From Bacteroidota bacterium (GTDB lineage Bacteria > Bacteroidota > Bacteroidia > NS11-12g > UBA955), in contig JAGXTF010000089.1 in the NCBI GenBank assembly GCA_018333525.1, positions 1-64,000 on the forward strand: a stretch of DNA of 64,000 bases. The letters are read 5' to 3'. Within the stretch, counting starts at the first letter, position 1; each line of letters opens with the position of its first letter. Under the pieces are notes generated by a model. That model did no database searches. It saw nothing but the letters and a program-made list of their open reading frames with translations, and was not told where the DNA came from. The translations under genes and the position numbers were made by a program. Positions 1 through 64,000 of the stretch are shown here, in pieces.

Positions 1-118
1 GGAATTGAATCCCTTCGGGATTCTGTTCGACTTTATTAAACACACAATAATATTCAACCCCTTCGGGGTTGGTATTTCGTAACGCCGGGGGCTACGGAAA
101 TTGAATCCCTTCGGGATT
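1..118. repeat. Direct repeat copy 1 with palindromes
   Basis: First copy of a direct repeat of about 118 bp whose second copy is at 180-297 (offset 179), with only a handful of mismatches. It contains a 17-bp palindrome of the form GAATCCCTTCGGGATTC near both ends and a second palindrome CAACCCCTTCGGGGTTG in the middle. Positions 51-120 form a composite element (CAACCCC palindrome, a spacer with CGTAACGCC, then the GAATCCC palindrome) that recurs at 230-299 and 45226-45295. Such short palindromes resemble REP/BIME-type elements; no mobilising transposase lies in the window. Nothing coding is seen between 1 and 554. Confidence 0.85.
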
Positions 119-179
119 TTGAATGCAAAAAACAAAATTCGACTATCAGAGTTGGTGTGTGATAATGTCAATGGTTAGT

Positions 180-297
180 GGAATTGAATCCCTTCGGGAT
201 TCTGTTCGACTTTATTAAACACACAATAATATTCAACCCCTTCAGGGTTGGTATTTCATAACGCTTGGGGCTACGGAAGTTGAATCCCTTCGGGATT
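180..297. repeat. Direct repeat copy 2 with palindromes
   Basis: Second copy of the 118-bp repeat at 1-118. The central palindrome has one change (CCTTCAGGG in place of CCTTCGGGG), which weakens but does not remove the hairpin. The 61-bp spacer between the copies has no recognisable feature. Confidence 0.85.
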
Positions 298-322
298 CTT
301 TGGGTTTCCTTTGCACCGCTGA

Positions 323-392
323 GGAATCCCGAAGGGATTCAACTTTTGTAGAACGTTCCATATGATTAAACCAACCCCGAAGGGGTTGAATA
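323..392. repeat. Inverted copy of the composite palindromic element
   Basis: The two palindromes of the composite element appear here in reverse order and orientation: GAATCCCGAAGGGATTCAAC at 323-342, then CCAACCCCGAAGGGGTTGAA at 371-390, with a spacer of similar length but different sequence. The stretch 393-554 downstream is AT-rich, without a gene or a recognisable element. It is the 3' flank of the minus-strand waaA gene, so these hairpins could also help end that transcript. Confidence 0.75.
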
Positions 393-554
393 TTGATTTG
401 GTTTTGATGCGTTATATTATAACCTCAACCATAATTCCGCGTTGTTTTTTAAAATTATGGATGAATTAAATCCCGACGATGACATTTCAATTTTACCATT
501 TTTTTTATAAAATAAAAACCCTGCAATACGGTTTCGAATTTTCGACAATTCTGT

Positions 555-1865
555 TTAAAACAACGTCTCTTTAAATGGCTCTTGCTCTTTGGGTTTTGGG
601 GGCATTTCGGCTTTGTGATTTTGCCTGAAATATTCCAATACCACATCTGCACTGCCCGAATTTTTCTTTACAAAATCCTTCGCTTTTTGCGATGCCTCCA
701 GGCGCCATTCCGTGTTACCAATCATACGGTTTAAATGGCGCTCAAATTCGTTATAATCCTTGGCAGAAGATGCAAAGCCGGCATCAATTGCCTCCTGTGC
801 CTCGGGAAATTTTTGGTGTTTAGGTCCAAATAAAACCGGCAATCCAAATGCTGCTGGCTCCAATATATTATGCAAACCTTTACCCCAACCACCACCAATT
901 AATGCCGCAGCTCCGTATTTATAAATCCTGGCAAGCAATCCAATATTGTCAATAATCAAAATTTTGTGTTTGTTCTTGGTTTCACTTGCATTCCAATTGG
1001 AATAGGTTACCGGATAATAATCCGAAAACAAATCCTGAATAAACTGAATGTGGTTTTGACCTATATCATGTGGCGCAATTACCCATTTCCAGCCCAGAGG
1101 CCAGCTTTTAATGGATAAATATTCAAATAAAAACTCCTCTTCTTCTTTCCAGGTACTGCCGCCAATTAATAAATTATTTTCACCCTTAAAGGCCTCAATA
1201 ACCGGAAGGTCTTCGGCATGTTCCACCGTATCCAGAACCCGGTCATAGCGAATATCTCCTGCAACTACAATGTTCTGCAAACCTTCTTCTTTTCCAACCA
1301 GATCCGAGGATGTGTTTTGCACGAAAATTCTTTTGAATTGTAGCAATTGTGTTTTCCATTCCGCTGCCCAAGGTTCAAAAAAGAACTGTCCCTCGCGCAA
1401 CAAAACGCTTATAGCTGTCATCTGGCAACCAGCTTCCAACCCGGCTTTCATAAAATTTAACCAGAATTCATATTTTACAAAAACCGCAACATCCGGTTGA
1501 ACTATTTCAAACCACTTGCGTGTATTTTTGGCGGTATCATAGGGTAAATAATATACACCGGTGCAAAGGAAATGTTGTCTTTGTTCGTATCCGCTGGGAG
1601 AAAAAAATGTAACGATGATTTCACATTCCGGAAATTCAATCTGTAACTGTTCAATTACAGGTCTTGCCATTTCGAACTCGCCGAGGGATGCGCAGTGGAA
1701 CCAATAGCGCACATTGTTTTTGGCAGGAAGATTTTCTCGCATTTTTCTTTTCCAGTGCATCCTTCCACGTACCATGGATTTTGCTTTGGAATTCCAAAAG
1801 GAAGCAAACCAAAGTGCGAATGCAAACAAATGGATGGCGATATTGTAAAAAAAATACAAAATCAA
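555..1865 (-). CDS. waaA: 3-deoxy-D-manno-octulosonic acid (Kdo) transferase
   Basis: Adds Kdo to lipid A precursor at the cytoplasmic face of the inner membrane, completing the inner core of LPS/LOS. The 436-residue protein has the usual family length and a GT-B layout. An N-terminal hydrophobic anchor covers about residues 3-22. The motif ASLGEFE at 59-65 holds the conserved acidic residue (E63) used as catalytic base in the family. The C-terminal domain has a glycine-rich loop (LIGGGWGKG) followed by HNILEPAAFGLPVLFGP, the nucleotide-sugar binding region. The start overlaps the stop of the upstream putative barrel gene by 4 bp (ATGA), suggesting translational coupling in a three-gene minus-strand operon with the alpha/beta hydrolase at 2624. 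Identification is confident; how many Kdo residues are added cannot be told. Confidence 0.93.
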   Translation of the reverse strand: MILYFFYNIAIHLFAFALWFASFWNSKAKSMVRGRMHWKRKMRENLPAKNNVRYWFHCASLGEFEMARPVIEQLQIEFPECEIIVTFFSPSGYEQRQHFLCTGVYYLPYDTAKNTRKWFEIVQPDVAVFVKYEFWLNFMKAGLEAGCQMTAISVLLREGQFFFEPWAAEWKTQLLQFKRIFVQNTSSDLVGKEEGLQNIVVAGDIRYDRVLDTVEHAEDLPVIEAFKGENNLLIGGSTWKEEEEFLFEYLSIKSWPLGWKWVIAPHDIGQNHIQFIQDLFSDYYPVTYSNWNASETKNKHKILIIDNIGLLARIYKYGAAALIGGGWGKGLHNILEPAAFGLPVLFGPKHQKFPEAQEAIDAGFASSAKDYNEFERHLNRMIGNTEWRLEASQKAKDFVKKNSGSADVVLEYFRQNHKAEMPPKPKEQEPFKETLF

Positions 1866-2608
1866 TTGAAATAATCCGGTGATTTATTGTCTTTTAAAAC
1901 GATGGGAATTAATACTCCCGCAGATGCACCAATGAAAAAATCTTTACGTAGCGTTACATCCTGGCGCATTAAACCATAATCCCAGCTGCGGCGATTTTTG
2001 GTGAATGCCTGGCCGAAATTTATTCCTGCAAAAAAACTCACCGTTTCTGTATTTAAATAATGAAAATTAACGGCTTGAGTGAAGAGCGGGCCATTGCTCA
2101 GCTTATCGTATCCCTTGGCATATTCACCTTCAATTTGAGGTAATTTACCACGATCGAATTTCGCAGTTATTTTGTGTTGCATAATACCTGCACCAAGGCG
2201 CACTTCAATGCGGCTGTGCTTCCATTCCGGCTTTATCGGGTATAATTTACCTGCTGTAAATTGCAAGGTAAAACCGCGCATATAATATCGGATAATTCCG
2301 GGAAATCCTTCCCGGTCGAACATCAGCCGACTGTCGCCAACAATGCCGCCATATAAGCTATCCACTTTAACCCGGTTCCCTAAAAAATGGTTATAAGAAA
2401 TACCAAAAGAATAATTGTCGTTGGTATAATATAGTTCGGCAGGGAGTGTGGAATATGCCGGAAATCTTTTGCCCAGATCCACAATCCCCAGATTGTATCC
2501 GGCACCAGTTTTCATAATAATGGAATGGCTAACTTTTTTTTCAGGGGTTTGAGCTGTGGCAAAATGACAGAAAAAAAATATAAATACCAGCGCGTATTTC
2601 ATCTGCAT
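1862..2608 (-). CDS. Secreted protein, probable outer-membrane barrel
   Basis: No family is recognised with certainty. The first 20 residues form a signal peptide ending ATAQ, so the product is exported. The remainder of the 248 residues alternates polar and hydrophobic residues with many aromatics and glycines, and ends in short strands (FFIGASAGVLIPIVL), as expected for a small outer-membrane beta-barrel. A second ATG two codons downstream (2602) would give the tidier signal peptide MKYALV. It overlaps waaA by 4 bp and follows the hydrolase gene by 15 bp, so it is probably co-transcribed with them; an envelope role is inferred from this and from the barrel-like sequence. Confidence 0.7.
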   Translation of the reverse strand: MQMKYALVFIFFFCHFATAQTPEKKVSHSIIMKTGAGYNLGIVDLGKRFPAYSTLPAELYYTNDNYSFGISYNHFLGNRVKVDSLYGGIVGDSRLMFDREGFPGIIRYYMRGFTLQFTAGKLYPIKPEWKHSRIEVRLGAGIMQHKITAKFDRGKLPQIEGEYAKGYDKLSNGPLFTQAVNFHYLNTETVSFFAGINFGQAFTKNRRSWDYGLMRQDVTLRKDFFIGASAGVLIPIVLKDNKSPDYFN

Positions 2609-2623
2609 TGCGAATGTAACAAA

Positions 2624-3400
2624 TTATTGTATGAAAAATTGCTTTAATTCCGTCAGGAATGCAGTTGGGTTATCTGCATGTACCCAATGACCGGCCGCGG
2701 GAATTTCAATGAAGAAAGCCTGTGGGAAATGCTCCTTGAATTCCAGCCTATCCTGTTCATTTACATAACTACTGTTTTCCCCATAAATAATCGCGGTTTT
2801 TCTAGTATAAGCAGGTGTAGGTAAATTGAGTTTGCCAATGCTCTCCAAATAGAATTCCTTGATTGCCGGCAAATTAAATTTAGGACCATAACCGCCACCT
2901 GGTAAGGCTTCCAGATTCTTTAAAAGAAACTGTCTTACCTGCAAATCCGGAGCATAAGGCAACAATGCTTGTTCCGCTTCAGACCTGGATTGCATGCTCA
3001 GGAAATCTATTTCTTCGAATGCTTTAAAATATGGCAAATGCCCCGGTGGGTAGGCCCGCAATGCAATATCCACAACGGTAAGGGAAAGCAACAATTCCGG
3101 AAAAAGTGTAGCAAATTTCATTGCGGTTTTTCCACCCATACTATGGCCAACGAGATGAATTTGGGTATGACCCAAATGCTCCATCAATCCAGCCACATCT
3201 TCTGCCATGATTTTGTAAGTCATTTCATGGCTGTGGAAACTGCGGCCGTGATTCCTTGCATCGGCTGTAACAACTGTATAATCCGGGGCAAGTGCATTGG
3301 CAATCTGGTGCCAATTGTCTTTCATTCCAAAAATGCCATGAAGGATATAAACCACTTCAGGTGCATTGCCATAAATTCTATAATCGAGCACCGAATTCAT
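2624..3400 (-). CDS. Alpha/beta hydrolase (YbfF-like esterase)
   Basis: A 258-residue alpha/beta-hydrolase fold protein without signal peptide, so cytoplasmic. HGIFG at 21-25 forms the oxyanion-hole loop, GHSMGG at 85-90 is the nucleophile elbow with S87 as catalytic serine, and GHWVHADNP near the C-terminus supplies the histidine. DARNHGRS around residues 47-54 is typical of the YbfF/esterase branch that hydrolyses acyl-CoA or short ester substrates. The true substrate is unknown. It is the first gene of a likely operon with the putative barrel gene and waaA; alanine dehydrogenase lies 62 bp upstream on the same strand and could read through. Confidence 0.85.
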   Translation of the reverse strand: MNSVLDYRIYGNAPEVVYILHGIFGMKDNWHQIANALAPDYTVVTADARNHGRSFHSHEMTYKIMAEDVAGLMEHLGHTQIHLVGHSMGGKTAMKFATLFPELLLSLTVVDIALRAYPPGHLPYFKAFEEIDFLSMQSRSEAEQALLPYAPDLQVRQFLLKNLEALPGGGYGPKFNLPAIKEFYLESIGKLNLPTPAYTRKTAIIYGENSSYVNEQDRLEFKEHFPQAFFIEIPAAGHWVHADNPTAFLTELKQFFIQ

Positions 3401-3462
3401 CCAATTTTAAAATAATGCGAAAGAAAATATTGCAAGAAATGTAATCTGTAAAGGCGCGCTAA

Positions 3463-4593
3463 TTATTGCGCAGCGCCTTGTCCCAAAACGTTTTCTACCG
3501 GCACATAAGGCAGGTTGAAGGCATCGGATACTCCTTTGTAAACCACTTTGCCGTCCACCACATTCAAGCCGAGTTTTAATTCGTTGTTGTCACTGCATGC
3601 TTTTTTCCATCCTTTGTTAGCCAGTTGAATGGCGTAAGGCAGAGTCGCATTGGTAAGCGCGAGGGTAGAAGTATATGGAACTGCTCCTGGCATATTGGCA
3701 ACACAATAGTGAATTACCCCGTCCACAACATAAGTGGGCTCCGCATGAGTAGTGGGTTTGCTGGTTTCAAAGCAGCCGCCCTGATCGATGGCGACATCTA
3801 CGATTACGGCGCCCTTTTTCATGGTCGGGAGCATGTCGCGGGTGATGAGTTTTGGTGCTTTTGCACCTGGTATTAAAACGCCACCAATTACCAAATCTGC
3901 AGTTTTAACCGCAGCGCGAACGTTATATTCATTGCTGTATTCGGTAGCAACATTGGCAGGCATGATGTCGTCCAATTGGCGAAGACGGGGCAGGCTTATA
4001 TCCATGATGGTTACATGTGCACCCATTCCGGCAGCCATTTTCGCAGCCTGGGTTCCAACAATACCGCCACCTAATACCACTACTTCTGCTGGTTTTACAC
4101 CTGGTACACCACCTAACAGAATGCCATGGCCTCCCATTGGTTTTTCCAGGTATTTGGCTCCTTCCTGTACACTCATTCTTCCTGCAACCTCACTCATTGG
4201 AACCAAAAGAGGAAGACTGCGGTCTGATTTTTCTACAGTTTCATAAGCCAGACAAACTGCGCCACTATTGATCATGGCATGTGTTAGCGGTTCGTGGCTT
4301 GCAAAATGGAAATAAGTAAACAGCAGTTGGTCCTTTTTGATCAATGGATATTCCACTTCAATCGGCTCTTTTACTTTTATGATCATTTCGGCGATGGCAT
4401 AAATGTCTTGAATAGCAGGCAACATTTTCGCTCCGGCGCCTATATACTCCTCGTCTGAAAATCCACTGCCCTCACCGGCACTTTTTTGTACATATACGGT
4501 ATGCCCGTTTTTTACAAGTTCACTAACTCCGGCAGGCGTTACAGCCACGCGGTTTTCGTTGTTTTTAATTTCGCTTGGTACTCCGATTATCAT
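3463..4593 (-). CDS. ald: Alanine dehydrogenase
   Basis: Catalyses reversible NAD-dependent oxidative deamination of L-alanine to pyruvate and ammonia in the cytoplasm. The start is set at 4593 (MIIGVPSEIK), giving 376 residues, the normal family length; an in-frame ATG 16 codons upstream would add residues unlike the family and would place the -7 box at 4611-4618 inside the gene. The N-terminal AlaDh/PNT domain carries the substrate histidine in YFHFASHEP; the Rossmann domain has VVVLGGGIVGTQAA for NAD binding and ends its strand in an aspartate (TIMD), favouring NAD over NADP. PNT transhydrogenase alpha is the alternative family, but the protein lacks the membrane part and length is exact for Ald. 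Confidence 0.94.
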   Translation of the reverse strand: MIIGVPSEIKNNENRVAVTPAGVSELVKNGHTVYVQKSAGEGSGFSDEEYIGAGAKMLPAIQDIYAIAEMIIKVKEPIEVEYPLIKKDQLLFTYFHFASHEPLTHAMINSGAVCLAYETVEKSDRSLPLLVPMSEVAGRMSVQEGAKYLEKPMGGHGILLGGVPGVKPAEVVVLGGGIVGTQAAKMAAGMGAHVTIMDISLPRLRQLDDIMPANVATEYSNEYNVRAAVKTADLVIGGVLIPGAKAPKLITRDMLPTMKKGAVIVDVAIDQGGCFETSKPTTHAEPTYVVDGVIHYCVANMPGAVPYTSTLALTNATLPYAIQLANKGWKKACSDNNELKLGLNVVDGKVVYKGVSDAFNLPYVPVENVLGQGAAQ

Positions 4594-4610
4594 GGTTGAA
4601 AAATGGCTGG

Positions 4611-4618
4611 CAAAGATA
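4611..4618 (-). promoter_or_regulatory. Candidate -7 box for ald
   Basis: On the minus strand the sequence reads TATCTTTG, matching the Bacteroidota -7 consensus TAnnTTTG, 17 bases before the chosen ATG of ald. No good -33 TTTG is seen at the usual spacing, so this is a suggestion only. Confidence 0.4.
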
Positions 4619-4673
4619 GGTATTCCCGCTGTTTTTATCATCTGAATACAGCGGTTTTTCTGATATTTGTGGC

Positions 4674-5039
4674 ATGGTTCAAAAGCAAATGGTGAAATAT
4701 GCCTTTCACATGAGTTGGTTCCTTCTTATTTTAGGAGGCTCTTCCCTTTTTGAAAAGAAACTATGGGGGCTGCTTGGTGGCGCAATGTTGCTTTATGGTA
4801 TCGCAATTCTGGTCTATACCGGAATGACATTTTATTTGAAGAAAACGGTATTCCAGAAACCCGGAATTTTATTGCTTATTACCATGGGATTCCTCGTTGC
4901 CCTGATATTCGCACATTTTAGATTCGGGAAATATGAATTAGCCGGAATGTTGGTGGTGATGGCACTTCCGGTTTTTATCGGATGGTTGCAAATACGGACC
5001 GGTACCAATGAAAAATCAATGGCGAAAAAGAAGCGCTGA
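4674..5039 (+). CDS. Small integral membrane protein, unknown function
   Basis: A 121-residue, strongly hydrophobic protein with three or four predicted membrane helices (about residues 12-25, 30-50, 60-80 and 85-103) and a lysine-rich C-terminal tail on one face. No signal peptidase site, catalytic motif or family is recognised. It is transcribed divergently from ald, and its 3' end overlaps the convergent glycosyltransferase gene by 24 bp. The regular hydrophobic pattern over its whole length favours a real gene over chance. Confidence 0.65.
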   Translation: MVQKQMVKYAFHMSWFLLILGGSSLFEKKLWGLLGGAMLLYGIAILVYTGMTFYLKKTVFQKPGILLLITMGFLVALIFAHFRFGKYELAGMLVVMALPVFIGWLQIRTGTNEKSMAKKKR

Positions 5040-6014
5040 TTCTATTGCTTTTTCCACTATTTCCTCATTGCGAAAAAGCAATTGAAATGGTTTACCGGTT
5101 TTTGCCCCTATCCATTCACCAATTTTTTCTGTATTTATTTCTGTTAGATTTTTGATTACAGGTACGTCCCATTCCTTTAGTGCAATTGCATTGCAGATTT
5201 GTTCGTATTGTCCATAAATGGGCATCACCATCAATCGCTTTTCCAGAAATAATGCTTCGGAAGGAGTTTCAAATCCGGCTCCAGTAATGATGCCGGAACA
5301 TTGAATGAGCTCTTCAGCAAATGAATCGCTGTCCAGAGGCATCATCTGAACATTCCCCAATCCTTGCGGTTGTGTAATTCCACCGGTAAATATGACGAAT
5401 TGAAATGGTCTTATTTTCTTGAAAATATGATATAAAGTATTTGCCGGGAATTGATTTAAATATACCAGTATTTTCCCATTTTTAACTGGTTTTGATTGGC
5501 GAATTTTTTCCCGAATTACTGGTGTAAAAATATTTTTGTCATATGGCCAGAAATGCAAACCGATATTTGTGCTTCCCACCGCATAATTTCGCAAAACAAA
5601 TTCGCCAAATTTGTCGTTGTATTCCGGCCTGGGAACCTGGCTGGAAGCATAGCTGGCCTGATGGCCAAAGTGTACGCTTGGGATATGTTTTAGCTTGCAA
5701 GACAAGGAAGTAATACATTCAAAATCATTTAAAATAATGTCGTATTTTTCTATCGGTAATTGCTTGGCTTCTTTCCAAATTCGAAGAACATTTAAATGGG
5801 AAACCATTGCAGAATAATTCAGCCCTCCTTTAGAATTATAAATCAAACTTAAACCCTTGCTCCTGTATTTCACCTGCAATGGGATATCCATTTTAGCATT
5901 ACTTCCACTTAGGAAAATGTCTACCTCTCCGTGTTTTTCCAGAATGGGTACAATGTCTTTTGCCCGGCTGATGTGGCCATTTCCGGTAGCCTGAACGGCG
6001 TATAAAATTTTCAT
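5016..6014 (-). CDS. Glycosyltransferase (MurG-like, Glyco_trans_1_3 type)
   Basis: A 332-residue GT-B type protein. It begins with a beta strand and glycine-histidine loop (ATGNGHISRA, about residues 9-18), as in MurG and related UDP-sugar transferases. The C-terminal half has GIITGAGFETPSEAL, the acceptor/donor loop typical of the family whose members act on lipid-linked or surface sugars. No signal peptide is seen, so it works at the cytosolic side. Its start overlaps the stop of the upstream phosphoesterase by 4 bp, so the two are translationally coupled, and a role in lipid A or glycolipid metabolism is inferred from this pairing. Substrates are not predictable. Confidence 0.8.
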   Translation of the reverse strand: MKILYAVQATGNGHISRAKDIVPILEKHGEVDIFLSGSNAKMDIPLQVKYRSKGLSLIYNSKGGLNYSAMVSHLNVLRIWKEAKQLPIEKYDIILNDFECITSLSCKLKHIPSVHFGHQASYASSQVPRPEYNDKFGEFVLRNYAVGSTNIGLHFWPYDKNIFTPVIREKIRQSKPVKNGKILVYLNQFPANTLYHIFKKIRPFQFVIFTGGITQPQGLGNVQMMPLDSDSFAEELIQCSGIITGAGFETPSEALFLEKRLMVMPIYGQYEQICNAIALKEWDVPVIKNLTEINTEKIGEWIGAKTGKPFQLLFRNEEIVEKAIESALLFRH

Positions 6015-6844
6015 GATGCGTTGGATATAAATAATTGAATAGGGTCCACGATTACATTGGGTGCGAGATTTTTATTTTTGTGTATTTCTGGATTTTTTGT
6101 AACCATCGGATGGTGATACAAATGCCATTGGTGTTGGTAATATTCCAGTGAGGAACAGTTTTCAACCCAATCTCCTGAATTCAGATAGGTAACGGATTTT
6201 CCATTTTTGAAAATGGTTTTGATCTGTGGCTGGTGTATATGTCCGCATATCACCTGATCGTATTGGTTTTGAATGGCAAGTTCTATGGCGGTCTCTTCAA
6301 AATTCTCGATATAAGTTACTGCCTTTTTAACCGCATGTTTCATTTTTTTGCTAAAGCTCATTTTTTCTTTTCCAAAAAATTCCAGAGATTTATTGATAAT
6401 TTGGTTGAGTAAAATCAGGATATCATAGCCTATTCCACCCATTTTGGCAAGGTATTTTGCCCATCCCTTGGTTGTCGCATCAAAAACATCACCATGAAAA
6501 ATCCAGGTTTTTTTGCCTTCAATTTCCAATACCAATTTATCTGTGAGAATGAAATGACCCAATGCCAAATCGCTGAACCTGCGCAATTTCTCGTCGTGAT
6601 TTCCGGTGATATAATATACGGTTATTCCTTTGGAAAGCATGGCGAAAATTTCGCGAATGACTTCCATATGTGAAGCCGGAAAATAGTGTTTGCTGAATTG
6701 CCAGATATCTACAATATCCCCGTTAAGTATCAGGATTTTCGGTTCAATGGAGCGCAGGTAATCCACGATGGATTTGGCCTGACATCCAAAAGTGCCGAGA
6801 TGCAAATCGCTGATAACGGCGATCTGGATTTTACGTTTTTCCAT
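6011..6844 (-). CDS. LpxH-like metallophosphoesterase (UDP-2,3-diacylglucosamine diphosphatase family)
   Basis: A calcineurin-like phosphoesterase of 277 residues with all metal ligands visible: D13 and H15 (SDLHLG), D43 (NGDIVD), N82 and H83 (GNHDE), H117 (FHGD), and H202/H204 (GHIHQP). The length and the conserved NSGDW near the C-terminus fit the COG2908 group that contains LpxH, the enzyme splitting UDP-2,3-diacylglucosamine to lipid X and UMP in lipid A synthesis. Bacteroidota carry several paralogues of this group, so it could instead act on another glycolipid. It heads a two-gene operon with the glycosyltransferase (ATGA overlap). Confidence 0.82.
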   Translation of the reverse strand: MEKRKIQIAVISDLHLGTFGCQAKSIVDYLRSIEPKILILNGDIVDIWQFSKHYFPASHMEVIREIFAMLSKGITVYYITGNHDEKLRRFSDLALGHFILTDKLVLEIEGKKTWIFHGDVFDATTKGWAKYLAKMGGIGYDILILLNQIINKSLEFFGKEKMSFSKKMKHAVKKAVTYIENFEETAIELAIQNQYDQVICGHIHQPQIKTIFKNGKSVTYLNSGDWVENCSSLEYYQHQWHLYHHPMVTKNPEIHKNKNLAPNVIVDPIQLFISNAS

Positions 6845-6977
6845 GAGGCAAAAGAAGCACGGGGATATAAACAGAGTGCTTCCTGAATATCAAGGAAAAA
6901 TGAAAATCATGTTAAGTAAAACTACATATGGAAATCCAAATTATTAACCGGATTTGTCCCTCACCATTCCTATTGTG

Positions 6978-7454
6978 TTACAAGTTATTTTTCAAATAAT
7001 GTAAAAGAGAATCTGTGCACCGGTCCAGAATATTAAAAACTTCTTCAAATCCCTCTTCTCCTCCAAACCATGGGTCTGGCACTTCCTCTCCGTTTTCTTC
7101 CAAATCAAAATTGCGCAACAATTGAATTTTATTCCTGTGTGTTTCAGTCATGGCTAGTTGCAAACTGTTTTTCAGATTCGAATGGTCCATTACCAAAAGC
7201 ATGTCAAATGATTCAAAATCCTCCGTTTGTAATTGGCGCCCTTGGTGTGAAATTCGGATTTGATGTTTTGCAGCATTTGTTAATGTTCTGCGGTCGGGTC
7301 CTTCACCAATATGGTAGTCGGCAGTTCCGGCGCTATCTGCTTCCAGCAAGTGTTCTAAATTATGCTTTCTGATTTTATCCTGAAGCAAAGCCTCGGCCAA
7401 TGGTGATCTGCAAATATTACCGAGACAAACAAAAAGTACACGTGTTTTTTTCAA
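6978..7454 (-). CDS. Low-molecular-weight protein-tyrosine phosphatase
   Basis: A 158-residue cytoplasmic phosphatase of the LMW-PTP family. The P-loop CLGNICRS at residues 10-17 holds the nucleophile C10 and phosphate-binding R16, and DPWFGG near residue 126 holds the general acid. Bacterial members dephosphorylate tyrosine kinases of polysaccharide export or arginine phosphate; no such kinase is in the window. The start codon is TTG (7454-7452), chosen because it places the P-loop at the usual distance from the N-terminus. About 10 bases upstream the minus strand reads CAACTTTG, close to a -7 box. Confidence 0.92.
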   Translation of the reverse strand: MKKTRVLFVCLGNICRSPLAEALLQDKIRKHNLEHLLEADSAGTADYHIGEGPDRRTLTNAAKHQIRISHQGRQLQTEDFESFDMLLVMDHSNLKNSLQLAMTETHRNKIQLLRNFDLEENGEEVPDPWFGGEEGFEEVFNILDRCTDSLLHYLKNNL

Positions 7455-7480
7455 GTGGGCAAAGTTGGGAATATGAAACT

Positions 7481-7505
7481 AAAAAAACCGGCGCTGAAGC
7501 CGGTT
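7481..7505 (-). terminator. Rho-independent terminator after the 41-aa lipoprotein gene
   Basis: On the minus strand the stem AACCGGC / GCCGGTT (7505-7499 and 7492-7486) encloses a 6-base loop and is followed directly by seven T residues. It lies 26 bases past the stop codon of the small lipoprotein gene and separates it from the LMW phosphatase gene. Confidence 0.8.
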
Positions 7506-7530
7506 ATTATTCGATTTGTTTTTTGTTCTT

Positions 7531-7656
7531 TTACATCCAACCCATTTCCACGCGGGTTTTTTTCTTGGTATTACAATGGCTCTTTTGTACGCCGCAGCTG
7601 GCAGTAACCAATGTGAACAGTAAGATCATGCTAAGCGGTAAAACAGGTCTCCTCAT
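7531..7656 (-). CDS. 41-residue lipoprotein
   Basis: A very short gene reading MRRPVLPLSM..., with a complete signal sequence and a lipobox-like LVTASC, giving C21 as the lipidated cysteine. The mature peptide is only 21 residues, contains a second cysteine (C28) and a basic KKK stretch, and ends MGWM. It has its own strong terminator on the correct strand just downstream, and the C1 peptidase gene ends 27 bp upstream on the same strand, so it is probably co-transcribed with that peptidase. Function unknown. The intact lipobox architecture together with the terminator makes chance unlikely. Confidence 0.7.
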   Translation of the reverse strand: MRRPVLPLSMILLFTLVTASCGVQKSHCNTKKKTRVEMGWM

Positions 7657-7683
7657 AATTAGCAAAACGTATAATTTGAAATT

Positions 7684-8874
7684 TTATTCTATGTGGAGTT
7701 TCTTTTTTAAACTTTTTTCCAGAGAATCCTTGTGTACCATGATACTGATGGTTTTAAATTCCACATAATTCTGGCTGATATAGAGATATCCTTTCAAATA
7801 ATTCTCTGAGCCCCAGGAGTTTTTGGTGGTGTAATATTTTTTGCCATTTTGATCGGTTACCATTCCTGTGATATGCATGCCATGGTCATCCGTAGTAGTT
7901 TGCTTATCAAAAGCATCCTGACGTATTTTAGGAGTGATGCTCTTTTCTGCAACCGGATGAGAAAATCCATAACCTGCTCTTGCACCACCGGCATCATTGA
8001 AATATTTATTATCGCGACTTTTTTGTTTTACCATGGTATCGTTTTCAGGTACTATCCCAAGGCCATCCATAAATGAAAATCCTTTTTCACTTACATCGGC
8101 TGCCCAGGCAATGGAATAACCTTGTTTCAAAGAATTTTCCATTGTATTGGTTAGTTCATTCAATTCCACATTATAAGCAGTTTGCATGCTCCAGTTGTCT
8201 GCAACTTCAATTACAAATGGTTTGTGCATGGGTTGGTGGGTAAACGATGTTAAAATTACATAATCATCCATATTCAACTCCAGAGATTGGGCAAAACTCA
8301 TTGGAGTATATTCTTTGCCCTGGTATGTAAATTTTTCGGGAACTTTACCCAAATAAGCGTCTACAACACCGGCAACGGCATTTATCCATGCAGTGGTGTA
8401 ACTTCCCTGGGGGTTGTTTTTTAATTTTTCCAGCATTCCCTGCAACATCGACACCATTTCATCGTGGTTGTGCCTGGTTTCTCCATATTCCAAACCGCGA
8501 TAAACTTCATCCGGAACAATGCCATATTTTCTTACGATGTATGGAATATCATGCGACTCTCCACCCTGATCAAACTGGTGTTTGCCGTTCATTCGAATAT
8601 AGGTGATGGCTCTTTCAATATAGGCGCAGCGAACAATGTACATTTCACTCAGATTGTGGTAACCTTTGCCTTTGCGAATCAGTTCGGATTCCAAAAATGA
8701 AAGCGAGCTAAAGCTCCAGCAAGTGCCGGTGCGGCATTGGTCTTTTACCTCCGTGGCATTTACATTGTAAACAGGTTTGAACTTGTAATTGCTGCCAGGT
8801 CTGTTGGTAAGTGTATCTTGTGCGTTTACAAGAAGAGAACTGATACCAACTATGACAAATAAAGCGATTCTCAT
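7684..8874 (-). CDS. Secreted C1-family (bleomycin hydrolase-like) cysteine peptidase
   Basis: A 396-residue papain-fold peptidase of the PepC/bleomycin hydrolase branch (C1B). Residues 1-19 form a signal peptide ending VNAQ, so unlike the cytosolic PepC enzymes it is exported. Q46 and C52 (QCRTGTCWSF) are the oxyanion glutamine and catalytic cysteine; the catalytic histidine lies in DDHGMHITG and the asparagine in TKNSWGSENY near the C-terminus. The likely role is amino- or oligopeptidase activity in the periplasm or outside the cell. A tiny lipoprotein gene follows 27 bp downstream. Confidence 0.9.
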   Translation of the reverse strand: MRIALFVIVGISSLLVNAQDTLTNRPGSNYKFKPVYNVNATEVKDQCRTGTCWSFSSLSFLESELIRKGKGYHNLSEMYIVRCAYIERAITYIRMNGKHQFDQGGESHDIPYIVRKYGIVPDEVYRGLEYGETRHNHDEMVSMLQGMLEKLKNNPQGSYTTAWINAVAGVVDAYLGKVPEKFTYQGKEYTPMSFAQSLELNMDDYVILTSFTHQPMHKPFVIEVADNWSMQTAYNVELNELTNTMENSLKQGYSIAWAADVSEKGFSFMDGLGIVPENDTMVKQKSRDNKYFNDAGGARAGYGFSHPVAEKSITPKIRQDAFDKQTTTDDHGMHITGMVTDQNGKKYYTTKNSWGSENYLKGYLYISQNYVEFKTISIMVHKDSLEKSLKKKLHIE

Positions 8875-8882
8875 ATTGACCG

Positions 8883-8890
8883 CGAATATA
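8883..8890 (-). promoter_or_regulatory. Candidate -7 box for the C1 peptidase gene
   Basis: Minus strand reads TATATTCG, one mismatch from TAnnTTTG, eight bases before the ATG at 8874. A TTG lies 16 bases further upstream, slightly closer than the usual 19-21. The 8875-9111 divergent intergenic region otherwise shows nothing clear. Confidence 0.35.
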
Positions 8891-9066
8891 TTTTAAAAAT
8901 GAAATGCAATGAGCTGCGAAATCGTTGGGATTCGTTTAACTAACTGAATCCTTGGTAAAAATAGAAATGGTTGAGGATACAGTAGATTGCCTGTCGGCCA
9001 AATCATTGATTTTGTCGTAAATCAGTTAAAATGGTAGAAAATGATGCAGCCGTAAAGGTGAGCAAT

Positions 9067-9074
9067 TAAATTTG
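9067..9074 (+). promoter_or_regulatory. Candidate -7 box for the M49-like peptidase gene
   Basis: TAAATTTG, an exact match to TAnnTTTG, 37 bases upstream of the ATG at 9112. It sits one base before the earlier in-frame ATG at 9076, so if it works, that ATG cannot be in the transcript as a usable start. This supports 9112. No -33 element is evident. Confidence 0.4.
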
Positions 9075-9111
9075 CATGATTGTTGAAATAACCCAAAGAC
9101 TAGAATTCCAT

Positions 9112-10812
9112 ATGATTCGTAAAATAATATTTGGCATAACCTGCTTCTCCGTAATTGCGGTGAAGGCTCAGGTGATGTCGCTGCCTACTGATGATGCACT
9201 TAAAGTCGATTATCCTTCCAGTTTTGAACCCAAGGCTGGTTATCCAATTGCGGAGAAACTCGCATCCTATAAAAGGATAAAGCTGGAATCGGACCTCAGC
9301 AAATTAAATGAAGGTGAAAAGAAGGCGCTTGGATTTATGATAGAAGCGGCAAAACACGCCGACAATATTTTTTGGATGCAGAGTTATGGAAATAAAGACT
9401 CTGTAATGAGCAGGGTAAAAGATGAAAACCTGAAGCAATTTATGTTGTTGAATTACGGACCCTGGGATCGCCTGAATGACGATGCTTCATTTGTAAAAGG
9501 CATTGGTGAAAAACCAGCGGGTGCCGGATTTTATCCAAAGGATATGACCAAAATGGAATACGATTCTATTTATGGGCAGTCTCCGGTGGATGCAAATACC
9601 ATCGTTCTTCGAAATCCCGAAGGCAGATTGGAACAACGTCCTTATTTTATGGTGTACCAACAGGAAATAACAGAATTGTCGATGAATTTGATGCGTGCAT
9701 CTGAAGCTGTTGGGCCGCAAAGTGGCAAAGACGCTGATATGGAGCTTTCACAATTTTTGCGAATGCGCGCAGAAGCAATTATGATGAACGGATATCAACC
9801 CAGTGATATTGAATGGTTGAAATTGAAAAAATCCAATTTAGATATCATTATTGGTCCAATTGAGAATTATGAAGATAAATTAAATGGTGTTCGCAATGCA
9901 TTTGAAGCATATGTTTTGATCCGAGATAAAGACTGGGGTTCCAAACTGGATAAATACATTTCTTTTTTACCGGAATTACAGGCAAATCTTCCCGTGGATT
10001 CTATTTATAAAAGCGAAAAAGTAAACAATTCCGGAAGCCAACTGGCAGTTTTTGATGCCGTGTATTATGCAGGTGACTGCAATGCGGGCTCAAAAACTAT
10101 TGCCGTAAACCTTCCGAATGATGAACAAATTCAGAAAGAACACGGCACACGCAGATCACAATTAAAAAATGTAATGCGTGCTAAATTTGACAATATGGTG
10201 GTTCCAATTTCTCAAATGGTAATTGATCCCGCACAGAGAGCCAGTGTGAACTTCGATGCATTTTTTAACAATGTTATGTTTCATGAAGTGGCACATGGTC
10301 TTGGAATTAAAAATACCATTGATGGAAAAACTACAGTTCGGGAAGCACTGGGTGCAAATTATTCTGCAATTGAAGAATGTAAGGCAGATGTTCTGGGTTT
10401 ATATATGGTAACACAGTTGGTAGATAAAGGTGAGTTGAGTGGAAAGCTGGAAGAGTATTATGTAACGTTTACTGCAAGTATTTTTCGTTCGGTTAGATTT
10501 GGCGCAAGCAGTGCACATGGCAGGGCCAATATGATTACGTTTAATACACTTTTAAATGCTGGTGCTATTGTTAGACAAAGCAACGGAACCTATAAAGTAA
10601 ATGTGGATGTGATGAAAAAAACCATACAAAAACTTGCAGGTGAATTGTTGGTTTTACAAGGTAATGGAAATAATGATGCGGTAACGGAATATCTGGCTAC
10701 CAAGGCTATTGTACCTTCTGCACTCGGTAAAGATTTGGATAAAATAAATAAAAGCGGAATTCCTGTGGATTTGATTTTTGAACAGGGTAAATCTGTATTG
10801 GGATTGGAATAA
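9112..10812 (+). CDS. Exported zinc peptidase, M49 (dipeptidyl-peptidase III)-like
   Basis: A 566-residue protein whose start at 9112 puts a signal peptide (ending AVKAQ) at the N-terminus. H391-E-V-A-H395 provides a zinc-binding pair and E421-E-C-K-A-D426 the third ligand, the EECxAD motif characteristic of M49. Classic DPP III has a six-residue HExxxH (HELLGH), whereas this sequence has a five-residue HExxH, as known in some bacterial M49 relatives. The fold around TVREALGANY is also typical. Expected activity: metal-dependent cleavage of dipeptides or small peptides in the periplasm or outside. The S41 protease gene starts 16 bp downstream, so both are probably one transcript for exported-protein turnover. 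Confidence 0.8.
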   Translation: MIRKIIFGITCFSVIAVKAQVMSLPTDDALKVDYPSSFEPKAGYPIAEKLASYKRIKLESDLSKLNEGEKKALGFMIEAAKHADNIFWMQSYGNKDSVMSRVKDENLKQFMLLNYGPWDRLNDDASFVKGIGEKPAGAGFYPKDMTKMEYDSIYGQSPVDANTIVLRNPEGRLEQRPYFMVYQQEITELSMNLMRASEAVGPQSGKDADMELSQFLRMRAEAIMMNGYQPSDIEWLKLKKSNLDIIIGPIENYEDKLNGVRNAFEAYVLIRDKDWGSKLDKYISFLPELQANLPVDSIYKSEKVNNSGSQLAVFDAVYYAGDCNAGSKTIAVNLPNDEQIQKEHGTRRSQLKNVMRAKFDNMVVPISQMVIDPAQRASVNFDAFFNNVMFHEVAHGLGIKNTIDGKTTVREALGANYSAIEECKADVLGLYMVTQLVDKGELSGKLEEYYVTFTASIFRSVRFGASSAHGRANMITFNTLLNAGAIVRQSNGTYKVNVDVMKKTIQKLAGELLVLQGNGNNDAVTEYLATKAIVPSALGKDLDKINKSGIPVDLIFEQGKSVLGLE

Positions 10813-10828
10813 AATAAAATTAGAAAAA

Positions 10829-12946
10829 ATGACGAAAGCGAAATTTTGGTTGCCAATAGGGACCATGAGTGTATTGGTTACTGTATTGGTATTTTGCAGC
10901 AATAAAAAAGGTGCATCCGGCGACAGTCTGCTTGTAAAAATTACGAATATTCTAAGACAGGAGCATTACAGTGCACCAAAAATAGATGATGAATTTTCGA
11001 AAAAAGTGTTTCAAAATGTAGTTGATAAATTGGATAATGATAAACGATTTTTTACAGCACCTGAAATAGAAATATTGCGTAAGTATGAAACCTCTTTGGA
11101 CGATCAGATAAAGGCCGGTAGATTTGATTTTTTTGATACTGCCTGGGCCATTTTAATGAAACGCCTGAATACTATTGAAAGTTTTGCAAATGCGGAACTG
11201 GAGGCAAAGTACGATTATACCGGTAATGAAACGTACACCATTAAAGACAAGGTTGAAAAATACAAAGAGAATGATGAAGCGCTGAAAAAGGATTGGAAAC
11301 TTTGGTTGAAACTTCAATCATTGGAAAGGTTATATAGAAAAATTGAAGCGCAAAAAAATAAGAATTCTTTGCCGGACAGTTTGAAAAAAACATTTAAAGA
11401 ACAGCCCATGGATTCCATGGAATTTAAGGCAAGAAGTGAAACCAAAAAATTTGTAGGCGACTGGTTTAAACGCTGGCGCAAGATGGATAGAAGGGATCAG
11501 GTATCTTTTTATGTAAACTGTATTACGGAAGTTTATGATCCGCATACCAATTATTTTCCGCCGGAAGACAAAGCGAATTTCGATATTTCCATGACCGGGA
11601 AATTGGAAGGAATTGGTGCGACATTAAGCGAACGCGACGGATATATTAAAGTAGAAAGAATTGTACCCGGAAGTGCAAGTTATAAGCAAGGGGATTTGAA
11701 GGCGGGAGACTTAATTATTAAAGTAGCCCAGGGTGCAGGAACCCCGGAAGATGTGGTGGATATGAAATTGGATGATGCTATCCAACTGATTCGAGGAAAA
11801 AAAGGAACGGAAGTTCGTTTAACTGTTAAAAAACCAGATGGTTCCATTAAGGTTATTCCTATAATTCGGGATGTTGTAGTAATAGAGGAAAGCTATGCCA
11901 GAAGTGGAATTGTAGAGATGGATGGAAAAAAATACGGATTGATTCACCTGCCGAGTTTTTACGCAGATTTTAATGAAAAAGGACGCGGCAGACATGCTTC
12001 TGAAGACATACAATATGAACTGGAAAAACTGAAAAAAGAAGGTGTTACCGGAATTGTAATGGACCTCAGAAACAATGGTGGCGGCAGTTTGCTGGATGCC
12101 ATTGACATGGGCGGTTTGTTTATTGATCAGGGGCCGATTGTCCAGGTTCGCGACCCGGATGGTAAGGTGAGGGAAGGTTCTGATGCGAAGGAAGGTTTGA
12201 GTTGGGACGGACCTCTGGTTTTGTTAACCAATACCTATAGCGCTTCTGCGAGTGAAATTCTGGCTGCTGCCATGCAGGATTATAAACGCGCAGTAATTGT
12301 TGGTACAAAGAGTACTTTTGGTAAAGGAACAGTACAAACCTTTTTGCCCATTCAGGGTGGAAGAAGTGAAGATTTTCCCCTTGGTTTCGGACAAATAAAA
12401 GTTACGGTTCAGAAATTTTACCGGATTAATGGAGGAACTACCCAATTGCGAGGTGTAATACCGGATGTTATTCTTCCCGATCTGTATGATGGAATTCCAC
12501 AAGGCGAGGCGGAGATGGAATTTCATTTGCAATACGACAAAATACCGGTAGCGTCCTATAAAATGTTTACTGGCAACACTGTGGCGAATTCTAAAAAGGC
12601 AATTACAGAGGCTCAAAAAAGGGTAAAATCCAATACCTATTATCAGAACGTGCAAAAGCGCGCTAAAGATTTGAAAAAAATCAGGGATGAATATGTGTAC
12701 TCCCTAAATTTAGAATCCTACTCCAAACAACAGGAGAACTTAAAAGCAGAAGAACGGAAATACATAGATACTTCCTACAAAGCAGGATTTACTTCTATTC
12801 AGGCTTTAAAGGCCGATTTGGATGAAGTAGGTAATGATGAGGCCAGAAAAGCACAGAGAACGGATTGGCTAAAAGCATATAGAAAAGACGCCGGATTGGA
12901 ACAATCCATATTTATATTAAAAGACCTTGCTGATGGCGCAAGCTAA
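10829..12946 (+). CDS. prc: Tail-specific (carboxy-terminal processing) protease, S41 family
   Basis: A 705-residue Prc/Tsp-type protease that degrades or trims periplasmic and envelope proteins. The start at 10829 (MTKAKFW) gives an N-terminal hydrophobic segment ending LVFC, possibly a lipobox with an unusual F at -1, so it is membrane-anchored or exported. A long N-terminal helical region precedes a PDZ domain (about 235-330, LEGIGATL...GDLIIKV). The catalytic core has DLRNNGGG, the serine S473 in SASASE and the lysine K499 in FGKGTVQ. The C-terminal DUF3340-like helical region completes the usual Prc length. It follows the M49-like peptidase by 16 bp, and a good terminator follows the stop. 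Confidence 0.93.
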   Translation: MTKAKFWLPIGTMSVLVTVLVFCSNKKGASGDSLLVKITNILRQEHYSAPKIDDEFSKKVFQNVVDKLDNDKRFFTAPEIEILRKYETSLDDQIKAGRFDFFDTAWAILMKRLNTIESFANAELEAKYDYTGNETYTIKDKVEKYKENDEALKKDWKLWLKLQSLERLYRKIEAQKNKNSLPDSLKKTFKEQPMDSMEFKARSETKKFVGDWFKRWRKMDRRDQVSFYVNCITEVYDPHTNYFPPEDKANFDISMTGKLEGIGATLSERDGYIKVERIVPGSASYKQGDLKAGDLIIKVAQGAGTPEDVVDMKLDDAIQLIRGKKGTEVRLTVKKPDGSIKVIPIIRDVVVIEESYARSGIVEMDGKKYGLIHLPSFYADFNEKGRGRHASEDIQYELEKLKKEGVTGIVMDLRNNGGGSLLDAIDMGGLFIDQGPIVQVRDPDGKVREGSDAKEGLSWDGPLVLLTNTYSASASEILAAAMQDYKRAVIVGTKSTFGKGTVQTFLPIQGGRSEDFPLGFGQIKVTVQKFYRINGGTTQLRGVIPDVILPDLYDGIPQGEAEMEFHLQYDKIPVASYKMFTGNTVANSKKAITEAQKRVKSNTYYQNVQKRAKDLKKIRDEYVYSLNLESYSKQQENLKAEERKYIDTSYKAGFTSIQALKADLDEVGNDEARKAQRTDWLKAYRKDAGLEQSIFILKDLADGAS

Positions 12947-13002
12947 GATGCTGTAACCCCGATAAATCCGATTTCCTAAATCGGTATTGCAAATATTTTG
13001 AT

Positions 13003-13033
13003 AACGCAGGTAGCAAAACTATCTGCGTTTTTT
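13003..13033 (+). terminator. Rho-independent terminator after prc
   Basis: An 11-bp stem with one G-T pair, AACGCAGGTAG / CTATCTGCGTT, a 5-base loop and a T tract, 56 bases past the prc stop. A smaller perfect 7-bp hairpin (CCGATTT / AAATCGG, 12968-12984) lies just before it but has no T tract. Confidence 0.8.
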
Positions 13034-13111
13034 AATAGGCAAAACTATATTAGTATTGAAAATAAATGGATTTAGAAAAATCCATTTTAAATGAGTTTCT
13101 AAAAATTAATT

Positions 13112-13696
13112 TCAGGTAAATTTAAAGGAGTACAATGCCAGCCACAGCCAGGTACTCAATACGCAAATTCGTTGCAATAATCCCACATATTCAAAATCTG
13201 ATTTGGTAAAAACCAAAATAAGAAATGCAACCCAACTGATGGCAACCAAAAAAATGGCTCTTTTAAAATAAAGTTTGGTGAGTCTTTTATTGCGAAGTTG
13301 TAAACTATACATGGTCATACCCAACAAAGAGCAAACCATAAGAATCGGTGCAGTTTGGTTGTGAATTAATGCACTGGTAACGGATGGTGCACCGGCCGGA
13401 ATGGTTGGAAATGCTCCGAGCATTAAACTTGCGAAAGAACTGATTAAAAATAGAATGGAACAGATATATCCGGCAACTTTGCTTTCAAAATGCTGCACGG
13501 ATTGAACAGACAATCCAAGAAAACCCAAACCAAGAACAAAAAAAGCCAGGATCATGAGAACCCCGAAATTCCCGGCCGAATATTCCCCGATCCCGTGTTG
13601 TAGCGGATTTATCCATGGTTTTATAAAATGCAGAGAGAGCACCAGCAGCATAAAAAAACCAAATCCGCCGCGGGTCAGGTATCTCACGTCTTTCAC
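13112..13696 (-). CDS. DUF998-like integral membrane protein
   Basis: A 194-residue protein with six predicted transmembrane helices and the general pattern of the DUF998 family: an N-terminal helix followed by a polar loop (INPLQHGIGEYSAGNFG), a second pair of helices, and a central loop FPTIPAGAPS before a histidine in the next helix (ALIHNQ). No function is established for the family. It is a single minus-strand gene; it converges with prc and is divergent from the CHU_C gene at 13861. Confidence 0.7.
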   Translation of the reverse strand: MKDVRYLTRGGFGFFMLLVLSLHFIKPWINPLQHGIGEYSAGNFGVLMILAFFVLGLGFLGLSVQSVQHFESKVAGYICSILFLISSFASLMLGAFPTIPAGAPSVTSALIHNQTAPILMVCSLLGMTMYSLQLRNKRLTKLYFKRAIFLVAISWVAFLILVFTKSDFEYVGLLQRICVLSTWLWLALYSFKFT

Positions 13697-13860
13697 AATC
13701 TCAAATTAAGGTGCTTTCTTTTTTGCTTGTGTCTTTGCTTTATGCACAAATGAGGAATTAAAAGCAACCGGATGCACAATAAATTGGTCTGTTTGATGAC
13801 AAAATGAAAAATGCCGGACAAATAACTTCTTGGAGCAAAGTAAATTCGAATCGAATTATT

Positions 13861-15948
13861 ATGTCGCGTTTTTTATTGTTTTTCCTGCTGATGTTATATG
13901 GCGGAAGCCAGATTTCAGCACAGGAAAAGTATATGAATCAATGGTATTGGGCGGAGAAATCCGCATTGGATTTTAATTCGGGAAATGCCCAGATTAAAAG
14001 TCATCCGTATAGAGGATATTCTACAGCGTCGGCCTGCATTGCAGAAAAGATAACAGGCGATTTGGAGTTCTACACTTTTGGAGAGGAAATATATAATTTC
14101 AAACATGAAATCATTGGAAGCACCGGTATTCCGTTTGCCAAAGTAACCGACTTGGTTGTAATTCCAGATGCAGAAAAAGATAGAATATATACGCTTGTTT
14201 TACTGGAGCAAATAGGTGTTGGCAATCAAAGAATGCGAGCTTTTGAAATTGACATGCAGGCGAACGATGGTAAAGGAAAATTGACAGGGGAGAATTCAGT
14301 TGGTTCCAAATCACCTGATAACCTGATGAATAGATTCTCTGCGGTAAAGCATTGTTATTTGAATGGATACTGGATACAAACCATAGCCAACTCCGGGGTT
14401 TTTAAAGCCTTTTATATAAATGGTTCGGGTCATATTTCTGACCCTGTAATTACAGCACATAACCAATTGTTTCCGGTAAATTATGCCGGACAAATGGGTG
14501 CGTCTCCCGATGGGAAATGGCTTTGTTTTACCCCATATTCTGACCTGCCAGAAAATGCCCCTTATTTATTTAAGTTTAATACAAGATGCGGAACATTTGA
14601 CGCCAATTTTGCGCAAGAACTGCACGCGGAAAAAAACTGGACAAGGGCACATGGTGTGGCTTTTTCGCCAAATAACAAGTTATTGTATATTACTTATGGT
14701 TATCAGGAAAGTCAATTGGTTCAATATGAAATTGAAAATATTTCAAATTATTTTTTAATTGCGGAATCACCGGAAAATTTTAACCAAATGGCATTGGCCC
14801 CGGATGGGAAAATTTATATCAGCACGCATATTTCCGGAATTCCTTCCAATAAATTGGATGTAATTGAAAAACCCAATAACATAGGAAAAGGATGCAGTTA
14901 TAAAGGAGATATAATTCGAACTGTAGGGGTAACGAATTTTCATATGCCGAAATTTATCTCATCATGGAATGGGGAATGCAGGATTAAAGGGGATTTTGAA
15001 GTTAAAATAGGTGAAAATCATTGTGCCGGTAGTCCAATCGAATTCGATATTATTTCAGATGAAATGCCGGACAGTTTGCTCTGGGATTTTAAAGATCCAA
15101 ATACACCGGGAGTTGTTTCCTATCTTAAAAATTCTATACATATTTATTCCAAGCCGGGAATTTATTTTCCAGTATTAATTATTTGGCAATGTGGCATTCG
15201 GGATACTTTGCATTTCAAATTAGAAGTAGATGATGTTACAAAACCTGACCTGGGAAATGACAGGGGTTTCTGTAAGGGAGAAACAGTAACACTTGTTCCT
15301 GCAAATGCGGATGCAGATTTGTGGTTATGGAATAATGGTTCCCGCGATTCTGTTTTGCAAACACAAAATGCCGGCACCTATTGGGTTATCGCGGTGAGAG
15401 GCAAATGCAAAAAAATGGATACCATTTCCATTTCTCAGTTCCCAACTTTGCAAATGATTTTGGGTGAAGAATATTTCATATGTGAAGATGAAGATGATCT
15501 GGTATTGTTGGATGCAGGTGAAGGATATAAACGATATAAATGGCAACCTACCAATGATACTACGCAATGGATAATAGTGGATAAAACAGGGGAATATTTT
15601 GTATTTGTGGAGGATAGCAGAGGGTGTAAAGACGAAGCTGGAACTATGGTGAAAACGCTATGCAATATGAAAGTTTGGTTTCCTTCATCGTTTACCCCAA
15701 ATGGGGATGGATTGAATGATGTATTTGCGGGCAATGGAGAAAATATTACAGGAATTGAAGTTTTGATTTTTAATCGCTGGGGGGAGGAAGTTTTTCATTC
15801 CTATAATATACAGGATGGCTGGGACGGCAATTATTTGGGAAATAAGGCTGCAGAGGGCGCCTATGTGTGGAAAGTAAGAGCAACCGGTTTTTTGAACAAG
15901 AAAAAAGTAATTAATAATTATTATGGAACAGTAGAGCTGTTACGCTAA
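13861..15948 (+). CDS. Secreted T9SS type B (CHU_C) protein with beta-propeller-like N-terminus and PKD domain
   Basis: A 695-residue exported protein; the start at 13861 (MSRFLLFFLLML) gives a signal peptide ending ISAQ. Residues about 30-360 show repeated propeller-like strands with SPDGK, SPNNK and APDGK turns. A PKD-like domain follows (SLLWDFKDPN... with YSKPGIYFPVLI), then an Ig-like region (TLVPANADADLWLWNNGS). The last 95 residues are a textbook CHU_C gliding-motility module: SSFTPNGDGLNDVF, IFNRWGEEVF, DGWDGNY, AEGAYVWKV. Such modules direct export through the type IX system, so surface attachment or release is expected. Its stop abuts the stop of the convergent ccmB gene with no gap. 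Ligand unknown. Confidence 0.88.
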   Translation: MSRFLLFFLLMLYGGSQISAQEKYMNQWYWAEKSALDFNSGNAQIKSHPYRGYSTASACIAEKITGDLEFYTFGEEIYNFKHEIIGSTGIPFAKVTDLVVIPDAEKDRIYTLVLLEQIGVGNQRMRAFEIDMQANDGKGKLTGENSVGSKSPDNLMNRFSAVKHCYLNGYWIQTIANSGVFKAFYINGSGHISDPVITAHNQLFPVNYAGQMGASPDGKWLCFTPYSDLPENAPYLFKFNTRCGTFDANFAQELHAEKNWTRAHGVAFSPNNKLLYITYGYQESQLVQYEIENISNYFLIAESPENFNQMALAPDGKIYISTHISGIPSNKLDVIEKPNNIGKGCSYKGDIIRTVGVTNFHMPKFISSWNGECRIKGDFEVKIGENHCAGSPIEFDIISDEMPDSLLWDFKDPNTPGVVSYLKNSIHIYSKPGIYFPVLIIWQCGIRDTLHFKLEVDDVTKPDLGNDRGFCKGETVTLVPANADADLWLWNNGSRDSVLQTQNAGTYWVIAVRGKCKKMDTISISQFPTLQMILGEEYFICEDEDDLVLLDAGEGYKRYKWQPTNDTTQWIIVDKTGEYFVFVEDSRGCKDEAGTMVKTLCNMKVWFPSSFTPNGDGLNDVFAGNGENITGIEVLIFNRWGEEVFHSYNIQDGWDGNYLGNKAAEGAYVWKVRATGFLNKKKVINNYYGTVELLR

Positions 15949-16614
15949 TTATTCTCTCCACAATGGATTGAATAAAATGGCAGCAAGAACAAAGAGCAAA
16001 AAATTAATTGCACCTAATAACATCAGGTCGTTATAAGTGGAAGGTACAAGAACCGGATTTAAACATTTTACGGAACCCTGCACCCCAATAAGCAAAAGCG
16101 GTAAAATTACCGGAAGGCTGAGAACAGGTACCAAAAACCCGGGTTGCGTGGTTTTACTTGCAATAGCTGAAATCAGGGTGTATACCGTTCCGAGTCCGCC
16201 GGAAACCAGCAAAACAAATAACAAATAAGCACCGGTGTGCTGCACAGGGTTAGACATAAAAAAGGTAAATACACCAAGATCCAGAAAACACAAAACCACC
16301 ATAATCATCCAGGAATAAAATATTTTAGCCAGAATGATAGCCGCAGGGCTTGCGAGTTGATTGAGATATATCCAGCGGGAGCGGCTCACAGAAATAAAAG
16401 TTTTACTAACTGCCTGCAGCGTACAGAAAACTACGGTGAGCCAAAATAAACTGTTCCAGGTTTTTGCAGTAAGAAGTGGATTTCCCAAATAACAAAGCAA
16501 GGCAAGTGAAAACACCTGAAGTGCCGCTGCTGCGGGCACTGCGGGTCTTTTAATGTCGCCTGCAATTTCAAAACGCAAAACTGACATTGTTTGCTTCGCC
16601 AAATGGATCGCCAT
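15949..16614 (-). CDS. ccmB: Heme exporter / cytochrome c maturation protein CcmB
   Basis: A 221-residue membrane protein with six predicted helices, matching CcmB, the permease subunit of the CcmAB ABC transporter for cytochrome c maturation. The start at 16614 (MAIHLAKQ) fits the family; an upstream in-frame extension would run through the divergent promoter region. Conserved CcmB features are the N-terminal amphipathic LRFEIAGDIKRP and the loop GGLGTVYTLISAIASK. No ccmA, ccmC or ccmD lies next to it, so the rest of the system must be elsewhere. It converges end-to-end with the CHU_C gene. Confidence 0.87.
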   Translation of the reverse strand: MAIHLAKQTMSVLRFEIAGDIKRPAVPAAAALQVFSLALLCYLGNPLLTAKTWNSLFWLTVVFCTLQAVSKTFISVSRSRWIYLNQLASPAAIILAKIFYSWMIMVVLCFLDLGVFTFFMSNPVQHTGAYLLFVLLVSGGLGTVYTLISAIASKTTQPGFLVPVLSLPVILPLLLIGVQGSVKCLNPVLVPSTYNDLMLLGAINFLLFVLAAILFNPLWRE

Positions 16615-16622
16615 TTTTGTTT

Positions 16623-16638
16623 TACTTTCGCGAAGGTA
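16623..16638. promoter_or_regulatory. Back-to-back divergent -7 boxes (ccmB / TerB-like gene)
   Basis: The 16-bp near-palindrome TACTTTCGCGAAGGTA contains TACTTTCG on the plus strand (16623-16630, toward the TerB-like gene) and TACCTTCG on the minus strand (16638-16631, toward ccmB). Both are one mismatch from TAnnTTTG and abut exactly at a CGCG centre, in a 43-bp divergent intergenic region. No -33 elements with normal spacing are obvious. Confidence 0.4.
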
Positions 16639-16657
16639 AACCAAGCCATTTATAACC

Positions 16658-17134
16658 ATGCTGGAACATATAAACAACCTAAAGGACGAAGAAAAAGACA
16701 TTATCATTCACTCTCCACTGTACGTTTCGCTGCTGATTGCCGGGGCCGACGGAGAAGTAAATGATACAGAGAAAAAGCGAATTTTGGAATTGATCCATAC
16801 CAAAACGTTTTCAGAGAAATACGAGTTGCGTGATTTGTATAAAACATTGGACCATGATGCTGCCCATGAATTGCGTGAATTAATCTCAGTTTTACCCCAG
16901 GAGAAATCAGAGCGAAACGAATTTTTAATTCAAAAACTATCCAGGCTCAATCATATTTTCCCAAAATTGGAACACAGATTTCAGGTTCAACTGTATAAAA
17001 GCCTCCGACAATTTGCGCATTACATTGCACACGCAGAAGGTGGCTTTTGGAGTGTAGGAGCAGTAAAACATGCCGAACAGGAGTATTTAAAACTCCCCAT
17101 GATTCATGATCCGGAAGAAGATTCCGAAGAATAA
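16658..17134 (+). CDS. TerB-like domain protein
   Basis: A 158-residue, mostly helical, charged cytoplasmic protein. Residues about 20-50 contain LLIAGADGEVNDTEKKRI, the acidic first metal-binding segment characteristic of the TerB/DjlA N-terminal fold. The second half is helical and ends in an acidic tail (DPEEDSEE). TerB-fold proteins bind metals or membranes in stress responses, but specific function here is unknown. It precedes the biotin carboxylase gene by only 5 bp, so they are co-transcribed. Confidence 0.6.
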   Translation: MLEHINNLKDEEKDIIIHSPLYVSLLIAGADGEVNDTEKKRILELIHTKTFSEKYELRDLYKTLDHDAAHELRELISVLPQEKSERNEFLIQKLSRLNHIFPKLEHRFQVQLYKSLRQFAHYIAHAEGGFWSVGAVKHAEQEYLKLPMIHDPEEDSEE

Positions 17135-17139
17135 AGTGG

Positions 17140-18645
17140 ATGGGGGCATTTAAAAAAGTTCTTATTGCCAACCGCGGAGAAATTGCCATTAGGGTAATGC
17201 GCACCTGCCGCGAAATGGGAATTCAAACGGTTGCTGTTTTTAGTGAAGCAGATCAAAAGGCAATGCACATCCGATTTGCGGATGAGGCATATTGTATCGG
17301 CGCCCCTTCCAGTTCCGACAGTTATTTGCGCATGGACCGAATTCTGGAAGTTTGTAAAAAAACCGGTGCAGATGCGGTGCATCCGGGCTATGGATTTTTG
17401 AGCGAAAATGCTGCATTTGCAAAATTGTTAGCCGCCAATAATATTGAATTGATTGGTCCATCTGCCGCTTCTATGGAAATGATGGGCGACAAAATTGCCA
17501 GTAAACAAGCAGTGGAGAAATTCGGTGTTCCGCTGGTTCCCGGAATTAATGAAGCTATCCGCGACGAAAATGAAGCATTGCAGATAGCCAAAGACATTGG
17601 ATTTCCGGTATTGGTAAAAGCAAGTGCCGGCGGTGGTGGAAAGGGAATGCGGATTGTAAACGAAGCATCCGAATTTTTATCGGCGCTGAAAACAGCCAAA
17701 AGCGAAGCAAAAAGTGCATTTGGAGATGACAGTGTTTTCATAGAAAAATATGTGGATGGACCAAGGCATATCGAATTTCAGATTTTGGCCGACAAACATG
17801 GCAATATCTTTCATTTGTTTGAAAGGGAATGCAGCATTCAAAGGCGACACCAAAAGCTGGTGGAAGAAGCGCCAAGTTCCATTTTAACCCCCGAACTGCG
17901 GGAGAAAATGGGAACTGCCGCTGTAAATGTGGCCAGAGCCTGCAATTATCACGGTGCCGGAACAGTAGAATTTTTGGTAAGCAGCAGTGGCGAGTTTTAT
18001 TTTCTGGAAATGAATACCAGGTTACAGGTGGAACACCCTGTTACAGAATGTATAACCGGATTGGATTTGGTAAAAGAACAAATTCTGGTGGCACAAGGTG
18101 GAAAATTAGAATGGAAACAGGAAGAAATAAAAATGCATGGCCACTCTGTGGAACTGCGAATTTGTGCAGAAGATCCCTGGAATAATTTTTTGCCGAGCAC
18201 GGGAATTTTAACACATTATGAAAGGCCTCAGGGTCCGGGAATTCGCGTAGATGATTGTATGGAACCGGGAGCTGAAATACCTATATATTATGACAACATG
18301 CTCGCCAAATTAATTGCATGGGGAGAAAACCGGGAGTTAGCCATTCAGCGTTTGAGAAGGGCAATTGCTGAATTTAAAATCACTGGAATTGAAACTACCT
18401 TGGCGTTTGGTGAATTTGTTCTGAGCCATTCGGATTTTATTCAAGGCAATTTTGACACCCACTTTATTGCTAAAAATTTTAAACCGGATACCATGCAGCC
18501 GGCTGAGTTGGATGACACCGAATTGGAAGCTATTGCAAGTTCTGCAGTTTATTTTTTTAAGAACAATCAGGCGAAAACTCCCTCTAAACCTGTATCTGAA
18601 TCTGAAAACAGTTGGATTAAAAACAGGAAAAAATATTTCAATTAA
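17140..18645 (+). CDS. accC: Biotin carboxylase (acetyl- or acyl-CoA carboxylase subunit)
   Basis: ATP-dependent carboxylation of the biotin of a carrier protein, the first half-reaction of acetyl-CoA (or propionyl-CoA) carboxylase. The 501-residue protein opens with KVLIANRGEIAIRV, has the ATP-grasp glycine loop G164-GGGKG-169, and the catalytic EMNTRLQVEHPVTE. A C-terminal extension of about 50 residues past the usual end (NNQAKTPSK...) carries no biotinyl motif. No biotin carrier or carboxyltransferase gene adjoins it; instead it sits between a TerB-like and a hydroxyacid dehydrogenase gene. AccC of fatty-acid synthesis and the subunit of a propionyl-CoA carboxylase are both possible. Confidence 0.88.
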   Translation: MGAFKKVLIANRGEIAIRVMRTCREMGIQTVAVFSEADQKAMHIRFADEAYCIGAPSSSDSYLRMDRILEVCKKTGADAVHPGYGFLSENAAFAKLLAANNIELIGPSAASMEMMGDKIASKQAVEKFGVPLVPGINEAIRDENEALQIAKDIGFPVLVKASAGGGGKGMRIVNEASEFLSALKTAKSEAKSAFGDDSVFIEKYVDGPRHIEFQILADKHGNIFHLFERECSIQRRHQKLVEEAPSSILTPELREKMGTAAVNVARACNYHGAGTVEFLVSSSGEFYFLEMNTRLQVEHPVTECITGLDLVKEQILVAQGGKLEWKQEEIKMHGHSVELRICAEDPWNNFLPSTGILTHYERPQGPGIRVDDCMEPGAEIPIYYDNMLAKLIAWGENRELAIQRLRRAIAEFKITGIETTLAFGEFVLSHSDFIQGNFDTHFIAKNFKPDTMQPAELDDTELEAIASSAVYFFKNNQAKTPSKPVSESENSWIKNRKKYFN

Positions 18646-18719
18646 AGAGCAAATGTCACAAAATGTCATATTTGCATATTTGCAGTTTACCTTTATAAAT
18701 TAACCTGAATATACCAGCA

Positions 18720-19667
18720 TTGGCACATTCCAAAATTCTTATTGCTGATGACTTCCATCCCCTGTTGATGCAGGAATTGGATAGGGCAGGAATTCCTTTT
18801 GTTTATGAACCGGAGATAAGTGTTGAACAGATTGAGAATTATTTGGAAAATGGAATTGGCGGAATTGTCATTCGCAGCAAAATGCACATGGATCAAAGAC
18901 GCATAGAACTCGGAGCATCCTTAAGATTGATTGCACGAGGTGGCGCCGGAATGGATAATGTGGATGAAGAATTTGCAAAATCAAAAAATATTATTTGTGT
19001 GAATGCAGGTGAGGCAAATAGCGATGCTGTAGGTGAGCATGCCATTGGCATGTTACTCGGGTTGTTTCATAAAATCAGAAAAGGCGATGCTGAAGTAAGA
19101 AATAAAATTTGGGACAGAGAGGGAAATCGCGGGCTGGAGCTCAAGGGGAAAACAGTTGGAATAATCGGATTTGGAAATACCGGCAGCGCTGTTGCAAAAA
19201 AACTCAGCGGTTTTGAAGTGAATATTCTCGCATACGATAAATTTAAATCCGGTTTTGGAAATGCATATGTAAGGGAGACAAATCTGGCGAACATTTTTGA
19301 AAGTGCTGATATTCTGACAATTCACATACCATTAGACAGTCATACAAAACTCATGGTAAATTCAGAATTCATTCATTCATTTGTCAGAAATATTTTTTTA
19401 CTGAATTTATCCAGAGGAGGAATTGTAAAAACGAAAGATGTATTGGATGCGATGAAAACCGGCAAAATTTTGGGTTTTGCGGCCGATGTCTTGGAACACG
19501 AAAATCCGCGTGGGATGGGAGATACAGAGCGTGCATGGTTTGAAGAATTGATTGCCCGTGATGACGTTTTACTGACGCCACATGTTGCCGGTTGGACGAA
19601 AGAAAGTTATGAAAAAATATCTGCGGTTTTGGCGCAAAAAATTTGTGCAGAATGGCCGCGGTTGTAA
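18720..19667 (+). CDS. D-2-hydroxyacid dehydrogenase (phosphoglycerate dehydrogenase-like)
   Basis: A 315-residue NAD-dependent dehydrogenase. The TTG start gives MAHSKILIADDFHPLL, which matches the family N-terminus (xILIxDxxHPLL), and no ATG fits. RGGAGMDNVD leads into the Rossmann domain with VGIIGFGNTGSAVA; the acidic residue of LAYDKF binds the NAD ribose. Catalytic arginine is in LNLSRGG and the histidine in PHVAGWT. The length lacks the C-terminal ACT domain of regulated SerA, so this is the short type; serine synthesis (3-phosphoglycerate oxidation) is likely but other 2-hydroxyacids are possible. It follows accC by 74 bp. Confidence 0.85.
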   Translation: MAHSKILIADDFHPLLMQELDRAGIPFVYEPEISVEQIENYLENGIGGIVIRSKMHMDQRRIELGASLRLIARGGAGMDNVDEEFAKSKNIICVNAGEANSDAVGEHAIGMLLGLFHKIRKGDAEVRNKIWDREGNRGLELKGKTVGIIGFGNTGSAVAKKLSGFEVNILAYDKFKSGFGNAYVRETNLANIFESADILTIHIPLDSHTKLMVNSEFIHSFVRNIFLLNLSRGGIVKTKDVLDAMKTGKILGFAADVLEHENPRGMGDTERAWFEELIARDDVLLTPHVAGWTKESYEKISAVLAQKICAEWPRL

Positions 19668-19886
19668 GTGATGAATTGCTTCGGGGTGTTGAAAGGCACC
19701 TAATTTTTATAGAAAGGGAACTATATGCTAGTATTTCAATTATTTGGTCATAAAATTCCGGGGTACCGGAAGCATGACCGTGACGTGATTTTTCACCTCT
19801 TGGATAATGGTGGAAATTTGGGTAAACTTGCCAACGAAAACGCCCGACGAAATTTGGGTTTTAACCGACGAAAGAAAAAATCATTT

Positions 19887-22800
19887 ATGAGCAAAAAAAT
19901 ACATAAACTGATCCTCTGCTCCCTCTTGTTGTTTGGCGGCTTACAAGCCGTTAAAGCGCAATCCGGATTTGCGGATTTCAGAGTTTTGGTAAAGGATGTA
20001 AAGGACGGAAGACCGGTCAGCGGTGTTTTAATTAGTTTGTACAAGGAAGGTATTCTTGTAGATTCTGATACCACTGATACGGATGGTCGTGCACAATGGG
20101 CCACATTGCAACCTGGTACATATCAGGTTGTCGCAACTAAAGGTCCCTGGGCGGATACCTTGGAAAACTGGCCATTGAATATTGGATTAAATGATGAATG
20201 GAAAGCACAGTATAGTCTGATAAAAACTGCCACCATTAAAGTCGCTAAAAGGCCTGATCCAATCAGCCTTGTCGGTTCAACCTCTTCGGTTTCCGGTGCG
20301 TCATTACTTGGTTCCGGCAGGCGGGGAGTAGATGGATTGATCGCCAGAAACTCGGCTATTTTACAGACACCGCAAGGAATCTCGGTAAGAGGTACAAGGG
20401 CAGATGGTAACGGAACTTTTATTGACGGACAACGCGTAATCGGCGGCGGTGGTGTTGGAAGTTTGGGTACGGAATCCGTATCCGCATTTATCGGCGGTAT
20501 ACCCGCACAATATGGTGACCTTACCGGTGGTGCATTTTCCAGTACTACCAGAAGTGCAACAGAAAAATATGTTACTGCTGTTGAAGGAATTACCAGTTCC
20601 GGTCTGGATCCTTATTCTTATAATACTTTAGAAGGAATGTTCTCCGGTCCGCTATGGATTAAAAAATATAAAGAAGATGGGCAAACCCGCAAATTGGTGA
20701 AACTCGGTTTTGTAATGGATGGTACGGTTGCCTATTACAAAGATCCAAGTCCAACCCGCACCGGTATATATGTAGTGGATGACAATAAACTGAGTGAAGT
20801 TGAACGCAACCCACTTGTATTCACACCAAATGGATTTGTGAGTTCAGCGAGTTATCTCACAGAGAAAGATTTCAAACATTTAAAAGCAAGACCGAATTCT
20901 CCTTTAGCAACAGGTAACTTCTGGGGTAAATTGGAATTCAGACCAACCAAATACATTACTGTAACAGGTTTTGCCAACTATTTTTATAGCCAGGGAAAAG
21001 CGGTAAGCAATAATATTCTGAACTTTAATGCAAATCCAAGAACGGATGCAACAACCTTGCGTTCTTATTTGCAATTCACACAAAACTTTAAGGTGAATAA
21101 AGAAAGCAATATTAAAAGTGCTTTTTATACTATTCGCGCAGATTATCAGAATTCATATTCTGAAACCCGCGATGCCAAACACCTGGATAATATATTTGAT
21201 TACGGATACATCGGAACTTTTACCAGATACCCGATGCCTGTTTTCCAATATTCTTATTACGACCAACAGCAAAATCCCAATCGCCTTCCTAAAACCATGG
21301 TGGACCAATATGGCAATACCGTAACCTTGCGCGATTACTGGGAGCAGGTTGGATATGCGGATACACTGATGACTTTTGACCGCAGTGAATTAAATAAATT
21401 GCGCGCCAATTATACCCAAAACGTATACGATTACTACAAAAGCCGTGGATTTAAGGTAACCAACCAAAATACAGTTTTAGCAAACCAGGGCTTGTTAAAT
21501 GGATATAACCCGGGCGTGGTATATTCTCTTTGGAGCACCCCCGGAACAGTAACTGCAAACTGGAGCAAATCACAAACTGAAAGGGTAGCATTATTTGCAA
21601 TGGGTCAAATGCAGGTGAAACCCAAAACCATCAATGGCCGTGAAAGAACACCGCATGATTTGCAGGCAGGATTCTTTTACGAACAGCAAATTTCCCGCGG
21701 ATATTCTATTGGTGCCAATGGATTGTGGATCCTGATGAACCAATTGATGAACAAACACATTTCCGAACTGGATATGGCACATCCGATATTGAGTTATGAT
21801 GCAAATGGGGTGTTTACAGATACTGTACGCTACAATCGCTTGATAAACTGGAGCGAACAGAGCCATTTCGACAGAGCATTCAGAAACAAACTGATGGAAC
21901 AGGGTTCCACAGATGTTTACGGTAAAAAAGTAGATGAAAGAACTTTTGTAGATATCAACTCCTACAAACCCGGCGATTTCAGTCTGGACATGTTTAATGC
22001 AGATGAACTTTTGAACAATGGTAACGGATTTGTGAGCTATTTCGGCTATGATCATTTGGGTCGCACCGTTAGAGGCAAACCTTCCATAGAGAGCTTTTTG
22101 AATGATAAGGACAAACGCACCATTGGCGCGTTCCAGCCGGTTTATATTGCTGCCTGGTTGCAGGATCAGTTTCAGTTTAAAGATTTAGTTTTCCGTTTGG
22201 GCTTGCGTATGGAACGTTATGATGCGAACCAGAGCGTGCTGAAAGATCCTTATTCTTTATATGCAATTAAAACTGCTGCTGAAGTAAAAACCATTAATGG
22301 TTTGGAAGTTCTGCATCCATCGAATATTGGTGAAGACTTTAAAGTATATGTAAATGATATAACCTCTCCTACTAAAATTGTAGGATACAGAGATGGTGAC
22401 CGTTGGTACAATTCAGATGGAAGTGAACAAAAGAGCCCTGAATTTTTAGCCAACCAAACCAGTAACGGCCGAATCGCACCTTATTTGGTAGATCCTACAA
22501 ACCAAACTCTTACCAAGGATGCGCTTACCGATTACACTCCGGCAATTAATCTGTTACCTCGTATATGGTTTTCTTTCCCATTAGATCCGGGTAAAAAGAC
22601 CTTTTATGTAAGTTATGATGTGCTGGCACAAAGACCAAACAGCGGTGCATCTTTCCTCACTATCGACGAACTTTATTATCTGAAAAACAGACAGGGAGCG
22701 ACCATTTCCAATGGTTCTTTACAGTCCAGAGTAAAAACTGATTACGAAGTGGGTTACAAACAGATTTTTGGTCGCAGACGCAACAGAGGTCTGGAATTGG

Positions 22801-23651
22801 CTGCATCTTACAGCGAAATCCGCAAAGACTTTGGCTTGTATCAGATCAATCAGGGTTATCCGGTTACTTATATTACCTACAGAAACATTGATTTTTCAAC
22901 CATCACCGGCTTCCGTGCCAACATGATTTTTGAAAATATCGGCAAAAACGATAACGGACCTCTTTCCATCCAGGCGAGCTATATGCTGCAATTTGCAGAT
23001 GGAACCGGATCTAATATCAACTCACAGGCAACTCTTATTGCCAGCAACCAGCCTAACCTGCGCAATGTAATTCCATTGGGCGAACTGGATATCAGACACA
23101 ACATCAAAGCATCTGCAACCTGGCAGTGGGCTGGTGGAAGAGATCCCAAAACCCGCAAAAATCTTTATACAGGACCTATTGTAGGTGGTAAGGAGATTTT
23201 GAAATTCACCAGTTTGTCTATTATTGGAAATGGATATAGTGGCACACCGTACACCCCAACTACACAACCAGTGCAGATCGGAGCAGTACAAAGGGCACAA
23301 ATTAAAGGTGTTCCATATGGCGCACGTTTGCCATGGCAGTATACCCTGGATTTGAACCTGACCAAAGGATTCTCCCTTCGCCGCGAAGGCAAGGAAAACC
23401 CATTGGTATTCTATGCATTTGTGTGGGTTCAAAACGTTCTCAACACCAAAAATATTATCAGTGTATTCCCTTATACAGGTCAGCCACAAGACGATGGATT
23501 CTTAACCTCTCCTAACGGACAACAGGTAATCCAGTCGCAGGTTAACGCACAGAGCTATACTGATTTGTATCGCGTATTACTCAACTCCCAAACTGGCAAT
23601 TATGGCTCTCCAAGGCAGATACGCGCAGGTTTAAGGGTAAATTTTAACTAA
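19887..23651 (+). CDS. TonB-dependent receptor-like outer membrane protein
   Basis: A 1254-residue outer-membrane protein. The start at 19887 (MSKKIHK) puts a signal peptide ending AVKAQ at the N-terminus; the 54 upstream in-frame codons are not family-like. Residues about 25-115 form a carboxypeptidase-regulatory-like beta-sandwich (VLVKDVKDGRPVSGVLISLY). A plug-like domain follows (about 135-230), with TPQGISVRGTRADGNGTFIDG and IPAQYGDLTGGAFSS. The remainder is aromatic-rich barrel, ending LRVNFN. It resembles SusC/TonB receptors but no TonB box is certain. It is the first gene of a three-gene run with the T9SS cargo (19-bp gap) and the PorV-like barrel, and lacks a SusD partner. Confidence 0.82.
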   Translation: MSKKIHKLILCSLLLFGGLQAVKAQSGFADFRVLVKDVKDGRPVSGVLISLYKEGILVDSDTTDTDGRAQWATLQPGTYQVVATKGPWADTLENWPLNIGLNDEWKAQYSLIKTATIKVAKRPDPISLVGSTSSVSGASLLGSGRRGVDGLIARNSAILQTPQGISVRGTRADGNGTFIDGQRVIGGGGVGSLGTESVSAFIGGIPAQYGDLTGGAFSSTTRSATEKYVTAVEGITSSGLDPYSYNTLEGMFSGPLWIKKYKEDGQTRKLVKLGFVMDGTVAYYKDPSPTRTGIYVVDDNKLSEVERNPLVFTPNGFVSSASYLTEKDFKHLKARPNSPLATGNFWGKLEFRPTKYITVTGFANYFYSQGKAVSNNILNFNANPRTDATTLRSYLQFTQNFKVNKESNIKSAFYTIRADYQNSYSETRDAKHLDNIFDYGYIGTFTRYPMPVFQYSYYDQQQNPNRLPKTMVDQYGNTVTLRDYWEQVGYADTLMTFDRSELNKLRANYTQNVYDYYKSRGFKVTNQNTVLANQGLLNGYNPGVVYSLWSTPGTVTANWSKSQTERVALFAMGQMQVKPKTINGRERTPHDLQAGFFYEQQISRGYSIGANGLWILMNQLMNKHISELDMAHPILSYDANGVFTDTVRYNRLINWSEQSHFDRAFRNKLMEQGSTDVYGKKVDERTFVDINSYKPGDFSLDMFNADELLNNGNGFVSYFGYDHLGRTVRGKPSIESFLNDKDKRTIGAFQPVYIAAWLQDQFQFKDLVFRLGLRMERYDANQSVLKDPYSLYAIKTAAEVKTINGLEVLHPSNIGEDFKVYVNDITSPTKIVGYRDGDRWYNSDGSEQKSPEFLANQTSNGRIAPYLVDPTNQTLTKDALTDYTPAINLLPRIWFSFPLDPGKKTFYVSYDVLAQRPNSGASFLTIDELYYLKNRQGATISNGSLQSRVKTDYEVGYKQIFGRRRNRGLELAASYSEIRKDFGLYQINQGYPVTYITYRNIDFSTITGFRANMIFENIGKNDNGPLSIQASYMLQFADGTGSNINSQATLIASNQPNLRNVIPLGELDIRHNIKASATWQWAGGRDPKTRKNLYTGPIVGGKEILKFTSLSIIGNGYSGTPYTPTTQPVQIGAVQRAQIKGVPYGARLPWQYTLDLNLTKGFSLRREGKENPLVFYAFVWVQNVLNTKNIISVFPYTGQPQDDGFLTSPNGQQVIQSQVNAQSYTDLYRVLLNSQTGNYGSPRQIRAGLRVNFN

Positions 23652-23670
23652 CAGAAAAAGGAAAACAGAA

Positions 23671-26600
23671 ATGAAACGGCTTATTTTAATATTATCCATG
23701 GCGGGTACAACGGGATTGGCAATGGCCAGACCAATTGTAAACATCAACAGCAAAGCGGGAAAGGTATACGACAACCGGGCTGTGATGTTTGCAAACACTT
23801 GTGAACCCGCAACACAAAGCGCCGATTTGGATATAAACAACGTCAGAACCAAGATCCTAAACGGTGGAGACATGTGGTGGGATTTGAACAATCCCAAGTA
23901 TGAAATTCCCAAAGTAACCGACCCTAATGCAGTGCGAAAACATTCTCTGTTTTCCGGTGCAATTTGGATTGGTGGCAAAGACAATGGAGGAAACCTGAAA
24001 CTTGCGGCAATGACTTACCGCCAGAGGGGTTCAGATTTCTGGCCCGGTCCACTGGAAACCACAACTTCCGCAACCGATCCAACACGTTGTAAAGCTTACG
24101 ATAAAATGTGGAAGATTACCCGCGATGAATTGGAGGATTTCGAAAATAGCAATTATTCCAATATATCTGCAGGTATCCGCGATTGGCCGGGCCCGGACCG
24201 CACAATCAAAAGCGGTTCAGAAGCCGATGCCATGGCTCCATATAAAGAAATTTCAGATCCAACTACTTACAACCCAAATATAGGGGAACACCCGGTTTTG
24301 GATGATAGCAGACCGGCGAGCGAAAATGGAGTAGACAAACAGCCGGATATGTTTATCTGGTGGGTATATAATGATAAAGGAAATATCCACTCTGAAACAC
24401 AGGGCCAGCCCATTGGTGTGGAATGTCAAACTACTGCTTTTGCTTATTCTACGAATGATGAGGTGAATAACATGACCTTTTATACTACCAAAATCATCAA
24501 CCGTGGATTTACAACCTTAAGTGATTGTTACATGGGAGAATGGGTAGATGCCGATTTGGGTAACTACGCGGATGATTATGTTGGTTGCGATGTAGGTAGA
24601 AGTTTAGGCTATTGCTACAACGGTGATGATAATGATGAAGGGGTACTAGGATATGGCCTGAATCCACCATCTGTTGGTGTGGACTATTTTGAAGGACCTA
24701 CCAATGACAGTGGAAACCAAATGGGCCTCAGTCACTTCATGTATTACAACAATGACAATGACCCGGACAGAGGTAACCCGGAAGTAGCGAATGAATTTTA
24801 TAACCTGTTACAGGGCAAATGGCTTCGTGGACAAAATGTAACTTATGGTGGCAATGGTTTTGGTGGTAGCAGACCTTGTAAATATATGTTTCCTGCCAAC
24901 ACTGACCCGGAATTCCCCAATGAGTGCTGGGATGAAAAAAGTGCAGGCAATCCTGCGGCCGACAGAAGGTTTTTGCAATCTACAGGACCATTCAAATTGT
25001 TACCGGGTACTGTTCAGAAAATTACTATAGGTGTTGTTTGGGCCAGAACCACCAGTGGTGGTGCAGGTGCCCCTTGTTTGGGAACCGGCTCACTCGGTCT
25101 TTTACAGTTGGCCAGCGATAAGGCACAAACCTTGTTTAACAATAAATTTAAAATTCTGGATGGACCAAATGCACCAGATGTTGAAATTCAGGAACTCGAG
25201 CAACAGCTGGTATTGAAAATGCTGAATACCCAAAGCGATAAAGTTGAGAATTATACCGAACAATATAAGAATGCCAATAACGAAATTAAGACCTACAAAT
25301 TTGAAGGATATCTGGTGTACCAATTGAAAGATGGTACCGTAAATACAGGTGATTTGGAAAATGTAGATAAAGCGCGTTTGCTGTATCAGTGTGATTTATA
25401 TAATAACCGTGACCAGATCATCAACAGAGTATTTGATCCAAAATTAAATGCGTTGATTCCGGTAGAAAAAGTAGATGGGGCAAATAAAGGATTACAACAT
25501 AGTCTGAATATTACCAGAGACCTTTTTGCAACTACCGGAAATACAGATCTGGTAAACTTCAAAACCTATTACTATATGGTGTTGTCTTATTCCATAATTT
25601 CTGATGATCCACAACAAACAGATCCGAACCAGTTTCTGGCAGGACGCAGAAATATAAAAGTTTATAAAGGCATCCCACATAAAACAGAGCCCGAGCAAAA
25701 TGGTACCATTCTGAATTCAGGATATGGCAGCGGTCCAATGCTGAAACGTATTGAAGGACGCGGAAATGGTGGTAATGTGCTCGAGTTTTCTGATGAAACA
25801 ATTAAAGAGATTTTAGCCAACAATTGGTCTGCCAATCCGGTATATCTGGGTGGACAAGGTCCGGTTAAGGTTAAAGTAGTGGATCCACTAAAAGTTCCAA
25901 AAGCTGAATTTGAGCTATATGTGCGTGAAAATAAAGCCTCAGTTGTAAAAGGATTAAAAGATTCCATGACCGGAAACGCGAATTGGGTTCTGGTAAATAA
26001 AACTACCGGAGATTCTATATTCTCTGATGCCATCATTCGCAACCAATTTGAATCGGTTCAGGGTGTAAGAGCTGCATCCAATCCGACCAAGCAAACTTTG
26101 GCAGATTGGGGCTTGAGCATTGAATGGACCCAGGTAACCAATCCGGGAGAAAATACGCTTGGTGAGCCAACCAATGGTTTGGTTAGTTGGTCCGTAGAGT
26201 GGGAAGACAATGGCAAACAATGGTTAACGGCTATTGCGGATAACAATTCCGTTGCAACAGCAACCGCACCACAAAAATGGCCAAACTGGATTCGTTCGGG
26301 TCAAAATGGAAGAAATTCGACATTTGATCCATATATACATAGCTTTTTTAAAGTTTCACCAAATGATACCGCCTTCGATCCAACCGGTGCCTATGAAGGG
26401 ATTTGGAATGGAAGAATTGGGCCATATGCACTTGCTGCAAGAGCAGAATATAGTGCCGCCACTGGGAATAATACTTATGGTCCGGCGTGGGTAACCAGTG
26501 GATTACAGGACAATCCGCTCAGTGAGTTAGCCAGCATTGAACTTGTAATTACTCCGGACAAGAGCAAATGGTCCAGATGCCCAATTTTTGAAGCAGCGGA

Positions 26601-27561
26601 TCATGAGGTAAAAGGGCTTACAGAAGGGGGTATGGATAAGTTAAATATGCGATGGGGCAAGTCTAAGGATAAAAATGGCGCCGATCAAGGAGGACAAGGC
26701 TTAGGTTATTTCCCTGGATATGCCATCAATAAGGAAACAGGTGAGCGTTTGGTAATTGCATTTAGTGAGGATTCTTATCTGGAGGGTGAAAATGGACGTG
26801 ATATGCTTTGGAACCCAACCAGTACCGTCTACAACGACAATGGAAATTACCCTGTAATTGGCGGCAAACACTTCATTTACATTTTTGGAACCGGCTACAG
26901 CATGGTAACCCGTGCTGTGAAAGGTGAAAGATATTTGGGCGAAGATGATGCCAATTTCCAGAGATTTAGAGATGCTTGTTTGCCAGGTGCAGCTGGAGGA
27001 ATTGCAAATTTATTTGAGAAAAGAAGACTGTTTTCACAATGCATGTGGGTTATTCCTACCTATATGGTAGCAGGCTATAACATGAATGATGGAGTACCAC
27101 CGACTTGGGTAAAATTCAATATCAACGTGAAAAAGGCTTATACCACCTATTCAACCGGATCCGCAAGGAATAATGACCGCCCTTTCTACACTTTTAGCAC
27201 CAATGAAATTGCTCCATCTGTAAGCAACGAAAACGGCAAGAAAAGTCTGGATCTGGTGAATGTTGTTCCAAACCCATACCGCGCATACAGCCAGTATGAA
27301 ACAAGTCCGATTGACAGCAGGGTAAAAATTACCAACCTGCCACCGGAGTGCACCGTTAGCATTTTCGATATGGGTGGTAACCTCATCCGTCGCATTAACA
27401 AGGCAGATGAAAATACTTTTGTGGATTGGGATTTGAAAAACAACAACAACGTTCCAATTTCGAGTGGCCTGTATCTCATACACGTCAAATCCAAAGACCT
27501 GGGTGAGAAAATAATTCGCTGGTATGGCATTATGCACAGCATTGACCTGGACACTTATTGA
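23671..27561 (+). CDS. Large T9SS-exported surface protein with type A sorting domain
   Basis: A 1296-residue exported protein. The signal peptide MKRLILILSMAGTTGLAMA precedes a mature chain beginning RPIVN. The long body contains FANTCEP, FSGAIWIGG, and an aspartate-rich GYCYNGDDNDEGVLGYGLN segment, all without a recognised catalytic domain. The last 90 residues form a type A T9SS sorting domain: VVPNPYRAYSQYE, VSIFDMGGNLIRRI, VPISSGLYLIHVKS. The protein is therefore expected to cross the outer membrane through the type IX system and be displayed or released. It lies between a TonB-receptor-like gene and a PorV-like gene with gaps of 19 and 24 bp, suggesting the three form a dedicated surface complex. 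Function otherwise unknown. Confidence 0.8.
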   Translation: MKRLILILSMAGTTGLAMARPIVNINSKAGKVYDNRAVMFANTCEPATQSADLDINNVRTKILNGGDMWWDLNNPKYEIPKVTDPNAVRKHSLFSGAIWIGGKDNGGNLKLAAMTYRQRGSDFWPGPLETTTSATDPTRCKAYDKMWKITRDELEDFENSNYSNISAGIRDWPGPDRTIKSGSEADAMAPYKEISDPTTYNPNIGEHPVLDDSRPASENGVDKQPDMFIWWVYNDKGNIHSETQGQPIGVECQTTAFAYSTNDEVNNMTFYTTKIINRGFTTLSDCYMGEWVDADLGNYADDYVGCDVGRSLGYCYNGDDNDEGVLGYGLNPPSVGVDYFEGPTNDSGNQMGLSHFMYYNNDNDPDRGNPEVANEFYNLLQGKWLRGQNVTYGGNGFGGSRPCKYMFPANTDPEFPNECWDEKSAGNPAADRRFLQSTGPFKLLPGTVQKITIGVVWARTTSGGAGAPCLGTGSLGLLQLASDKAQTLFNNKFKILDGPNAPDVEIQELEQQLVLKMLNTQSDKVENYTEQYKNANNEIKTYKFEGYLVYQLKDGTVNTGDLENVDKARLLYQCDLYNNRDQIINRVFDPKLNALIPVEKVDGANKGLQHSLNITRDLFATTGNTDLVNFKTYYYMVLSYSIISDDPQQTDPNQFLAGRRNIKVYKGIPHKTEPEQNGTILNSGYGSGPMLKRIEGRGNGGNVLEFSDETIKEILANNWSANPVYLGGQGPVKVKVVDPLKVPKAEFELYVRENKASVVKGLKDSMTGNANWVLVNKTTGDSIFSDAIIRNQFESVQGVRAASNPTKQTLADWGLSIEWTQVTNPGENTLGEPTNGLVSWSVEWEDNGKQWLTAIADNNSVATATAPQKWPNWIRSGQNGRNSTFDPYIHSFFKVSPNDTAFDPTGAYEGIWNGRIGPYALAARAEYSAATGNNTYGPAWVTSGLQDNPLSELASIELVITPDKSKWSRCPIFEAADHEVKGLTEGGMDKLNMRWGKSKDKNGADQGGQGLGYFPGYAINKETGERLVIAFSEDSYLEGENGRDMLWNPTSTVYNDNGNYPVIGGKHFIYIFGTGYSMVTRAVKGERYLGEDDANFQRFRDACLPGAAGGIANLFEKRRLFSQCMWVIPTYMVAGYNMNDGVPPTWVKFNINVKKAYTTYSTGSARNNDRPFYTFSTNEIAPSVSNENGKKSLDLVNVVPNPYRAYSQYETSPIDSRVKITNLPPECTVSIFDMGGNLIRRINKADENTFVDWDLKNNNNVPISSGLYLIHVKSKDLGEKIIRWYGIMHSIDLDTY

Positions 27562-27585
27562 TGTAAAATAGAAAAAGAGAAAAAA

Positions 27586-28680
27586 GTGAAGAACAATAAA
27601 TTAGCGTTGGCCATTTCCATTATTGGAATAAGTATTCCGGCTTTTGCAGGCAATCCTGAAAGGCAAGGGCAGGCGGGAGCATCCCAGCTTACTCTTAACG
27701 GATATGCAAGAAGCAGTGGTTTGGGTTGGACTTATGGCGGGGGAGTTACCGGGGTGGAAGCATCCTTTTTGAACCCTGCCGGAATGGACAGAAACAAACA
27801 AAAAACAGAACTTGCATTTAGCCGCACACAATGGCTTGTTGGCTCAGGAATAGGAATTAACACATTTGGCTTTACACAGAAGCTTGGGGATGATGGAGAA
27901 GGCGGAACCCTTGGCGTTTCAGTAATGCAATTTGGTATTAAGCCTATAATGATTACCACTGAGCAGAATCCGGACGGAGGCATTGGTACTTACCGCGTAA
28001 GTATGACCAATATTGGTATGGGTTATTCCAAAAGCTTTTCCAGAAATATTTCGGCAGGTATAATGATGCGTGCAGTATCTGAAGGTATTCCGGATGCCAA
28101 GGCATTGGGAGTAAGTCTGGATGCAGGTGTACAGTATGCAACTACCATTCGCCCTACTGCCAGTGGATTGAAGAAAAACGATTTGAAATTTGGTATCAGT
28201 GTAAAGAACATAGGCCCAGATATGCGATTTAAAGGGGATGGCTTGTCCTATAAAGTGCAGTTGGACAATCTCACCAAAACCATGGAAGCGAAAACCCAGG
28301 CTGTTAAATTGCCTGCGTTGCTGAACATTGCTTGTTCCTATGATCTAAAACTGGATAAGGGTGATGAGTTGTATAATAACAGACTAACACTTGGGTTTGC
28401 ATTTACCAACCATTCTTTTTATGCCAATCAAACTACTTATTCCCTGGAATATGGATATAAGGATTATTTCAGCCTGAGAGCTGGATTTGTTTATTCCGCA
28501 GGAATATTTGATGAGTCAACCAGAACGTCGGCCTACACCGGACCTATGGCCGGACTCAGTTACGACTGGCACGCGAAGGACGGAAATACCATTAGTTTGG
28601 ACTATTCATACAGGGCCAGTAACCCATTTTCAGGCACCCATTCATTTGGTCTGAGAATCGGAATTGGAAGTATGGAATAA
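27586..28680 (+). CDS. PorV/PorQ-family outer membrane barrel
   Basis: A 364-residue FadL-like outer-membrane barrel of the PorV/PorQ group. The gene starts with GTG (27586), giving signal peptide MKNNKLALAISIIG...PAFAG. The mature N-terminus GQAGASQLTLNGYAR followed by VEASFLNPAGM is the hallmark of PorV/PorQ, whose members shuttle T9SS cargo from translocon to the attachment (sortase) complex. The gene is the last of the receptor-cargo-PorV-like run, before the hairpin at 28711-28746. Because it sits with one cargo gene instead of the T9SS core genes, it may be a paralogue dedicated to that cargo; this is inference. Confidence 0.8.
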   Translation: MKNNKLALAISIIGISIPAFAGNPERQGQAGASQLTLNGYARSSGLGWTYGGGVTGVEASFLNPAGMDRNKQKTELAFSRTQWLVGSGIGINTFGFTQKLGDDGEGGTLGVSVMQFGIKPIMITTEQNPDGGIGTYRVSMTNIGMGYSKSFSRNISAGIMMRAVSEGIPDAKALGVSLDAGVQYATTIRPTASGLKKNDLKFGISVKNIGPDMRFKGDGLSYKVQLDNLTKTMEAKTQAVKLPALLNIACSYDLKLDKGDELYNNRLTLGFAFTNHSFYANQTTYSLEYGYKDYFSLRAGFVYSAGIFDESTRTSAYTGPMAGLSYDWHAKDGNTISLDYSYRASNPFSGTHSFGLRIGIGSME

Positions 28681-28698
28681 TCTCAACTAAAAAAATAT

Positions 28699-28706
28699 TA
28701 CATTTG
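28699..28706 (+). promoter_or_regulatory. Candidate -7 box upstream of greA
   Basis: TACATTTG, an exact match to TAnnTTTG. Transcription would begin near 28712, at the first base of the hairpin described next, and pass through it before reaching the greA ATG at 28767. No matching -33 element is seen. Confidence 0.4.
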
Positions 28707-28710
28707 CATG

Positions 28711-28746
28711 GTTGCATCAATGGAAACATTGGTGCAACTTTTTTTT
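28711..28746 (+). terminator. Strong intrinsic terminator between the PorV-like gene and greA
   Basis: A 12-bp stem with one T-G pair, GTTGCATCAATG / CATTGGTGCAAC, a GAAA loop and a run of eight T residues. It begins 30 bp after the stop of the PorV/PorQ-like gene and is a textbook terminator. Its position just after a -7 box suggests it could also act as an attenuator in the greA leader. Confidence 0.85.
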
Positions 28747-28766
28747 CAAAAAAGAGCTTGACTACC

Positions 28767-29240
28767 ATGACCGAAGTACAATACTTTACCCGAGAAGGAC
28801 TAGAAAAAATAAAAGCTGAACTCCAGTTTCTGAAAGGCGAAGAGCGCCCCAGAATTACACAGGCAATTGCCGAAGCCAGAGATAAAGGCGACTTAAGCGA
28901 AAATGCTGAATATGATGCTGCGAAGGAGGCACAGGGACACCTGGAAGCAAAGATTGCCCAGATGGAATCTTTGTTGGCTACCGCAAGAATTATTGACAGC
29001 AGCCAGATAGATACCAGTAAGGCATCTATATTATGCAAGGTGAAAGTGAAGAACCACAACACCGGAAAAAATGCAGAATATATGCTGGTTAGCGAAAAAG
29101 AAGCCAATCTGAAAGAGAATAAAATTTCCATTAAAAGCGCTATTGGCGCAGGACTTTTGGGTAAAGCCAAAGGGGCTGTGGTTGAAATTGCTGTTCCCGC
29201 AGGCGTGGTAAAGCTGGAAATTCTCGATATTAGCATTTAA
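28767..29240 (+). CDS. greA: Transcription elongation factor GreA
   Basis: Rescues backtracked RNA polymerase by stimulating transcript cleavage through its secondary channel. The start at 28767 (MTEVQYFTREG) gives 157 residues, the normal length; the earlier in-frame ATG at 28704 would start inside the terminator hairpin region. The N-terminal coiled coil carries the tip GDLSENAEYDAAKE with acidic D42 and E45, which place the second magnesium ion. The C-terminal FKBP-like domain ends LEILDISI. The HIT gene begins directly after the stop codon, so the two form one transcription unit. Confidence 0.95.
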   Translation: MTEVQYFTREGLEKIKAELQFLKGEERPRITQAIAEARDKGDLSENAEYDAAKEAQGHLEAKIAQMESLLATARIIDSSQIDTSKASILCKVKVKNHNTGKNAEYMLVSEKEANLKENKISIKSAIGAGLLGKAKGAVVEIAVPAGVVKLEILDISI

Positions 29241-29639
29241 ATGTCCGGCATTTTCAGCAAGATAATCAGCGGTGAAATACCCAGCCATAAGGTTGCTGAA
29301 ACCGAACATTTTCTGGCTTTTTTGGATATTATGCCTTTAAAAAGAGGGCATGTATTGGTAATTCCCAAAAAGGAAACCGATTATTTTTTTGATTTGGATG
29401 AAGAAGAACTCAGCGGGTTAATGAAATTCTCTAAAACCGTTGCAACAGCAATGAAGAAGGCTATTCCATGCCGCAAAATTGGTATTACGGTAATCGGACT
29501 GGAAGTGCCGCATGCACATGTTCATCTGATACCTATCGACCATGTGGATGATATGAACTTCGCCAAACCCAAACTAAAACCAGATGCGGCAGAACTGGAA
29601 CAAATTGCGGCAGAAATTCGGGCACATTTTATTTATTAA
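29241..29639 (+). CDS. HIT-family hydrolase (HINT type)
   Basis: A 132-residue histidine-triad protein: H91-A-H93-V-H95-L is the phosphate-binding, nucleotidylated triad, preceded by RGHVLVIPK in the core. HINT enzymes hydrolyse nucleoside phosphoramidates and adenylated substrates in the cytoplasm; physiological substrate unknown. The start codon follows immediately after the greA stop, so translation is probably coupled. Confidence 0.92.
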   Translation: MSGIFSKIISGEIPSHKVAETEHFLAFLDIMPLKRGHVLVIPKKETDYFFDLDEEELSGLMKFSKTVATAMKKAIPCRKIGITVIGLEVPHAHVHLIPIDHVDDMNFAKPKLKPDAAELEQIAAEIRAHFIY

Positions 29640-29684
29640 TTCGCGCTTTTTTCGCTAAAATCGAATTTGCTAAAACTATAAGCA

Positions 29685-30470
29685 TTGTACCCCGAATTAT
29701 TTCACATCGGCAGTTTAACCATTTACAGCTACGGTTTTTTTATTTTAATAGGTGTAATTGTTGCCTATTTTTTTGTTAAAAAAAATGCGGGTGTATACCA
29801 ATTAAATTCAGAAAAAGTTAGTGAGTTGTTCTTGTGGTGTATTGCAGGAGTGTTCGGAGGCGGAAAATTGTTTTTCTTTTTCGAAAAACCCGGATATTAC
29901 GCTTCACATTTTTCAGAATTCCTTACAGACCTTGGATCCGGATTCGTATTCTACGGTAGTTTTTTAACTACCATTCCAATTTTAATCTGGTGGTTCCGAA
30001 AAAATAAATTACCGGTTTGGGATATGTTTGACCTGGTAGGCATTGGTGGAGCCTTTGTGCACGCATTCGGAAAAATTGGTTGTTTTATGGCAGGCTGTTG
30101 CCATGGCAAGGTGTGCCACAATAGTTGGGGAGTTATTTTTTCAGATCCAAAATCCCATGCCGAGCCATTAAATACCGCATTGTATCCTGTTCAACTCTGG
30201 GATTCTGCCATTATTTTCCTGGCAATTATCTGCATGTTATATTTAAAGAAGCGCAAGCATTTTTCCGGACAATTATTTTTGATTTACGGATTGTGGTATG
30301 CTTTAGGCAGATTTATTACCGAAAATTACAGAGGAGACGAAGAAAGGGGCTATCTTTTTAATGGCGCACTTTCTCATAGCCAGTTCATCGCAATATTGGT
30401 ATTTGTTTCCTGTGCAATTATCTATTTTTGGAGGTGGAAATCAGCGAAGAAAATGGAGCATAGAGAATGA
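29685..30470 (+). CDS. lgt: Prolipoprotein diacylglyceryl transferase
   Basis: Transfers diacylglycerol from phosphatidylglycerol to the lipobox cysteine of prolipoproteins, the first lipoprotein maturation step, in the inner membrane. The 261-residue protein has about seven membrane helices, starts at TTG (MYPELFHIGSLTIYSYG), and carries SYGFFILIG, the loop GKIGCFMAGCCHGK, and the C-terminal ALGRFITENYRGDEERG with arginines typical of Lgt. The central GRxGNFxNxE signature is replaced by the variant GKIGCFMAGCC, the form seen in a branch of Lgt-family proteins. It overlaps holB by 4 bp (ATGA). Substrates are near: two lipoprotein genes occur in this window. Confidence 0.88.
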   Translation: MYPELFHIGSLTIYSYGFFILIGVIVAYFFVKKNAGVYQLNSEKVSELFLWCIAGVFGGGKLFFFFEKPGYYASHFSEFLTDLGSGFVFYGSFLTTIPILIWWFRKNKLPVWDMFDLVGIGGAFVHAFGKIGCFMAGCCHGKVCHNSWGVIFSDPKSHAEPLNTALYPVQLWDSAIIFLAIICMLYLKKRKHFSGQLFLIYGLWYALGRFITENYRGDEERGYLFNGALSHSQFIAILVFVSCAIIYFWRWKSAKKMEHRE

Positions 30471-31570
30471 AATTTTCTGATGTTATAGGCCAACAGGAAT
30501 TGGCAGCCCGATTGAGAAAAGGCGTTAGAGAGGGAAGAATTCCGCACGGGCAGCTTTTTTTAGGAGAAGAAGGATCCGGAAATTTGGCGCTGGCACTTGC
30601 TTATTGCGCATATATTCAGTGTACCAACCGTCTGGAACATGACAGTTGCGGGGAATGTCCCTCTTGTAGAAAACATTTGGGAATGGTGCATCCGGATATG
30701 CATTATTCATTTCCTTTTCCTTCCAATAAAGCAGATGTAGCAACCGAACTGTACCCGGAATGGAGAAAAGAAATACCCGCACAGCCATATCTGAATTATG
30801 AGATGTGGATGCAGGCATTGAATTCCGAAAATAAACAGGGAAATATTCCAATAAAAGAGTGCCATGCCATACTCAAAAATCTATCGTTAAAACCATTTGA
30901 ATCGGAATACAAGATATTGTTGATGTGGTTGCCTGAATTTCTTGGAAACGAAGGAAATGTGTTGTTGAAGTTAATCGAAGAACCACCTGAAAACACTCTG
31001 TTCCTGCTTGTAGCGCAGAACCAGGATAAAATTCTCACCACCATTTTATCCAGGGTACAACTTACAAGAATTCCACCCATACAGAATACGGCAATTGCTG
31101 AAAGACTGATGGGGTTTGGGAAAACCGGTGCGGAGGATGCGACACGCATTGCAATGATGTCGGCCGGAAATTACCTGAGAGCACTGGAATTGGCAGGCAA
31201 TGAGGAAAATGCATATTTGGAGCCATTTCGCAACTGGATGGGCTTTTGTTTTCAGAAAAAACTGGATAAGGCAGTGAATTGGGCCGATGATTATGCCGGA
31301 GTAGGCAGGGAACAGCTTAAAGGGTTTTTCCTTTACTGTCTTGAAATAGTCAGGGCAGTAATGGTGTTTCCGTATATGCCGGAGAAAAGCGGATTGAGCA
31401 AAGAAGAAGGCGACTTTGTTGCTAATTTCAGCAAAATCGTAAACCACCACAACAAAGGCGAAAAGATGTATAATTGGTTTAATGAAGCTGCATATGAAGT
31501 GGAAAGGAACGGGAATGCCAAAATCATTCTTACCGACCTTTCCTTCAAACTGGCCCGATTGTTAAAATAA
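30467..31570 (+). CDS. holB: DNA polymerase III subunit delta-prime
   Basis: Part of the clamp-loader complex that opens the sliding clamp at primer ends. A 367-residue AAA-type protein with the opening FSDVIGQQELAARL, a degenerate P-loop (GEEGSGNLAL, asparagine where lysine is usual), so ATP binding is probably lost as in other delta-prime subunits. Zinc-binding cysteines are seen in CGECPSC with an upstream cysteine. KLIEEPPENTLFLLV and the SRVQLTRI sensor segment complete the family pattern. Overlaps lgt by 4 bp. Confidence 0.9.
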   Translation: MKFSDVIGQQELAARLRKGVREGRIPHGQLFLGEEGSGNLALALAYCAYIQCTNRLEHDSCGECPSCRKHLGMVHPDMHYSFPFPSNKADVATELYPEWRKEIPAQPYLNYEMWMQALNSENKQGNIPIKECHAILKNLSLKPFESEYKILLMWLPEFLGNEGNVLLKLIEEPPENTLFLLVAQNQDKILTTILSRVQLTRIPPIQNTAIAERLMGFGKTGAEDATRIAMMSAGNYLRALELAGNEENAYLEPFRNWMGFCFQKKLDKAVNWADDYAGVGREQLKGFFLYCLEIVRAVMVFPYMPEKSGLSKEEGDFVANFSKIVNHHNKGEKMYNWFNEAAYEVERNGNAKIILTDLSFKLARLLK

Positions 31571-31642
31571 ATTCATCACACAGGCAACCGCTGGGAAGTA
31601 AAAATCTTCTACTAATCACAGCGTTACCCATGGAAAAGCTGC

Positions 31643-32191
31643 ATGGCTATAAAAGCGGATATCACAGAACAGAATTTAGTCAGGCGTTGTCTGGCTGGCG
31701 AAACCAAGAGTCAGCGGGAACTTTACGACAAATATTCCTCTGTAATCTTCGCAATATGCATGCGTTATTCCAGGAACAGTGAAAATGCGAGAGACCTGCT
31801 TCAGGAATCTTTTATTAAAGTGTTCGATGGGTTGAAATATTTTCGATTTGAAGGCTCCTTTGAGGGTTGGATGAAAAGGGTTGCGGTGAATACCTGCCTG
31901 GATTTCAACAAAAAACTCAAGGGAGAACCTTACAATGAAGAACTGGAGGAATATCTACAAGTAGGGCAGGGGGAGAGTATTACCGCTACCCTGCATGCCG
32001 GAGACCTTTTTAAGTTGCTACAGAAATTGCCAGCCGGATACAGAACGGTTTTCAACCTCTATGCAATTGAAGGGTACAGCCACCAGGAAATTGCAACGGC
32101 CCTCGGAATAACCGAGAGTACCAGCAAAACGCAATTGTTTAAAGCGAGAAAAATGTTGCAAGCCATGCTTGCAAGAACTGAAGATACATAA
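31643..32191 (+). CDS. ECF-type RNA polymerase sigma factor
   Basis: A 182-residue sigma factor with only regions 2 and 4. Region 2 (about residues 20-88) has YSSVIFAICMRYSRN, ARDLLQESFIKVF for core binding, and FRFEGSFEGWMKRVAVN for -10 recognition and melting. Region 4 (about 125-172) has LPAGYRTVFNLYAIEG and the helix-turn-helix SHQEIATALGITESTS. The gene is followed 2 bp later by a membrane-anchored protein with PKD and CHU_C modules in the position normally held by the anti-sigma factor, and then by a giant CHU_C protein. Resembles the ECF group of Bacteroidota that includes SigP of Porphyromonas gingivalis, though orthology is not claimed. Confidence 0.9.
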   Translation: MAIKADITEQNLVRRCLAGETKSQRELYDKYSSVIFAICMRYSRNSENARDLLQESFIKVFDGLKYFRFEGSFEGWMKRVAVNTCLDFNKKLKGEPYNEELEEYLQVGQGESITATLHAGDLFKLLQKLPAGYRTVFNLYAIEGYSHQEIATALGITESTSKTQLFKARKMLQAMLARTEDT

Positions 32192-32193
32192 AA

Positions 32194-33255
32194 ATGGAAG
32201 ATTTTAAAGATCTGGACAGCCTGTTTAAGGATACCCTCGGAAATGCGAAGGTGAATCCTCCGGCCGGAGTTTGGGAGGGTATTGCCTCTTCTATTCCTGC
32301 TGCAACTGCTGCTGCCCAAACTTCAATTTGGCTGGTTGCCGTTAAATGGGTTGCTGGTATTGTGCTTGCCGGAGGTATTGCTGTTGTAGCTTATACCAGC
32401 TTGAATAAGGAAAATACCCAGGCTGAAAATAAAGATAAGGCTACCCAACAACAAAATGCACCAGCAGAAACCAATGTAAATACTAACACCACCGGTATAA
32501 ACCAGGATAGCGACAAAGCGGATGTAAATGGTCCTCTATCTCATAGATCTGGTCAAAATGAAAGAGCAACTGCAAATGAAGAAAATCCAATTCAGTTAGA
32601 AATAAATAACCCTCACCAGCCTTTGGAAGTAGAAGATCCGAATATGGGCAACAGCGCTCCACCTCTGGCAGATTTGCGTCCGAAAAAACAAGCTGTAAAA
32701 CCCGGAAATGCAAGTAATAATGAAGTTGCAAATTGCGTGCACAGCATAGAAATTTCAGTACAAAAAATATCCAATACCGCGTATTCCTTTACTGCAATGC
32801 GCCAAAATGGACTTGTTGACTGGAATTTTGGTGATGGAAATTTAGAAAATGGCGCCATTACCAGTCATGAATATTCTCCAACCCCCGGTGTGTATTTGGT
32901 AAAAGCTTTTAGCCGGAGCCCACTGGGATGCAGAGATTCCGCTGTAGTAAAAATTACAATAAGCGGCCCAAAACCCGAATTGAAAAATGTATTTACTCCC
33001 AACGGCGATGGGCTAAATGATGTATATTATGTAGAGGCAAAAAATCTGATCTATTACAACCTGATCATATCCGATTTTCAAAATCGCCAGGTATTTGTAA
33101 GCAACAACCAGACTATTGCCTGGGATGGAACCTACACCAATATCCCTTGTCCGGAAGGATGGTACCAGGTAACTTTAGCCTATAAATATCCGGGAGATTC
33201 AAATACCCAGATTGTGAAAGAAAAATTATTGCTTACCCGCGATAAAAAAGATTGA
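32194..33255 (+). CDS. Single-pass membrane protein with periplasmic PKD and CHU_C domains; candidate anti-sigma factor
   Basis: A 353-residue protein with no signal peptide. Residues 1-44 are a short cytoplasmic segment (MEDFKDLDSLFKDTLGN... PPAGVWEGI) like the N-terminal parts of Bacteroidota regulators next to ECF sigma genes. A single membrane helix covers 45-68. Then comes a long Gln/Asn-rich linker (about 70-180), a PKD-like domain (about 185-255, DWNFGDGN... YSPTPGVYLVKAF), and a CHU_C module (about 260-353, NVFTPNGDGLNDVYY, IAWDGTY, CPEGWYQV). It starts 2 bp after the sigma gene, so it is translationally coupled. CHU_C usually marks type IX export, yet here it is tethered to the inner membrane; a sensor of secretion status that restrains the sigma factor is a plausible inference. 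Confidence 0.75.
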   Translation: MEDFKDLDSLFKDTLGNAKVNPPAGVWEGIASSIPAATAAAQTSIWLVAVKWVAGIVLAGGIAVVAYTSLNKENTQAENKDKATQQQNAPAETNVNTNTTGINQDSDKADVNGPLSHRSGQNERATANEENPIQLEINNPHQPLEVEDPNMGNSAPPLADLRPKKQAVKPGNASNNEVANCVHSIEISVQKISNTAYSFTAMRQNGLVDWNFGDGNLENGAITSHEYSPTPGVYLVKAFSRSPLGCRDSAVVKITISGPKPELKNVFTPNGDGLNDVYYVEAKNLIYYNLIISDFQNRQVFVSNNQTIAWDGTYTNIPCPEGWYQVTLAYKYPGDSNTQIVKEKLLLTRDKKD

Positions 33256-33439
33256 TAAAAATGACGAACGGTAGGAATTGGAATGTAAATAGAGGCAACT
33301 GCAGCGATGAGGCTATCGTCTGCTATGCAAACGGTGGTATTGTATTAAAATAAAAGAACAAGAAAAAAGAATGAACATGCATAAGGGATTTAGCTCCGAA
33401 TCGAATAAATTTGAAACCTCTCCATTGAAAAAAAGGAAC

Positions 33440-36400
33440 ATGAAAAAATATAAAGTATTGCTGCGAAGCTTTTTCGCCGTTTTCCTCCTCGGCATTTTGC
33501 CTGTGCAGAATGCCCTCTCACAATGCCAGGTGACATACTCCGGCTCATTGTGCGTGGGGATTCCTATCACGTTTACAGGTGAGAATTCCGGAAGTACCCA
33601 CGATTATGATTTCAACGGGGAAAACACAAGCACTGGTCAAAAAATTGTAGCATATGCATTTAACACTGCCGGTAACAAGGTTATTACCTATGTAACCACT
33701 CTTCCAAGCGGAAGTAAATGTACATCTACATTGAATCTGGTGGTGAAAGAAAGCCCAAAAATCAGTTTGAAACTGGTAAGTGCATATGAACAGTGTTTTG
33801 AAAATAACCTGTTCTGCTTTACCGATAGCAGTGTAAGTCCAATCGGTGCAAAGATTGCAAAGGTTACCATAAACGTAAGTGATGGACAACTTTTTGAATA
33901 TATCAATCCCAAAACAGCGCCCCGCACCATTTGTTTCAGTATTAAAGATGAACGCGGTGGTGCATTTGATGTGTATTACGAAATAGAAGATGAAAATGGA
34001 TGTATTTCCAAACAGAATTTCACTTCCATAGTAAAAGTAAGGGAAAAAATAGGAGCCAGATTTAACCGAACCAGCCCTAAAAACCCGGATTGTGACTCAG
34101 TAACTGTATTGGTTACCAACGTAAGCCGTATCAGTCAAAGTCAGGTAAAGAGTATTTGGTGGTATTGGGGCGATGGTTCAGTTACTACCGATTGGGGACC
34201 GAATCTGAAAAAAGTATTTTATTCTTCAGCTCCTACCTGGGCTAAAAATGGCGGGGTGTTCAATTCCAAAATGGTTATTGAAACTGTTGACGGATGTAAA
34301 GACTCCTTCTCATTTGCCGCTGTTGCAACCGTATTTAAATCCACTGCTAAAATTTTAGCAGACCCGGATTCTACTTGTATATCCAATCCTAAGATTGATT
34401 TTACCGTGGATACGATACCTGTCGGAGCCACAGGGTTTCTCTGGAATTTCGGAGATCCCCCGACAGGTCCTCAGAACTTCAATAACAGAACATGGTCTCC
34501 TACCCACAATTTCTCCGGCCTCGGTCCTTACAGAATTGTGCTGACTTATTCCCATCCTATATGCGGTAACAAGTCTATCTCGGATACCATTTTAATTCTT
34601 GGCCCATTGTCTACCATCGAAAAGCCACTGAACCGCCTTGCTGAATTTGAGGTGTTCCAGTGTCCTAAAGATGTAATGGATTCGGTGCATTTCAAGAATT
34701 TTAGTACGTTTTATCACAATGATAATTACATGATCAATGATGATAGTTCGTATTATGATACCAATGACGTATGGATACATGTATTTGCCGGACAAACTTC
34801 TGTGAAGCCGTCTGGTTTTATAGATCCGCTCTTCAGAGAACGCGAGTGCGCAGTTCGTCTTTGGGATTTTGGAGATTCTTATTCTTCACAATGTACCACA
34901 GACAGAAAAGAAAATGTAAATGTGAATGTGAATTGCAATTATTCACATGACAGTTTGCCGGTGCATTATTATAAATCATGGGATCTGGTAATGCTGTCAG
35001 ATTTCAAGAGCGCATCCATGGATGATGCAATCTTTATTAACAGCACCAAATTATGTAAAAAGCTAAATGTATGGCCTTCTGATTCCTTTTATATAGTAGA
35101 AGATTCTTTGATTTACATTCCAAGATCATCTGCAGATAGTGCCAATGCATTGAATTATCCGAACGTAACCACCAAGTTTTATCTCAAGGAAAAATATGTT
35201 TACGGACCTGGTGAAAGATATATAGAAGATTGGCTGGATCTGGAACTTTTGGCAGGTGATTCACTCTATGTTGGCCCTGAAGGCGGCCCATACGTTTTGA
35301 AAACAGGCCCACAGACCCTATCTGTTTCGCCAAAACAAATTGTAAAACTGAAAAGTGCAACTGATACCATGCGTATCCTGTTCACCATTCATATGCGGAA
35401 AGATACTTTGCCTGTCCCTTTCTATGATATTCGCTTTAATAAAGGAGAAAGACCAAAGATTTTAAGCAGGTTCCAGAAAATACCTCCTGGTATTGTCAAT
35501 TATGATTACATCATCAACTACCAGCGTTTCAGAGAGTTGTATTATGCAAGAATTCCACGTTGCCAAAATGTGAGATTGAAACATTGGGATACATGCCATG
35601 CCCCTTATTGTGAGCATGAGGCAATCAAACAACTTACCATGATGCATGCAAATGCAGGTGGCGTTGGAAGTGGTCTGATTAAAGATGCGATAGAATGTTT
35701 GGGAGCCAAAAACCCACAATATGGTGTAACCTTTATTTTGAGTGATTTAAAACCAGGATGTACCTTTTCTGACGTTCAGATTAATTATGATACATTCTGT
35801 GATCCAAAAGCATGGGTTCCATTGGTTGGTGGTATAATCCCGGGCGGAAGGCCTTTGGGCTTGCCCTATCTGGGATACCAATTACAGGGTAACCCACCAA
35901 ATCGTTTTTCAACCCAGTATACTGCATCTCAGGTTTGCGGACCAAATGGCTGCGTAACCGTAGGTATTATAGTGGGCAATGGTGTTAGCAAATCCGGCAC
36001 CAAGCCGCTTTGTGCAGATACCCAGTACTATGATAAGTTCGCTTGTTTCCCATTGATCGACCCAAGCTTTGAAGTGCTTACCCCATTACCAAATGCTTAC
36101 CAAAACCGCAAAATGTGTAAAGGTGAGCCTATTGTGGTAAGACCCATATTGTCTAATAATACCAATACCCGCGATTTGAAATCCCTGCGTTGGGAACTTG
36201 CAACCGGAAACGCCAGCCCGTATTTCTCCAGAAACTGGAGCCGCTGGATTCAGGAAGATTATTTCAGTGGTCAATATCTGAAAGATTCAGGTACCACTAA
36301 GATTTATAACTATATGGTGCAAACCCGTGGCGGTGAAAATGTGTATCAGGTTCCATGTACCGATATATGGAATGACGGTAAAACCTATACCACCGGTATA

Positions 36401-38755
36401 AGAGATACTATCGTTACTGCCATTATTTCCAAATGGGATACTGCAGCAGATGTTTCACTGGTTTGGGATAATATTAAAGTAAAACTGGAAGCAAGAGGAT
36501 TTGATCCATTTGCCTTGAGCCCAACTCAAATTGCCCAAATGATTTGGAACAATGTGGGTATTATTGGCAACATACCTTCAGGAGCAAAAGGTTGTATTGA
36601 TACTACCGGTTTCGGTAAGTTTATTCGATTCTACCTGCGCCCTGATCCTAATTTCACCAAAATCATCCACGAAAGAGATACCAATATTGTGCCTTTGGAT
36701 TCATTCTTCTTGAAAGGCAAATATGTAAGGTCTTATACCTTTACCCCGCAGTGGAATGGCTACCATCTGGTAAGTATTTCCATGACCTCGGCCAATGGCA
36801 AGTGTGATGAATTTGCAGCTTATCCTGTAATCGTAGGCTTTGCGGCCTTCCTGGAAGTTCCTGATTCGATTGTTTGTGCCGATCAGGGAACTTCTCTGAA
36901 AGCACTTACCGATTTCCGCTACTTCCATCCGGATCCAATCAACTTCGGAACCTGGGATCCATATGATTATTGGAGAGATCCTGTTCGTCAGCAAAAAACC
37001 ACTTTCGGAGATACAAATAGTGAGAGATTCACCAAATGGGATTGGGACAAACGCGATGACGATATAACCAAGCCCCAAACTATTTTTGGAGGTGGCATTT
37101 ATGGTGCCTCCGGTGTAGGCACTCCATGGAAAGACCTCGGCGGACCATCTAAAATAAATGGTGGCATCTATTATGAGAATGACTCAGGGGTATATACCAT
37201 GAGAATGTATACCGGCGACAGCACAGGTTGTATGGATACCACGACCAAACGTTTGTTCATCACCCGTCTGGATGTTGGGTTCCGATTGAATGTAAACACT
37301 CCTGCATGTAATTCTACCATTGAGTTCTTTGACTCCAGTTATCTCTACGATCCATGCAATTGGGCTATGAGGAACTGCCAGGGCAATAAACCCATGACCT
37401 GCGATTTCGTTCGTGAATGGTATATCAACTGGGGTGATGGCAAAGACAACTTGTACAAACGCAATGCTGCAAGTGAAGAAGGAATTCCAAGCCGCGTTGG
37501 TCATACGTATACCCGCAACGGCTGGTTCCTGGTACAGTACATTCAAAAAACCGATCAGGGTTGTTATGATACTATGGAGCGCTGGATTAAGATTCCGGGC
37601 CCAAGACCGAAATTTGAATACACTGACAAAGCCGGGTACGATGTTACCATTTGCGAAGGCGATTCTCTGAGATTTACCAACCTGTCTGATTCTGCATCAA
37701 CAAGCGCAGACTGGACCTGGTTCTTTGGAGATACCAAAATCAAAAACGTAAAAGATACTTTCCTTTGGCATACATACGAAAAACCTGGTGTGTTCCATGT
37801 TACCCTACAGGAATATGACAGCTTAATCGTTCCACCGAATATTTACAGATATTGCCCCGCTACCTTCCCAGATACCCCAACCCAGCGCGCATTTATTGTG
37901 ACTGTGTTGAAACGGGATACGGTTCGGGGTTCTGTAGATAAACTGGCTATTTGCCCGGGTGATTCCATCACATTTACAGATAATAGTGATGATAGTCTGA
38001 CTTCCTATAAATGGAGTTATAAAAACCTGAGCGGTGGATTTGAAGACAGTATTACTGTTGCTACCAAGCAATTCACGAAGGCCTTTAGTGTGCCCGGCAC
38101 CTATCAGGTATTCCATACCGCTGACTACAATCCAAACCACGCAAGGCCATGGTGTCCAAGTGATCCGGTTCCGTTGACTTTCCTGGTGGATAGCGTAATA
38201 GCAGATTTTGACATAGACAGCAGTAATGTTCCTGAATTCTGTTTCACCAGAACAGACATTAACGGGGTGCAGTTCCGCTGGGGCTTTAACCACAGAAACG
38301 ATATCACTCAGGGTCCTTTGAAAGACTTCCTGGAAGAGAGCAAGTCTCCGGATAAGAAAGTTTGTACTTCCTTCGATAGCTCCGGTGTGTATTGGGTTTG
38401 TCTGATTGCTAAAAACAGCACCGGTTGTGAAGACACCATTTGCAAACCTGTGGAAGTGAACTTGTTTATCTTCCTTGCAAACGTATTTACTCCAGGTTCT
38501 TTGGATGGTAAAAACGATACTTATCGTGTGCCAATTCAGGGACAGGATGTATTTGAGCTGAAGATATTCAACCGTTGGGGTGAAAGAGTATTCCAGAGCG
38601 AAGATCCGCGCAAGCAGTGGGATGGCTCTGTGAACAACAAAGGCGCTGAATGTCCTGCCGGTACTTATTTCTATCAGTTGAAGTACCGCTTCAAAGGAAA
38701 AGAAAAGGTAGAAGTGATCTCCGGTTCTATCAATTTGATCCGCGATACACAGTAA
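33440..38755 (+). CDS. Giant secreted PKD-repeat protein with CHU_C sorting module
   Basis: A 1771-residue exported surface protein. The start at 33440 (MKKYKVLLRSFF) gives a signal peptide ending NALSQ; the 23 codons before it in frame are not signal-like. The chain is cysteine-rich and carries several PKD-like beta-sandwiches recognised by W-x-F/W-G-D turns: WWYWGDGS, FLWNFGDPP, RLWDFGDSY, EWYINWGDGK and DWTWFFGDT, each followed by a YxxxG.Y strand. The last 100 residues are a CHU_C module (NVFTPGSLDGKNDTY, IFNRWGERVF, KQWDGSVNN). Such proteins are adhesins or gliding-surface components. It is third in line after the ECF sigma and membrane CHU_C genes (185-bp gap without a visible terminator), and ends at a strong terminator. 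Confidence 0.85.
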   Translation: MKKYKVLLRSFFAVFLLGILPVQNALSQCQVTYSGSLCVGIPITFTGENSGSTHDYDFNGENTSTGQKIVAYAFNTAGNKVITYVTTLPSGSKCTSTLNLVVKESPKISLKLVSAYEQCFENNLFCFTDSSVSPIGAKIAKVTINVSDGQLFEYINPKTAPRTICFSIKDERGGAFDVYYEIEDENGCISKQNFTSIVKVREKIGARFNRTSPKNPDCDSVTVLVTNVSRISQSQVKSIWWYWGDGSVTTDWGPNLKKVFYSSAPTWAKNGGVFNSKMVIETVDGCKDSFSFAAVATVFKSTAKILADPDSTCISNPKIDFTVDTIPVGATGFLWNFGDPPTGPQNFNNRTWSPTHNFSGLGPYRIVLTYSHPICGNKSISDTILILGPLSTIEKPLNRLAEFEVFQCPKDVMDSVHFKNFSTFYHNDNYMINDDSSYYDTNDVWIHVFAGQTSVKPSGFIDPLFRERECAVRLWDFGDSYSSQCTTDRKENVNVNVNCNYSHDSLPVHYYKSWDLVMLSDFKSASMDDAIFINSTKLCKKLNVWPSDSFYIVEDSLIYIPRSSADSANALNYPNVTTKFYLKEKYVYGPGERYIEDWLDLELLAGDSLYVGPEGGPYVLKTGPQTLSVSPKQIVKLKSATDTMRILFTIHMRKDTLPVPFYDIRFNKGERPKILSRFQKIPPGIVNYDYIINYQRFRELYYARIPRCQNVRLKHWDTCHAPYCEHEAIKQLTMMHANAGGVGSGLIKDAIECLGAKNPQYGVTFILSDLKPGCTFSDVQINYDTFCDPKAWVPLVGGIIPGGRPLGLPYLGYQLQGNPPNRFSTQYTASQVCGPNGCVTVGIIVGNGVSKSGTKPLCADTQYYDKFACFPLIDPSFEVLTPLPNAYQNRKMCKGEPIVVRPILSNNTNTRDLKSLRWELATGNASPYFSRNWSRWIQEDYFSGQYLKDSGTTKIYNYMVQTRGGENVYQVPCTDIWNDGKTYTTGIRDTIVTAIISKWDTAADVSLVWDNIKVKLEARGFDPFALSPTQIAQMIWNNVGIIGNIPSGAKGCIDTTGFGKFIRFYLRPDPNFTKIIHERDTNIVPLDSFFLKGKYVRSYTFTPQWNGYHLVSISMTSANGKCDEFAAYPVIVGFAAFLEVPDSIVCADQGTSLKALTDFRYFHPDPINFGTWDPYDYWRDPVRQQKTTFGDTNSERFTKWDWDKRDDDITKPQTIFGGGIYGASGVGTPWKDLGGPSKINGGIYYENDSGVYTMRMYTGDSTGCMDTTTKRLFITRLDVGFRLNVNTPACNSTIEFFDSSYLYDPCNWAMRNCQGNKPMTCDFVREWYINWGDGKDNLYKRNAASEEGIPSRVGHTYTRNGWFLVQYIQKTDQGCYDTMERWIKIPGPRPKFEYTDKAGYDVTICEGDSLRFTNLSDSASTSADWTWFFGDTKIKNVKDTFLWHTYEKPGVFHVTLQEYDSLIVPPNIYRYCPATFPDTPTQRAFIVTVLKRDTVRGSVDKLAICPGDSITFTDNSDDSLTSYKWSYKNLSGGFEDSITVATKQFTKAFSVPGTYQVFHTADYNPNHARPWCPSDPVPLTFLVDSVIADFDIDSSNVPEFCFTRTDINGVQFRWGFNHRNDITQGPLKDFLEESKSPDKKVCTSFDSSGVYWVCLIAKNSTGCEDTICKPVEVNLFIFLANVFTPGSLDGKNDTYRVPIQGQDVFELKIFNRWGERVFQSEDPRKQWDGSVNNKGAECPAGTYFYQLKYRFKGKEKVEVISGSINLIRDTQ

Positions 38756-38778
38756 AAATTAGTTTTAATCATAATATT

Positions 38779-38810
38779 AAACCCCGCAAACACTTGCGGG
38801 GTTTATTTTT
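38779..38810 (+). terminator. Rho-independent terminator after the giant CHU_C gene
   Basis: A perfect 11-bp stem AAACCCCGCAA / TTGCGGGGTTT with an ACAC loop, followed by ATTTTT. It starts 23 bp after the stop codon. Its T tract overlaps the -7 box of mnmE. Confidence 0.9.
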
Positions 38811-38811
38811 G
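38804..38811 (+). promoter_or_regulatory. Candidate -7 box of mnmE inside the terminator T tract
   Basis: TATTTTTG matches TAnnTTTG and lies 4 bases before the mnmE ATG, so the transcript would be nearly leaderless. Because a poly-T tract trivially resembles the box, confidence is low. Confidence 0.3.
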
Positions 38812-38815
38812 CCCC

Positions 38816-40171
38816 ATGCTTTACAGGCAGCAAACAATTGCAGCGCGAGCCACCCCTCCCGGAACAGGAGCTATTCATATTGTACGCATTTCCGGTCCGG
38901 ATACTGCGCAGGTATTGGCAGCACTGATGCCGGGTAAAGCAGAGATCTCTCAAACCCATACCTTGAAGCTGCGAAAACTGTATGCTGGAAATAAATTGAT
39001 TGATGAGGCTTTAGTGGCAGTTTTTAAAGCCCCTGAGAGCTTTACAGGTGAGGATGCAGCTGAGTTGTACCTGCACGGTTCAGAATTCATTACAAATCAG
39101 ATTATGCAGGAATTGATTAGTTTGGGAGTACGCCTTGCAGACCCGGGTGAATTTACCATGCGCGCTTATCTGAATGGCAAACTGGATCTGGCGCAGGCAG
39201 AAGCAGTAGCTGATTTGATTGCAGCGCAGTCTGAAGGTTCTCACAAACTGGCAATGAACCAACTCAAAGGTGGAATCAGTGCCAAAATTTCTGAAATGCG
39301 CTCCTCCTTATTGGAGTTTGCAGCATTAATAGAACTGGAATTGGATTTTGGTGAAGAAGATGTGGAATTTGCCAACCGCGAAAAATTGCTTGAAATGCTA
39401 ATGCATCTTTTAAATGAAGTGGAAATGCTGTTGGCCAGTTTTAAATCCGGCAATGCCATTCGCGATGGTATTCCGGTGGCAATTGTTGGCAGACCCAATG
39501 CAGGGAAAAGCACACTGTTAAATGTAATATTAAATGAGGAGAGAGCCATAGTAACAGATATTCCCGGAACTACACGGGATACCATTGAGGAATATTTTGT
39601 ACATGAAGGATTGAGATACCGCCTGATTGACACAGCAGGAATAAGGGATGCAACAGATAAGGTAGAGGCAATTGGAATAGAAAGAACATTTAAAAGCGCT
39701 GAAAAAGCAGCTTTGATTTGGTTGGTTTTTGATGTGCAGGATGATGCATCTGAAATTCAGGAAACCCTTGTGAAGCTTAGGCAGAATGGTGAAGCTGAAA
39801 TTTGGTTGCTGGCAAACAAATCCGATTTAACTACCAATAAAAACCAAAATAATTTTACCGAAAAAACCATTTATATTTCTGCCAAAAATAATGAACTCGG
39901 AAATTTATTTGAACACTTAAGTACCTATGGAAAAAGCATTTTGGCCGAAGCTTCTGATACCACCATCAGCAATTTGCGGCACTATGAAGTGTTGAAAAAT
40001 GCAAAAACAGAACTGCAAAAAGTGGTAAAGGCCATTCATCAAAAAGATACTTCCGATTTACTGGCCTTTGACCTGAGACAGGCCATGACAGAGCTGGGAA
40101 AAATTACCGGTGTTATCGATACCGAAGATATTTTAGGCGAGATATTTAGTAAGTTTTGTATCGGAAAATAA
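38816..40171 (+). CDS. mnmE: tRNA modification GTPase MnmE
   Basis: With MnmG, installs the cmnm5/nm5 group on U34 of tRNAs decoding NNA/NNG codons. The 451-residue protein starts LYRQQTIAARATPPGTGAI, the family's N-terminal formyl-THF-binding domain. A helical domain surrounds an internal Ras-like G domain: P-loop G225-RPNAGKST-233, switch DIPGTTRDT, DTAG, and NKSD. It ends with CIGK, the catalytic cysteine motif (CxGK) typical of MnmE. The gene begins 5 bp after a terminator T tract and converges on the sortilin-like gene. Confidence 0.96.
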   Translation: MLYRQQTIAARATPPGTGAIHIVRISGPDTAQVLAALMPGKAEISQTHTLKLRKLYAGNKLIDEALVAVFKAPESFTGEDAAELYLHGSEFITNQIMQELISLGVRLADPGEFTMRAYLNGKLDLAQAEAVADLIAAQSEGSHKLAMNQLKGGISAKISEMRSSLLEFAALIELELDFGEEDVEFANREKLLEMLMHLLNEVEMLLASFKSGNAIRDGIPVAIVGRPNAGKSTLLNVILNEERAIVTDIPGTTRDTIEEYFVHEGLRYRLIDTAGIRDATDKVEAIGIERTFKSAEKAALIWLVFDVQDDASEIQETLVKLRQNGEAEIWLLANKSDLTTNKNQNNFTEKTIYISAKNNELGNLFEHLSTYGKSILAEASDTTISNLRHYEVLKNAKTELQKVVKAIHQKDTSDLLAFDLRQAMTELGKITGVIDTEDILGEIFSKFCIGK

Positions 40172-40181
40172 CCCGATTCCC

Positions 40182-43100
40182 TTATTCTTTCACCAGCATC
40201 TTCGTTTGTACGGCTCTGCCGGCACGCACTTCCACCTCATAGACGCCAGGAACAAAATGAGTGCAATTCAAAGTTATTAAATCTTTTCCGGTAAATATTA
40301 TTCTACCAACAACATCGGAAACGCGCACTTCATAATGGCTGTATTGTGCTGCTATCTGAAGGCTCACATAGTCTTTGGCAGGGTTTGGATACATGGAAAA
40401 TAATTCCAAATTCGGATCGTATAATCCCAATATCTTATTTACAGTAACTACATAATTTTTAATGGCAGTTCCACTTTGTGATGTAACCTTATAGGAAAGT
40501 GGTGTACTGAAATTTTGTACAGAAACATCGCTGAATTGTTTCACTCCAACTACTGTTGTAATTGCGGAATCCGAGATGGTAAAACTGGCAACAAGACTGG
40601 TCAGGTCAGCGTTTTCGGGAACATCTACCTTAATCGTTCCACCACTGGTATCTCTGTTAAAAATTCCAATTGCATTGGGAGATTTGAATTGAAATGTGAG
40701 CATTTCTGCAGCGGTATTAGGCAAAATATTTACAAATATTTTATATGTTTTTTTGTGATTCCCATCCTGTGAAGTAACAATACCAATTAATGTATCGGAA
40801 TAATTATTTGCTGTAATTCCACTGTTTTGTTTATTTCCGGAAATTTCAAAAGTTGCGCTGTCACTGAGTGTAAAAGCAGCCACCAACGCTGTATTGTTGC
40901 TGCCAAATGGTATCGATGCCGTTACACTTCCATGTAAACTGTCAATAGAAATTACATTTCCTGGAATTACCGGATTTACTAAATTCCAACTGAGTAAATC
41001 ACAAGCAGTGTTTTTTGCTGTAAGCACTTTTACCATATAATCTTTAAAATAATTGCTGTCTTCTGCAATAACTTTATATGGTACAGGATATCTGAAATCG
41101 TATTTGCTGATTCCGTTTGTATCTGGTTGGTAATATACCTGAAGACGTGCATTGGGGCTAATGGTGGTCCACGAAGAGCGATTTTGAATGGAAGTTCCAT
41201 AAGGCACTGTAACTTCCACCAAACCTGATTTTATTATACCGGTAACATCCGGATTTTTAAATGCAAAACTGAACAATTCGCAAGATGTATCCGGTAATTC
41301 TACTACACGCACCAGATATTTTTTCCGATACAAACCATCGGGATTTTTAATGATATAATAAACATTATTGCTAAAATTATTCACGGTAATTCCGCTTTGC
41401 TGGGCAATATTTCCGACAAATGTTCCGGTGCTGTCCGTAACGCCAAATTGCGCTACCAGACTGTCTTTGTTCGTTCCGTGGTACACGTAACAGGTGATAG
41501 TTCCACCGCTGTCGTTTTGTACCAGAGAATCGTATTTGCTATGACCAGGAAATGTGAATGAAGTAATAGCCATTTCCAGTAAGGTGGAATCCACAAAAGA
41601 AAAACAGGAATTTCCAACAGGATCTGTAAATGCACCACCCGCCAGATTTACAAATATTTTTCCAGGTTTATTTGGTGTAATTTCCAATTCATACCAAAGT
41701 GGATTTCGTTTTACCAATCCGGTAATTCTGCCATTGGTGAATTTGAGTTTCCCAGTATCAAATGCCGGACAATATTCGCTCAATTTTAATATGCCCGTAA
41801 AATGTCCGTAAACCTTAGGTTTGGGCATGGTCCACAAAATAGAAGGTTTTTTATTGTCGATATAAATCGCGTAATCTTCTGCCTGTCCGTAGCTCAAGGT
41901 CCCACATGCTGAAGTAATGGGGCTGAAATCGCTCACTACACGCATTCGCAACCAGGTATTTACAACCGGTGGGGAAGTGAGAATTTTGACGCTGGTATTT
42001 CTTCTGCCTTTTCCCTGTGCAAAAGTCGCTGCAAGTTCGTTGGCGTCGGCAAAATCGCCATCGTTGTTGTAGTCAATAAAAATGGCAGCATATTCATTGT
42101 TTAATGTGCCGTTTGTAACCCAGGCGGTGTAAGTGTTTCCCGCCTTTACCTGCATGCCTTCAGAGCAACTAAAATCTTCCAGATTTGGATTTTGCCAGAG
42201 CGAAAAATTGCTGCTTTTGTCGATATTTCCCATTTCAAAACGGTGAATTCCTATCAGGTAATTACCAAACGTTCCCGTATTTACAGTGCAGGTTGCAGCT
42301 ATTCCTAATTCGGAATATTGCACCGTTTTTGTGCTGCTGGAAGTGCCAAAATTATTATTAATATTTAACGTAATTATTAATGAACCGGATTTGGTAAGCA
42401 TAATTTCCGGTTGCCTGCTCAAAGAGTCTGTTCCGTTGATATATTTATAGGAATCATAAGGTAAAATATTCCAAACTCTGGTGTATTTACCACCGCTCGA
42501 AATATCGTTGAGAATATAATTTTTGGGGCATTTTATGGTGGAAGGGCAAATGCTGAAATCTGCAACAGGAGCCTTGGTTTGGTATTGGTACAAACTGGTT
42601 TGCCAGATGCCACGTCCGTAAGTGCTGATTCGAATGCAACTTTTAGGTGTACCATCGTTAAAAATATCCATGTCTGTTATTCTTGCGATTGCAGGTAAAT
42701 TTTTTGAAATACTGGTCCAGTTTGCCAGATTCCTGTTTTTATAATATACCCCAAAATTGGTGGCCACATAAATGCTGCTGTCGAATGCACGATCATCCAC
42801 GGCAAAACCTACGATATAATTTGCAGGTAAATTTTTGCTGAAATTCCACCAGGTTTTACCTTTGTCGCTGCTCTTGTAAATCTTAGAGCCAATGGTAATA
42901 TAAACGACATTGCTGTCTCTCGAATGTGTAATGATTTGTTGGATATTTCCGGCAGGTTTTGTTAAAGAATTAAATACGGGTTTGCTGCTATTTACAAAAT
43001 CCACTCGATATAATATTCCATTATTTCTCGCCCAATACAGTATATTCATATTGGACTTGCTTTGGGCCATTGCCGTAGTAGTTGCTGTGCCGTAATGGAT

Positions 43101-44588
43101 CAAAGAATCGCTCAGTTGGTTCCAGGTGGGAGAGGTGGCTCTAAGGTTATTCGTGCGATATAAATTGTGATAACCCATATACATGATATTGGTATCTTTT
43201 CGGTGTAATTCATACACAGAATTGTTTTGTCCGTTTATACCACGGCTTCCAAAAGTCTGCAGGTTGTATTGATTTCCACCACCCTGATAATATTGGTAAT
43301 TGCTGTCCTGATAATCAAATAAAAAATCACCACCGTAATCACCACCTCGAATGGTATAAAACGTTCCGTCTTTGTAATAATTTAAACCGTTATCCTGCAA
43401 GCCTCCCAGCGCCTTTTCCCGGTTCAGGGAGCTTTGTCCCATGCGATAAAATTCGGAGGCAGACAGGCCGTCAGAAATGGTTTTCCAGGTATTTCCGGTA
43501 TCTGTACTTCGGTCTATTCCACCATCGTGTGCGATATATAATTTCTTTGAATTATTTGGAGAAAAAATAAAATGGTGTTTATCGGCATGCACACCATAAG
43601 CCCATGGAGATTTTAATCGCCAGGTTACACCGGAATCGCGCGATTTCCAGATACAAATGGCGCCTACATAAACCGAAGCAGGATCTTTGGGATCCACAGT
43701 AACTGTTAGGTTATATGAGCCCTGGCCATTGTTGCTGCTGCCATCGCTGCTATAACCAAGGATTTGTGGTTGGTTGCTCTGTAATTTCCAGTTTAAACCT
43801 GCATTTGTGCTTTTAAAAACACCACCAAAATAAGTTTTATTTCCCCAGCTGTTTCCCCGCCATGCAACGGTATAAACCAAATTGGTATCAGCCGGTGTTA
43901 CTCCAATATAAACTCCATAAAAAGTATCTGCAGGACTTACATTTATTTGCATCCAACTCTCCCCGAAATTTTTACTGTAATAAAAATATTTATGCGATGT
44001 TGCATAAAGGCTAAATCCGCTTCCCGGCTTGATTACAAGATCGTTGAATTCATCAGAAACAGTGCTTTTTTTGGTCCAGGTATTTCCGCCATTCGTTGTT
44101 TTATAAATACCGCCGTTGGTGGTTGCTACAATAATATTGGTATCTGTTGGATGCATGGCCATCTGCACTACCAGCACATTTCCCATTCCGCTATTTTTCT
44201 GCGTCCAGGTTTTTCCGCCATCCATACTTTTCCAAACACCCATTCCGCCACCATAATAATTGGCATCACCCGTACCCAGATAAATGGTATTTGGATTTTT
44301 ATAATTGATGAGTCCTGAAGCACAAGCTGTATTCGGCAAACCATCTGTTAGGGCTTTCCAGGTTTGGCCTTCATTGCTGCTTTTCCATAACCCGCCGGAG
44401 GCAGAAACCGCAAATAGAATATTACTGTCTGTCGGGTGAAAAACAAGGTGGCTCACACGCCCCATTCCAGTGGTTTGCACACTCGGATTTTCGGGAAATT
44501 TCACCATTCCCAATTGGCTCCACTGGTCGTTTTGCGACAGCAATGATGTGGTGAGAATAAAACATAAAATGAATAAAATATTTTTCAT
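40182..44588 (-). CDS. Sortilin/BNR-repeat protein with GEVED domain, cadherin-like repeats and T9SS type A tail
   Basis: A 1468-residue exported protein. The start at 44588 gives signal peptide MKNILFILCFILTTSLLSQ; a 35-codon upstream extension overlaps the lipoprotein gene and is rejected. Residues 25-690 form a large propeller built of BNR/sortilin repeats with repeated S-x-D/N-x-G-x-T-W turns (GGLWKSSNEGQTW, GVWKSMDGGKTW). A GEVED domain follows (about 800-930, FIDYNNDGDF... GQAEDYAIYI). Four cadherin-like repeats (about 1000-1390) precede the type A sorting tail (LFSMYPNPAKDYVSL, VVGRIIF, FVPGVYEVEV). The domains suggest a surface adhesin or carbohydrate/peptide-binding protein. Its start overlaps the stop of the upstream lipoprotein by 4 bp. 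Confidence 0.85.
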   Translation of the reverse strand: MKNILFILCFILTTSLLSQNDQWSQLGMVKFPENPSVQTTGMGRVSHLVFHPTDSNILFAVSASGGLWKSSNEGQTWKALTDGLPNTACASGLINYKNPNTIYLGTGDANYYGGGMGVWKSMDGGKTWTQKNSGMGNVLVVQMAMHPTDTNIIVATTNGGIYKTTNGGNTWTKKSTVSDEFNDLVIKPGSGFSLYATSHKYFYYSKNFGESWMQINVSPADTFYGVYIGVTPADTNLVYTVAWRGNSWGNKTYFGGVFKSTNAGLNWKLQSNQPQILGYSSDGSSNNGQGSYNLTVTVDPKDPASVYVGAICIWKSRDSGVTWRLKSPWAYGVHADKHHFIFSPNNSKKLYIAHDGGIDRSTDTGNTWKTISDGLSASEFYRMGQSSLNREKALGGLQDNGLNYYKDGTFYTIRGGDYGGDFLFDYQDSNYQYYQGGGNQYNLQTFGSRGINGQNNSVYELHRKDTNIMYMGYHNLYRTNNLRATSPTWNQLSDSLIHYGTATTTAMAQSKSNMNILYWARNNGILYRVDFVNSSKPVFNSLTKPAGNIQQIITHSRDSNVVYITIGSKIYKSSDKGKTWWNFSKNLPANYIVGFAVDDRAFDSSIYVATNFGVYYKNRNLANWTSISKNLPAIARITDMDIFNDGTPKSCIRISTYGRGIWQTSLYQYQTKAPVADFSICPSTIKCPKNYILNDISSGGKYTRVWNILPYDSYKYINGTDSLSRQPEIMLTKSGSLIITLNINNNFGTSSSTKTVQYSELGIAATCTVNTGTFGNYLIGIHRFEMGNIDKSSNFSLWQNPNLEDFSCSEGMQVKAGNTYTAWVTNGTLNNEYAAIFIDYNNDGDFADANELAATFAQGKGRRNTSVKILTSPPVVNTWLRMRVVSDFSPITSACGTLSYGQAEDYAIYIDNKKPSILWTMPKPKVYGHFTGILKLSEYCPAFDTGKLKFTNGRITGLVKRNPLWYELEITPNKPGKIFVNLAGGAFTDPVGNSCFSFVDSTLLEMAITSFTFPGHSKYDSLVQNDSGGTITCYVYHGTNKDSLVAQFGVTDSTGTFVGNIAQQSGITVNNFSNNVYYIIKNPDGLYRKKYLVRVVELPDTSCELFSFAFKNPDVTGIIKSGLVEVTVPYGTSIQNRSSWTTISPNARLQVYYQPDTNGISKYDFRYPVPYKVIAEDSNYFKDYMVKVLTAKNTACDLLSWNLVNPVIPGNVISIDSLHGSVTASIPFGSNNTALVAAFTLSDSATFEISGNKQNSGITANNYSDTLIGIVTSQDGNHKKTYKIFVNILPNTAAEMLTFQFKSPNAIGIFNRDTSGGTIKVDVPENADLTSLVASFTISDSAITTVVGVKQFSDVSVQNFSTPLSYKVTSQSGTAIKNYVVTVNKILGLYDPNLELFSMYPNPAKDYVSLQIAAQYSHYEVRVSDVVGRIIFTGKDLITLNCTHFVPGVYEVEVRAGRAVQTKMLVKE

Positions 44589-45010
44589 CTGGAAGTGGTG
44601 TCCGAGTGATCCTTTTTCCACTGTTGAATGATATCGTATTCGGTCATCACCATTCCATTTTCTTTTATGCGATATTGGTTTTTTTGTTTCCAATTTAAAA
44701 ATTTTTTGTAATCGTAAACCTCATTCAAATTGCCGGAATTTTCTTCTTTTTTTTCGCGTTCAAAGATATTTTCACCTTCATTATCTTCATCGCGGATGGG
44801 GCGTTGTTTTCCCTTCCAATACAATTCAAAGGCAGAAACAGTAGCAGCGAATGGAACCAGGGTATCCGCCATCATGGTTTTCCAATATGCTGTTTGCATG
44901 GTGTCTTGTTGTCGTCTGGTGAATTCTTTGGCATTTCTTCGGGCCTGTATGTGGGAGCAAGCGTACAGACAGAAAACCACACCAAACAGCAAAAACACCC
45001 ACCGGTTCAT
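44585..45010 (-). CDS. Putative lipoprotein of 141 residues
   Basis: Begins with a lipoprotein signal MNRWVFLLFGVVFCLYAC; the lipobox LYAC gives C18 as the lipidated residue. The rest is charged and largely helical (RRNAKEFTRRQQDTMQTAYW), without a recognised domain. The stop overlaps the start of the sortilin-like T9SS gene by 4 bp (ATGA), so the two are translationally coupled, hinting that the lipoprotein assists or anchors that protein. A -7-like TAAATTTG lies 4 bases before its ATG. Confidence 0.75.
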   Translation of the reverse strand: MNRWVFLLFGVVFCLYACSHIQARRNAKEFTRRQQDTMQTAYWKTMMADTLVPFAATVSAFELYWKGKQRPIRDEDNEGENIFEREKKEENSGNLNEVYDYKKFLNWKQKNQYRIKENGMVMTEYDIIQQWKKDHSDTTSR

Positions 45011-45014
45011 TTTT

Positions 45015-45022
45015 CAAATTTA
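45015..45022 (-). promoter_or_regulatory. Candidate -7 box for the lipoprotein-sortilin operon
   Basis: Minus strand TAAATTTG, exact match to TAnnTTTG, with four bases between the box and the ATG at 45010, so the transcript would be nearly leaderless. A TTG lies 25 bases upstream, a little further than usual. The rest of 45023-45225 shows nothing recognisable. Confidence 0.4.
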
Positions 45023-45225
45023 GGTATTTGCCCATTGCCATAAAAGGCAATTCAAAGGAGATTAGGCTGTTTGGAATTTATTCCTCAACTACCCCAAATC
45101 CGGTTGTAATTAGAGATGCAATGGTGTGAAAAGACAAAAGGTTAAATTCACGCAGGAGGCGAGATTTATTTTGAGAATCCTGAAATTCGATTTGCACTTC
45201 ATCCATTAAATTAAAAAAAATACCT

Positions 45226-45295
45226 TATTCAACCCCTTCAGGGTTGGTATGCCGTAACGCCTTCGGCTATTGAGGTTGAATCCCTTCGGGATTCT
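45226..45295. repeat. Third copy of the composite palindromic element
   Basis: Same arrangement as 51-120 and 230-299: CAACCCCTTCAGGGTTGGTAT, a spacer with CGTAACGCC, then TTGAATCCCTTCGGGATTC. It lies 45 kb from the other copies and next to the tandem array that follows, whose units carry the GAATCCC palindrome in inverted orientation. Confidence 0.85.
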
Positions 45296-45299
45296 GAAT

Positions 45300-45360
45300 A
45301 AACTCAGGTAAATATCCGGTGTGGTTTGAAAATATATTCAGATTGTGCATGTCATTTAAA
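45300..45360 (-). pseudogene. Degraded T9SS-tail remnant
   Basis: On the minus strand one frame reads NDMHNLNIFSN, matching NEMQNIRIFPN of the intact T9SS gene at 46427-47731 in 6 of 11 positions. It looks like the start of an older, mutated copy of the sorting-domain region, next to the tandem array. Short and diverged, so tentative. Confidence 0.4.
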
Positions 45361-45363
45361 ACC

Positions 45364-46426
45364 AGAATCCCGAAGGGATTCAACTTCCATAGCGCAGCGA
45401 TAATGATTTGAAGGGGTTTGGCGGAATTTTTGCGCCGGAGGCAGGCAAAAAATGTGACAAACCCATAAACGAAAATTGAAATTAATTAATGGTGCATCAA
45501 AATCTGTTGCAGAATATTGTGTCCATTGGCATCCAATACAATTCCCACGTAAACCCCGTCAGATAAGCCGTTGATGTCAATCACATTGTTCGTGTTTTGC
45601 TCAGGAATTTATTGTGATTCCTTGGTATTGGGTTTAAAATTCTCATCCATTGTAACGAAATTCAATTGTAAAACCAGAATCCCGAAGGGATTCAACTTCC
45701 ATAGCGCAGCGATAATGATTTGAAGGGGTTTGGCGGATTTTTTGCGCCGGAGGCAGGCAAAAAATGTGACAAACCCATAAACAAAATATGAAATAAATTA
45801 ATGGTGCATCAAAATCTGTTGCAGAATTTTGTGTCCATCGGCATCCAAAACAATTCCCACGTAAACCCCGGCAGATAAGCCGTTGATGTCAATCACATTG
45901 TTCGTGATTTGCACAGGGATTTGTTGTCATCCGATATTAGCTCGTTTCAAAAGGATTCGATTTCAATGAAATTACAAATGTCCTAACAGAATCCCGAAGG
46001 GATTCAACTTCCGTAGCGCAGCGATAATGAAATGTTGGAAGGGTTTGGCGGATTTTTTGCGCCGGAGGCAGGCAAAAAATGTGACAACCCATAAACAAAA
46101 TATGAAATAAATTAATGGTGTATCAAAATCTGTTGCAGAATTTTGTGTCCATCGGCATCCAAAACAATTCCCACGTAAACCCCGGCAGATAGGCCGTTGA
46201 TGTCAATCACATTGTTCGTGATTTGCACAGGGATTTGTCGTCATCCGATATTAGCTCGTTTCAAAAGGATTCGATTTCAATGAAATTACAAATGTCCTAA
46301 CAGAATCCCGAAGGGATTCAACTTCCGTAGCGCAGCGATAATGAAATGTTGGAAGGATTTGGCGGATTTTTTGCGCCGGAGGCAGGCAAAAAATGTGACA
46401 AACCCATAAACAAAATATGAAATAAA
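45364..46426. repeat. Tandem array of ~313-bp units, each with a T9SS gene 3' end, terminator and palindrome
   Basis: Units begin at 45364, 45676, 45988 and 46302 (spacings 312, 312 and 314 bp). Each has, on the plus strand, the palindrome AGAATCCCGAAGGGATTC, the motif TAGCGCAGCGATAATGA, a GC-rich hairpin with A/T tails (the terminator), and then about 130 bp equal to the last 41 codons of the adjacent T9SS gene. The first three units contain tail copies A-C (from about 45483, 45795 and 46109), read on the minus strand; the fourth runs into the intact gene at 46427. The copied reading frame stays open to its stop codon in the copies. None has a start codon, so they are gene fragments. Confidence 0.9.
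46367..46393. terminator. Bidirectional terminator-like hairpin after the T9SS gene
   Basis: TTTTTTGC / GCAAAAAA outer stem with an inner GCC-GGA-GGC hairpin. On the minus strand it follows the stop of the T9SS gene by about 33 bp and gives a T6 tail; the same hairpin occurs in each upstream unit of the tandem array. Confidence 0.6.
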
Positions 46427-47731
46427 TTAAATGTGCATCAAAATCTGTTGCAGAATTTTGTGTCCATCGGCATCCAGTACAATTCCCACGTAAACCCCGG
46501 CAGATAAGCCGTTGATGTCAATCACATTGTTTGTATTTTGAACAGGAATCTGAACGCCATTGTACGAAAATAATTCGAATTTATAACCGGATTTCATTCC
46601 GCTGATTTGCCAAAAATCAGAACCTGGATTTGGAAATATTCGGATGTTCTGCATTTCATTTTTCCCCACAGAATTGATTTGTGGTTTTGCATCCAAATAT
46701 TGCGGATAATCTTCATAACATATGCTGTAATCCTGAATCGCATTGGTAAAATCTTTGGCGGTCATGCTGTGTTCTAAACTCACATTGCATACGCCATGTG
46801 TATCCTGACAGGAATTATATGCCGCCTCACCTGGCAATGCGCCTTTCTTTCCCAAAATGGTAATATAACCCGGATCGGTATTGAAATCCGCATGGCTGTA
46901 TCCCACTTTTTTTAATGTATTCATTACTGCATTAAAATTGCTCAGAGGCGTAATCTGGGTATTGGTTATGGCGATATAATCGCCGATGTTCATGGCTTCT
47001 ACAAAACTATCGAATTCCAGTTGTCCGGCGGAAGTGGTTATATCGAAAGTGTAAAATATTTGGTAATCAGGACCGCCTCCAAATGTTGACCACTTGCTTC
47101 CGTATTCACAATGCGGCACCAATTGCCCAACCGGCTTTCTATTCAATGTATTGGCATCAAAAACAATGGCTAAAAGCGGTTGTTCACAAACACCAAAATG
47201 CAGATTTGGTGTAGATGCACTGTTCAATTTAATACCACTATTTGCTGTTCCTGCAGAAATAAAAACCGCTTCCGAAGGACATGGGGTAACGTTTTCAGGA
47301 AATGCATCGGCACTGCCTGACACCGAGTTTTTGGTATAATAGATTTTAACACCTGTAATGATGATGGTGTCTTTGTTAATATCCTCATTAGCTGTGGTGC
47401 TCATCAATGCGGAATCTCCGGGTTTTAATGTGCTGTCCAGGGCGGGAATCTGAATGGTTTTGTATTTAAATGTATATTTTCCACTGGCATTAAAACTGCC
47501 CTGATATTGGTATTTGCCGCCACCGGGGATGGTAATGGAAGGAGTAAATGTGAGTCCGCCGGTTTGATGAAAGAATCGCATGGAAGCGCTCACCAACTTC
47601 ACCGTGTCGCTGCCGGTATTCTTTACATACCAGGAACATACATTTTTATTGGTAACCGCTTTAATGGAAAATTGCGCCTGTATTGGCAGTAAAATGAGGG
47701 CTAAAATGCCAAGGCTGTAGAATTTCTTCAT
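46427..47731 (-). CDS. T9SS type A sorted protein, parent of the tandem tail array
   Basis: A 434-residue exported protein. The start at 47731 (MKKFYSLGILALILLP) gives a signal peptide ending IQAQ. The first half is a beta-sandwich-like domain rich in T, S and G (KNTGSDTVKLVSASMRFF). Residues about 190-330 contain FDSFVEAMNIGDYIAI and YITILGKKGALPGEAAY, resembling the interleukin-like (ILEI) domain seen in Bacteroidota secreted proteins; this is a weak resemblance. The last 75 residues form a type A T9SS tail (IRIFPNPGSDFWQI, LFSYNGVQIPV, LSAGVYVGIVL). Its 3' end is duplicated three times downstream in the array at 45364-46426. Function unknown. Confidence 0.8.
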   Translation of the reverse strand: MKKFYSLGILALILLPIQAQFSIKAVTNKNVCSWYVKNTGSDTVKLVSASMRFFHQTGGLTFTPSITIPGGGKYQYQGSFNASGKYTFKYKTIQIPALDSTLKPGDSALMSTTANEDINKDTIIITGVKIYYTKNSVSGSADAFPENVTPCPSEAVFISAGTANSGIKLNSASTPNLHFGVCEQPLLAIVFDANTLNRKPVGQLVPHCEYGSKWSTFGGGPDYQIFYTFDITTSAGQLEFDSFVEAMNIGDYIAITNTQITPLSNFNAVMNTLKKVGYSHADFNTDPGYITILGKKGALPGEAAYNSCQDTHGVCNVSLEHSMTAKDFTNAIQDYSICYEDYPQYLDAKPQINSVGKNEMQNIRIFPNPGSDFWQISGMKSGYKFELFSYNGVQIPVQNTNNVIDINGLSAGVYVGIVLDADGHKILQQILMHI

Positions 47732-47813
47732 TGAATTTGCAAAGAAAACACCAACGGCAGAATGGCTATCCACATTGTACAGCGATACCCAATTTTACGC
47801 ACAAGTGATTCAC

Positions 47814-48158
47814 TTAGCTTTCCTGCAGGGCTTCCCAGAATTCCACTGCACGGCGGGTGTGCGGAATTACGATGGTTCCACCTACAATATTGGCGACAGC
47901 GAGAATTTCAAACATCTCAGGGCTGCTCACCCCCAAAGCATGGCACTTATCGAGGTGGTATTTCACACAATCATCGCAGCGCAACACCAGTGATGCCACT
48001 AATCCCAGCATTTCTTTGGTTTTGCTGTCGAGCGCGCCATCGGCGTAGGTATTGGTATCCAGATTAAAGAGTCGTTTGAGTACCAGATTGTCTGCATCCA
48101 GTATTTTCTGGTTCATTTTTTCCCTGTAGGAATGGAAGTCTTCTACTGCCTTATTCAT
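47814..48158 (-). CDS. Carboxymuconolactone decarboxylase / AhpD-like protein
   Basis: A 114-residue protein from start 48158 (MNKAVEDFHSYREKM), eight codons after another in-frame ATG at 48182. The C61-DDC64-VKYH68 motif matches CxxCxxxH of AhpD-family alkylhydroperoxidase/CMD proteins, where the two cysteines are redox-active and the histidine relays protons. TKEMLGLVASLVLRCDDC and the later EMFEILAVAN segment fit the all-helical trimeric fold. Expected role: thiol-dependent peroxide reduction in the cytoplasm; true reaction not established. Confidence 0.85.
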   Translation of the reverse strand: MNKAVEDFHSYREKMNQKILDADNLVLKRLFNLDTNTYADGALDSKTKEMLGLVASLVLRCDDCVKYHLDKCHALGVSSPEMFEILAVANIVGGTIVIPHTRRAVEFWEALQES

Positions 48159-48175
48159 AGAATTTTCAGAATGGG

Positions 48176-48206
48176 TTTGCAAGGTACTCCGATTTTACTA
48201 TTTTTG
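48176..48206 (+). promoter_or_regulatory. Promoter of tRNA-Phe
   Basis: TTTG at 48176-48179, then 19 bases, then TATTTTTG at 48199-48206. This is the full Bacteroidota promoter consensus (TTTG-N19-21-TAnnTTTG), the best one found in the window. It points to the tRNA gene, leaving a leader of about 130 nt. Confidence 0.6.
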
Positions 48207-48346
48207 CACCCTCGTTCGCGATTCGGTGCGGTAGTTCCGTTCCGACTTTGACCGAAGGAAATTAGTCGGACGTGAATCCAGATAAGCGAAACAAAGTGGA
48301 GCTTCATCCGGACTCAGTGGAATTAAGGCTGACTTCTTAAAAGAAC

Positions 48347-48419
48347 GGTGCGGTAGCTCAGTCGGTAGAGCAAAGGACTGAAAATCCTTGTGTCGGGGGT
48401 TCGATTCCCTCCCGCACCA
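48347..48419 (+). tRNA. tRNA-Phe (anticodon GAA)
   Basis: A complete cloverleaf can be drawn. Acceptor stem GGTGCGG / CCGCACC (48347-48353, 48412-48418) with discriminator A at 48419; D arm GCTC...GAGC; anticodon stem AAGGA / TCCTT with loop CTGAAAA and anticodon GAA at 48380-48382; T arm GGGGG-TTCGATT-CCCTC. CCA is not encoded. A terminator follows at 48434. Confidence 0.97.
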
Positions 48420-48433
48420 CAAAATTCCCCAAA

Positions 48434-48460
48434 AAGGCTGCCCAACAGGCGGCCTTTTTT
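48434..48460 (+). terminator. Rho-independent terminator after tRNA-Phe
   Basis: A 9-bp stem with one T-G pair, AAGGCTGCC / GGCGGCCTT, 5-base loop, and a run of T residues that overlaps the end of the stem, 15 bp after the tRNA 3' end. Confidence 0.85.
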
Positions 48461-48520
48461 GTTGGAATTTTGTGTCCGGACAACCATACTGCAAGTATGG
48501 TTCGTCCTGGCACCCCAAAA

Positions 48521-48811
48521 AAAGAATTTGCAATACCTTGTGCCTACATTCTATTCTCTGAAAAATTCGGCACCTACTACAAAGGCAGCACTGTTGATTT
48601 AGAAAACTGCCAATAGAAGCATAACACAGGGAAAGTCAAATACACTAAACCAGGCATTCCATGGCGGATTGTTTTGGTATTGGAAAAATCCACTATTTCT
48701 GAAACGAGAATTTTAGAAAGAAAATTAAAAAATATCACATCACATGTGAGGTTGGGGAAGGTTTTTGAAAAATATTTATACTTCAGGATTGGGGATAATA
48801 TGACAAAATAA
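48521..48811 (+). pseudogene. Dead GIY-YIG-type endonuclease-like gene
   Basis: One plus-strand frame reads AYILFSEKFGTYYKGST, then VDLENCQ, an in-frame TAG at 48614-48616, and continues KHNTGKVKYTKPGIPWRIV...RILERKLK to a TAA at 48809. This matches the small single-domain GIY-YIG family (YILYS..YYIGST.DL..R...HN.G.S.FTK.G.PW). The central YIG has become YKG, the catalytic arginine region is lost at the stop, and no good start codon is seen. Such small GIY-YIG genes are often mobile; here it appears decayed next to tRNA-Phe. Confidence 0.65.
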
Positions 48812-48945
48812 GAAGCCGAACAATGGATATTTAATACTGCATCTTATTTTTGTTTCAAGACTTCTCAGGCTATTTCATGGTTAAATGAAGTAAAATGTAA
48901 GGGAATTTTAAAAAAATGTCTAAATCAATTATTAAAGTAAATTAG

Positions 48946-49248
48946 ATGTCAAATAAAGATTTTATTGAGAAACTCCAGGTGTTTTATGAGGGGGAGTGGT
49001 GTGTAATTAACTCTATAGTCTCAATTGGAGAAAACTACTTTGTTTGCCTTTTAAGAGATAAAAATCCAGAAAAATTTAAAGGGAATATTTTACGACTTGA
49101 ATATAATGGCAAGATAACACATAAAATTGGTTATGGCAGTTATGTTTTTAAAACAAAAAATGGTGATTTGGGGGTGTACGATGATGGGATGGAGTTGTAT
49201 TACAATCCAATTACATTAGAATTGAATGGTGATGAATGGGTGAAATAA
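48946..49248 (+). CDS. Small orphan protein, unknown function
   Basis: A 100-residue acidic-to-neutral cytoplasmic protein starting MSNKDFIEKLQVFYEG, without signal peptide, membrane helix or recognised domain. Strand-rich composition with conserved-looking G/Y turns (KIGYGSYVFKTKNGDLGVYDDG). It lies with another small orphan gene (49314) and a dead GIY-YIG gene in an AT-rich region after tRNA-Phe, a typical setting for orphan toxin-immunity genes, but no toxin is present. Function not assigned. Confidence 0.5.
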   Translation: MSNKDFIEKLQVFYEGEWCVINSIVSIGENYFVCLLRDKNPEKFKGNILRLEYNGKITHKIGYGSYVFKTKNGDLGVYDDGMELYYNPITLELNGDEWVK

Positions 49249-49313
49249 ATGCATGAATATTTCAATATTCTGCAATGTCTTCAGGAAAGTTCGGAATCGG
49301 TTTAAAATAAATT

Positions 49314-49628
49314 ATGAGTTCAATTTATAATAAACATTTAAAAATTGTTGATTTCAACTATCCAATCAGATCTATATTGGAGTTGCCAGATCGGTATGTT
49401 ATTGTGTTGGAAATACCTTCGGAAATTCATTATCCAAATAATGTATTCTGTTATAACAAAGATGGTAAATTGCTATGGCAAGTCGAATCTCAGGAGCTTT
49501 TGCATCCGATCACATCTTATTATGGACTTGAGTATAAAGATAACCACCTTATTATTTTTAGTTCTTCCATAGAAAGGGAAATTGACATCAATACCGGAAA
49601 AATCATTAACGCAGATTTTTTCAAATAA
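49314..49628 (+). CDS. Small orphan protein, possibly immunity-like
   Basis: A 104-residue cytoplasmic protein starting MSSIYNKHLKIVDF. The pattern YNKDGKLLWQVES followed by a beta-rich segment and EIDINTGKIINADFFK resembles small propeller-blade-like orphan immunity proteins common in Bacteroidota genomes, where a fragment of F-C-Y-x-x-x-G-x-L-x-W-Q is followed by D-I-N-T-G-K-I. This is from memory of sequence style and is weak. It is separated from the upstream orphan gene by 65 bp on the same strand. Confidence 0.5.
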   Translation: MSSIYNKHLKIVDFNYPIRSILELPDRYVIVLEIPSEIHYPNNVFCYNKDGKLLWQVESQELLHPITSYYGLEYKDNHLIIFSSSIEREIDINTGKIINADFFK

Positions 49629-49864
49629 AAGTGTAACGATTAATTGTATAAAAAATATTCAATTTCATAAACCCTGATTTAAAGGGAAGTCCGCTCAACT
49701 GCTGTAAACCGACCTCTTAGGTCTTCAAAAATAACCATCGCAGCGCAAGGTTGACTAACAACATAAATTTCCTATGTTGCTCTTGCCAGTTTTGCCTTAC
49801 TTATCCCAAACTAAAATCAATAAAGTATTATCAAAATATTTACTATCTTTCATTATCAAATACC

Positions 49865-50308
49865 ATGAAAAACACTGCATCATTTTCCGCAAAATGCAAT
49901 GTCAGGCCGGATATTGCATGTAAACTCATATTGTCTGTAGACGGATTAAAAGCCTGGTGGATTGGAAATATCACTATCAGCCATATGGATGAAACGTGGC
50001 CTTCCCCTGGCTCAAAGATGGTTTGGAAAGCAGGCGGGGGAAAGTTTCAGGCAGAAATAACCGAAGATTCCAGACCTGCCAAAGTGGTTATGAAGGTAAA
50101 CACCCCGTCTGCAGATTCTACAATTACACATAGCTTTGATTTGTTACCCGAAGGTGGAACATTGTATACCAAAACAGTGGTAGGAATTTTTCGTACCCCC
50201 ATATCCCGATTCTTTGCCAAACCCATGATGTGGATGCTCCAGAAATTTGTTGTCAAAGAAGTGAAAAAAGCAGCACAATTTGTGGATGATTTGAATCAAC
50301 ATAGTTGA
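49865..50308 (+). CDS. SRPBCC-family protein (polyketide cyclase-like fold)
   Basis: A 147-residue protein from 49865 (MKNTASFSAKCNVRPD); the 38 upstream in-frame codons are not family-like. It has the helix-grip START-like pattern: N-terminal strand and helix, a strand with KMVWKAGGGKFQAEIT, and a long C-terminal helix (FFAKPMMWMLQKFVVKEVKKAAQFVDDL) closing a ligand pocket. Bacterial SRPBCC proteins bind hydrophobic small molecules; ligand unknown. No signal peptide. About 230 bp of leader, with no full promoter. Confidence 0.75.
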   Translation: MKNTASFSAKCNVRPDIACKLILSVDGLKAWWIGNITISHMDETWPSPGSKMVWKAGGGKFQAEITEDSRPAKVVMKVNTPSADSTITHSFDLLPEGGTLYTKTVVGIFRTPISRFFAKPMMWMLQKFVVKEVKKAAQFVDDLNQHS

Positions 50309-50405
50309 GCTATTTCACGCCCGTCGCAGGCCTCCTGACTTGCAGCGCAGCGCATGAAGACCAACGACAGACATGATTTAGTTTTAGAAAAAAATGCGCA
50401 TTTAG

Positions 50406-50515
50406 GCTGTTGGTCGCCGCATGCTTCGCCAATGCAGCATGAGGACCAACAGTGTCAAGCCTGGTAGATCATCGTTGGTCCTCATGCCTTACCTGCGCAG
50501 CGCAAGGCGACCAAC
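50406..50515. repeat. 110-bp direct repeat, left copy
   Basis: Matches 54242-54351 over its full 110 bp with a small number of differences. Each copy holds two imperfect hairpins: GTTGGTC...GACCAAC, and a second with TCATGCCTT...AAGGCGACCAA. The two copies bracket the caspase gene. Related fragments (GCAGCGCAAGG, GACCAACG) also occur around 49735 and 50340, so this is a small dispersed repeat family. Confidence 0.85.
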
Positions 50516-50551
50516 GATATAAAAACCCAAAACAGGTTTCTCGAAACATTG

Positions 50552-50559
50552 TATATTTG
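50552..50559 (+). promoter_or_regulatory. Candidate -7 box for the caspase gene
   Basis: TATATTTG matches TAnnTTTG and lies 24 bases before the ATG at 50584, just right of the left 110-bp repeat. It is downstream of an in-frame ATG at 50452, arguing against that start. No -33 box is seen. Confidence 0.4.
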
Positions 50560-50583
50560 GTTGTTTTCCCTGCCTTTTATAAA

Positions 50584-53500
50584 ATGATAAAACAGAAAAT
50601 TATTTCACTCTTATTATCTGGGTTGTCATGGATTTTGGCTAACTCTCAAATTCCGGAACTGGTTCTTCCTACAGGCCACACAGCACCGGTTTTGTCAGTG
50701 GCTTTTAGTCCCAATGGTCAATATCTCACCTCACTTTCCGAAGATAAAACTGCTATTGTATGGGAGGTGGAAACAGGCAATAAACTGGTGACTCTGGACT
50801 ATCAGAAAGAAATATTCCGAGAAGTACGATATAATTCAACCGGTGATTTCCTTGCCTTAATTTCAGATTCCGGTATTGTAGTATACAACCTAAATAACAA
50901 GGAATTTGCTTACAGAATAAAGGACGCAACCGGAATTCAATTCGATCCGCAGGGCAATTCGGGATGGGTTTATGGAAAATCCGGACAAATATTTTATGTA
51001 AATTTTGAAACGAGTAAAATCCGGATAACCCAAAAGTTGGTATTGGATGGTGCGCTAAATAGCGTTATGTATCAGCCGCTTTCTAATGCGTTACTCTTAA
51101 TTACTGATTCTGCTGTTTTTGATTTTAACATTAAAAAGAAAAAAATAGTAAAACAAATGGATGTTGGTGACAGAATAATTAATAGTGTTTTGTCTCCTGA
51201 TGAAAATTACTTCTTAATTCTAACAGATCAATATTTTATTCGTGTTTTATCTAACAATTGGGATAAGAAGGATACCTTCCCGGAAGGGTATTACATGCCT
51301 CAGTTGTTGCCGTCAAAGGCTGGAGGACATTTGTTGGTGATGGGCGATGGATTTGAGTCCAATATGGTTGAATTGTTTGAAACAAATAATTTTAAAAGAT
51401 TATTTTCCTCAGATACAATTTATTCCATTTATGATACCATTGCAGTGGAAGAAAATGGTATTATGGTTGCAAAACCTGCGGGGAAATACAAAATCACCAT
51501 TCCAAGACACCTGAAGTACCGCGCACCCTGTTTGTCGGAAAACGGGCAATTTCTGAAAGCCGGAAATGTAATCTGGAATTTCAGGGAAAGTGCAAAATCC
51601 TATGAGTTTGATGAATGGCATTTGATGCGAACTGATTTTACCTCGGATTCCAAATATTTTATCATTCAAAACAGAGACTATTCCTTGTCATTAATTCGAG
51701 CGTATGATGGAGAAATTATTCGAGCTTTTAAAGGACTGGGTTATTCTGCAGAAATTGCTGCAATGAGCCGCAACGGTAATTTCTGTGCGTTAAAATGTAA
51801 TGATTCAGTGGTGAGGGTATTTGATTTTAAAACGGCTGCGGCAATTAATTATTTAAAAGGGCATAAAAAGAGTATTACAAGTATTAAATTCAATACAGGT
51901 GGCAATAAAATTCTTACCATGTCGGAAGATTCTACTGCCAGAATATGGGATGTTGCAACCGGCCATCAGCTTGCAAGTTATCATCCGGTTTTATTGGAAT
52001 ACAACCCTGCGTCCTTTGATGGGGATAGTGATTTGGTTTATGTACCGGAAATAGAATATGATACAATGGTCATAGAAGATATCGAGGATCCGGAAAAGCA
52101 AGAATGGATAATAAGACCAAGATTATATGAAGAACGGAAGTTTCAGTTCTATTTATCGAATGTCGTAACACATTCTACAGACCTTTCATTTGCTGCAAAA
52201 ACAGAGATGGATTATGAAAGGAATATTTATGATTCCATTTCAATTTTTCGCAGCGACACCTTGTATTACTCCGGCCGGTTGAATATTACTACCAATGAAA
52301 CAGGCAGCAATTCTGTAATTAAAAAATTGGAATTTAGTTACAACAATAAATATCTTTTTATTGCGGATCACAATAAATACATTCATGTATTTGATCTGGA
52401 AAGAAAAAAGAAAATTTGGGAAGCTACGGGCACAGATTTCATTTACAGTGCAGATCCCGACATTATTGGTATTCTCAGAAATGGGAGCCTGACTTTTGTT
52501 TCTTGTAAAAATGCAAATTGGATATACAGTTATGTTTCTGTAGATGTACAAAATTATATCACAACAGATTATCATGGCCGATATGATGGCACGGAAATGG
52601 CCAGAAATAATTTGTATTTTTTATGCGGCAGGGAAATTATAAAATTGGAACAATTTAAATCCCTGGCATGGGAACCAGACCTTGTTGCAAAAATCAATGG
52701 TGTGAATAAAGAACCGATTTCTGCAAAGGCCATTTCGGAAATTGACCTGTGTGGCCAAAGCGGGAGAATACGGCAGTTAGGTCTTATTCAGGGGAAATAT
52801 ACTTTTGAAGTAATTCCGGGAAATCAGGCAATAGAATATTTTGAATTCAGAGTGAATGACAAAATTATCAAAGTAATTGAAGCAAAAAATGTAAAAAAAC
52901 ACAAAGGAATTTACAAAATAAAAATAGATTCCATCGAAGTGTCGCCGTACTTGATAAGTGGCGCAGAAAACAAGCTGACGTTAAGGACTGCCTGGAATTC
53001 CGGGGCCCTCAAATCACGGGGTGAAAACATCATTATTAAACCTGTTTTTCATAAATCGCCAACTAATATTTATATAGTTTCAATTGGAATCAGCGAATAC
53101 AAAGGAGAAAAATTAAAGCTGAGTTATGCCAGCAAAGATGCCCGGGATATTTATGAAACCATGAATCGGTCTGCAAGGTTATTTCTCAATGATACTGCGG
53201 GGAAAGCGGTGCATTCCTATTGTCTGAATACAACTCCTGAAGCGGATATGTGGCCTGACAAATTGCACATAAAACAGGTATTTCAAAGGATTATGGATTC
53301 TGCAAAAGCAGACGATATTGTATTTGTTTTTTTTGCCGGACATGGAATACTCGAAAGCGGAAATTCCAAATTGTTTTTGTTGTCTGCGGATGCTGCAGAT
53401 TTTAATATACAGGGAGTGCAGAAGGATGTTGCAATCAGCACTACAGAATTGAATACCTGGATGCAGGGAATTAAAGCCAACAAGCAAATTTTAATTTTGG

Positions 53501-54231
53501 ATGCTTGTAACAGTGGTCAGGCTTTAAGCGATCTCACCAATCTTTTGGCTGCCAGAAATATGCCCGCCGATCAAAGACGAGCGCTGGAAAATTTAAAGGA
53601 TGAAACCGGTATTTGTATTTTATCTGCATCTGCATCCGGGCAATCTGCATATGAAACCAGTATTTACAATCAGGGATTGCTCACATATAGCCTGCTTTCC
53701 GGAATTAAATTCGGAAGCGGACTGCGCGACAATCGCTTTATTGATGTAAACCTGTGGTTTGCTAATGCATCAGAAAATGTGGGTGTTTTGGCAAAGGAAA
53801 TTGGCGGCAGGCAGGATCCTCAAATTATGGGAAATGGCAGTTATTCTATTGGAATGGTTAGCGCAGCAATATCAGATTCCATTTATATGCCGGAATTAAA
53901 ACAACTTTTTAAAAGAAGTAAAATGATTCAGGATGAAGAATTGTTGAATGACGATTTGGAGCTTTCCTCCTGGTTGGATCGTTCCCTGACAACATACTCG
54001 TACCAAAAGAACAGCAGAATTTCTTTTATTGCCGATAATACATTTTCCAGTTCTTATTCTATTCGCGGCAGGTATAACATTCAAGGTGACTCCGTAGTGG
54101 CCAGAATTTCTTTGATAATAGGCCAAAAGGAAAAGGTGTATCAGTTTGAAATTGCAGGCAAATCAGATAACCCGGAGAAGATGGCATTGGAGATAGTAGA
54201 GAGAATTGCAGTTTGGCTTCATGAAAATTAA
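50584..54231 (+). CDS. Exported WD40-repeat caspase-family (C14) protein
   Basis: A 1215-residue protein. The start at 50584 gives a signal peptide (MIKQKIISLLLSG...ANS) and removes an extension that reads through the 110-bp repeat. Residues about 25-700 form one or two WD40-like propellers (GHTAPVLSVAFSPNGQYL, IVWEVETG; later GHKKSITSIKFNTGGNKIL, ARIWDVATG). After a linker, a caspase p20-like domain (about 825-1050) has IVSIGISEYKG, H920 in FAGHG, and C975 in DACNSGQ, the His-Cys dyad of C14 peptidases, with a YxxSxxxxG-type substrate loop (SASASGQSAYETS). The C-terminal ~100 residues have a separate beta-rich domain. It is likely periplasmic or secreted; partner and target unknown. It is flanked by 110-bp direct repeats. 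Confidence 0.85.
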   Translation: MIKQKIISLLLSGLSWILANSQIPELVLPTGHTAPVLSVAFSPNGQYLTSLSEDKTAIVWEVETGNKLVTLDYQKEIFREVRYNSTGDFLALISDSGIVVYNLNNKEFAYRIKDATGIQFDPQGNSGWVYGKSGQIFYVNFETSKIRITQKLVLDGALNSVMYQPLSNALLLITDSAVFDFNIKKKKIVKQMDVGDRIINSVLSPDENYFLILTDQYFIRVLSNNWDKKDTFPEGYYMPQLLPSKAGGHLLVMGDGFESNMVELFETNNFKRLFSSDTIYSIYDTIAVEENGIMVAKPAGKYKITIPRHLKYRAPCLSENGQFLKAGNVIWNFRESAKSYEFDEWHLMRTDFTSDSKYFIIQNRDYSLSLIRAYDGEIIRAFKGLGYSAEIAAMSRNGNFCALKCNDSVVRVFDFKTAAAINYLKGHKKSITSIKFNTGGNKILTMSEDSTARIWDVATGHQLASYHPVLLEYNPASFDGDSDLVYVPEIEYDTMVIEDIEDPEKQEWIIRPRLYEERKFQFYLSNVVTHSTDLSFAAKTEMDYERNIYDSISIFRSDTLYYSGRLNITTNETGSNSVIKKLEFSYNNKYLFIADHNKYIHVFDLERKKKIWEATGTDFIYSADPDIIGILRNGSLTFVSCKNANWIYSYVSVDVQNYITTDYHGRYDGTEMARNNLYFLCGREIIKLEQFKSLAWEPDLVAKINGVNKEPISAKAISEIDLCGQSGRIRQLGLIQGKYTFEVIPGNQAIEYFEFRVNDKIIKVIEAKNVKKHKGIYKIKIDSIEVSPYLISGAENKLTLRTAWNSGALKSRGENIIIKPVFHKSPTNIYIVSIGISEYKGEKLKLSYASKDARDIYETMNRSARLFLNDTAGKAVHSYCLNTTPEADMWPDKLHIKQVFQRIMDSAKADDIVFVFFAGHGILESGNSKLFLLSADAADFNIQGVQKDVAISTTELNTWMQGIKANKQILILDACNSGQALSDLTNLLAARNMPADQRRALENLKDETGICILSASASGQSAYETSIYNQGLLTYSLLSGIKFGSGLRDNRFIDVNLWFANASENVGVLAKEIGGRQDPQIMGNGSYSIGMVSAAISDSIYMPELKQLFKRSKMIQDEELLNDDLELSSWLDRSLTTYSYQKNSRISFIADNTFSSSYSIRGRYNIQGDSVVARISLIIGQKEKVYQFEIAGKSDNPEKMALEIVERIAVWLHEN

Positions 54232-54241
54232 AGTATGTAAT

Positions 54242-54351
54242 GCTGTTGGTCGCCGCATGCTTCACTAATGCGGCATGAGGACCAACAGCGCTAGGCTGGG
54301 TAGATCTTCATTGCTCCTCATGCCTTGCCTGCGCAGCGCAAGGCGACCAAC
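54242..54351. repeat. 110-bp direct repeat, right copy
   Basis: Begins 10 bp after the caspase stop codon and pairs with 50406-50515 at an offset of 3836 bp, same length and orientation. Its hairpins may also serve as a transcription end for the caspase gene, but no T tract follows. Confidence 0.85.
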
Positions 54352-54424
54352 AACATCCATTGCCACCTGCCCAATCCCTAATACACTTTAGTCTAGCATA
54401 GAATATCCCCATATCTGCAACCGT

Positions 54425-54432
54425 TAAATTTG
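54425..54432 (+). promoter_or_regulatory. Candidate -7 box for the barrel gene at 54440
   Basis: TAAATTTG, exact TAnnTTTG match, seven bases before a TTG start codon, so the transcript would be almost leaderless. No -33 element is evident in the 54232-54424 region, which otherwise holds the right 110-bp repeat. Confidence 0.4.
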
Positions 54433-54439
54433 CATCATC

Positions 54440-55057
54440 TTGCGGAGGAGTATTTTCATAGCATTGTTTTTTCTGGGTTTTGGCTCTGCACACGCCAGTT
54501 GGGCGCCGCGCGATTCTGTTCGCTATGCACTTTATGCCAATAGCCCGGGATTTCGTGTAGGACTGGATGGAAGAAACTCTTTTTTAAACGGACATGCAGT
54601 TCGTGTTGGCGGTTTGCGTTTTGGATTTGACTACAAAAAAATTGGAGTATATACGGGTTATTACAATACCAATTTTGTGGAATTCGGTGCCACAGATACT
54701 ATCCACACCGGATTTGGTTATGTAAGTTCCACACTCGAATACAGCCTGTACAGAACCTGGCGCTTTGAAGTTGTAAATACATACCAGATAGGACTTGGAA
54801 ATGCCTTTGACCGCCGCATTTCGGGTACAGATGTTACCCGCAATTTTCAGGGAGTAGTTGTACCGGTAGAAGCAGGTTTGTCAGGTACTGTGCGTTTTTT
54901 GCGCTATTTCGGCTTTTGTGCGGGTTTTGGTATTCGTCTCAGCCCATTTAATAGTTATGGCTTTACAGGCACTTATTATTCTTTTGGGCTAACCTTTTTT
55001 ACTGGAACCATGTACCGCGATGCAAAAAAACTTTATCATAAGCTGAAACGGGAATAG
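54440..55057 (+). CDS. Probable outer-membrane beta-barrel protein
   Basis: A 205-residue exported protein starting at TTG (MRRSIFIALFFLGFG...HAS), the only good start in frame. The mature part is built of alternating strands with aromatic girdles (FGFDYKKIGVYTGYY, YVSSTLEYSLYRTWRFEV, FGFCAGFGIRLSPF), fitting an 8- to 10-stranded barrel. No family recognised. It ends in a basic tail (MYRDAKKLYHKLKRE), unusual for a barrel, which may be periplasmic. Confidence 0.7.
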   Translation: MRRSIFIALFFLGFGSAHASWAPRDSVRYALYANSPGFRVGLDGRNSFLNGHAVRVGGLRFGFDYKKIGVYTGYYNTNFVEFGATDTIHTGFGYVSSTLEYSLYRTWRFEVVNTYQIGLGNAFDRRISGTDVTRNFQGVVVPVEAGLSGTVRFLRYFGFCAGFGIRLSPFNSYGFTGTYYSFGLTFFTGTMYRDAKKLYHKLKRE

Positions 55058-55061
55058 TTTT

Positions 55062-55380
55062 GGCCTCAAGCCTCAAGCCGCAAGCCTCAGGCCTTTATTC
55101 GTAAATGTTGTTACCTGGTTTTTTTTGAAAATCTGATAGTAACATTTCACATATCCCGTTGTTCAAACGAATCCAAAATCAATTATAGAACATAGGGGCC
55201 ATCTTTCAAAAGTTGCTAAATATGCATAGTCAATTGATTTGAAACCAAGAGCAAATAAAACATCTATTTCAAAAGCCTTAAATTCAGGCTACTCGGCCTA
55301 ACCCTCTAATGCTCTAAAGCTCAAAATAATCCAGCTAATCTTTAAAAGCTTGTGGCTTGAGGCCTATAGCCTGCGGCTTT
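55062..55380. repeat. Intergenic pair of related inverted GCCTCAAG repeats
   Basis: Left arm at 55062-55093 (CTCAAGCCTCAAGCCGCAAG) and right arm at about 55346-55380 (GCTTGTGGCTTGAGGCC) are imperfect inverted copies of a short GC-rich motif that recurs within the left arm. The stretch between (55094-55345) is AT-rich, with no gene or other feature visible. The whole 327-bp gap separates the barrel gene and the convergent TlpA-like gene. Confidence 0.6.
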
Positions 55381-55384
55381 CCCC

Positions 55385-56956
55385 TCAAAACTGCCCGTTC
55401 GCCTTATCGTTCTTGTGCTTGTCCATGTAGTCAATAAAATCGGCTAACTTGTCTACATCAATTCGATTCGCTAGAATTTTTTTGTTCTGATCCAATACAA
55501 AAATAGTAGGACTTGCAATTACATAATAACGTTGTAACTGGTCTGCCCAATATTGGCTGCGCACTGTTCCACGGATCAAATGTAAAAACGGCTGTGATTC
55601 GGGATGTTCCTTGTAATATTCATCAAATTCCTTGCCTTTATCAGCAGAATGCAGGGCAATAACTTTCCATCCTTTGGCCTTATTCTCTTCATAAACTTTT
55701 GCAAGTTTTGGCATTACTTCTCTGCAATGTCCGCAAGTGGGGTCCCAAAATATTAAAATGGTATAGCTTGCAGGGATTTCATTGGTTTGTACCCATTCGC
55801 CCTTGCTGTCCTGTAATTCCAGTGCAGGTGCGGTTCTTCCAATCACTGTTTCATTCATGTCCACCGCATGCTCGCACATTTTGGCAATAGTGCCGCTGTC
55901 TGCCCACCACGCTTTGCCTTTGCAATAGCTTTCAAATGCCATATGAATAAACACACGATCCAGTCCCATGATATTGCTGGTTTCAAATCGGTTGGTTAAA
56001 TACCAGATGATATATTTCTCTACCTCGATGGTGTTTTCAGATTTTTTCATCAACATATTACATTCCTGAATGCAGGTATCCGCATCGGATATAATTACTT
56101 TATCGAAATAGATATCCAGTTTTTGTTTTAAAATATTTACGGGCATGCGTACCAATGCGTCTTCACCCAAATCCACATGGTCCCAGTAATGCGCTCTGTA
56201 ATAGCGATAAGGATAAGTGCTGTCTTTGGTGCCATCTGCTTTGGTTGGTAATTCCGTTGGAAAATCGGCATCCACCATGGCATATAAAAATCTGGAAAGA
56301 ATATGGTCGGGATGCGCTTTGATATAATCGGCATCGTAATTGTTTTTCTTTTCCATCAAAGCAGTACGTTCCTTACCCAATAAGTCTTTGGTAGCTTTGG
56401 TAGTGTCTTTTTTTAACTGATCGTCTATTTTAATTATTTGTTCTACTATGCGCGATTTGCCAAGTTGATAATCCAAAAATCCCTGGTTTTGATCGGAACC
56501 GGTAATCTTCATTTTGGAATAATAATCTCCTTCATAAAAGGAAGTATCGCTGGTAATCAGAAAATTCTGGTCATCATCTACTATAAATTCAAAGAAGCCT
56601 CTTTTTTGGGGCAAAACAAACAGATACATACCGCGCTGCAACTTTTGCTTTCCGGTAAAATCTGCAATACCTTTTTTGTCTACAACAGTAGTATCACGCA
56701 GGTATTTTCCGTCTAAATGGTAATCTGCGAGATAAACAGTATCGCCGACTTTAATTCCATTAATTTTAAATTTCAGAGAATAATCACCTGCTTCACGACC
56801 GTCCCAGGCTTTTGCATTGTGCAGGGTTTTGTCGAAAAACACGCCTGCGCCATTGGGTTTAATGGGTTTAGGTCTTTGATAGGGTGTTATCTGAGCGTTA
56901 ACGGCTGAGGAAAAAAATCCAATTGCAGTAAGCGAAAAAAGTATAGCTGCGCGCAT
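55385..56956 (-). CDS. TlpA-like thiol-disulfide oxidoreductase with N-terminal DUF4369-type region
   Basis: A 523-residue exported protein. The start at 56956 (MRAAILFSLTAIGFFSSAVNAQ) gives a signal peptide; a 68-codon upstream extension is rejected. Residues about 45-130 form a DUF4369-like beta-sandwich (FKINGIKVGDTVYLADY...). A helical middle region (about 130-370) follows. The C-terminal thioredoxin domain has C408-GHC411 (FWDPTCGHCREVMP), and cis-Pro segment VIASPTIFVLD. Such proteins reduce disulfides or support cytochrome c and secreted protein maturation in the periplasm. It is divergent from the alkyltransferase-like gene. Confidence 0.88.
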   Translation of the reverse strand: MRAAILFSLTAIGFFSSAVNAQITPYQRPKPIKPNGAGVFFDKTLHNAKAWDGREAGDYSLKFKINGIKVGDTVYLADYHLDGKYLRDTTVVDKKGIADFTGKQKLQRGMYLFVLPQKRGFFEFIVDDDQNFLITSDTSFYEGDYYSKMKITGSDQNQGFLDYQLGKSRIVEQIIKIDDQLKKDTTKATKDLLGKERTALMEKKNNYDADYIKAHPDHILSRFLYAMVDADFPTELPTKADGTKDSTYPYRYYRAHYWDHVDLGEDALVRMPVNILKQKLDIYFDKVIISDADTCIQECNMLMKKSENTIEVEKYIIWYLTNRFETSNIMGLDRVFIHMAFESYCKGKAWWADSGTIAKMCEHAVDMNETVIGRTAPALELQDSKGEWVQTNEIPASYTILIFWDPTCGHCREVMPKLAKVYEENKAKGWKVIALHSADKGKEFDEYYKEHPESQPFLHLIRGTVRSQYWADQLQRYYVIASPTIFVLDQNKKILANRIDVDKLADFIDYMDKHKNDKANGQF

Positions 56957-57010
56957 ATTTTTTGTAGTTCTGTCAGAAATAGACAAATTTTGTTCCAAAA
57001 AGTTGTTTGA

Positions 57011-57352
57011 ATGCCGGAAGAATTGTCCTTTTTTGATCAGGTTTATGAAGTGGTACGATGTATCCCCAAGGGAAAAGTAACCAACTATGGCGCAATTGCA
57101 CGCTATCTGGGCACAGGAAAAAGCAGCAGGATGGTAGGCTGGGCAATGAATGCCAGCCACATTTCAGGTTTAAAAGTTCCTGCACATCGCGTGGTAAATC
57201 GTCTTGGAATTTTATCTGGAAAAGCACATTTCGGTGATCCTCAAGCCATGCAAAGACTTTTGGAAAAAGAAGGATTGAAAATCGAAAACGACAGAATCAA
57301 GAATTTTGAAGCTCACTTCTGGGACCCTTCCAAAGAATTGGAATTGCCCTGA
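57011..57352 (+). CDS. Alkyltransferase-like protein (MGMT homologue lacking the active cysteine)
   Basis: A 113-residue, one-domain relative of O6-alkylguanine-DNA alkyltransferase. The DNA-binding helix-turn-helix region (CIPKGKVTNYGAIARYLG) is present with SSRMVGWAMN. The active-site motif PCHRV is PAHRV here, so the acceptor cysteine is replaced by alanine. That is the ATL pattern (Atl1, YbaZ), whose members bind alkylguanine lesions and hand them to nucleotide excision repair. It is divergent from the TlpA-like gene and its stop abuts the stop of the convergent pseudouridine synthase. Confidence 0.88.
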   Translation: MPEELSFFDQVYEVVRCIPKGKVTNYGAIARYLGTGKSSRMVGWAMNASHISGLKVPAHRVVNRLGILSGKAHFGDPQAMQRLLEKEGLKIENDRIKNFEAHFWDPSKELELP

Positions 57353-58012
57353 CTAAGGCCAAATCTCCATTTTGGGATAAGGTGCAATGATGGACACTTC
57401 TTCATTAGTCACCGGGTGTACAAACGTTAGTTCATATGCATGCAAACCAATGCTGCGATCGGATAAAGGGACTTTCGCACCATATTTTAAATCCCCCGCC
57501 AATGGCATTCCCGCTTTGGACAATTGTGCGCGAATCTGATGAAATCTTCCCGTCTCCAAAGTGATTTCCAACAAATACCCATTCTTGTATTTTTGAAGCA
57601 ACCGGTAATGGAGAATAGCTTCTTTCGTGCCGGGTTTTTCATTTAAATAGGTAAGCGCGCGGTGCGTTTTTGAATCCTTTCCCAAAAAATGTCTGAGTGT
57701 ATCATTTTCTTTCGTTGGCTCAAAAAAAGTTATCGCATGGTAAATTTTTTTGGTTTCTTTTTTTCGAAACAATTCATTCATCCTTGTTAATCCTTTGGAG
57801 GTTTTGGCCAATAAAACCACACCGCTTACAGGTCTGTCCAACCTGTGAATCAATCCAATAAATGCCTTTCCGGGCTTTTTATACTTAATTCTAAGATACT
57901 CTTCTGCCTCATCCAGCAAATGCCTGTCACCAGTAATATCGCCCTGCACAGCAAGCCCTGCAGGTTTGTTTACAGCCAATAAATGGTTGTCTTCATAAAG
58001 TACAGAAAGCAC
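57353..58012 (-). CDS. RNA pseudouridine synthase, RluA family
   Basis: Converts uridine to pseudouridine in rRNA or tRNA. The 219-residue protein is the short form without an S4 domain. GLIHRLDRPVSGVVLLAKT holds the catalytic aspartate (HRLD), with YEDNHLLAVNKPAGL at the start, and LETGRFHQIRAQLSKAG and HAYELTFVHP as family motifs. The site modified cannot be told. It converges with the ATL gene without a gap. Confidence 0.93.
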   Translation of the reverse strand: MLSVLYEDNHLLAVNKPAGLAVQGDITGDRHLLDEAEEYLRIKYKKPGKAFIGLIHRLDRPVSGVVLLAKTSKGLTRMNELFRKKETKKIYHAITFFEPTKENDTLRHFLGKDSKTHRALTYLNEKPGTKEAILHYRLLQKYKNGYLLEITLETGRFHQIRAQLSKAGMPLAGDLKYGAKVPLSDRSIGLHAYELTFVHPVTNEEVSIIAPYPKMEIWP

Positions 58013-58064
58013 GGCGCAAATTAAACAACAGAAGATTCAAATTGCCTTCGCCCGCAGCCTCCCT

Positions 58065-58072
58065 TATTTTTG
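58065..58072 (+). promoter_or_regulatory. Candidate -7 box for the MATE gene
   Basis: TATTTTTG matches TAnnTTTG and lies 14 bases before the chosen TTG start (58087). It rules out the more upstream ATG at 58042 if used. The divergent 58013-58086 interval contains no other feature. Confidence 0.4.
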
Positions 58073-58086
58073 CAGCTTTTATAATC

Positions 58087-59457
58087 TTGAAAAACCCTTT
58101 TGTACAATATCGGTTGGAAATGCAGGAAGCGATTAAACTCGCATTTCCCATCATATTGGGGCAATTGGGTGTTATCCTTATGGGTGTGGCAGATACCATT
58201 ATGGTTGGACGTCTGGGCAGCGATGTTTTGGCAAGCGCCAATCAGGCAAACAATATTTTTTTTATGGTTTCCGGAATCACCTTCGGTGTTCTTTTTTCTG
58301 TTAGTACATTAGTGAGTATAAAAGTAGGAGAGGGAAGGGCATCTGATAGTTTTATTACCTACAGAGCCGGACTCGCGGCTGCCATTATTTTATTTGCCTT
58401 TCAATTTACAGTACTGGAAATCATCGCATCCAATTTTCAATGGTTGGGGCAAACAGAGCCGGTAAATCAAATGGCACCGGGATTTTTGCGCATCATTAAT
58501 TTCAGTATTCTGCCGATGCTTTTAATTATTACCGCGAGACAATTTACAGATGGACTGGGCCACACCATGGTAGCTATGTTCATTACCATTGGCGGGTTAT
58601 TAATGAATATTTTTTTAAATTATTTGCTGATATACGGCAACTGGGGATTTCCAAAACTGGGTTTAAATGGCGCAGGTTGGGCAACTCTGATTTCCAGAAT
58701 TTTAATGGCATTATCTGCCCTTTGGTACATCCGATATGCTCCGGCAGTTGCAAAATACCGTCCCATGAAAATGCCAAGTTGGGAAGCCATAAAAGCGGAA
58801 TTACCTGAAATCTGGAAAATTGGGCTGCCCATAGGATTGCTAACATTTGCAGAATGGGCATGCTTTAGTATCAGCGGTATTATGGTGGGCTGGCTTGATG
58901 ACAATCCGCAGGACAATACTCGGCTGGCGGCGCATGCAGTAGCTTTAAATGTGGCCAGTGTTACCTATATGGTTGTAAGTGGAATTGCTATTGCAGGTTC
59001 TATTATGGTGGGCAATGCTTACGGGGAAGAAAACAAAAAGAAAATTAAGAATGTTGCCAATGCCATATTGTGGATCATCGTTGTTTTTGAAATCATCAAC
59101 GCGCTTATTTTTATTTTATTCAACAGACAAATTGCAGATTTATACGGGGTAAAACCCGATGTACACAAATACGTTTTGCCTTTGCTGGCTATGGCCGCAA
59201 TTTTTCAATTGGCAGATGGTATACAGGCTGGTGCCATGAATTTATTGCGTGGTATTAAAGATGTAAATTTTGCTTCCGGAATCTCGGTGCTTTCTTATTG
59301 GGTAATATCTCTGCCATTGTCTTATTTTTTGGGAATTGCAATGGAAGGAGATGTATATGGAATATGGCTTGGTTTCACAATCGGATTGTTCGTTGCAGCG
59401 TTATTTGGTGTATTCCGTTTTTATTTAAGACATAAGACCTTGAACTTTGAATATTAA
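58087..59457 (+). CDS. MATE-family multidrug efflux transporter
   Basis: A 456-residue inner-membrane antiporter with 12 predicted helices in two 6-helix halves, coupling Na+ or H+ influx to export of cationic drugs. LAFPIILGQLGVILMGVADTIMVGRLG and ANQANNIFFMVSGI mark the first half; LPIGLLTFAEWACFSISGIMVG and a second copy AHAVALNVASVTYMVVSGIA the other. Start chosen at TTG 58087 (MKNPFVQYRLE) because of the promoter box and the family's short N-terminus; ATG at 58120 is the alternative. The barrel gene at 59461 starts 3 bp after the stop, so the pair is co-transcribed. Confidence 0.92.
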   Translation: MKNPFVQYRLEMQEAIKLAFPIILGQLGVILMGVADTIMVGRLGSDVLASANQANNIFFMVSGITFGVLFSVSTLVSIKVGEGRASDSFITYRAGLAAAIILFAFQFTVLEIIASNFQWLGQTEPVNQMAPGFLRIINFSILPMLLIITARQFTDGLGHTMVAMFITIGGLLMNIFLNYLLIYGNWGFPKLGLNGAGWATLISRILMALSALWYIRYAPAVAKYRPMKMPSWEAIKAELPEIWKIGLPIGLLTFAEWACFSISGIMVGWLDDNPQDNTRLAAHAVALNVASVTYMVVSGIAIAGSIMVGNAYGEENKKKIKNVANAILWIIVVFEIINALIFILFNRQIADLYGVKPDVHKYVLPLLAMAAIFQLADGIQAGAMNLLRGIKDVNFASGISVLSYWVISLPLSYFLGIAMEGDVYGIWLGFTIGLFVAALFGVFRFYLRHKTLNFEY

Positions 59458-59460
59458 TTT

Positions 59461-60270
59461 ATGAATAGAAGTGTCATAAAAGTCTGCCTGGTTTTGGCAG
59501 GTTTAAGTTTGGCTGGCAGTGCTTCTGCGCAAAAAAACAAAAAGAACGAACGGTTTCTGGATTTTACTGTTGGCCCTTCTCTGGGCTTCAGAATGATGAC
59601 CAAGTACACGGTGCCCGATAATTATAAGGGAACTACCAACGAGTATACCGATTCTTTAAATAAAGGCGACAGACCAGGACAGAGCCTGAATATTGGAGTA
59701 AACCAGATGTGGAAGAAAAATGCATTTGATGCATTTAGTGTTGGTTTGTCTTATACCACTCTGTCATTCCGCAGAATAGTGGATGATGTCCGTTTCGGCG
59801 ACAGCGTTCATTTACTGGGAGTTATTCCCACCATCATACAAGCTGGTATTTTGCAGGTGAAATACGATTACCGTTATCGCTACCTCGAAATTCCGTTTAT
59901 GTGGTATAGAACTGCTGAAGGGTATGGAAACCTTCGTGATTTTGATCTATGGTATTCTTTTGGTGTGGCTCCAGCGCTATTACTTGAAGACAAGGTCCGA
60001 ATCCGCACCTTTGGATTTTCATATTACGGAGAAACCAAATTTGAAAAAAAGGATCCAACCATGCCCACGTATAAAGTAAATGCCATTGCACAATTGGGTT
60101 TCCGCGCCCATTATCATTTGTATCATAAACTACATGGCATTTTCCAACCACGAATTCGCATACCGGTTTTACCTCAGGTTCATGGACACCAAACCATTTG
60201 GATTCCACAATTTACTGTGGATTTGGGATTGGTATATTTGATTGACAAGGAAAAAGACAACAAGAAATAA
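59461..60270 (+). CDS. Probable outer-membrane beta-barrel protein
   Basis: A 269-residue exported protein with signal peptide MNRSVIKVCLVLAGLSLAGSASA. The mature chain alternates strands with aromatic and glycine residues (FLDFTVGPSLGFRMM, YRYLEIPFMWYRT, FTVDLGLVYLID) typical of the PorT-like / OMP_b-brl barrels of Bacteroidota. The C-terminus is charged (DKEKDNKK). It starts 3 bp after the MATE gene, so it is probably co-expressed with it; an outer-membrane channel for the efflux pump is a guess. Confidence 0.75.
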   Translation: MNRSVIKVCLVLAGLSLAGSASAQKNKKNERFLDFTVGPSLGFRMMTKYTVPDNYKGTTNEYTDSLNKGDRPGQSLNIGVNQMWKKNAFDAFSVGLSYTTLSFRRIVDDVRFGDSVHLLGVIPTIIQAGILQVKYDYRYRYLEIPFMWYRTAEGYGNLRDFDLWYSFGVAPALLLEDKVRIRTFGFSYYGETKFEKKDPTMPTYKVNAIAQLGFRAHYHLYHKLHGIFQPRIRIPVLPQVHGHQTIWIPQFTVDLGLVYLIDKEKDNKK

Positions 60271-60381
60271 CGCGCCAACCCCTTTCACTTGTATTCTACC
60301 GAAATGCGAGTGATTTTTTAATCCATACCTGATTTAGGGGAAAAGCATCCCTGACTATTCCTGGGGTAATTCGATATTTTA

Positions 60382-60620
60382 ACAGACAATTTATTGCAGG
60401 CCGAGTGGAGCTGTTAAGCGATAATTGAATGAGACAATTTATTGTGGGCTTAGCGAAGCTGGTAAATGACTTTTGTAAGATGCAATTTATTTCGGGCTGA
60501 GCATAACTGCTAAAGGACTTTGAAACGAGACAATTTATTGTTGGCTGAGCGAAGCTGGTAAATGACTTTTGTAAGATGCAATTTATTGCGGGCTGAGCGG
60601 AGCCGAAGCCCAAAAAAGTA
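60382..60620. repeat. 48-bp tandem repeat (five copies)
   Basis: CAATTTATTG (with small variants, e.g. TTTCGGG) recurs at 60388, 60435, 60483, 60531 and 60579, with spacings of 47, 48, 48 and 48 bp. Each unit runs CAATTTATT-GxGGGCTGAGCGAAGCTGGTAAATGACTTTTGTAAGATG. Because 48 is a multiple of three, a minus-strand frame stays open as a 16-residue repeat (INCILQKSFTSFAQPT...), which I do not accept as a gene. A hairpin (GCCCATA...TATGGGC) lies at 60619-60646. The rest of 60271-60381 and 60647-60847 shows no gene or clear signal. Confidence 0.85.
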
Positions 60621-60847
60621 GCCCATACACTGGCAGGTATATGGGCTTCCGGAGGGTATTGATTCATTAGAATGAATCAAAATCTTAATAACACCAAAGC
60701 CGTATTGGCTTTTTAGTAAATCAAAGGTATGTCCGTTTTTTGAGCTGTTATAGTCTGATTTATCAAACTGCCTTTTCGATTTACGAAAATACGCTTGTGA
60801 TTTGTAGGCATTTTTCGCTATCCGTTTAAGCTCTGTATGACCTGATT

Positions 60848-61603
60848 TTACTTGCCGTTGAGTTTGGCAGCAAGGTATTCGCGGTTCATGGTTGCAATTA
60901 CACTCAAAGGTATTTCTTTTGGACATTCTGCCGCACATGCTCCGGTATTGGTACATGCGCCAAATCCTTCCGCATCCATCTGATTCACCATTGCAACTAC
61001 TCGGCTTTGTCTTTCTGCTTTGCCCTGTGGCAACAATGCAAGTTGGGTAACTTTTGCACCCACAAACAACATGGCACTCGCATTTTTACATGCGCTTACG
61101 CAAGCACCACAACCAATGCAGGTAGCAGCTTCAAATGCCTTGTCCGCAATTTCTTTTGGAATTAAAATATTGTTTGCATCCACCGCATTTCCGGTATTTA
61201 CCGAAACAAATCCACCTGCAGCAATAATTCTGTCGAAGGCAGTGCGATCCACACTCAAATCTTTAATAACGCCGAATGAATTGGCTCGAAATGGTTCCAC
61301 CACAATAATATCACCATCTTTAAAACTGCGCATATGCAATTGGCAGGTAGTAATTCCACCTTTAGGACCATGTGGTCTACCATTAATTACCATGCTGCAC
61401 ATCCCGCAAATTCCCTCTCTGCAATCGTGATCAAATGCTACAGGATCTTTGCCTTCGGTGATTAACTGTTCATTGAGAACGTCAAACATTTCCAGAAAAC
61501 TCATATCCGGATTTGCCTGCACTTTATAAGTTTCAAAACTACCGGCGCTCGTTTCGTTTTTTTGACGCCAAACTTTTAGAGTAACGTTTATTCCTTTTTC
61601 CAT
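60848..61603 (-). CDS. sdhB: Succinate dehydrogenase / fumarate reductase iron-sulfur subunit
   Basis: Carries electrons from FAD of SdhA to the membrane quinone site. The 251-residue protein has the plant-type ferredoxin cysteines C61-REGIC66-GMC69 plus a later one for [2Fe-2S], and two cysteine clusters [11 protein letters not shown] and [12 protein letters not shown] for [4Fe-4S] and [3Fe-4S]. Length and insertion fit the B-type enzyme (single cytochrome b subunit) of Bacteroidota. It is 8 bp after sdhA in an sdhC-sdhA-sdhB minus-strand operon. Confidence 0.96.
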
Positions 61604-61611
61604 TCGATTTC

Positions 61612-63591
61612 TTATTTATAACTGCGCTGCGCTATTTTGATATTTTCGTAAACCAGATTTTCCTTGTGCATATCCCAATCCGACATGTTTTTGAATTCCC
61701 ATGCAGCTACATATTTGAAGTTGTCGTCATCGCGCATCGCTTCACCTTCCTCGGTCTGGTATTCTTCGCGGAAATGGCCTCCGCAACTTTCATTGCGATG
61801 CAGTGCATCTTTGCACATCAATTCGCCCAATTCCAAAAAGTCTGCTACGCGACCTGCTTTTTCCAATTCAGGATTGAATTCAAAACGGGATCCGGGAACG
61901 CGAACTTCTTTCCAAAATTCTTCTCGCAACTGCTGAATTTCAGCAATGGCTTCTTTCAAGCCCTCTGCTGTTCTTCCCATGCCACATTTGTTCCACATTA
62001 TTTGTCCCAGTCTGCGGTGAAAACTTTCTACTGTTTGTCCGCCCTGAATTCCCATTAAAGTATCCAAAACATCGGCACAGCGTTTTTCTGCTTCAACAAA
62101 AGCTTCGTGATCTGTGGGAATGCTCTTGGTTGCAATTTCTTTACTTAAATAAGTTCCAATGGTATAAGGAATTACAAAATATCCATCTGCCAAACCCTGC
62201 ATCAGTGCAGAAGCTCCGAGGCGGTTGGCACCGTGATCGCTGAAATTCGCTTCGCCCAATGCATAAAGCCCGGGAACGGTGGTCATCAATTCATAATCTA
62301 CCCACAGCCCACCCATGGTATAATGCACCGCAGGATAAATGCGCATTGGAACCTCGTATGGATCCTCATCGGTAATCTGTTTATACATATCAAAGAGGTT
62401 GCCGTATTTTTCCTTTATTACCTCTTTGCCAAGCTTTACCAGAGTTTCATCATCCGGGTTTTCTATCCCCAACTTTGATGCTTCAGCCCGGCCATATTTG
62501 TTCATTAAATTAAAACGGAAATCCAGATATACCGCCATTTTACTTGGTCCAACGCCATATCCTGCATCACAGCGTTCTTTTGCTGCGCGGCTGGCCACAT
62601 CTCTGGGGACCAGGTTCCCGAAGGCTGGATAACGGCGCTCCAGGTAATAATCCCGCTCTTCTTCCGGAATATCGTTGGGGTTGCGGTTGTCTCCTTTGGC
62701 CTTGGGCACCCAAATTCTGCCGTCATTTCTCAAAGATTCGCTCATTAGTGTGAGCTTGCTCTGATAATGTCCGGAAACCGGAATGCAGGTAGGGTGAATT
62801 TGCGTAAAACAAGGATTTCCAAAAAATGCCCCTGTTTTATGCGCTTTCCAGGCGGCAGTTACGTTGCTTCCCATGGCATTGGTACTTAAATAAAATACAT
62901 TGCCATATCCACCGGTGCAAAGCAAAACTGCATGTCCAAAATGTCTTTCTAACTCGCCTGAAATCAGGTCCCTGGCAATAATACCTCTGGCTTTGCCATC
63001 AATTTTTACCACTTCAAGCATTTCGTGGCGGTTGTACATTTTTACATTGCCAAGTCCAATCTGTCTTTCCAAAGCACTATAAGCACCCAGTAACAGCTGC
63101 TGACCTGTTTGCCCTGCGGCGTAAAAAGTGCGCTGAACCTGGGTTCCGCCAAATGAACGGTTACTAAGTGTTCCGCCATATTCTCTCGCAAAAGGCACTC
63201 CCTGTGCCACACATTGATCAATGATACTTGCGGATACTTCTGCCAGCCTATGCACATTTCCTTCTCTGGCTCGATAATCGCCGCCTTTTATGGTGTCATA
63301 AAATAATCTGTAAACGGAATCGCCATCATTCTGATAGTTTTTCGCGGCATTGATTCCTCCCTGCGCCGCAATACTATGCGCCCGTCGCGGAGAATCCTGA
63401 AAGCAAAATGCTTTAACTTTATAGCCCATTTCAGCCAGCGATGCTGCTGCGCTTGCGCCAGCCAGCCCTGTACCTACTACAATAATTTCCAGATTTCTTT
63501 TATTCGCCGGATTTACCAGAGCAACTGAGCTGCGGTATTTGGTCCACTTTTCTGAGAGTTGTCCTTCCGGAATTTTTGAATCTAAGGTCAT
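61612..63591 (-). CDS. sdhA: Succinate dehydrogenase / fumarate reductase flavoprotein subunit
   Basis: Oxidises succinate to fumarate in the TCA cycle (or the reverse in fumarate respiration), facing the cytoplasm. The 659-residue protein has the FAD Rossmann loop [15 protein letters not shown], the covalent FAD histidine in [13 protein letters not shown], substrate residues HPTC and the C-terminal capping region. The long form (659 residues) is usual for the B-type enzyme. It lies between sdhC (23 bp) and sdhB (8 bp) in one operon. Confidence 0.96.
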
Positions 63592-63614
63592 CTTTTATTA
63601 ATCTCTTTTCTTAA

Positions 63615-64000
63615 TTATTGAACAATGTTAAAATGCATAGCTACCGGCATTGCAGCAAATAGCACAGAAACAACTATGGCAAATCCGTTTCCTATTTGTT
63701 GAATCAACGGGGTATATAATGGATGGTTAATTCCCAAACTCTGAAAAGCACTTTGAAATCCGTGCATCAAATGGTAAGCGAGTGAAATGCAACCTAAAAC
63801 ATATGCGGCAACAACCCAGGGTTCCGCAAAAACTTCCTTCATCATTTCATAAAGGGTTTGTTCGCCTCCGGTAACCACATCTGTAAATCTGCTGATTACC
63901 CAAAAATGTCTGAGGTGGATAATTAAGAAGAGCAACAACAGGGTTCCCAATAATCCCATACTTCTGGAATACCAGGTACTGTTGGCATTTCCCGCAGTCT
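63615..64000 (-). CDS. sdhC: Succinate dehydrogenase cytochrome b subunit, 5' end cut by the window
   Basis: The visible 128 or so codons run off the window end: the frame before the internal ATG at 63959 stays open (TAGNANSTWYSRSMGLLG), matching SdhC and showing the true start is upstream. Several membrane helices are visible, with HLRHFWVISRF and SLAYHLMHGFQSAFQSLGI, where the histidines ligand heme b. This B-type subunit anchors SdhAB and passes electrons to menaquinone. First gene of the sdhCAB operon. Confidence 0.9.
   Translation of the reverse strand, partial: TAGNANSTWYSRSMGLLGTLLLLFLIIHLRHFWVISRFTDVVTGGEQTLYEMMKEVFAEPWVVAAYVLGCISLAYHLMHGFQSAFQSLGINHPLYTPLIQQIGNGFAIVVSVLFAAMPVAMHFNIVQ

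Follow-up and report, generated by a model that had tools for sequence, protein, structure and literature searches.

What does it mean that an ECF sigma factor gene stands directly ahead of two proteins bearing CHU_C modules, one membrane-anchored and the other a giant surface protein? Coupling of export through the type IX secretion system (T9SS) to gene expression in Bacteroidota is known mainly from the PorXY-SigP system of Porphyromonas gingivalis. The locus lies in a 64,000-nucleotide stretch of a Bacteroidota bacterium genome (contig JAGXTF010000089.1), here called the window. An earlier note, made from the letters of the window, had described the order sigma factor, membrane protein with a transmembrane segment (TM), a PKD-like domain and a CHU_C module, and giant. 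This arrangement is confirmed in its coordinates and domains, the PKD-like domain being weak (Table 1). The sigma factor contains Sigma70_r2 (3.6e-13) and Sigma70_r4_2 (5.7e-17) domains, and the membrane-protein gene starts 2 bp past the sigma stop codon. By its sequence the giant is a standard member of the type B T9SS substrates: it matches CHU_C at 8.4e-18 and TIGR04131 at 41.6 bits, contains IFNRWGERVF, and has a signal peptide seen by inspection. Its orthologues are conserved over their whole length, and an alternative start of the ORF at 33371 would give a protein of 1794 aa.

Table 1. Features of the sigma, membrane-protein and giant locus, with positions in the window.
Feature	Position	Strand	Evidence or remark
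ECF-type promoter of sigma gene	31583..31611	+	GGCAACC-N16-CTTCTA; -35 box 60 nt 5' of start codon
ECF sigma factor, 182 aa	31643..32191	+	Pfam and NCBIfam; clade of Dma-linked ECF sigmas of the same genome
Putative trans-envelope anti-sigma factor, 353 aa	32194..33255	+	
Cytoplasmic N-terminus, residues 1-36, ID-x-LF...PP-x-GVW; proposed sigma-binding segment	32194..32301	+	Orthologue conservation
Transmembrane helix, residues about 47-66	32332..32391	+	Hydropathy peak 2.26 at residue 47
Low-complexity periplasmic tether, residues 67-182	32392..32739	+	Composition: N/P/Q/E-rich, 15% hydrophobic
PKD-like domain, residues 208-254	32815..32955	+	PKD_4 5.1e-05, below gathering cut-off
CHU_C / type B CTD module, residues 263-331, without NRWG Trp	32980..33186	+	PF13585, TIGR04131
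Second promoter copy 5' of giant gene	33294..33322	+	GGCAACT-N16-CGTCTG, two mismatches
Giant PKD / CHU_C surface protein, 1771 aa	33440..38755	+	Signal peptide, NRWG-bearing type B CTD

The three genes recur together well beyond this genome. Related genomes searched with the membrane protein yielded full-length relatives, and in all 20 loci fetched the order sigma, TM-PKD-CHU_C protein, giant is kept within contig limits. A profile of 16 orthologues was used to survey the order and the class, and 40 further loci were fetched; with the window, this makes 61 candidate loci. An ECF sigma gene lies immediately upstream of the membrane protein in 60 of them, the exception (L202) having only a partial CHU_C match. 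Because the loci were picked by similarity of the membrane protein, the presence of the sigma gene is an independent finding. The pair of sigma and TM-PKD-CHU_C genes, for which the earlier note had proposed a search, is thus found at 60 loci in 12 families of one class, and the survey rules out a chance neighbourhood. The giant gene is directly downstream in 48 of the 60 loci (families f1, f2, f12, f40, f57, f59 and f62), whereas ten loci from five families (f6, f7, f17, f25 and f46) have the pair without an adjacent giant; in G031 and G277 the pair is followed by a contig end or a longer gap. Within the family greA-HIT-lgt-holB usually precedes the triad and mnmE follows it. The triad is not kept merely as part of this conserved block, since it survives among other neighbors in G011, in G002 and, from another family, in G055. 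Inside the window's genome the combination is singular: of roughly 43 CHU_C/PKD matches, only that of the membrane protein adjoins an ECF sigma gene. A separate scan of genome contigs returned CHU_C/PKD proteins and no sigma and TM-CHU_C pair; among the surveyed carriers, G040 corresponds to Bacteroidetes bacterium RI_134 and G240 to Flavobacteriales bacterium NORP157 by matching of their genomes. Judged by gene order and predicted domains, the genes for the sigma factor, the TM-PKD-CHU_C protein and the giant are a conserved cassette, and their joint conservation supports the proposal that they constitute one circuit. No description of such a cassette appeared in the literature searched, which was mostly without subscription papers.

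A common promoter ties the cassette together at the level of transcription. The sequences ahead of the sigma genes share the consensus (G/T)GCAACC-N16-C(A/T/G)TCT(A/T), with the N16 spacing in 53 of 60 loci and the -35 box mostly 45-60 nt ahead of the sigma start codon. At a fixed score, 50 sites are found before the sigma genes of the 60 loci, against four in all shuffled loci together. The pattern alone recovered further sigma and TM-CHU_C pairs (L292, L295, L298 and L299), and in genus g11 (G010, G020 and G027) an extra copy precedes the membrane-protein gene. The giant gene is separated from the membrane-protein gene by more than 100 bp at six loci (G000, G008, G184, G217, G145 and G277), and all six, the window included, have the motif ahead of the giant; at loci with gaps of 56-89 bp no copy stands in this position. 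For five of these giant-side motifs the scoring model left out their own family, and 300 shuffles gave no score as high as the observed one; for G277 the full model was used. The window's copy has a leave-family-out score of 14.0, with no shuffle of 300 as high, and is the weakest of the six. A single type of predicted promoter therefore precedes both the sigma gene and a separated giant gene, and this sharing indicates that the sigma factor turns on itself and the giant. That the sigma factor drives the giant gene, as the earlier note had proposed, is very probably correct, given the common promoter.

The broader part of that proposal, in which other surface cargo would be turned on as well, is weakened by the distribution of the motif in the window's genome. 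GGCAACC-N16-CTTCTA has two exact matches in the whole genome, and the one other than the sigma promoter falls within an ORF. With at most one mismatch there are 28 sites, compared with 51 for a reversed control pattern, and nearly all are inside ORFs, so a large regulon at high promoter stringency was rejected. The sigma promoter is the single one of these sites that lies clearly between genes and where a promoter would be expected; another (L267) lies outside long ORFs with no gene close behind. The near-perfect promoter is essentially confined to the cassette locus here.

The relationships of the sigma factor bear on what its neighbor may do. About 23 ECF sigma genes of the window's genome pass the cut-off. 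Inspection of the gene behind each shows that in six cases its product combines a short N-terminus and a single TM with a low-complexity stretch and a C-terminal part that resembles a barrel; this is the layout of the Dma (dual membrane-spanning) anti-sigma factors (PMC13088901). The barrel of these six Dma-type paralogues has Pfam support in two, below cut-offs. The six pairs were picked before the ECF sigmas of the genome were ranked by similarity to the window's sigma, and the best six in that ranking are exactly the six Dma-linked ones. In a tree, the sigmas of all 60 cassettes cluster with the six Dma-linked ones (support 0.93), and the other 15 fall outside this group. These comparisons place the window's sigma in a clade whose other members in this genome adjoin Dma-type proteins. 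A profile of the N-termini of the cassette proteins gave one match among the Dma-type paralogues at 7e-05, the rest being weak and near noise. In its overall design the membrane protein looks like a Dma protein in which PKD and CHU_C domains have taken the place of the outer-membrane barrel. Two of the Dma-linked sigma genes have related boxes upstream (TGCAACC-N16-CGTCAC at L011; GCAACC followed by CGACTA at L013), so that some cross-talk between them and the cassette is possible.

Several features of the membrane protein fit the role of an anti-sigma factor. It has one hydrophobic segment, with the mean hydropathy peaking at residue 47, behind a hydrophilic N-terminus; a TM-like segment (hydropathy >= 1.4) is present in 58 of 60 orthologues, and a second segment in none. 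The net charge is about +1 before the TM and -1 after it, consistent with an N-in orientation, while K and R alone are equal at the two flanks (20 vs 20) and do not obey the positive-inside rule. With about 46 hydrophilic residues ahead of the TM, the protein lacks the form of an N-terminal Sec signal peptide. In the N-terminal segment D8, F11 and P23 are invariant among 16 orthologues, and in four f40 genomes the motif is duplicated in tandem, which suggests that it may act as a binding unit. The segment has no Pfam anti-sigma match, and Pfam and NCBIfam together recognise no anti-sigma domain anywhere in the protein. The tether (residues 67-182) is unconserved in the alignment and was judged disordered by composition only. 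A sequence search of the PDB gave no meaningful relative, and a single-sequence AlphaFold2 model of the membrane protein was too poor to use (mean pLDDT 38). The Dma-like layout and the sigma clade support the earlier identification of this protein as an anti-sigma factor as probable.

The C-terminal module of the membrane protein is a genuine but altered CHU_C domain. It matches PF13585 at 1.3e-08 and scores 36.9 bits with TIGR04131, for which the cut-off is 35. CHU_C domains from membrane proteins, giants and other proteins were aligned; the framework residues TPNGDG-x-ND and W-x-G are kept in the membrane proteins, whereas the NRWG tryptophan is found in none of 58, compared with 83% of 42 giants and 96% of 67 other CHU_C domains (this last set holds a few strays from the first two, whose effect could only be to weaken the difference). 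In the type B CTD of Flavobacterium johnsoniae SprB, mutation of each of five conserved motifs, assayed on a SprB fusion, abolished secretion (PMC12618676); these motifs are not matched letter by letter to NRWG. Type B CTDs bind barrels of the PorP/SprF type (PMC9143113). From the retained framework, the lost tryptophan, the need for all five motifs and the binding of PorP/SprF barrels, we infer that the module docks and is not exported. Lacking both a signal peptide and the NRWG tryptophan, the membrane protein was rejected, on its sequence, as ordinary type B cargo. A docking partner would be available, since SprA is present in 18 of 18 carrier genomes tested and the window's genome has six PorP/SprF homologues; no PorP/SprF gene adjoins the cassette, and the choice of partner is a guess.

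Taken together, the cassette is reasonably likely to be a sigma/anti-sigma switch that activates itself, is dedicated to a single giant T9SS surface protein and senses across the envelope by means of a pseudo-CTD. In this model the N-terminal segment of the membrane protein would bind the sigma factor and restrain it at the inner membrane. The single TM, a disordered tether of roughly 115 residues and the PKD-CHU_C end would then bridge the periplasm as Dma proteins do and reach the outer membrane, with the end piece serving as a docking module in place of a fused barrel. The term pseudo-CTD is used because the CHU_C framework is kept, the NRWG tryptophan is lost and the protein is tethered to the inner membrane; rather than being secreted, this module would dock on a partner in the outer membrane or the T9SS, for which a barrel of the PorP/SprF type and the giant itself are the likeliest candidates. 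Loss of docking, or a change in it, would release the sigma factor and amplify its own operon and the giant. Candidate signals are the giant or its shuttle (feedback), the general state of the T9SS, and outer-membrane integrity. A bolder extension, put forward tentatively and with more doubt than confidence, is that the cassette represents a class of trans-envelope anti-sigma factors that use a disabled type B tag as the outer sensor and couple sigma release to the condition of a T9SS shuttle or of one dedicated giant cargo, as cargo-specific feedback from type IX export to transcription and back.

What the outer module senses is the point at which other readings diverge. Narrowing the signal to the giant gives a checkpoint on its export, in which the PKD-CHU_C end would recognise the giant or its shuttle in transit. 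The giant alone is a regular neighbor of the pair (48 of 60 loci) and has its own promoter copy when separated, but the ten loci of five families with the pair alone imply that the pair can work without a neighboring giant, and this version is rather doubtful. The earlier note had favored a wider input, in which the CHU_C module samples T9SS capacity or competes with cargo. Worked out as a rival, this model has the module read the overall capacity of the T9SS through competition with cargo for translocon or shuttle, with surface cargo at large under the control of the sigma factor. Such a scheme is in keeping with the module's true membership of the type B CTD family, with a T9SS in all carriers tested, with the position of PorA, a CTD protein of P. 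gingivalis, upstream of PorXY-SigP (PMC7712824), and with an ECF-type promoter class of Flavobacterium psychrophilum that includes T9SS genes along with one ECF/anti-sigma pair (PMC9723704). It is weakened by the systematic loss of the NRWG signature in 58 of 58 membrane proteins, given that a change in any of the five type B motifs stops secretion of the SprB fusion (PMC12618676), and by near-perfect promoters that in this genome otherwise lie within ORFs and outline no broad T9SS regulon at that stringency. General sensing of this kind is possible but unsupported, and we regard it as unlikely.

More radically, the membrane protein might have no anti-sigma role and be a type II membrane protein, structural or secreted, whose gene happens to share the operon, the sigma factor being controlled otherwise, for example by transcription or by a PorX-like partner. 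The lack of a recognised anti-sigma domain leaves room for this, as the anti-sigma role is predicted from sequence only, and SigP of P. gingivalis is activated by PorX (PMC7712824). Yet the membrane protein is immediately downstream of the sigma gene in 60 loci, its charge pattern and TM match an N-in protein, the sigma clade is common to Dma-type pairs, and the short conserved N-terminal motif is duplicated in some genomes; against these observations such a bystander seems quite improbable. If the sigma/anti-sigma switch is the right reading, the cassette would offer a system spread over 12 families, with a defined promoter, a single obvious target and a sensor module that can be mutated residue by residue, which would make the input of the sensor directly testable.

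Among described systems, several share parts of this design. In F. psychrophilum the ECF promoter class SM6, with its ECF/anti-sigma pair, likewise links an ECF sigma factor with T9SS-related genes; in contrast to the cassette, the SM6 regulon is the T9SS machinery (PMC9723704). The PorA-PorXY-SigP pathway of P. gingivalis (PMC7712824, PMC4800418) likewise has a CTD-bearing protein that feeds into ECF sigma control, but PorA is a secreted surface protein acting via a two-component system, whereas the CTD-like module of the cassette is on the inner-membrane neighbor of the sigma factor. Type B T9SS substrates (e.g., SprB with SprF, PG1035 with PorP; PMC9143113, PMC12618676) resemble the membrane protein in having CHU_C / TIGR04131 at the C-terminus; the membrane protein differs in its internal TM, the lack of a Sec signal peptide and of the NRWG tryptophan, and the absence of a porP/sprF neighbor. 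The closest likeness is to Dma1/Das1 and Dma2/Das2 of Bacteroides thetaiotaomicron (PMC13088901) and the Phocaeicola vulgatus pair (PMC9308784), in which an ECF sigma gene likewise adjoins the gene of a protein whose short cytoplasmic N-terminus is followed by a single TM and a long disordered tether. An adjacent sigma gene of the ECF21 family is a feature of Dma, and in the window's genome the sigma next to the cassette membrane protein clusters with the ECFs linked to Dma-type proteins. Dma proteins end in an outer-membrane beta-barrel, whereas the cassette protein ends in PKD and CHU_C domains, and the cassette adds a fixed third gene, that of the giant CHU_C protein, and a dedicated promoter. 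Lacking the C-terminal barrel, the membrane protein was rejected as a member of the Dma family proper. The cassette would extend the Dma principle, an envelope-spanning anti-sigma factor, to an exchangeable outer part, and is predicted to work like a Dma system without its defining barrel, as a variant rather than a member.

The promoter pattern that precedes the sigma genes of the cassette, (G/T)GCAACC-N16-C(A/T/G)TCT(A/T), also occurs elsewhere. In a related genus (g16, family f2; loci L278-L283), the pattern lies 40-125 nt 5' of a gene for a conserved secreted protein of 360 aa in all six genomes, and no full-length TM-CHU_C protein was found in these six genomes. The secreted protein, whose N-terminal region includes TTLEVNKRFHDFGKIKEDGGKVKAIF, appears DUF1573-like by eye, and it may represent an alternative target for sigma factors of this clade. 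In the window's own genome, a match with one mismatch lies outside long ORFs (L267, C104:7366-7394), and no ORF of at least 120 aa begins within about 260 nt of it.

At two loci of family f17 (L187 and L197), a second, divergent ECF sigma gene follows the sigma/TM-CHU_C pair in the place of the giant (SIG model, 2e-34 and 3e-33). Three Flavobacteriales loci (Crocinitomicaceae; L071, L072, and L075) carry a more distant ECF sigma gene followed directly by a 1078-aa CHU_C protein with a signal peptide, an arrangement that lacks the TM-CHU_C partner. In four members of family f40 (L193, L196, L199, and L206), the membrane protein carries two tandem copies of its proposed sigma-binding motif.

In the window, the PorV/PorQ-family gene is located about 3 kb 5' of the cassette, a position kept in most family members, and the Sortilin-Vps10/GEVED gene is located just 3' of mnmE.

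Coordinates of features outside the cassette in the window
Feature	Position	Further details
Very large ORF before PorV/PorQ-family gene	19725-23651	
Very large ORF before PorV/PorQ-family gene	23671-27561	
PorV/PorQ-family outer-membrane protein	27586-28680	NF033709, 117 bits, above cut-off
Sortilin-Vps10/GEVED protein, 1482 aa, type A T9SS sorting domain	40182-44693	minus strand
1259-aa protein, two WD40 propeller regions and caspase-like (Peptidase_C14) domain	50452-54231
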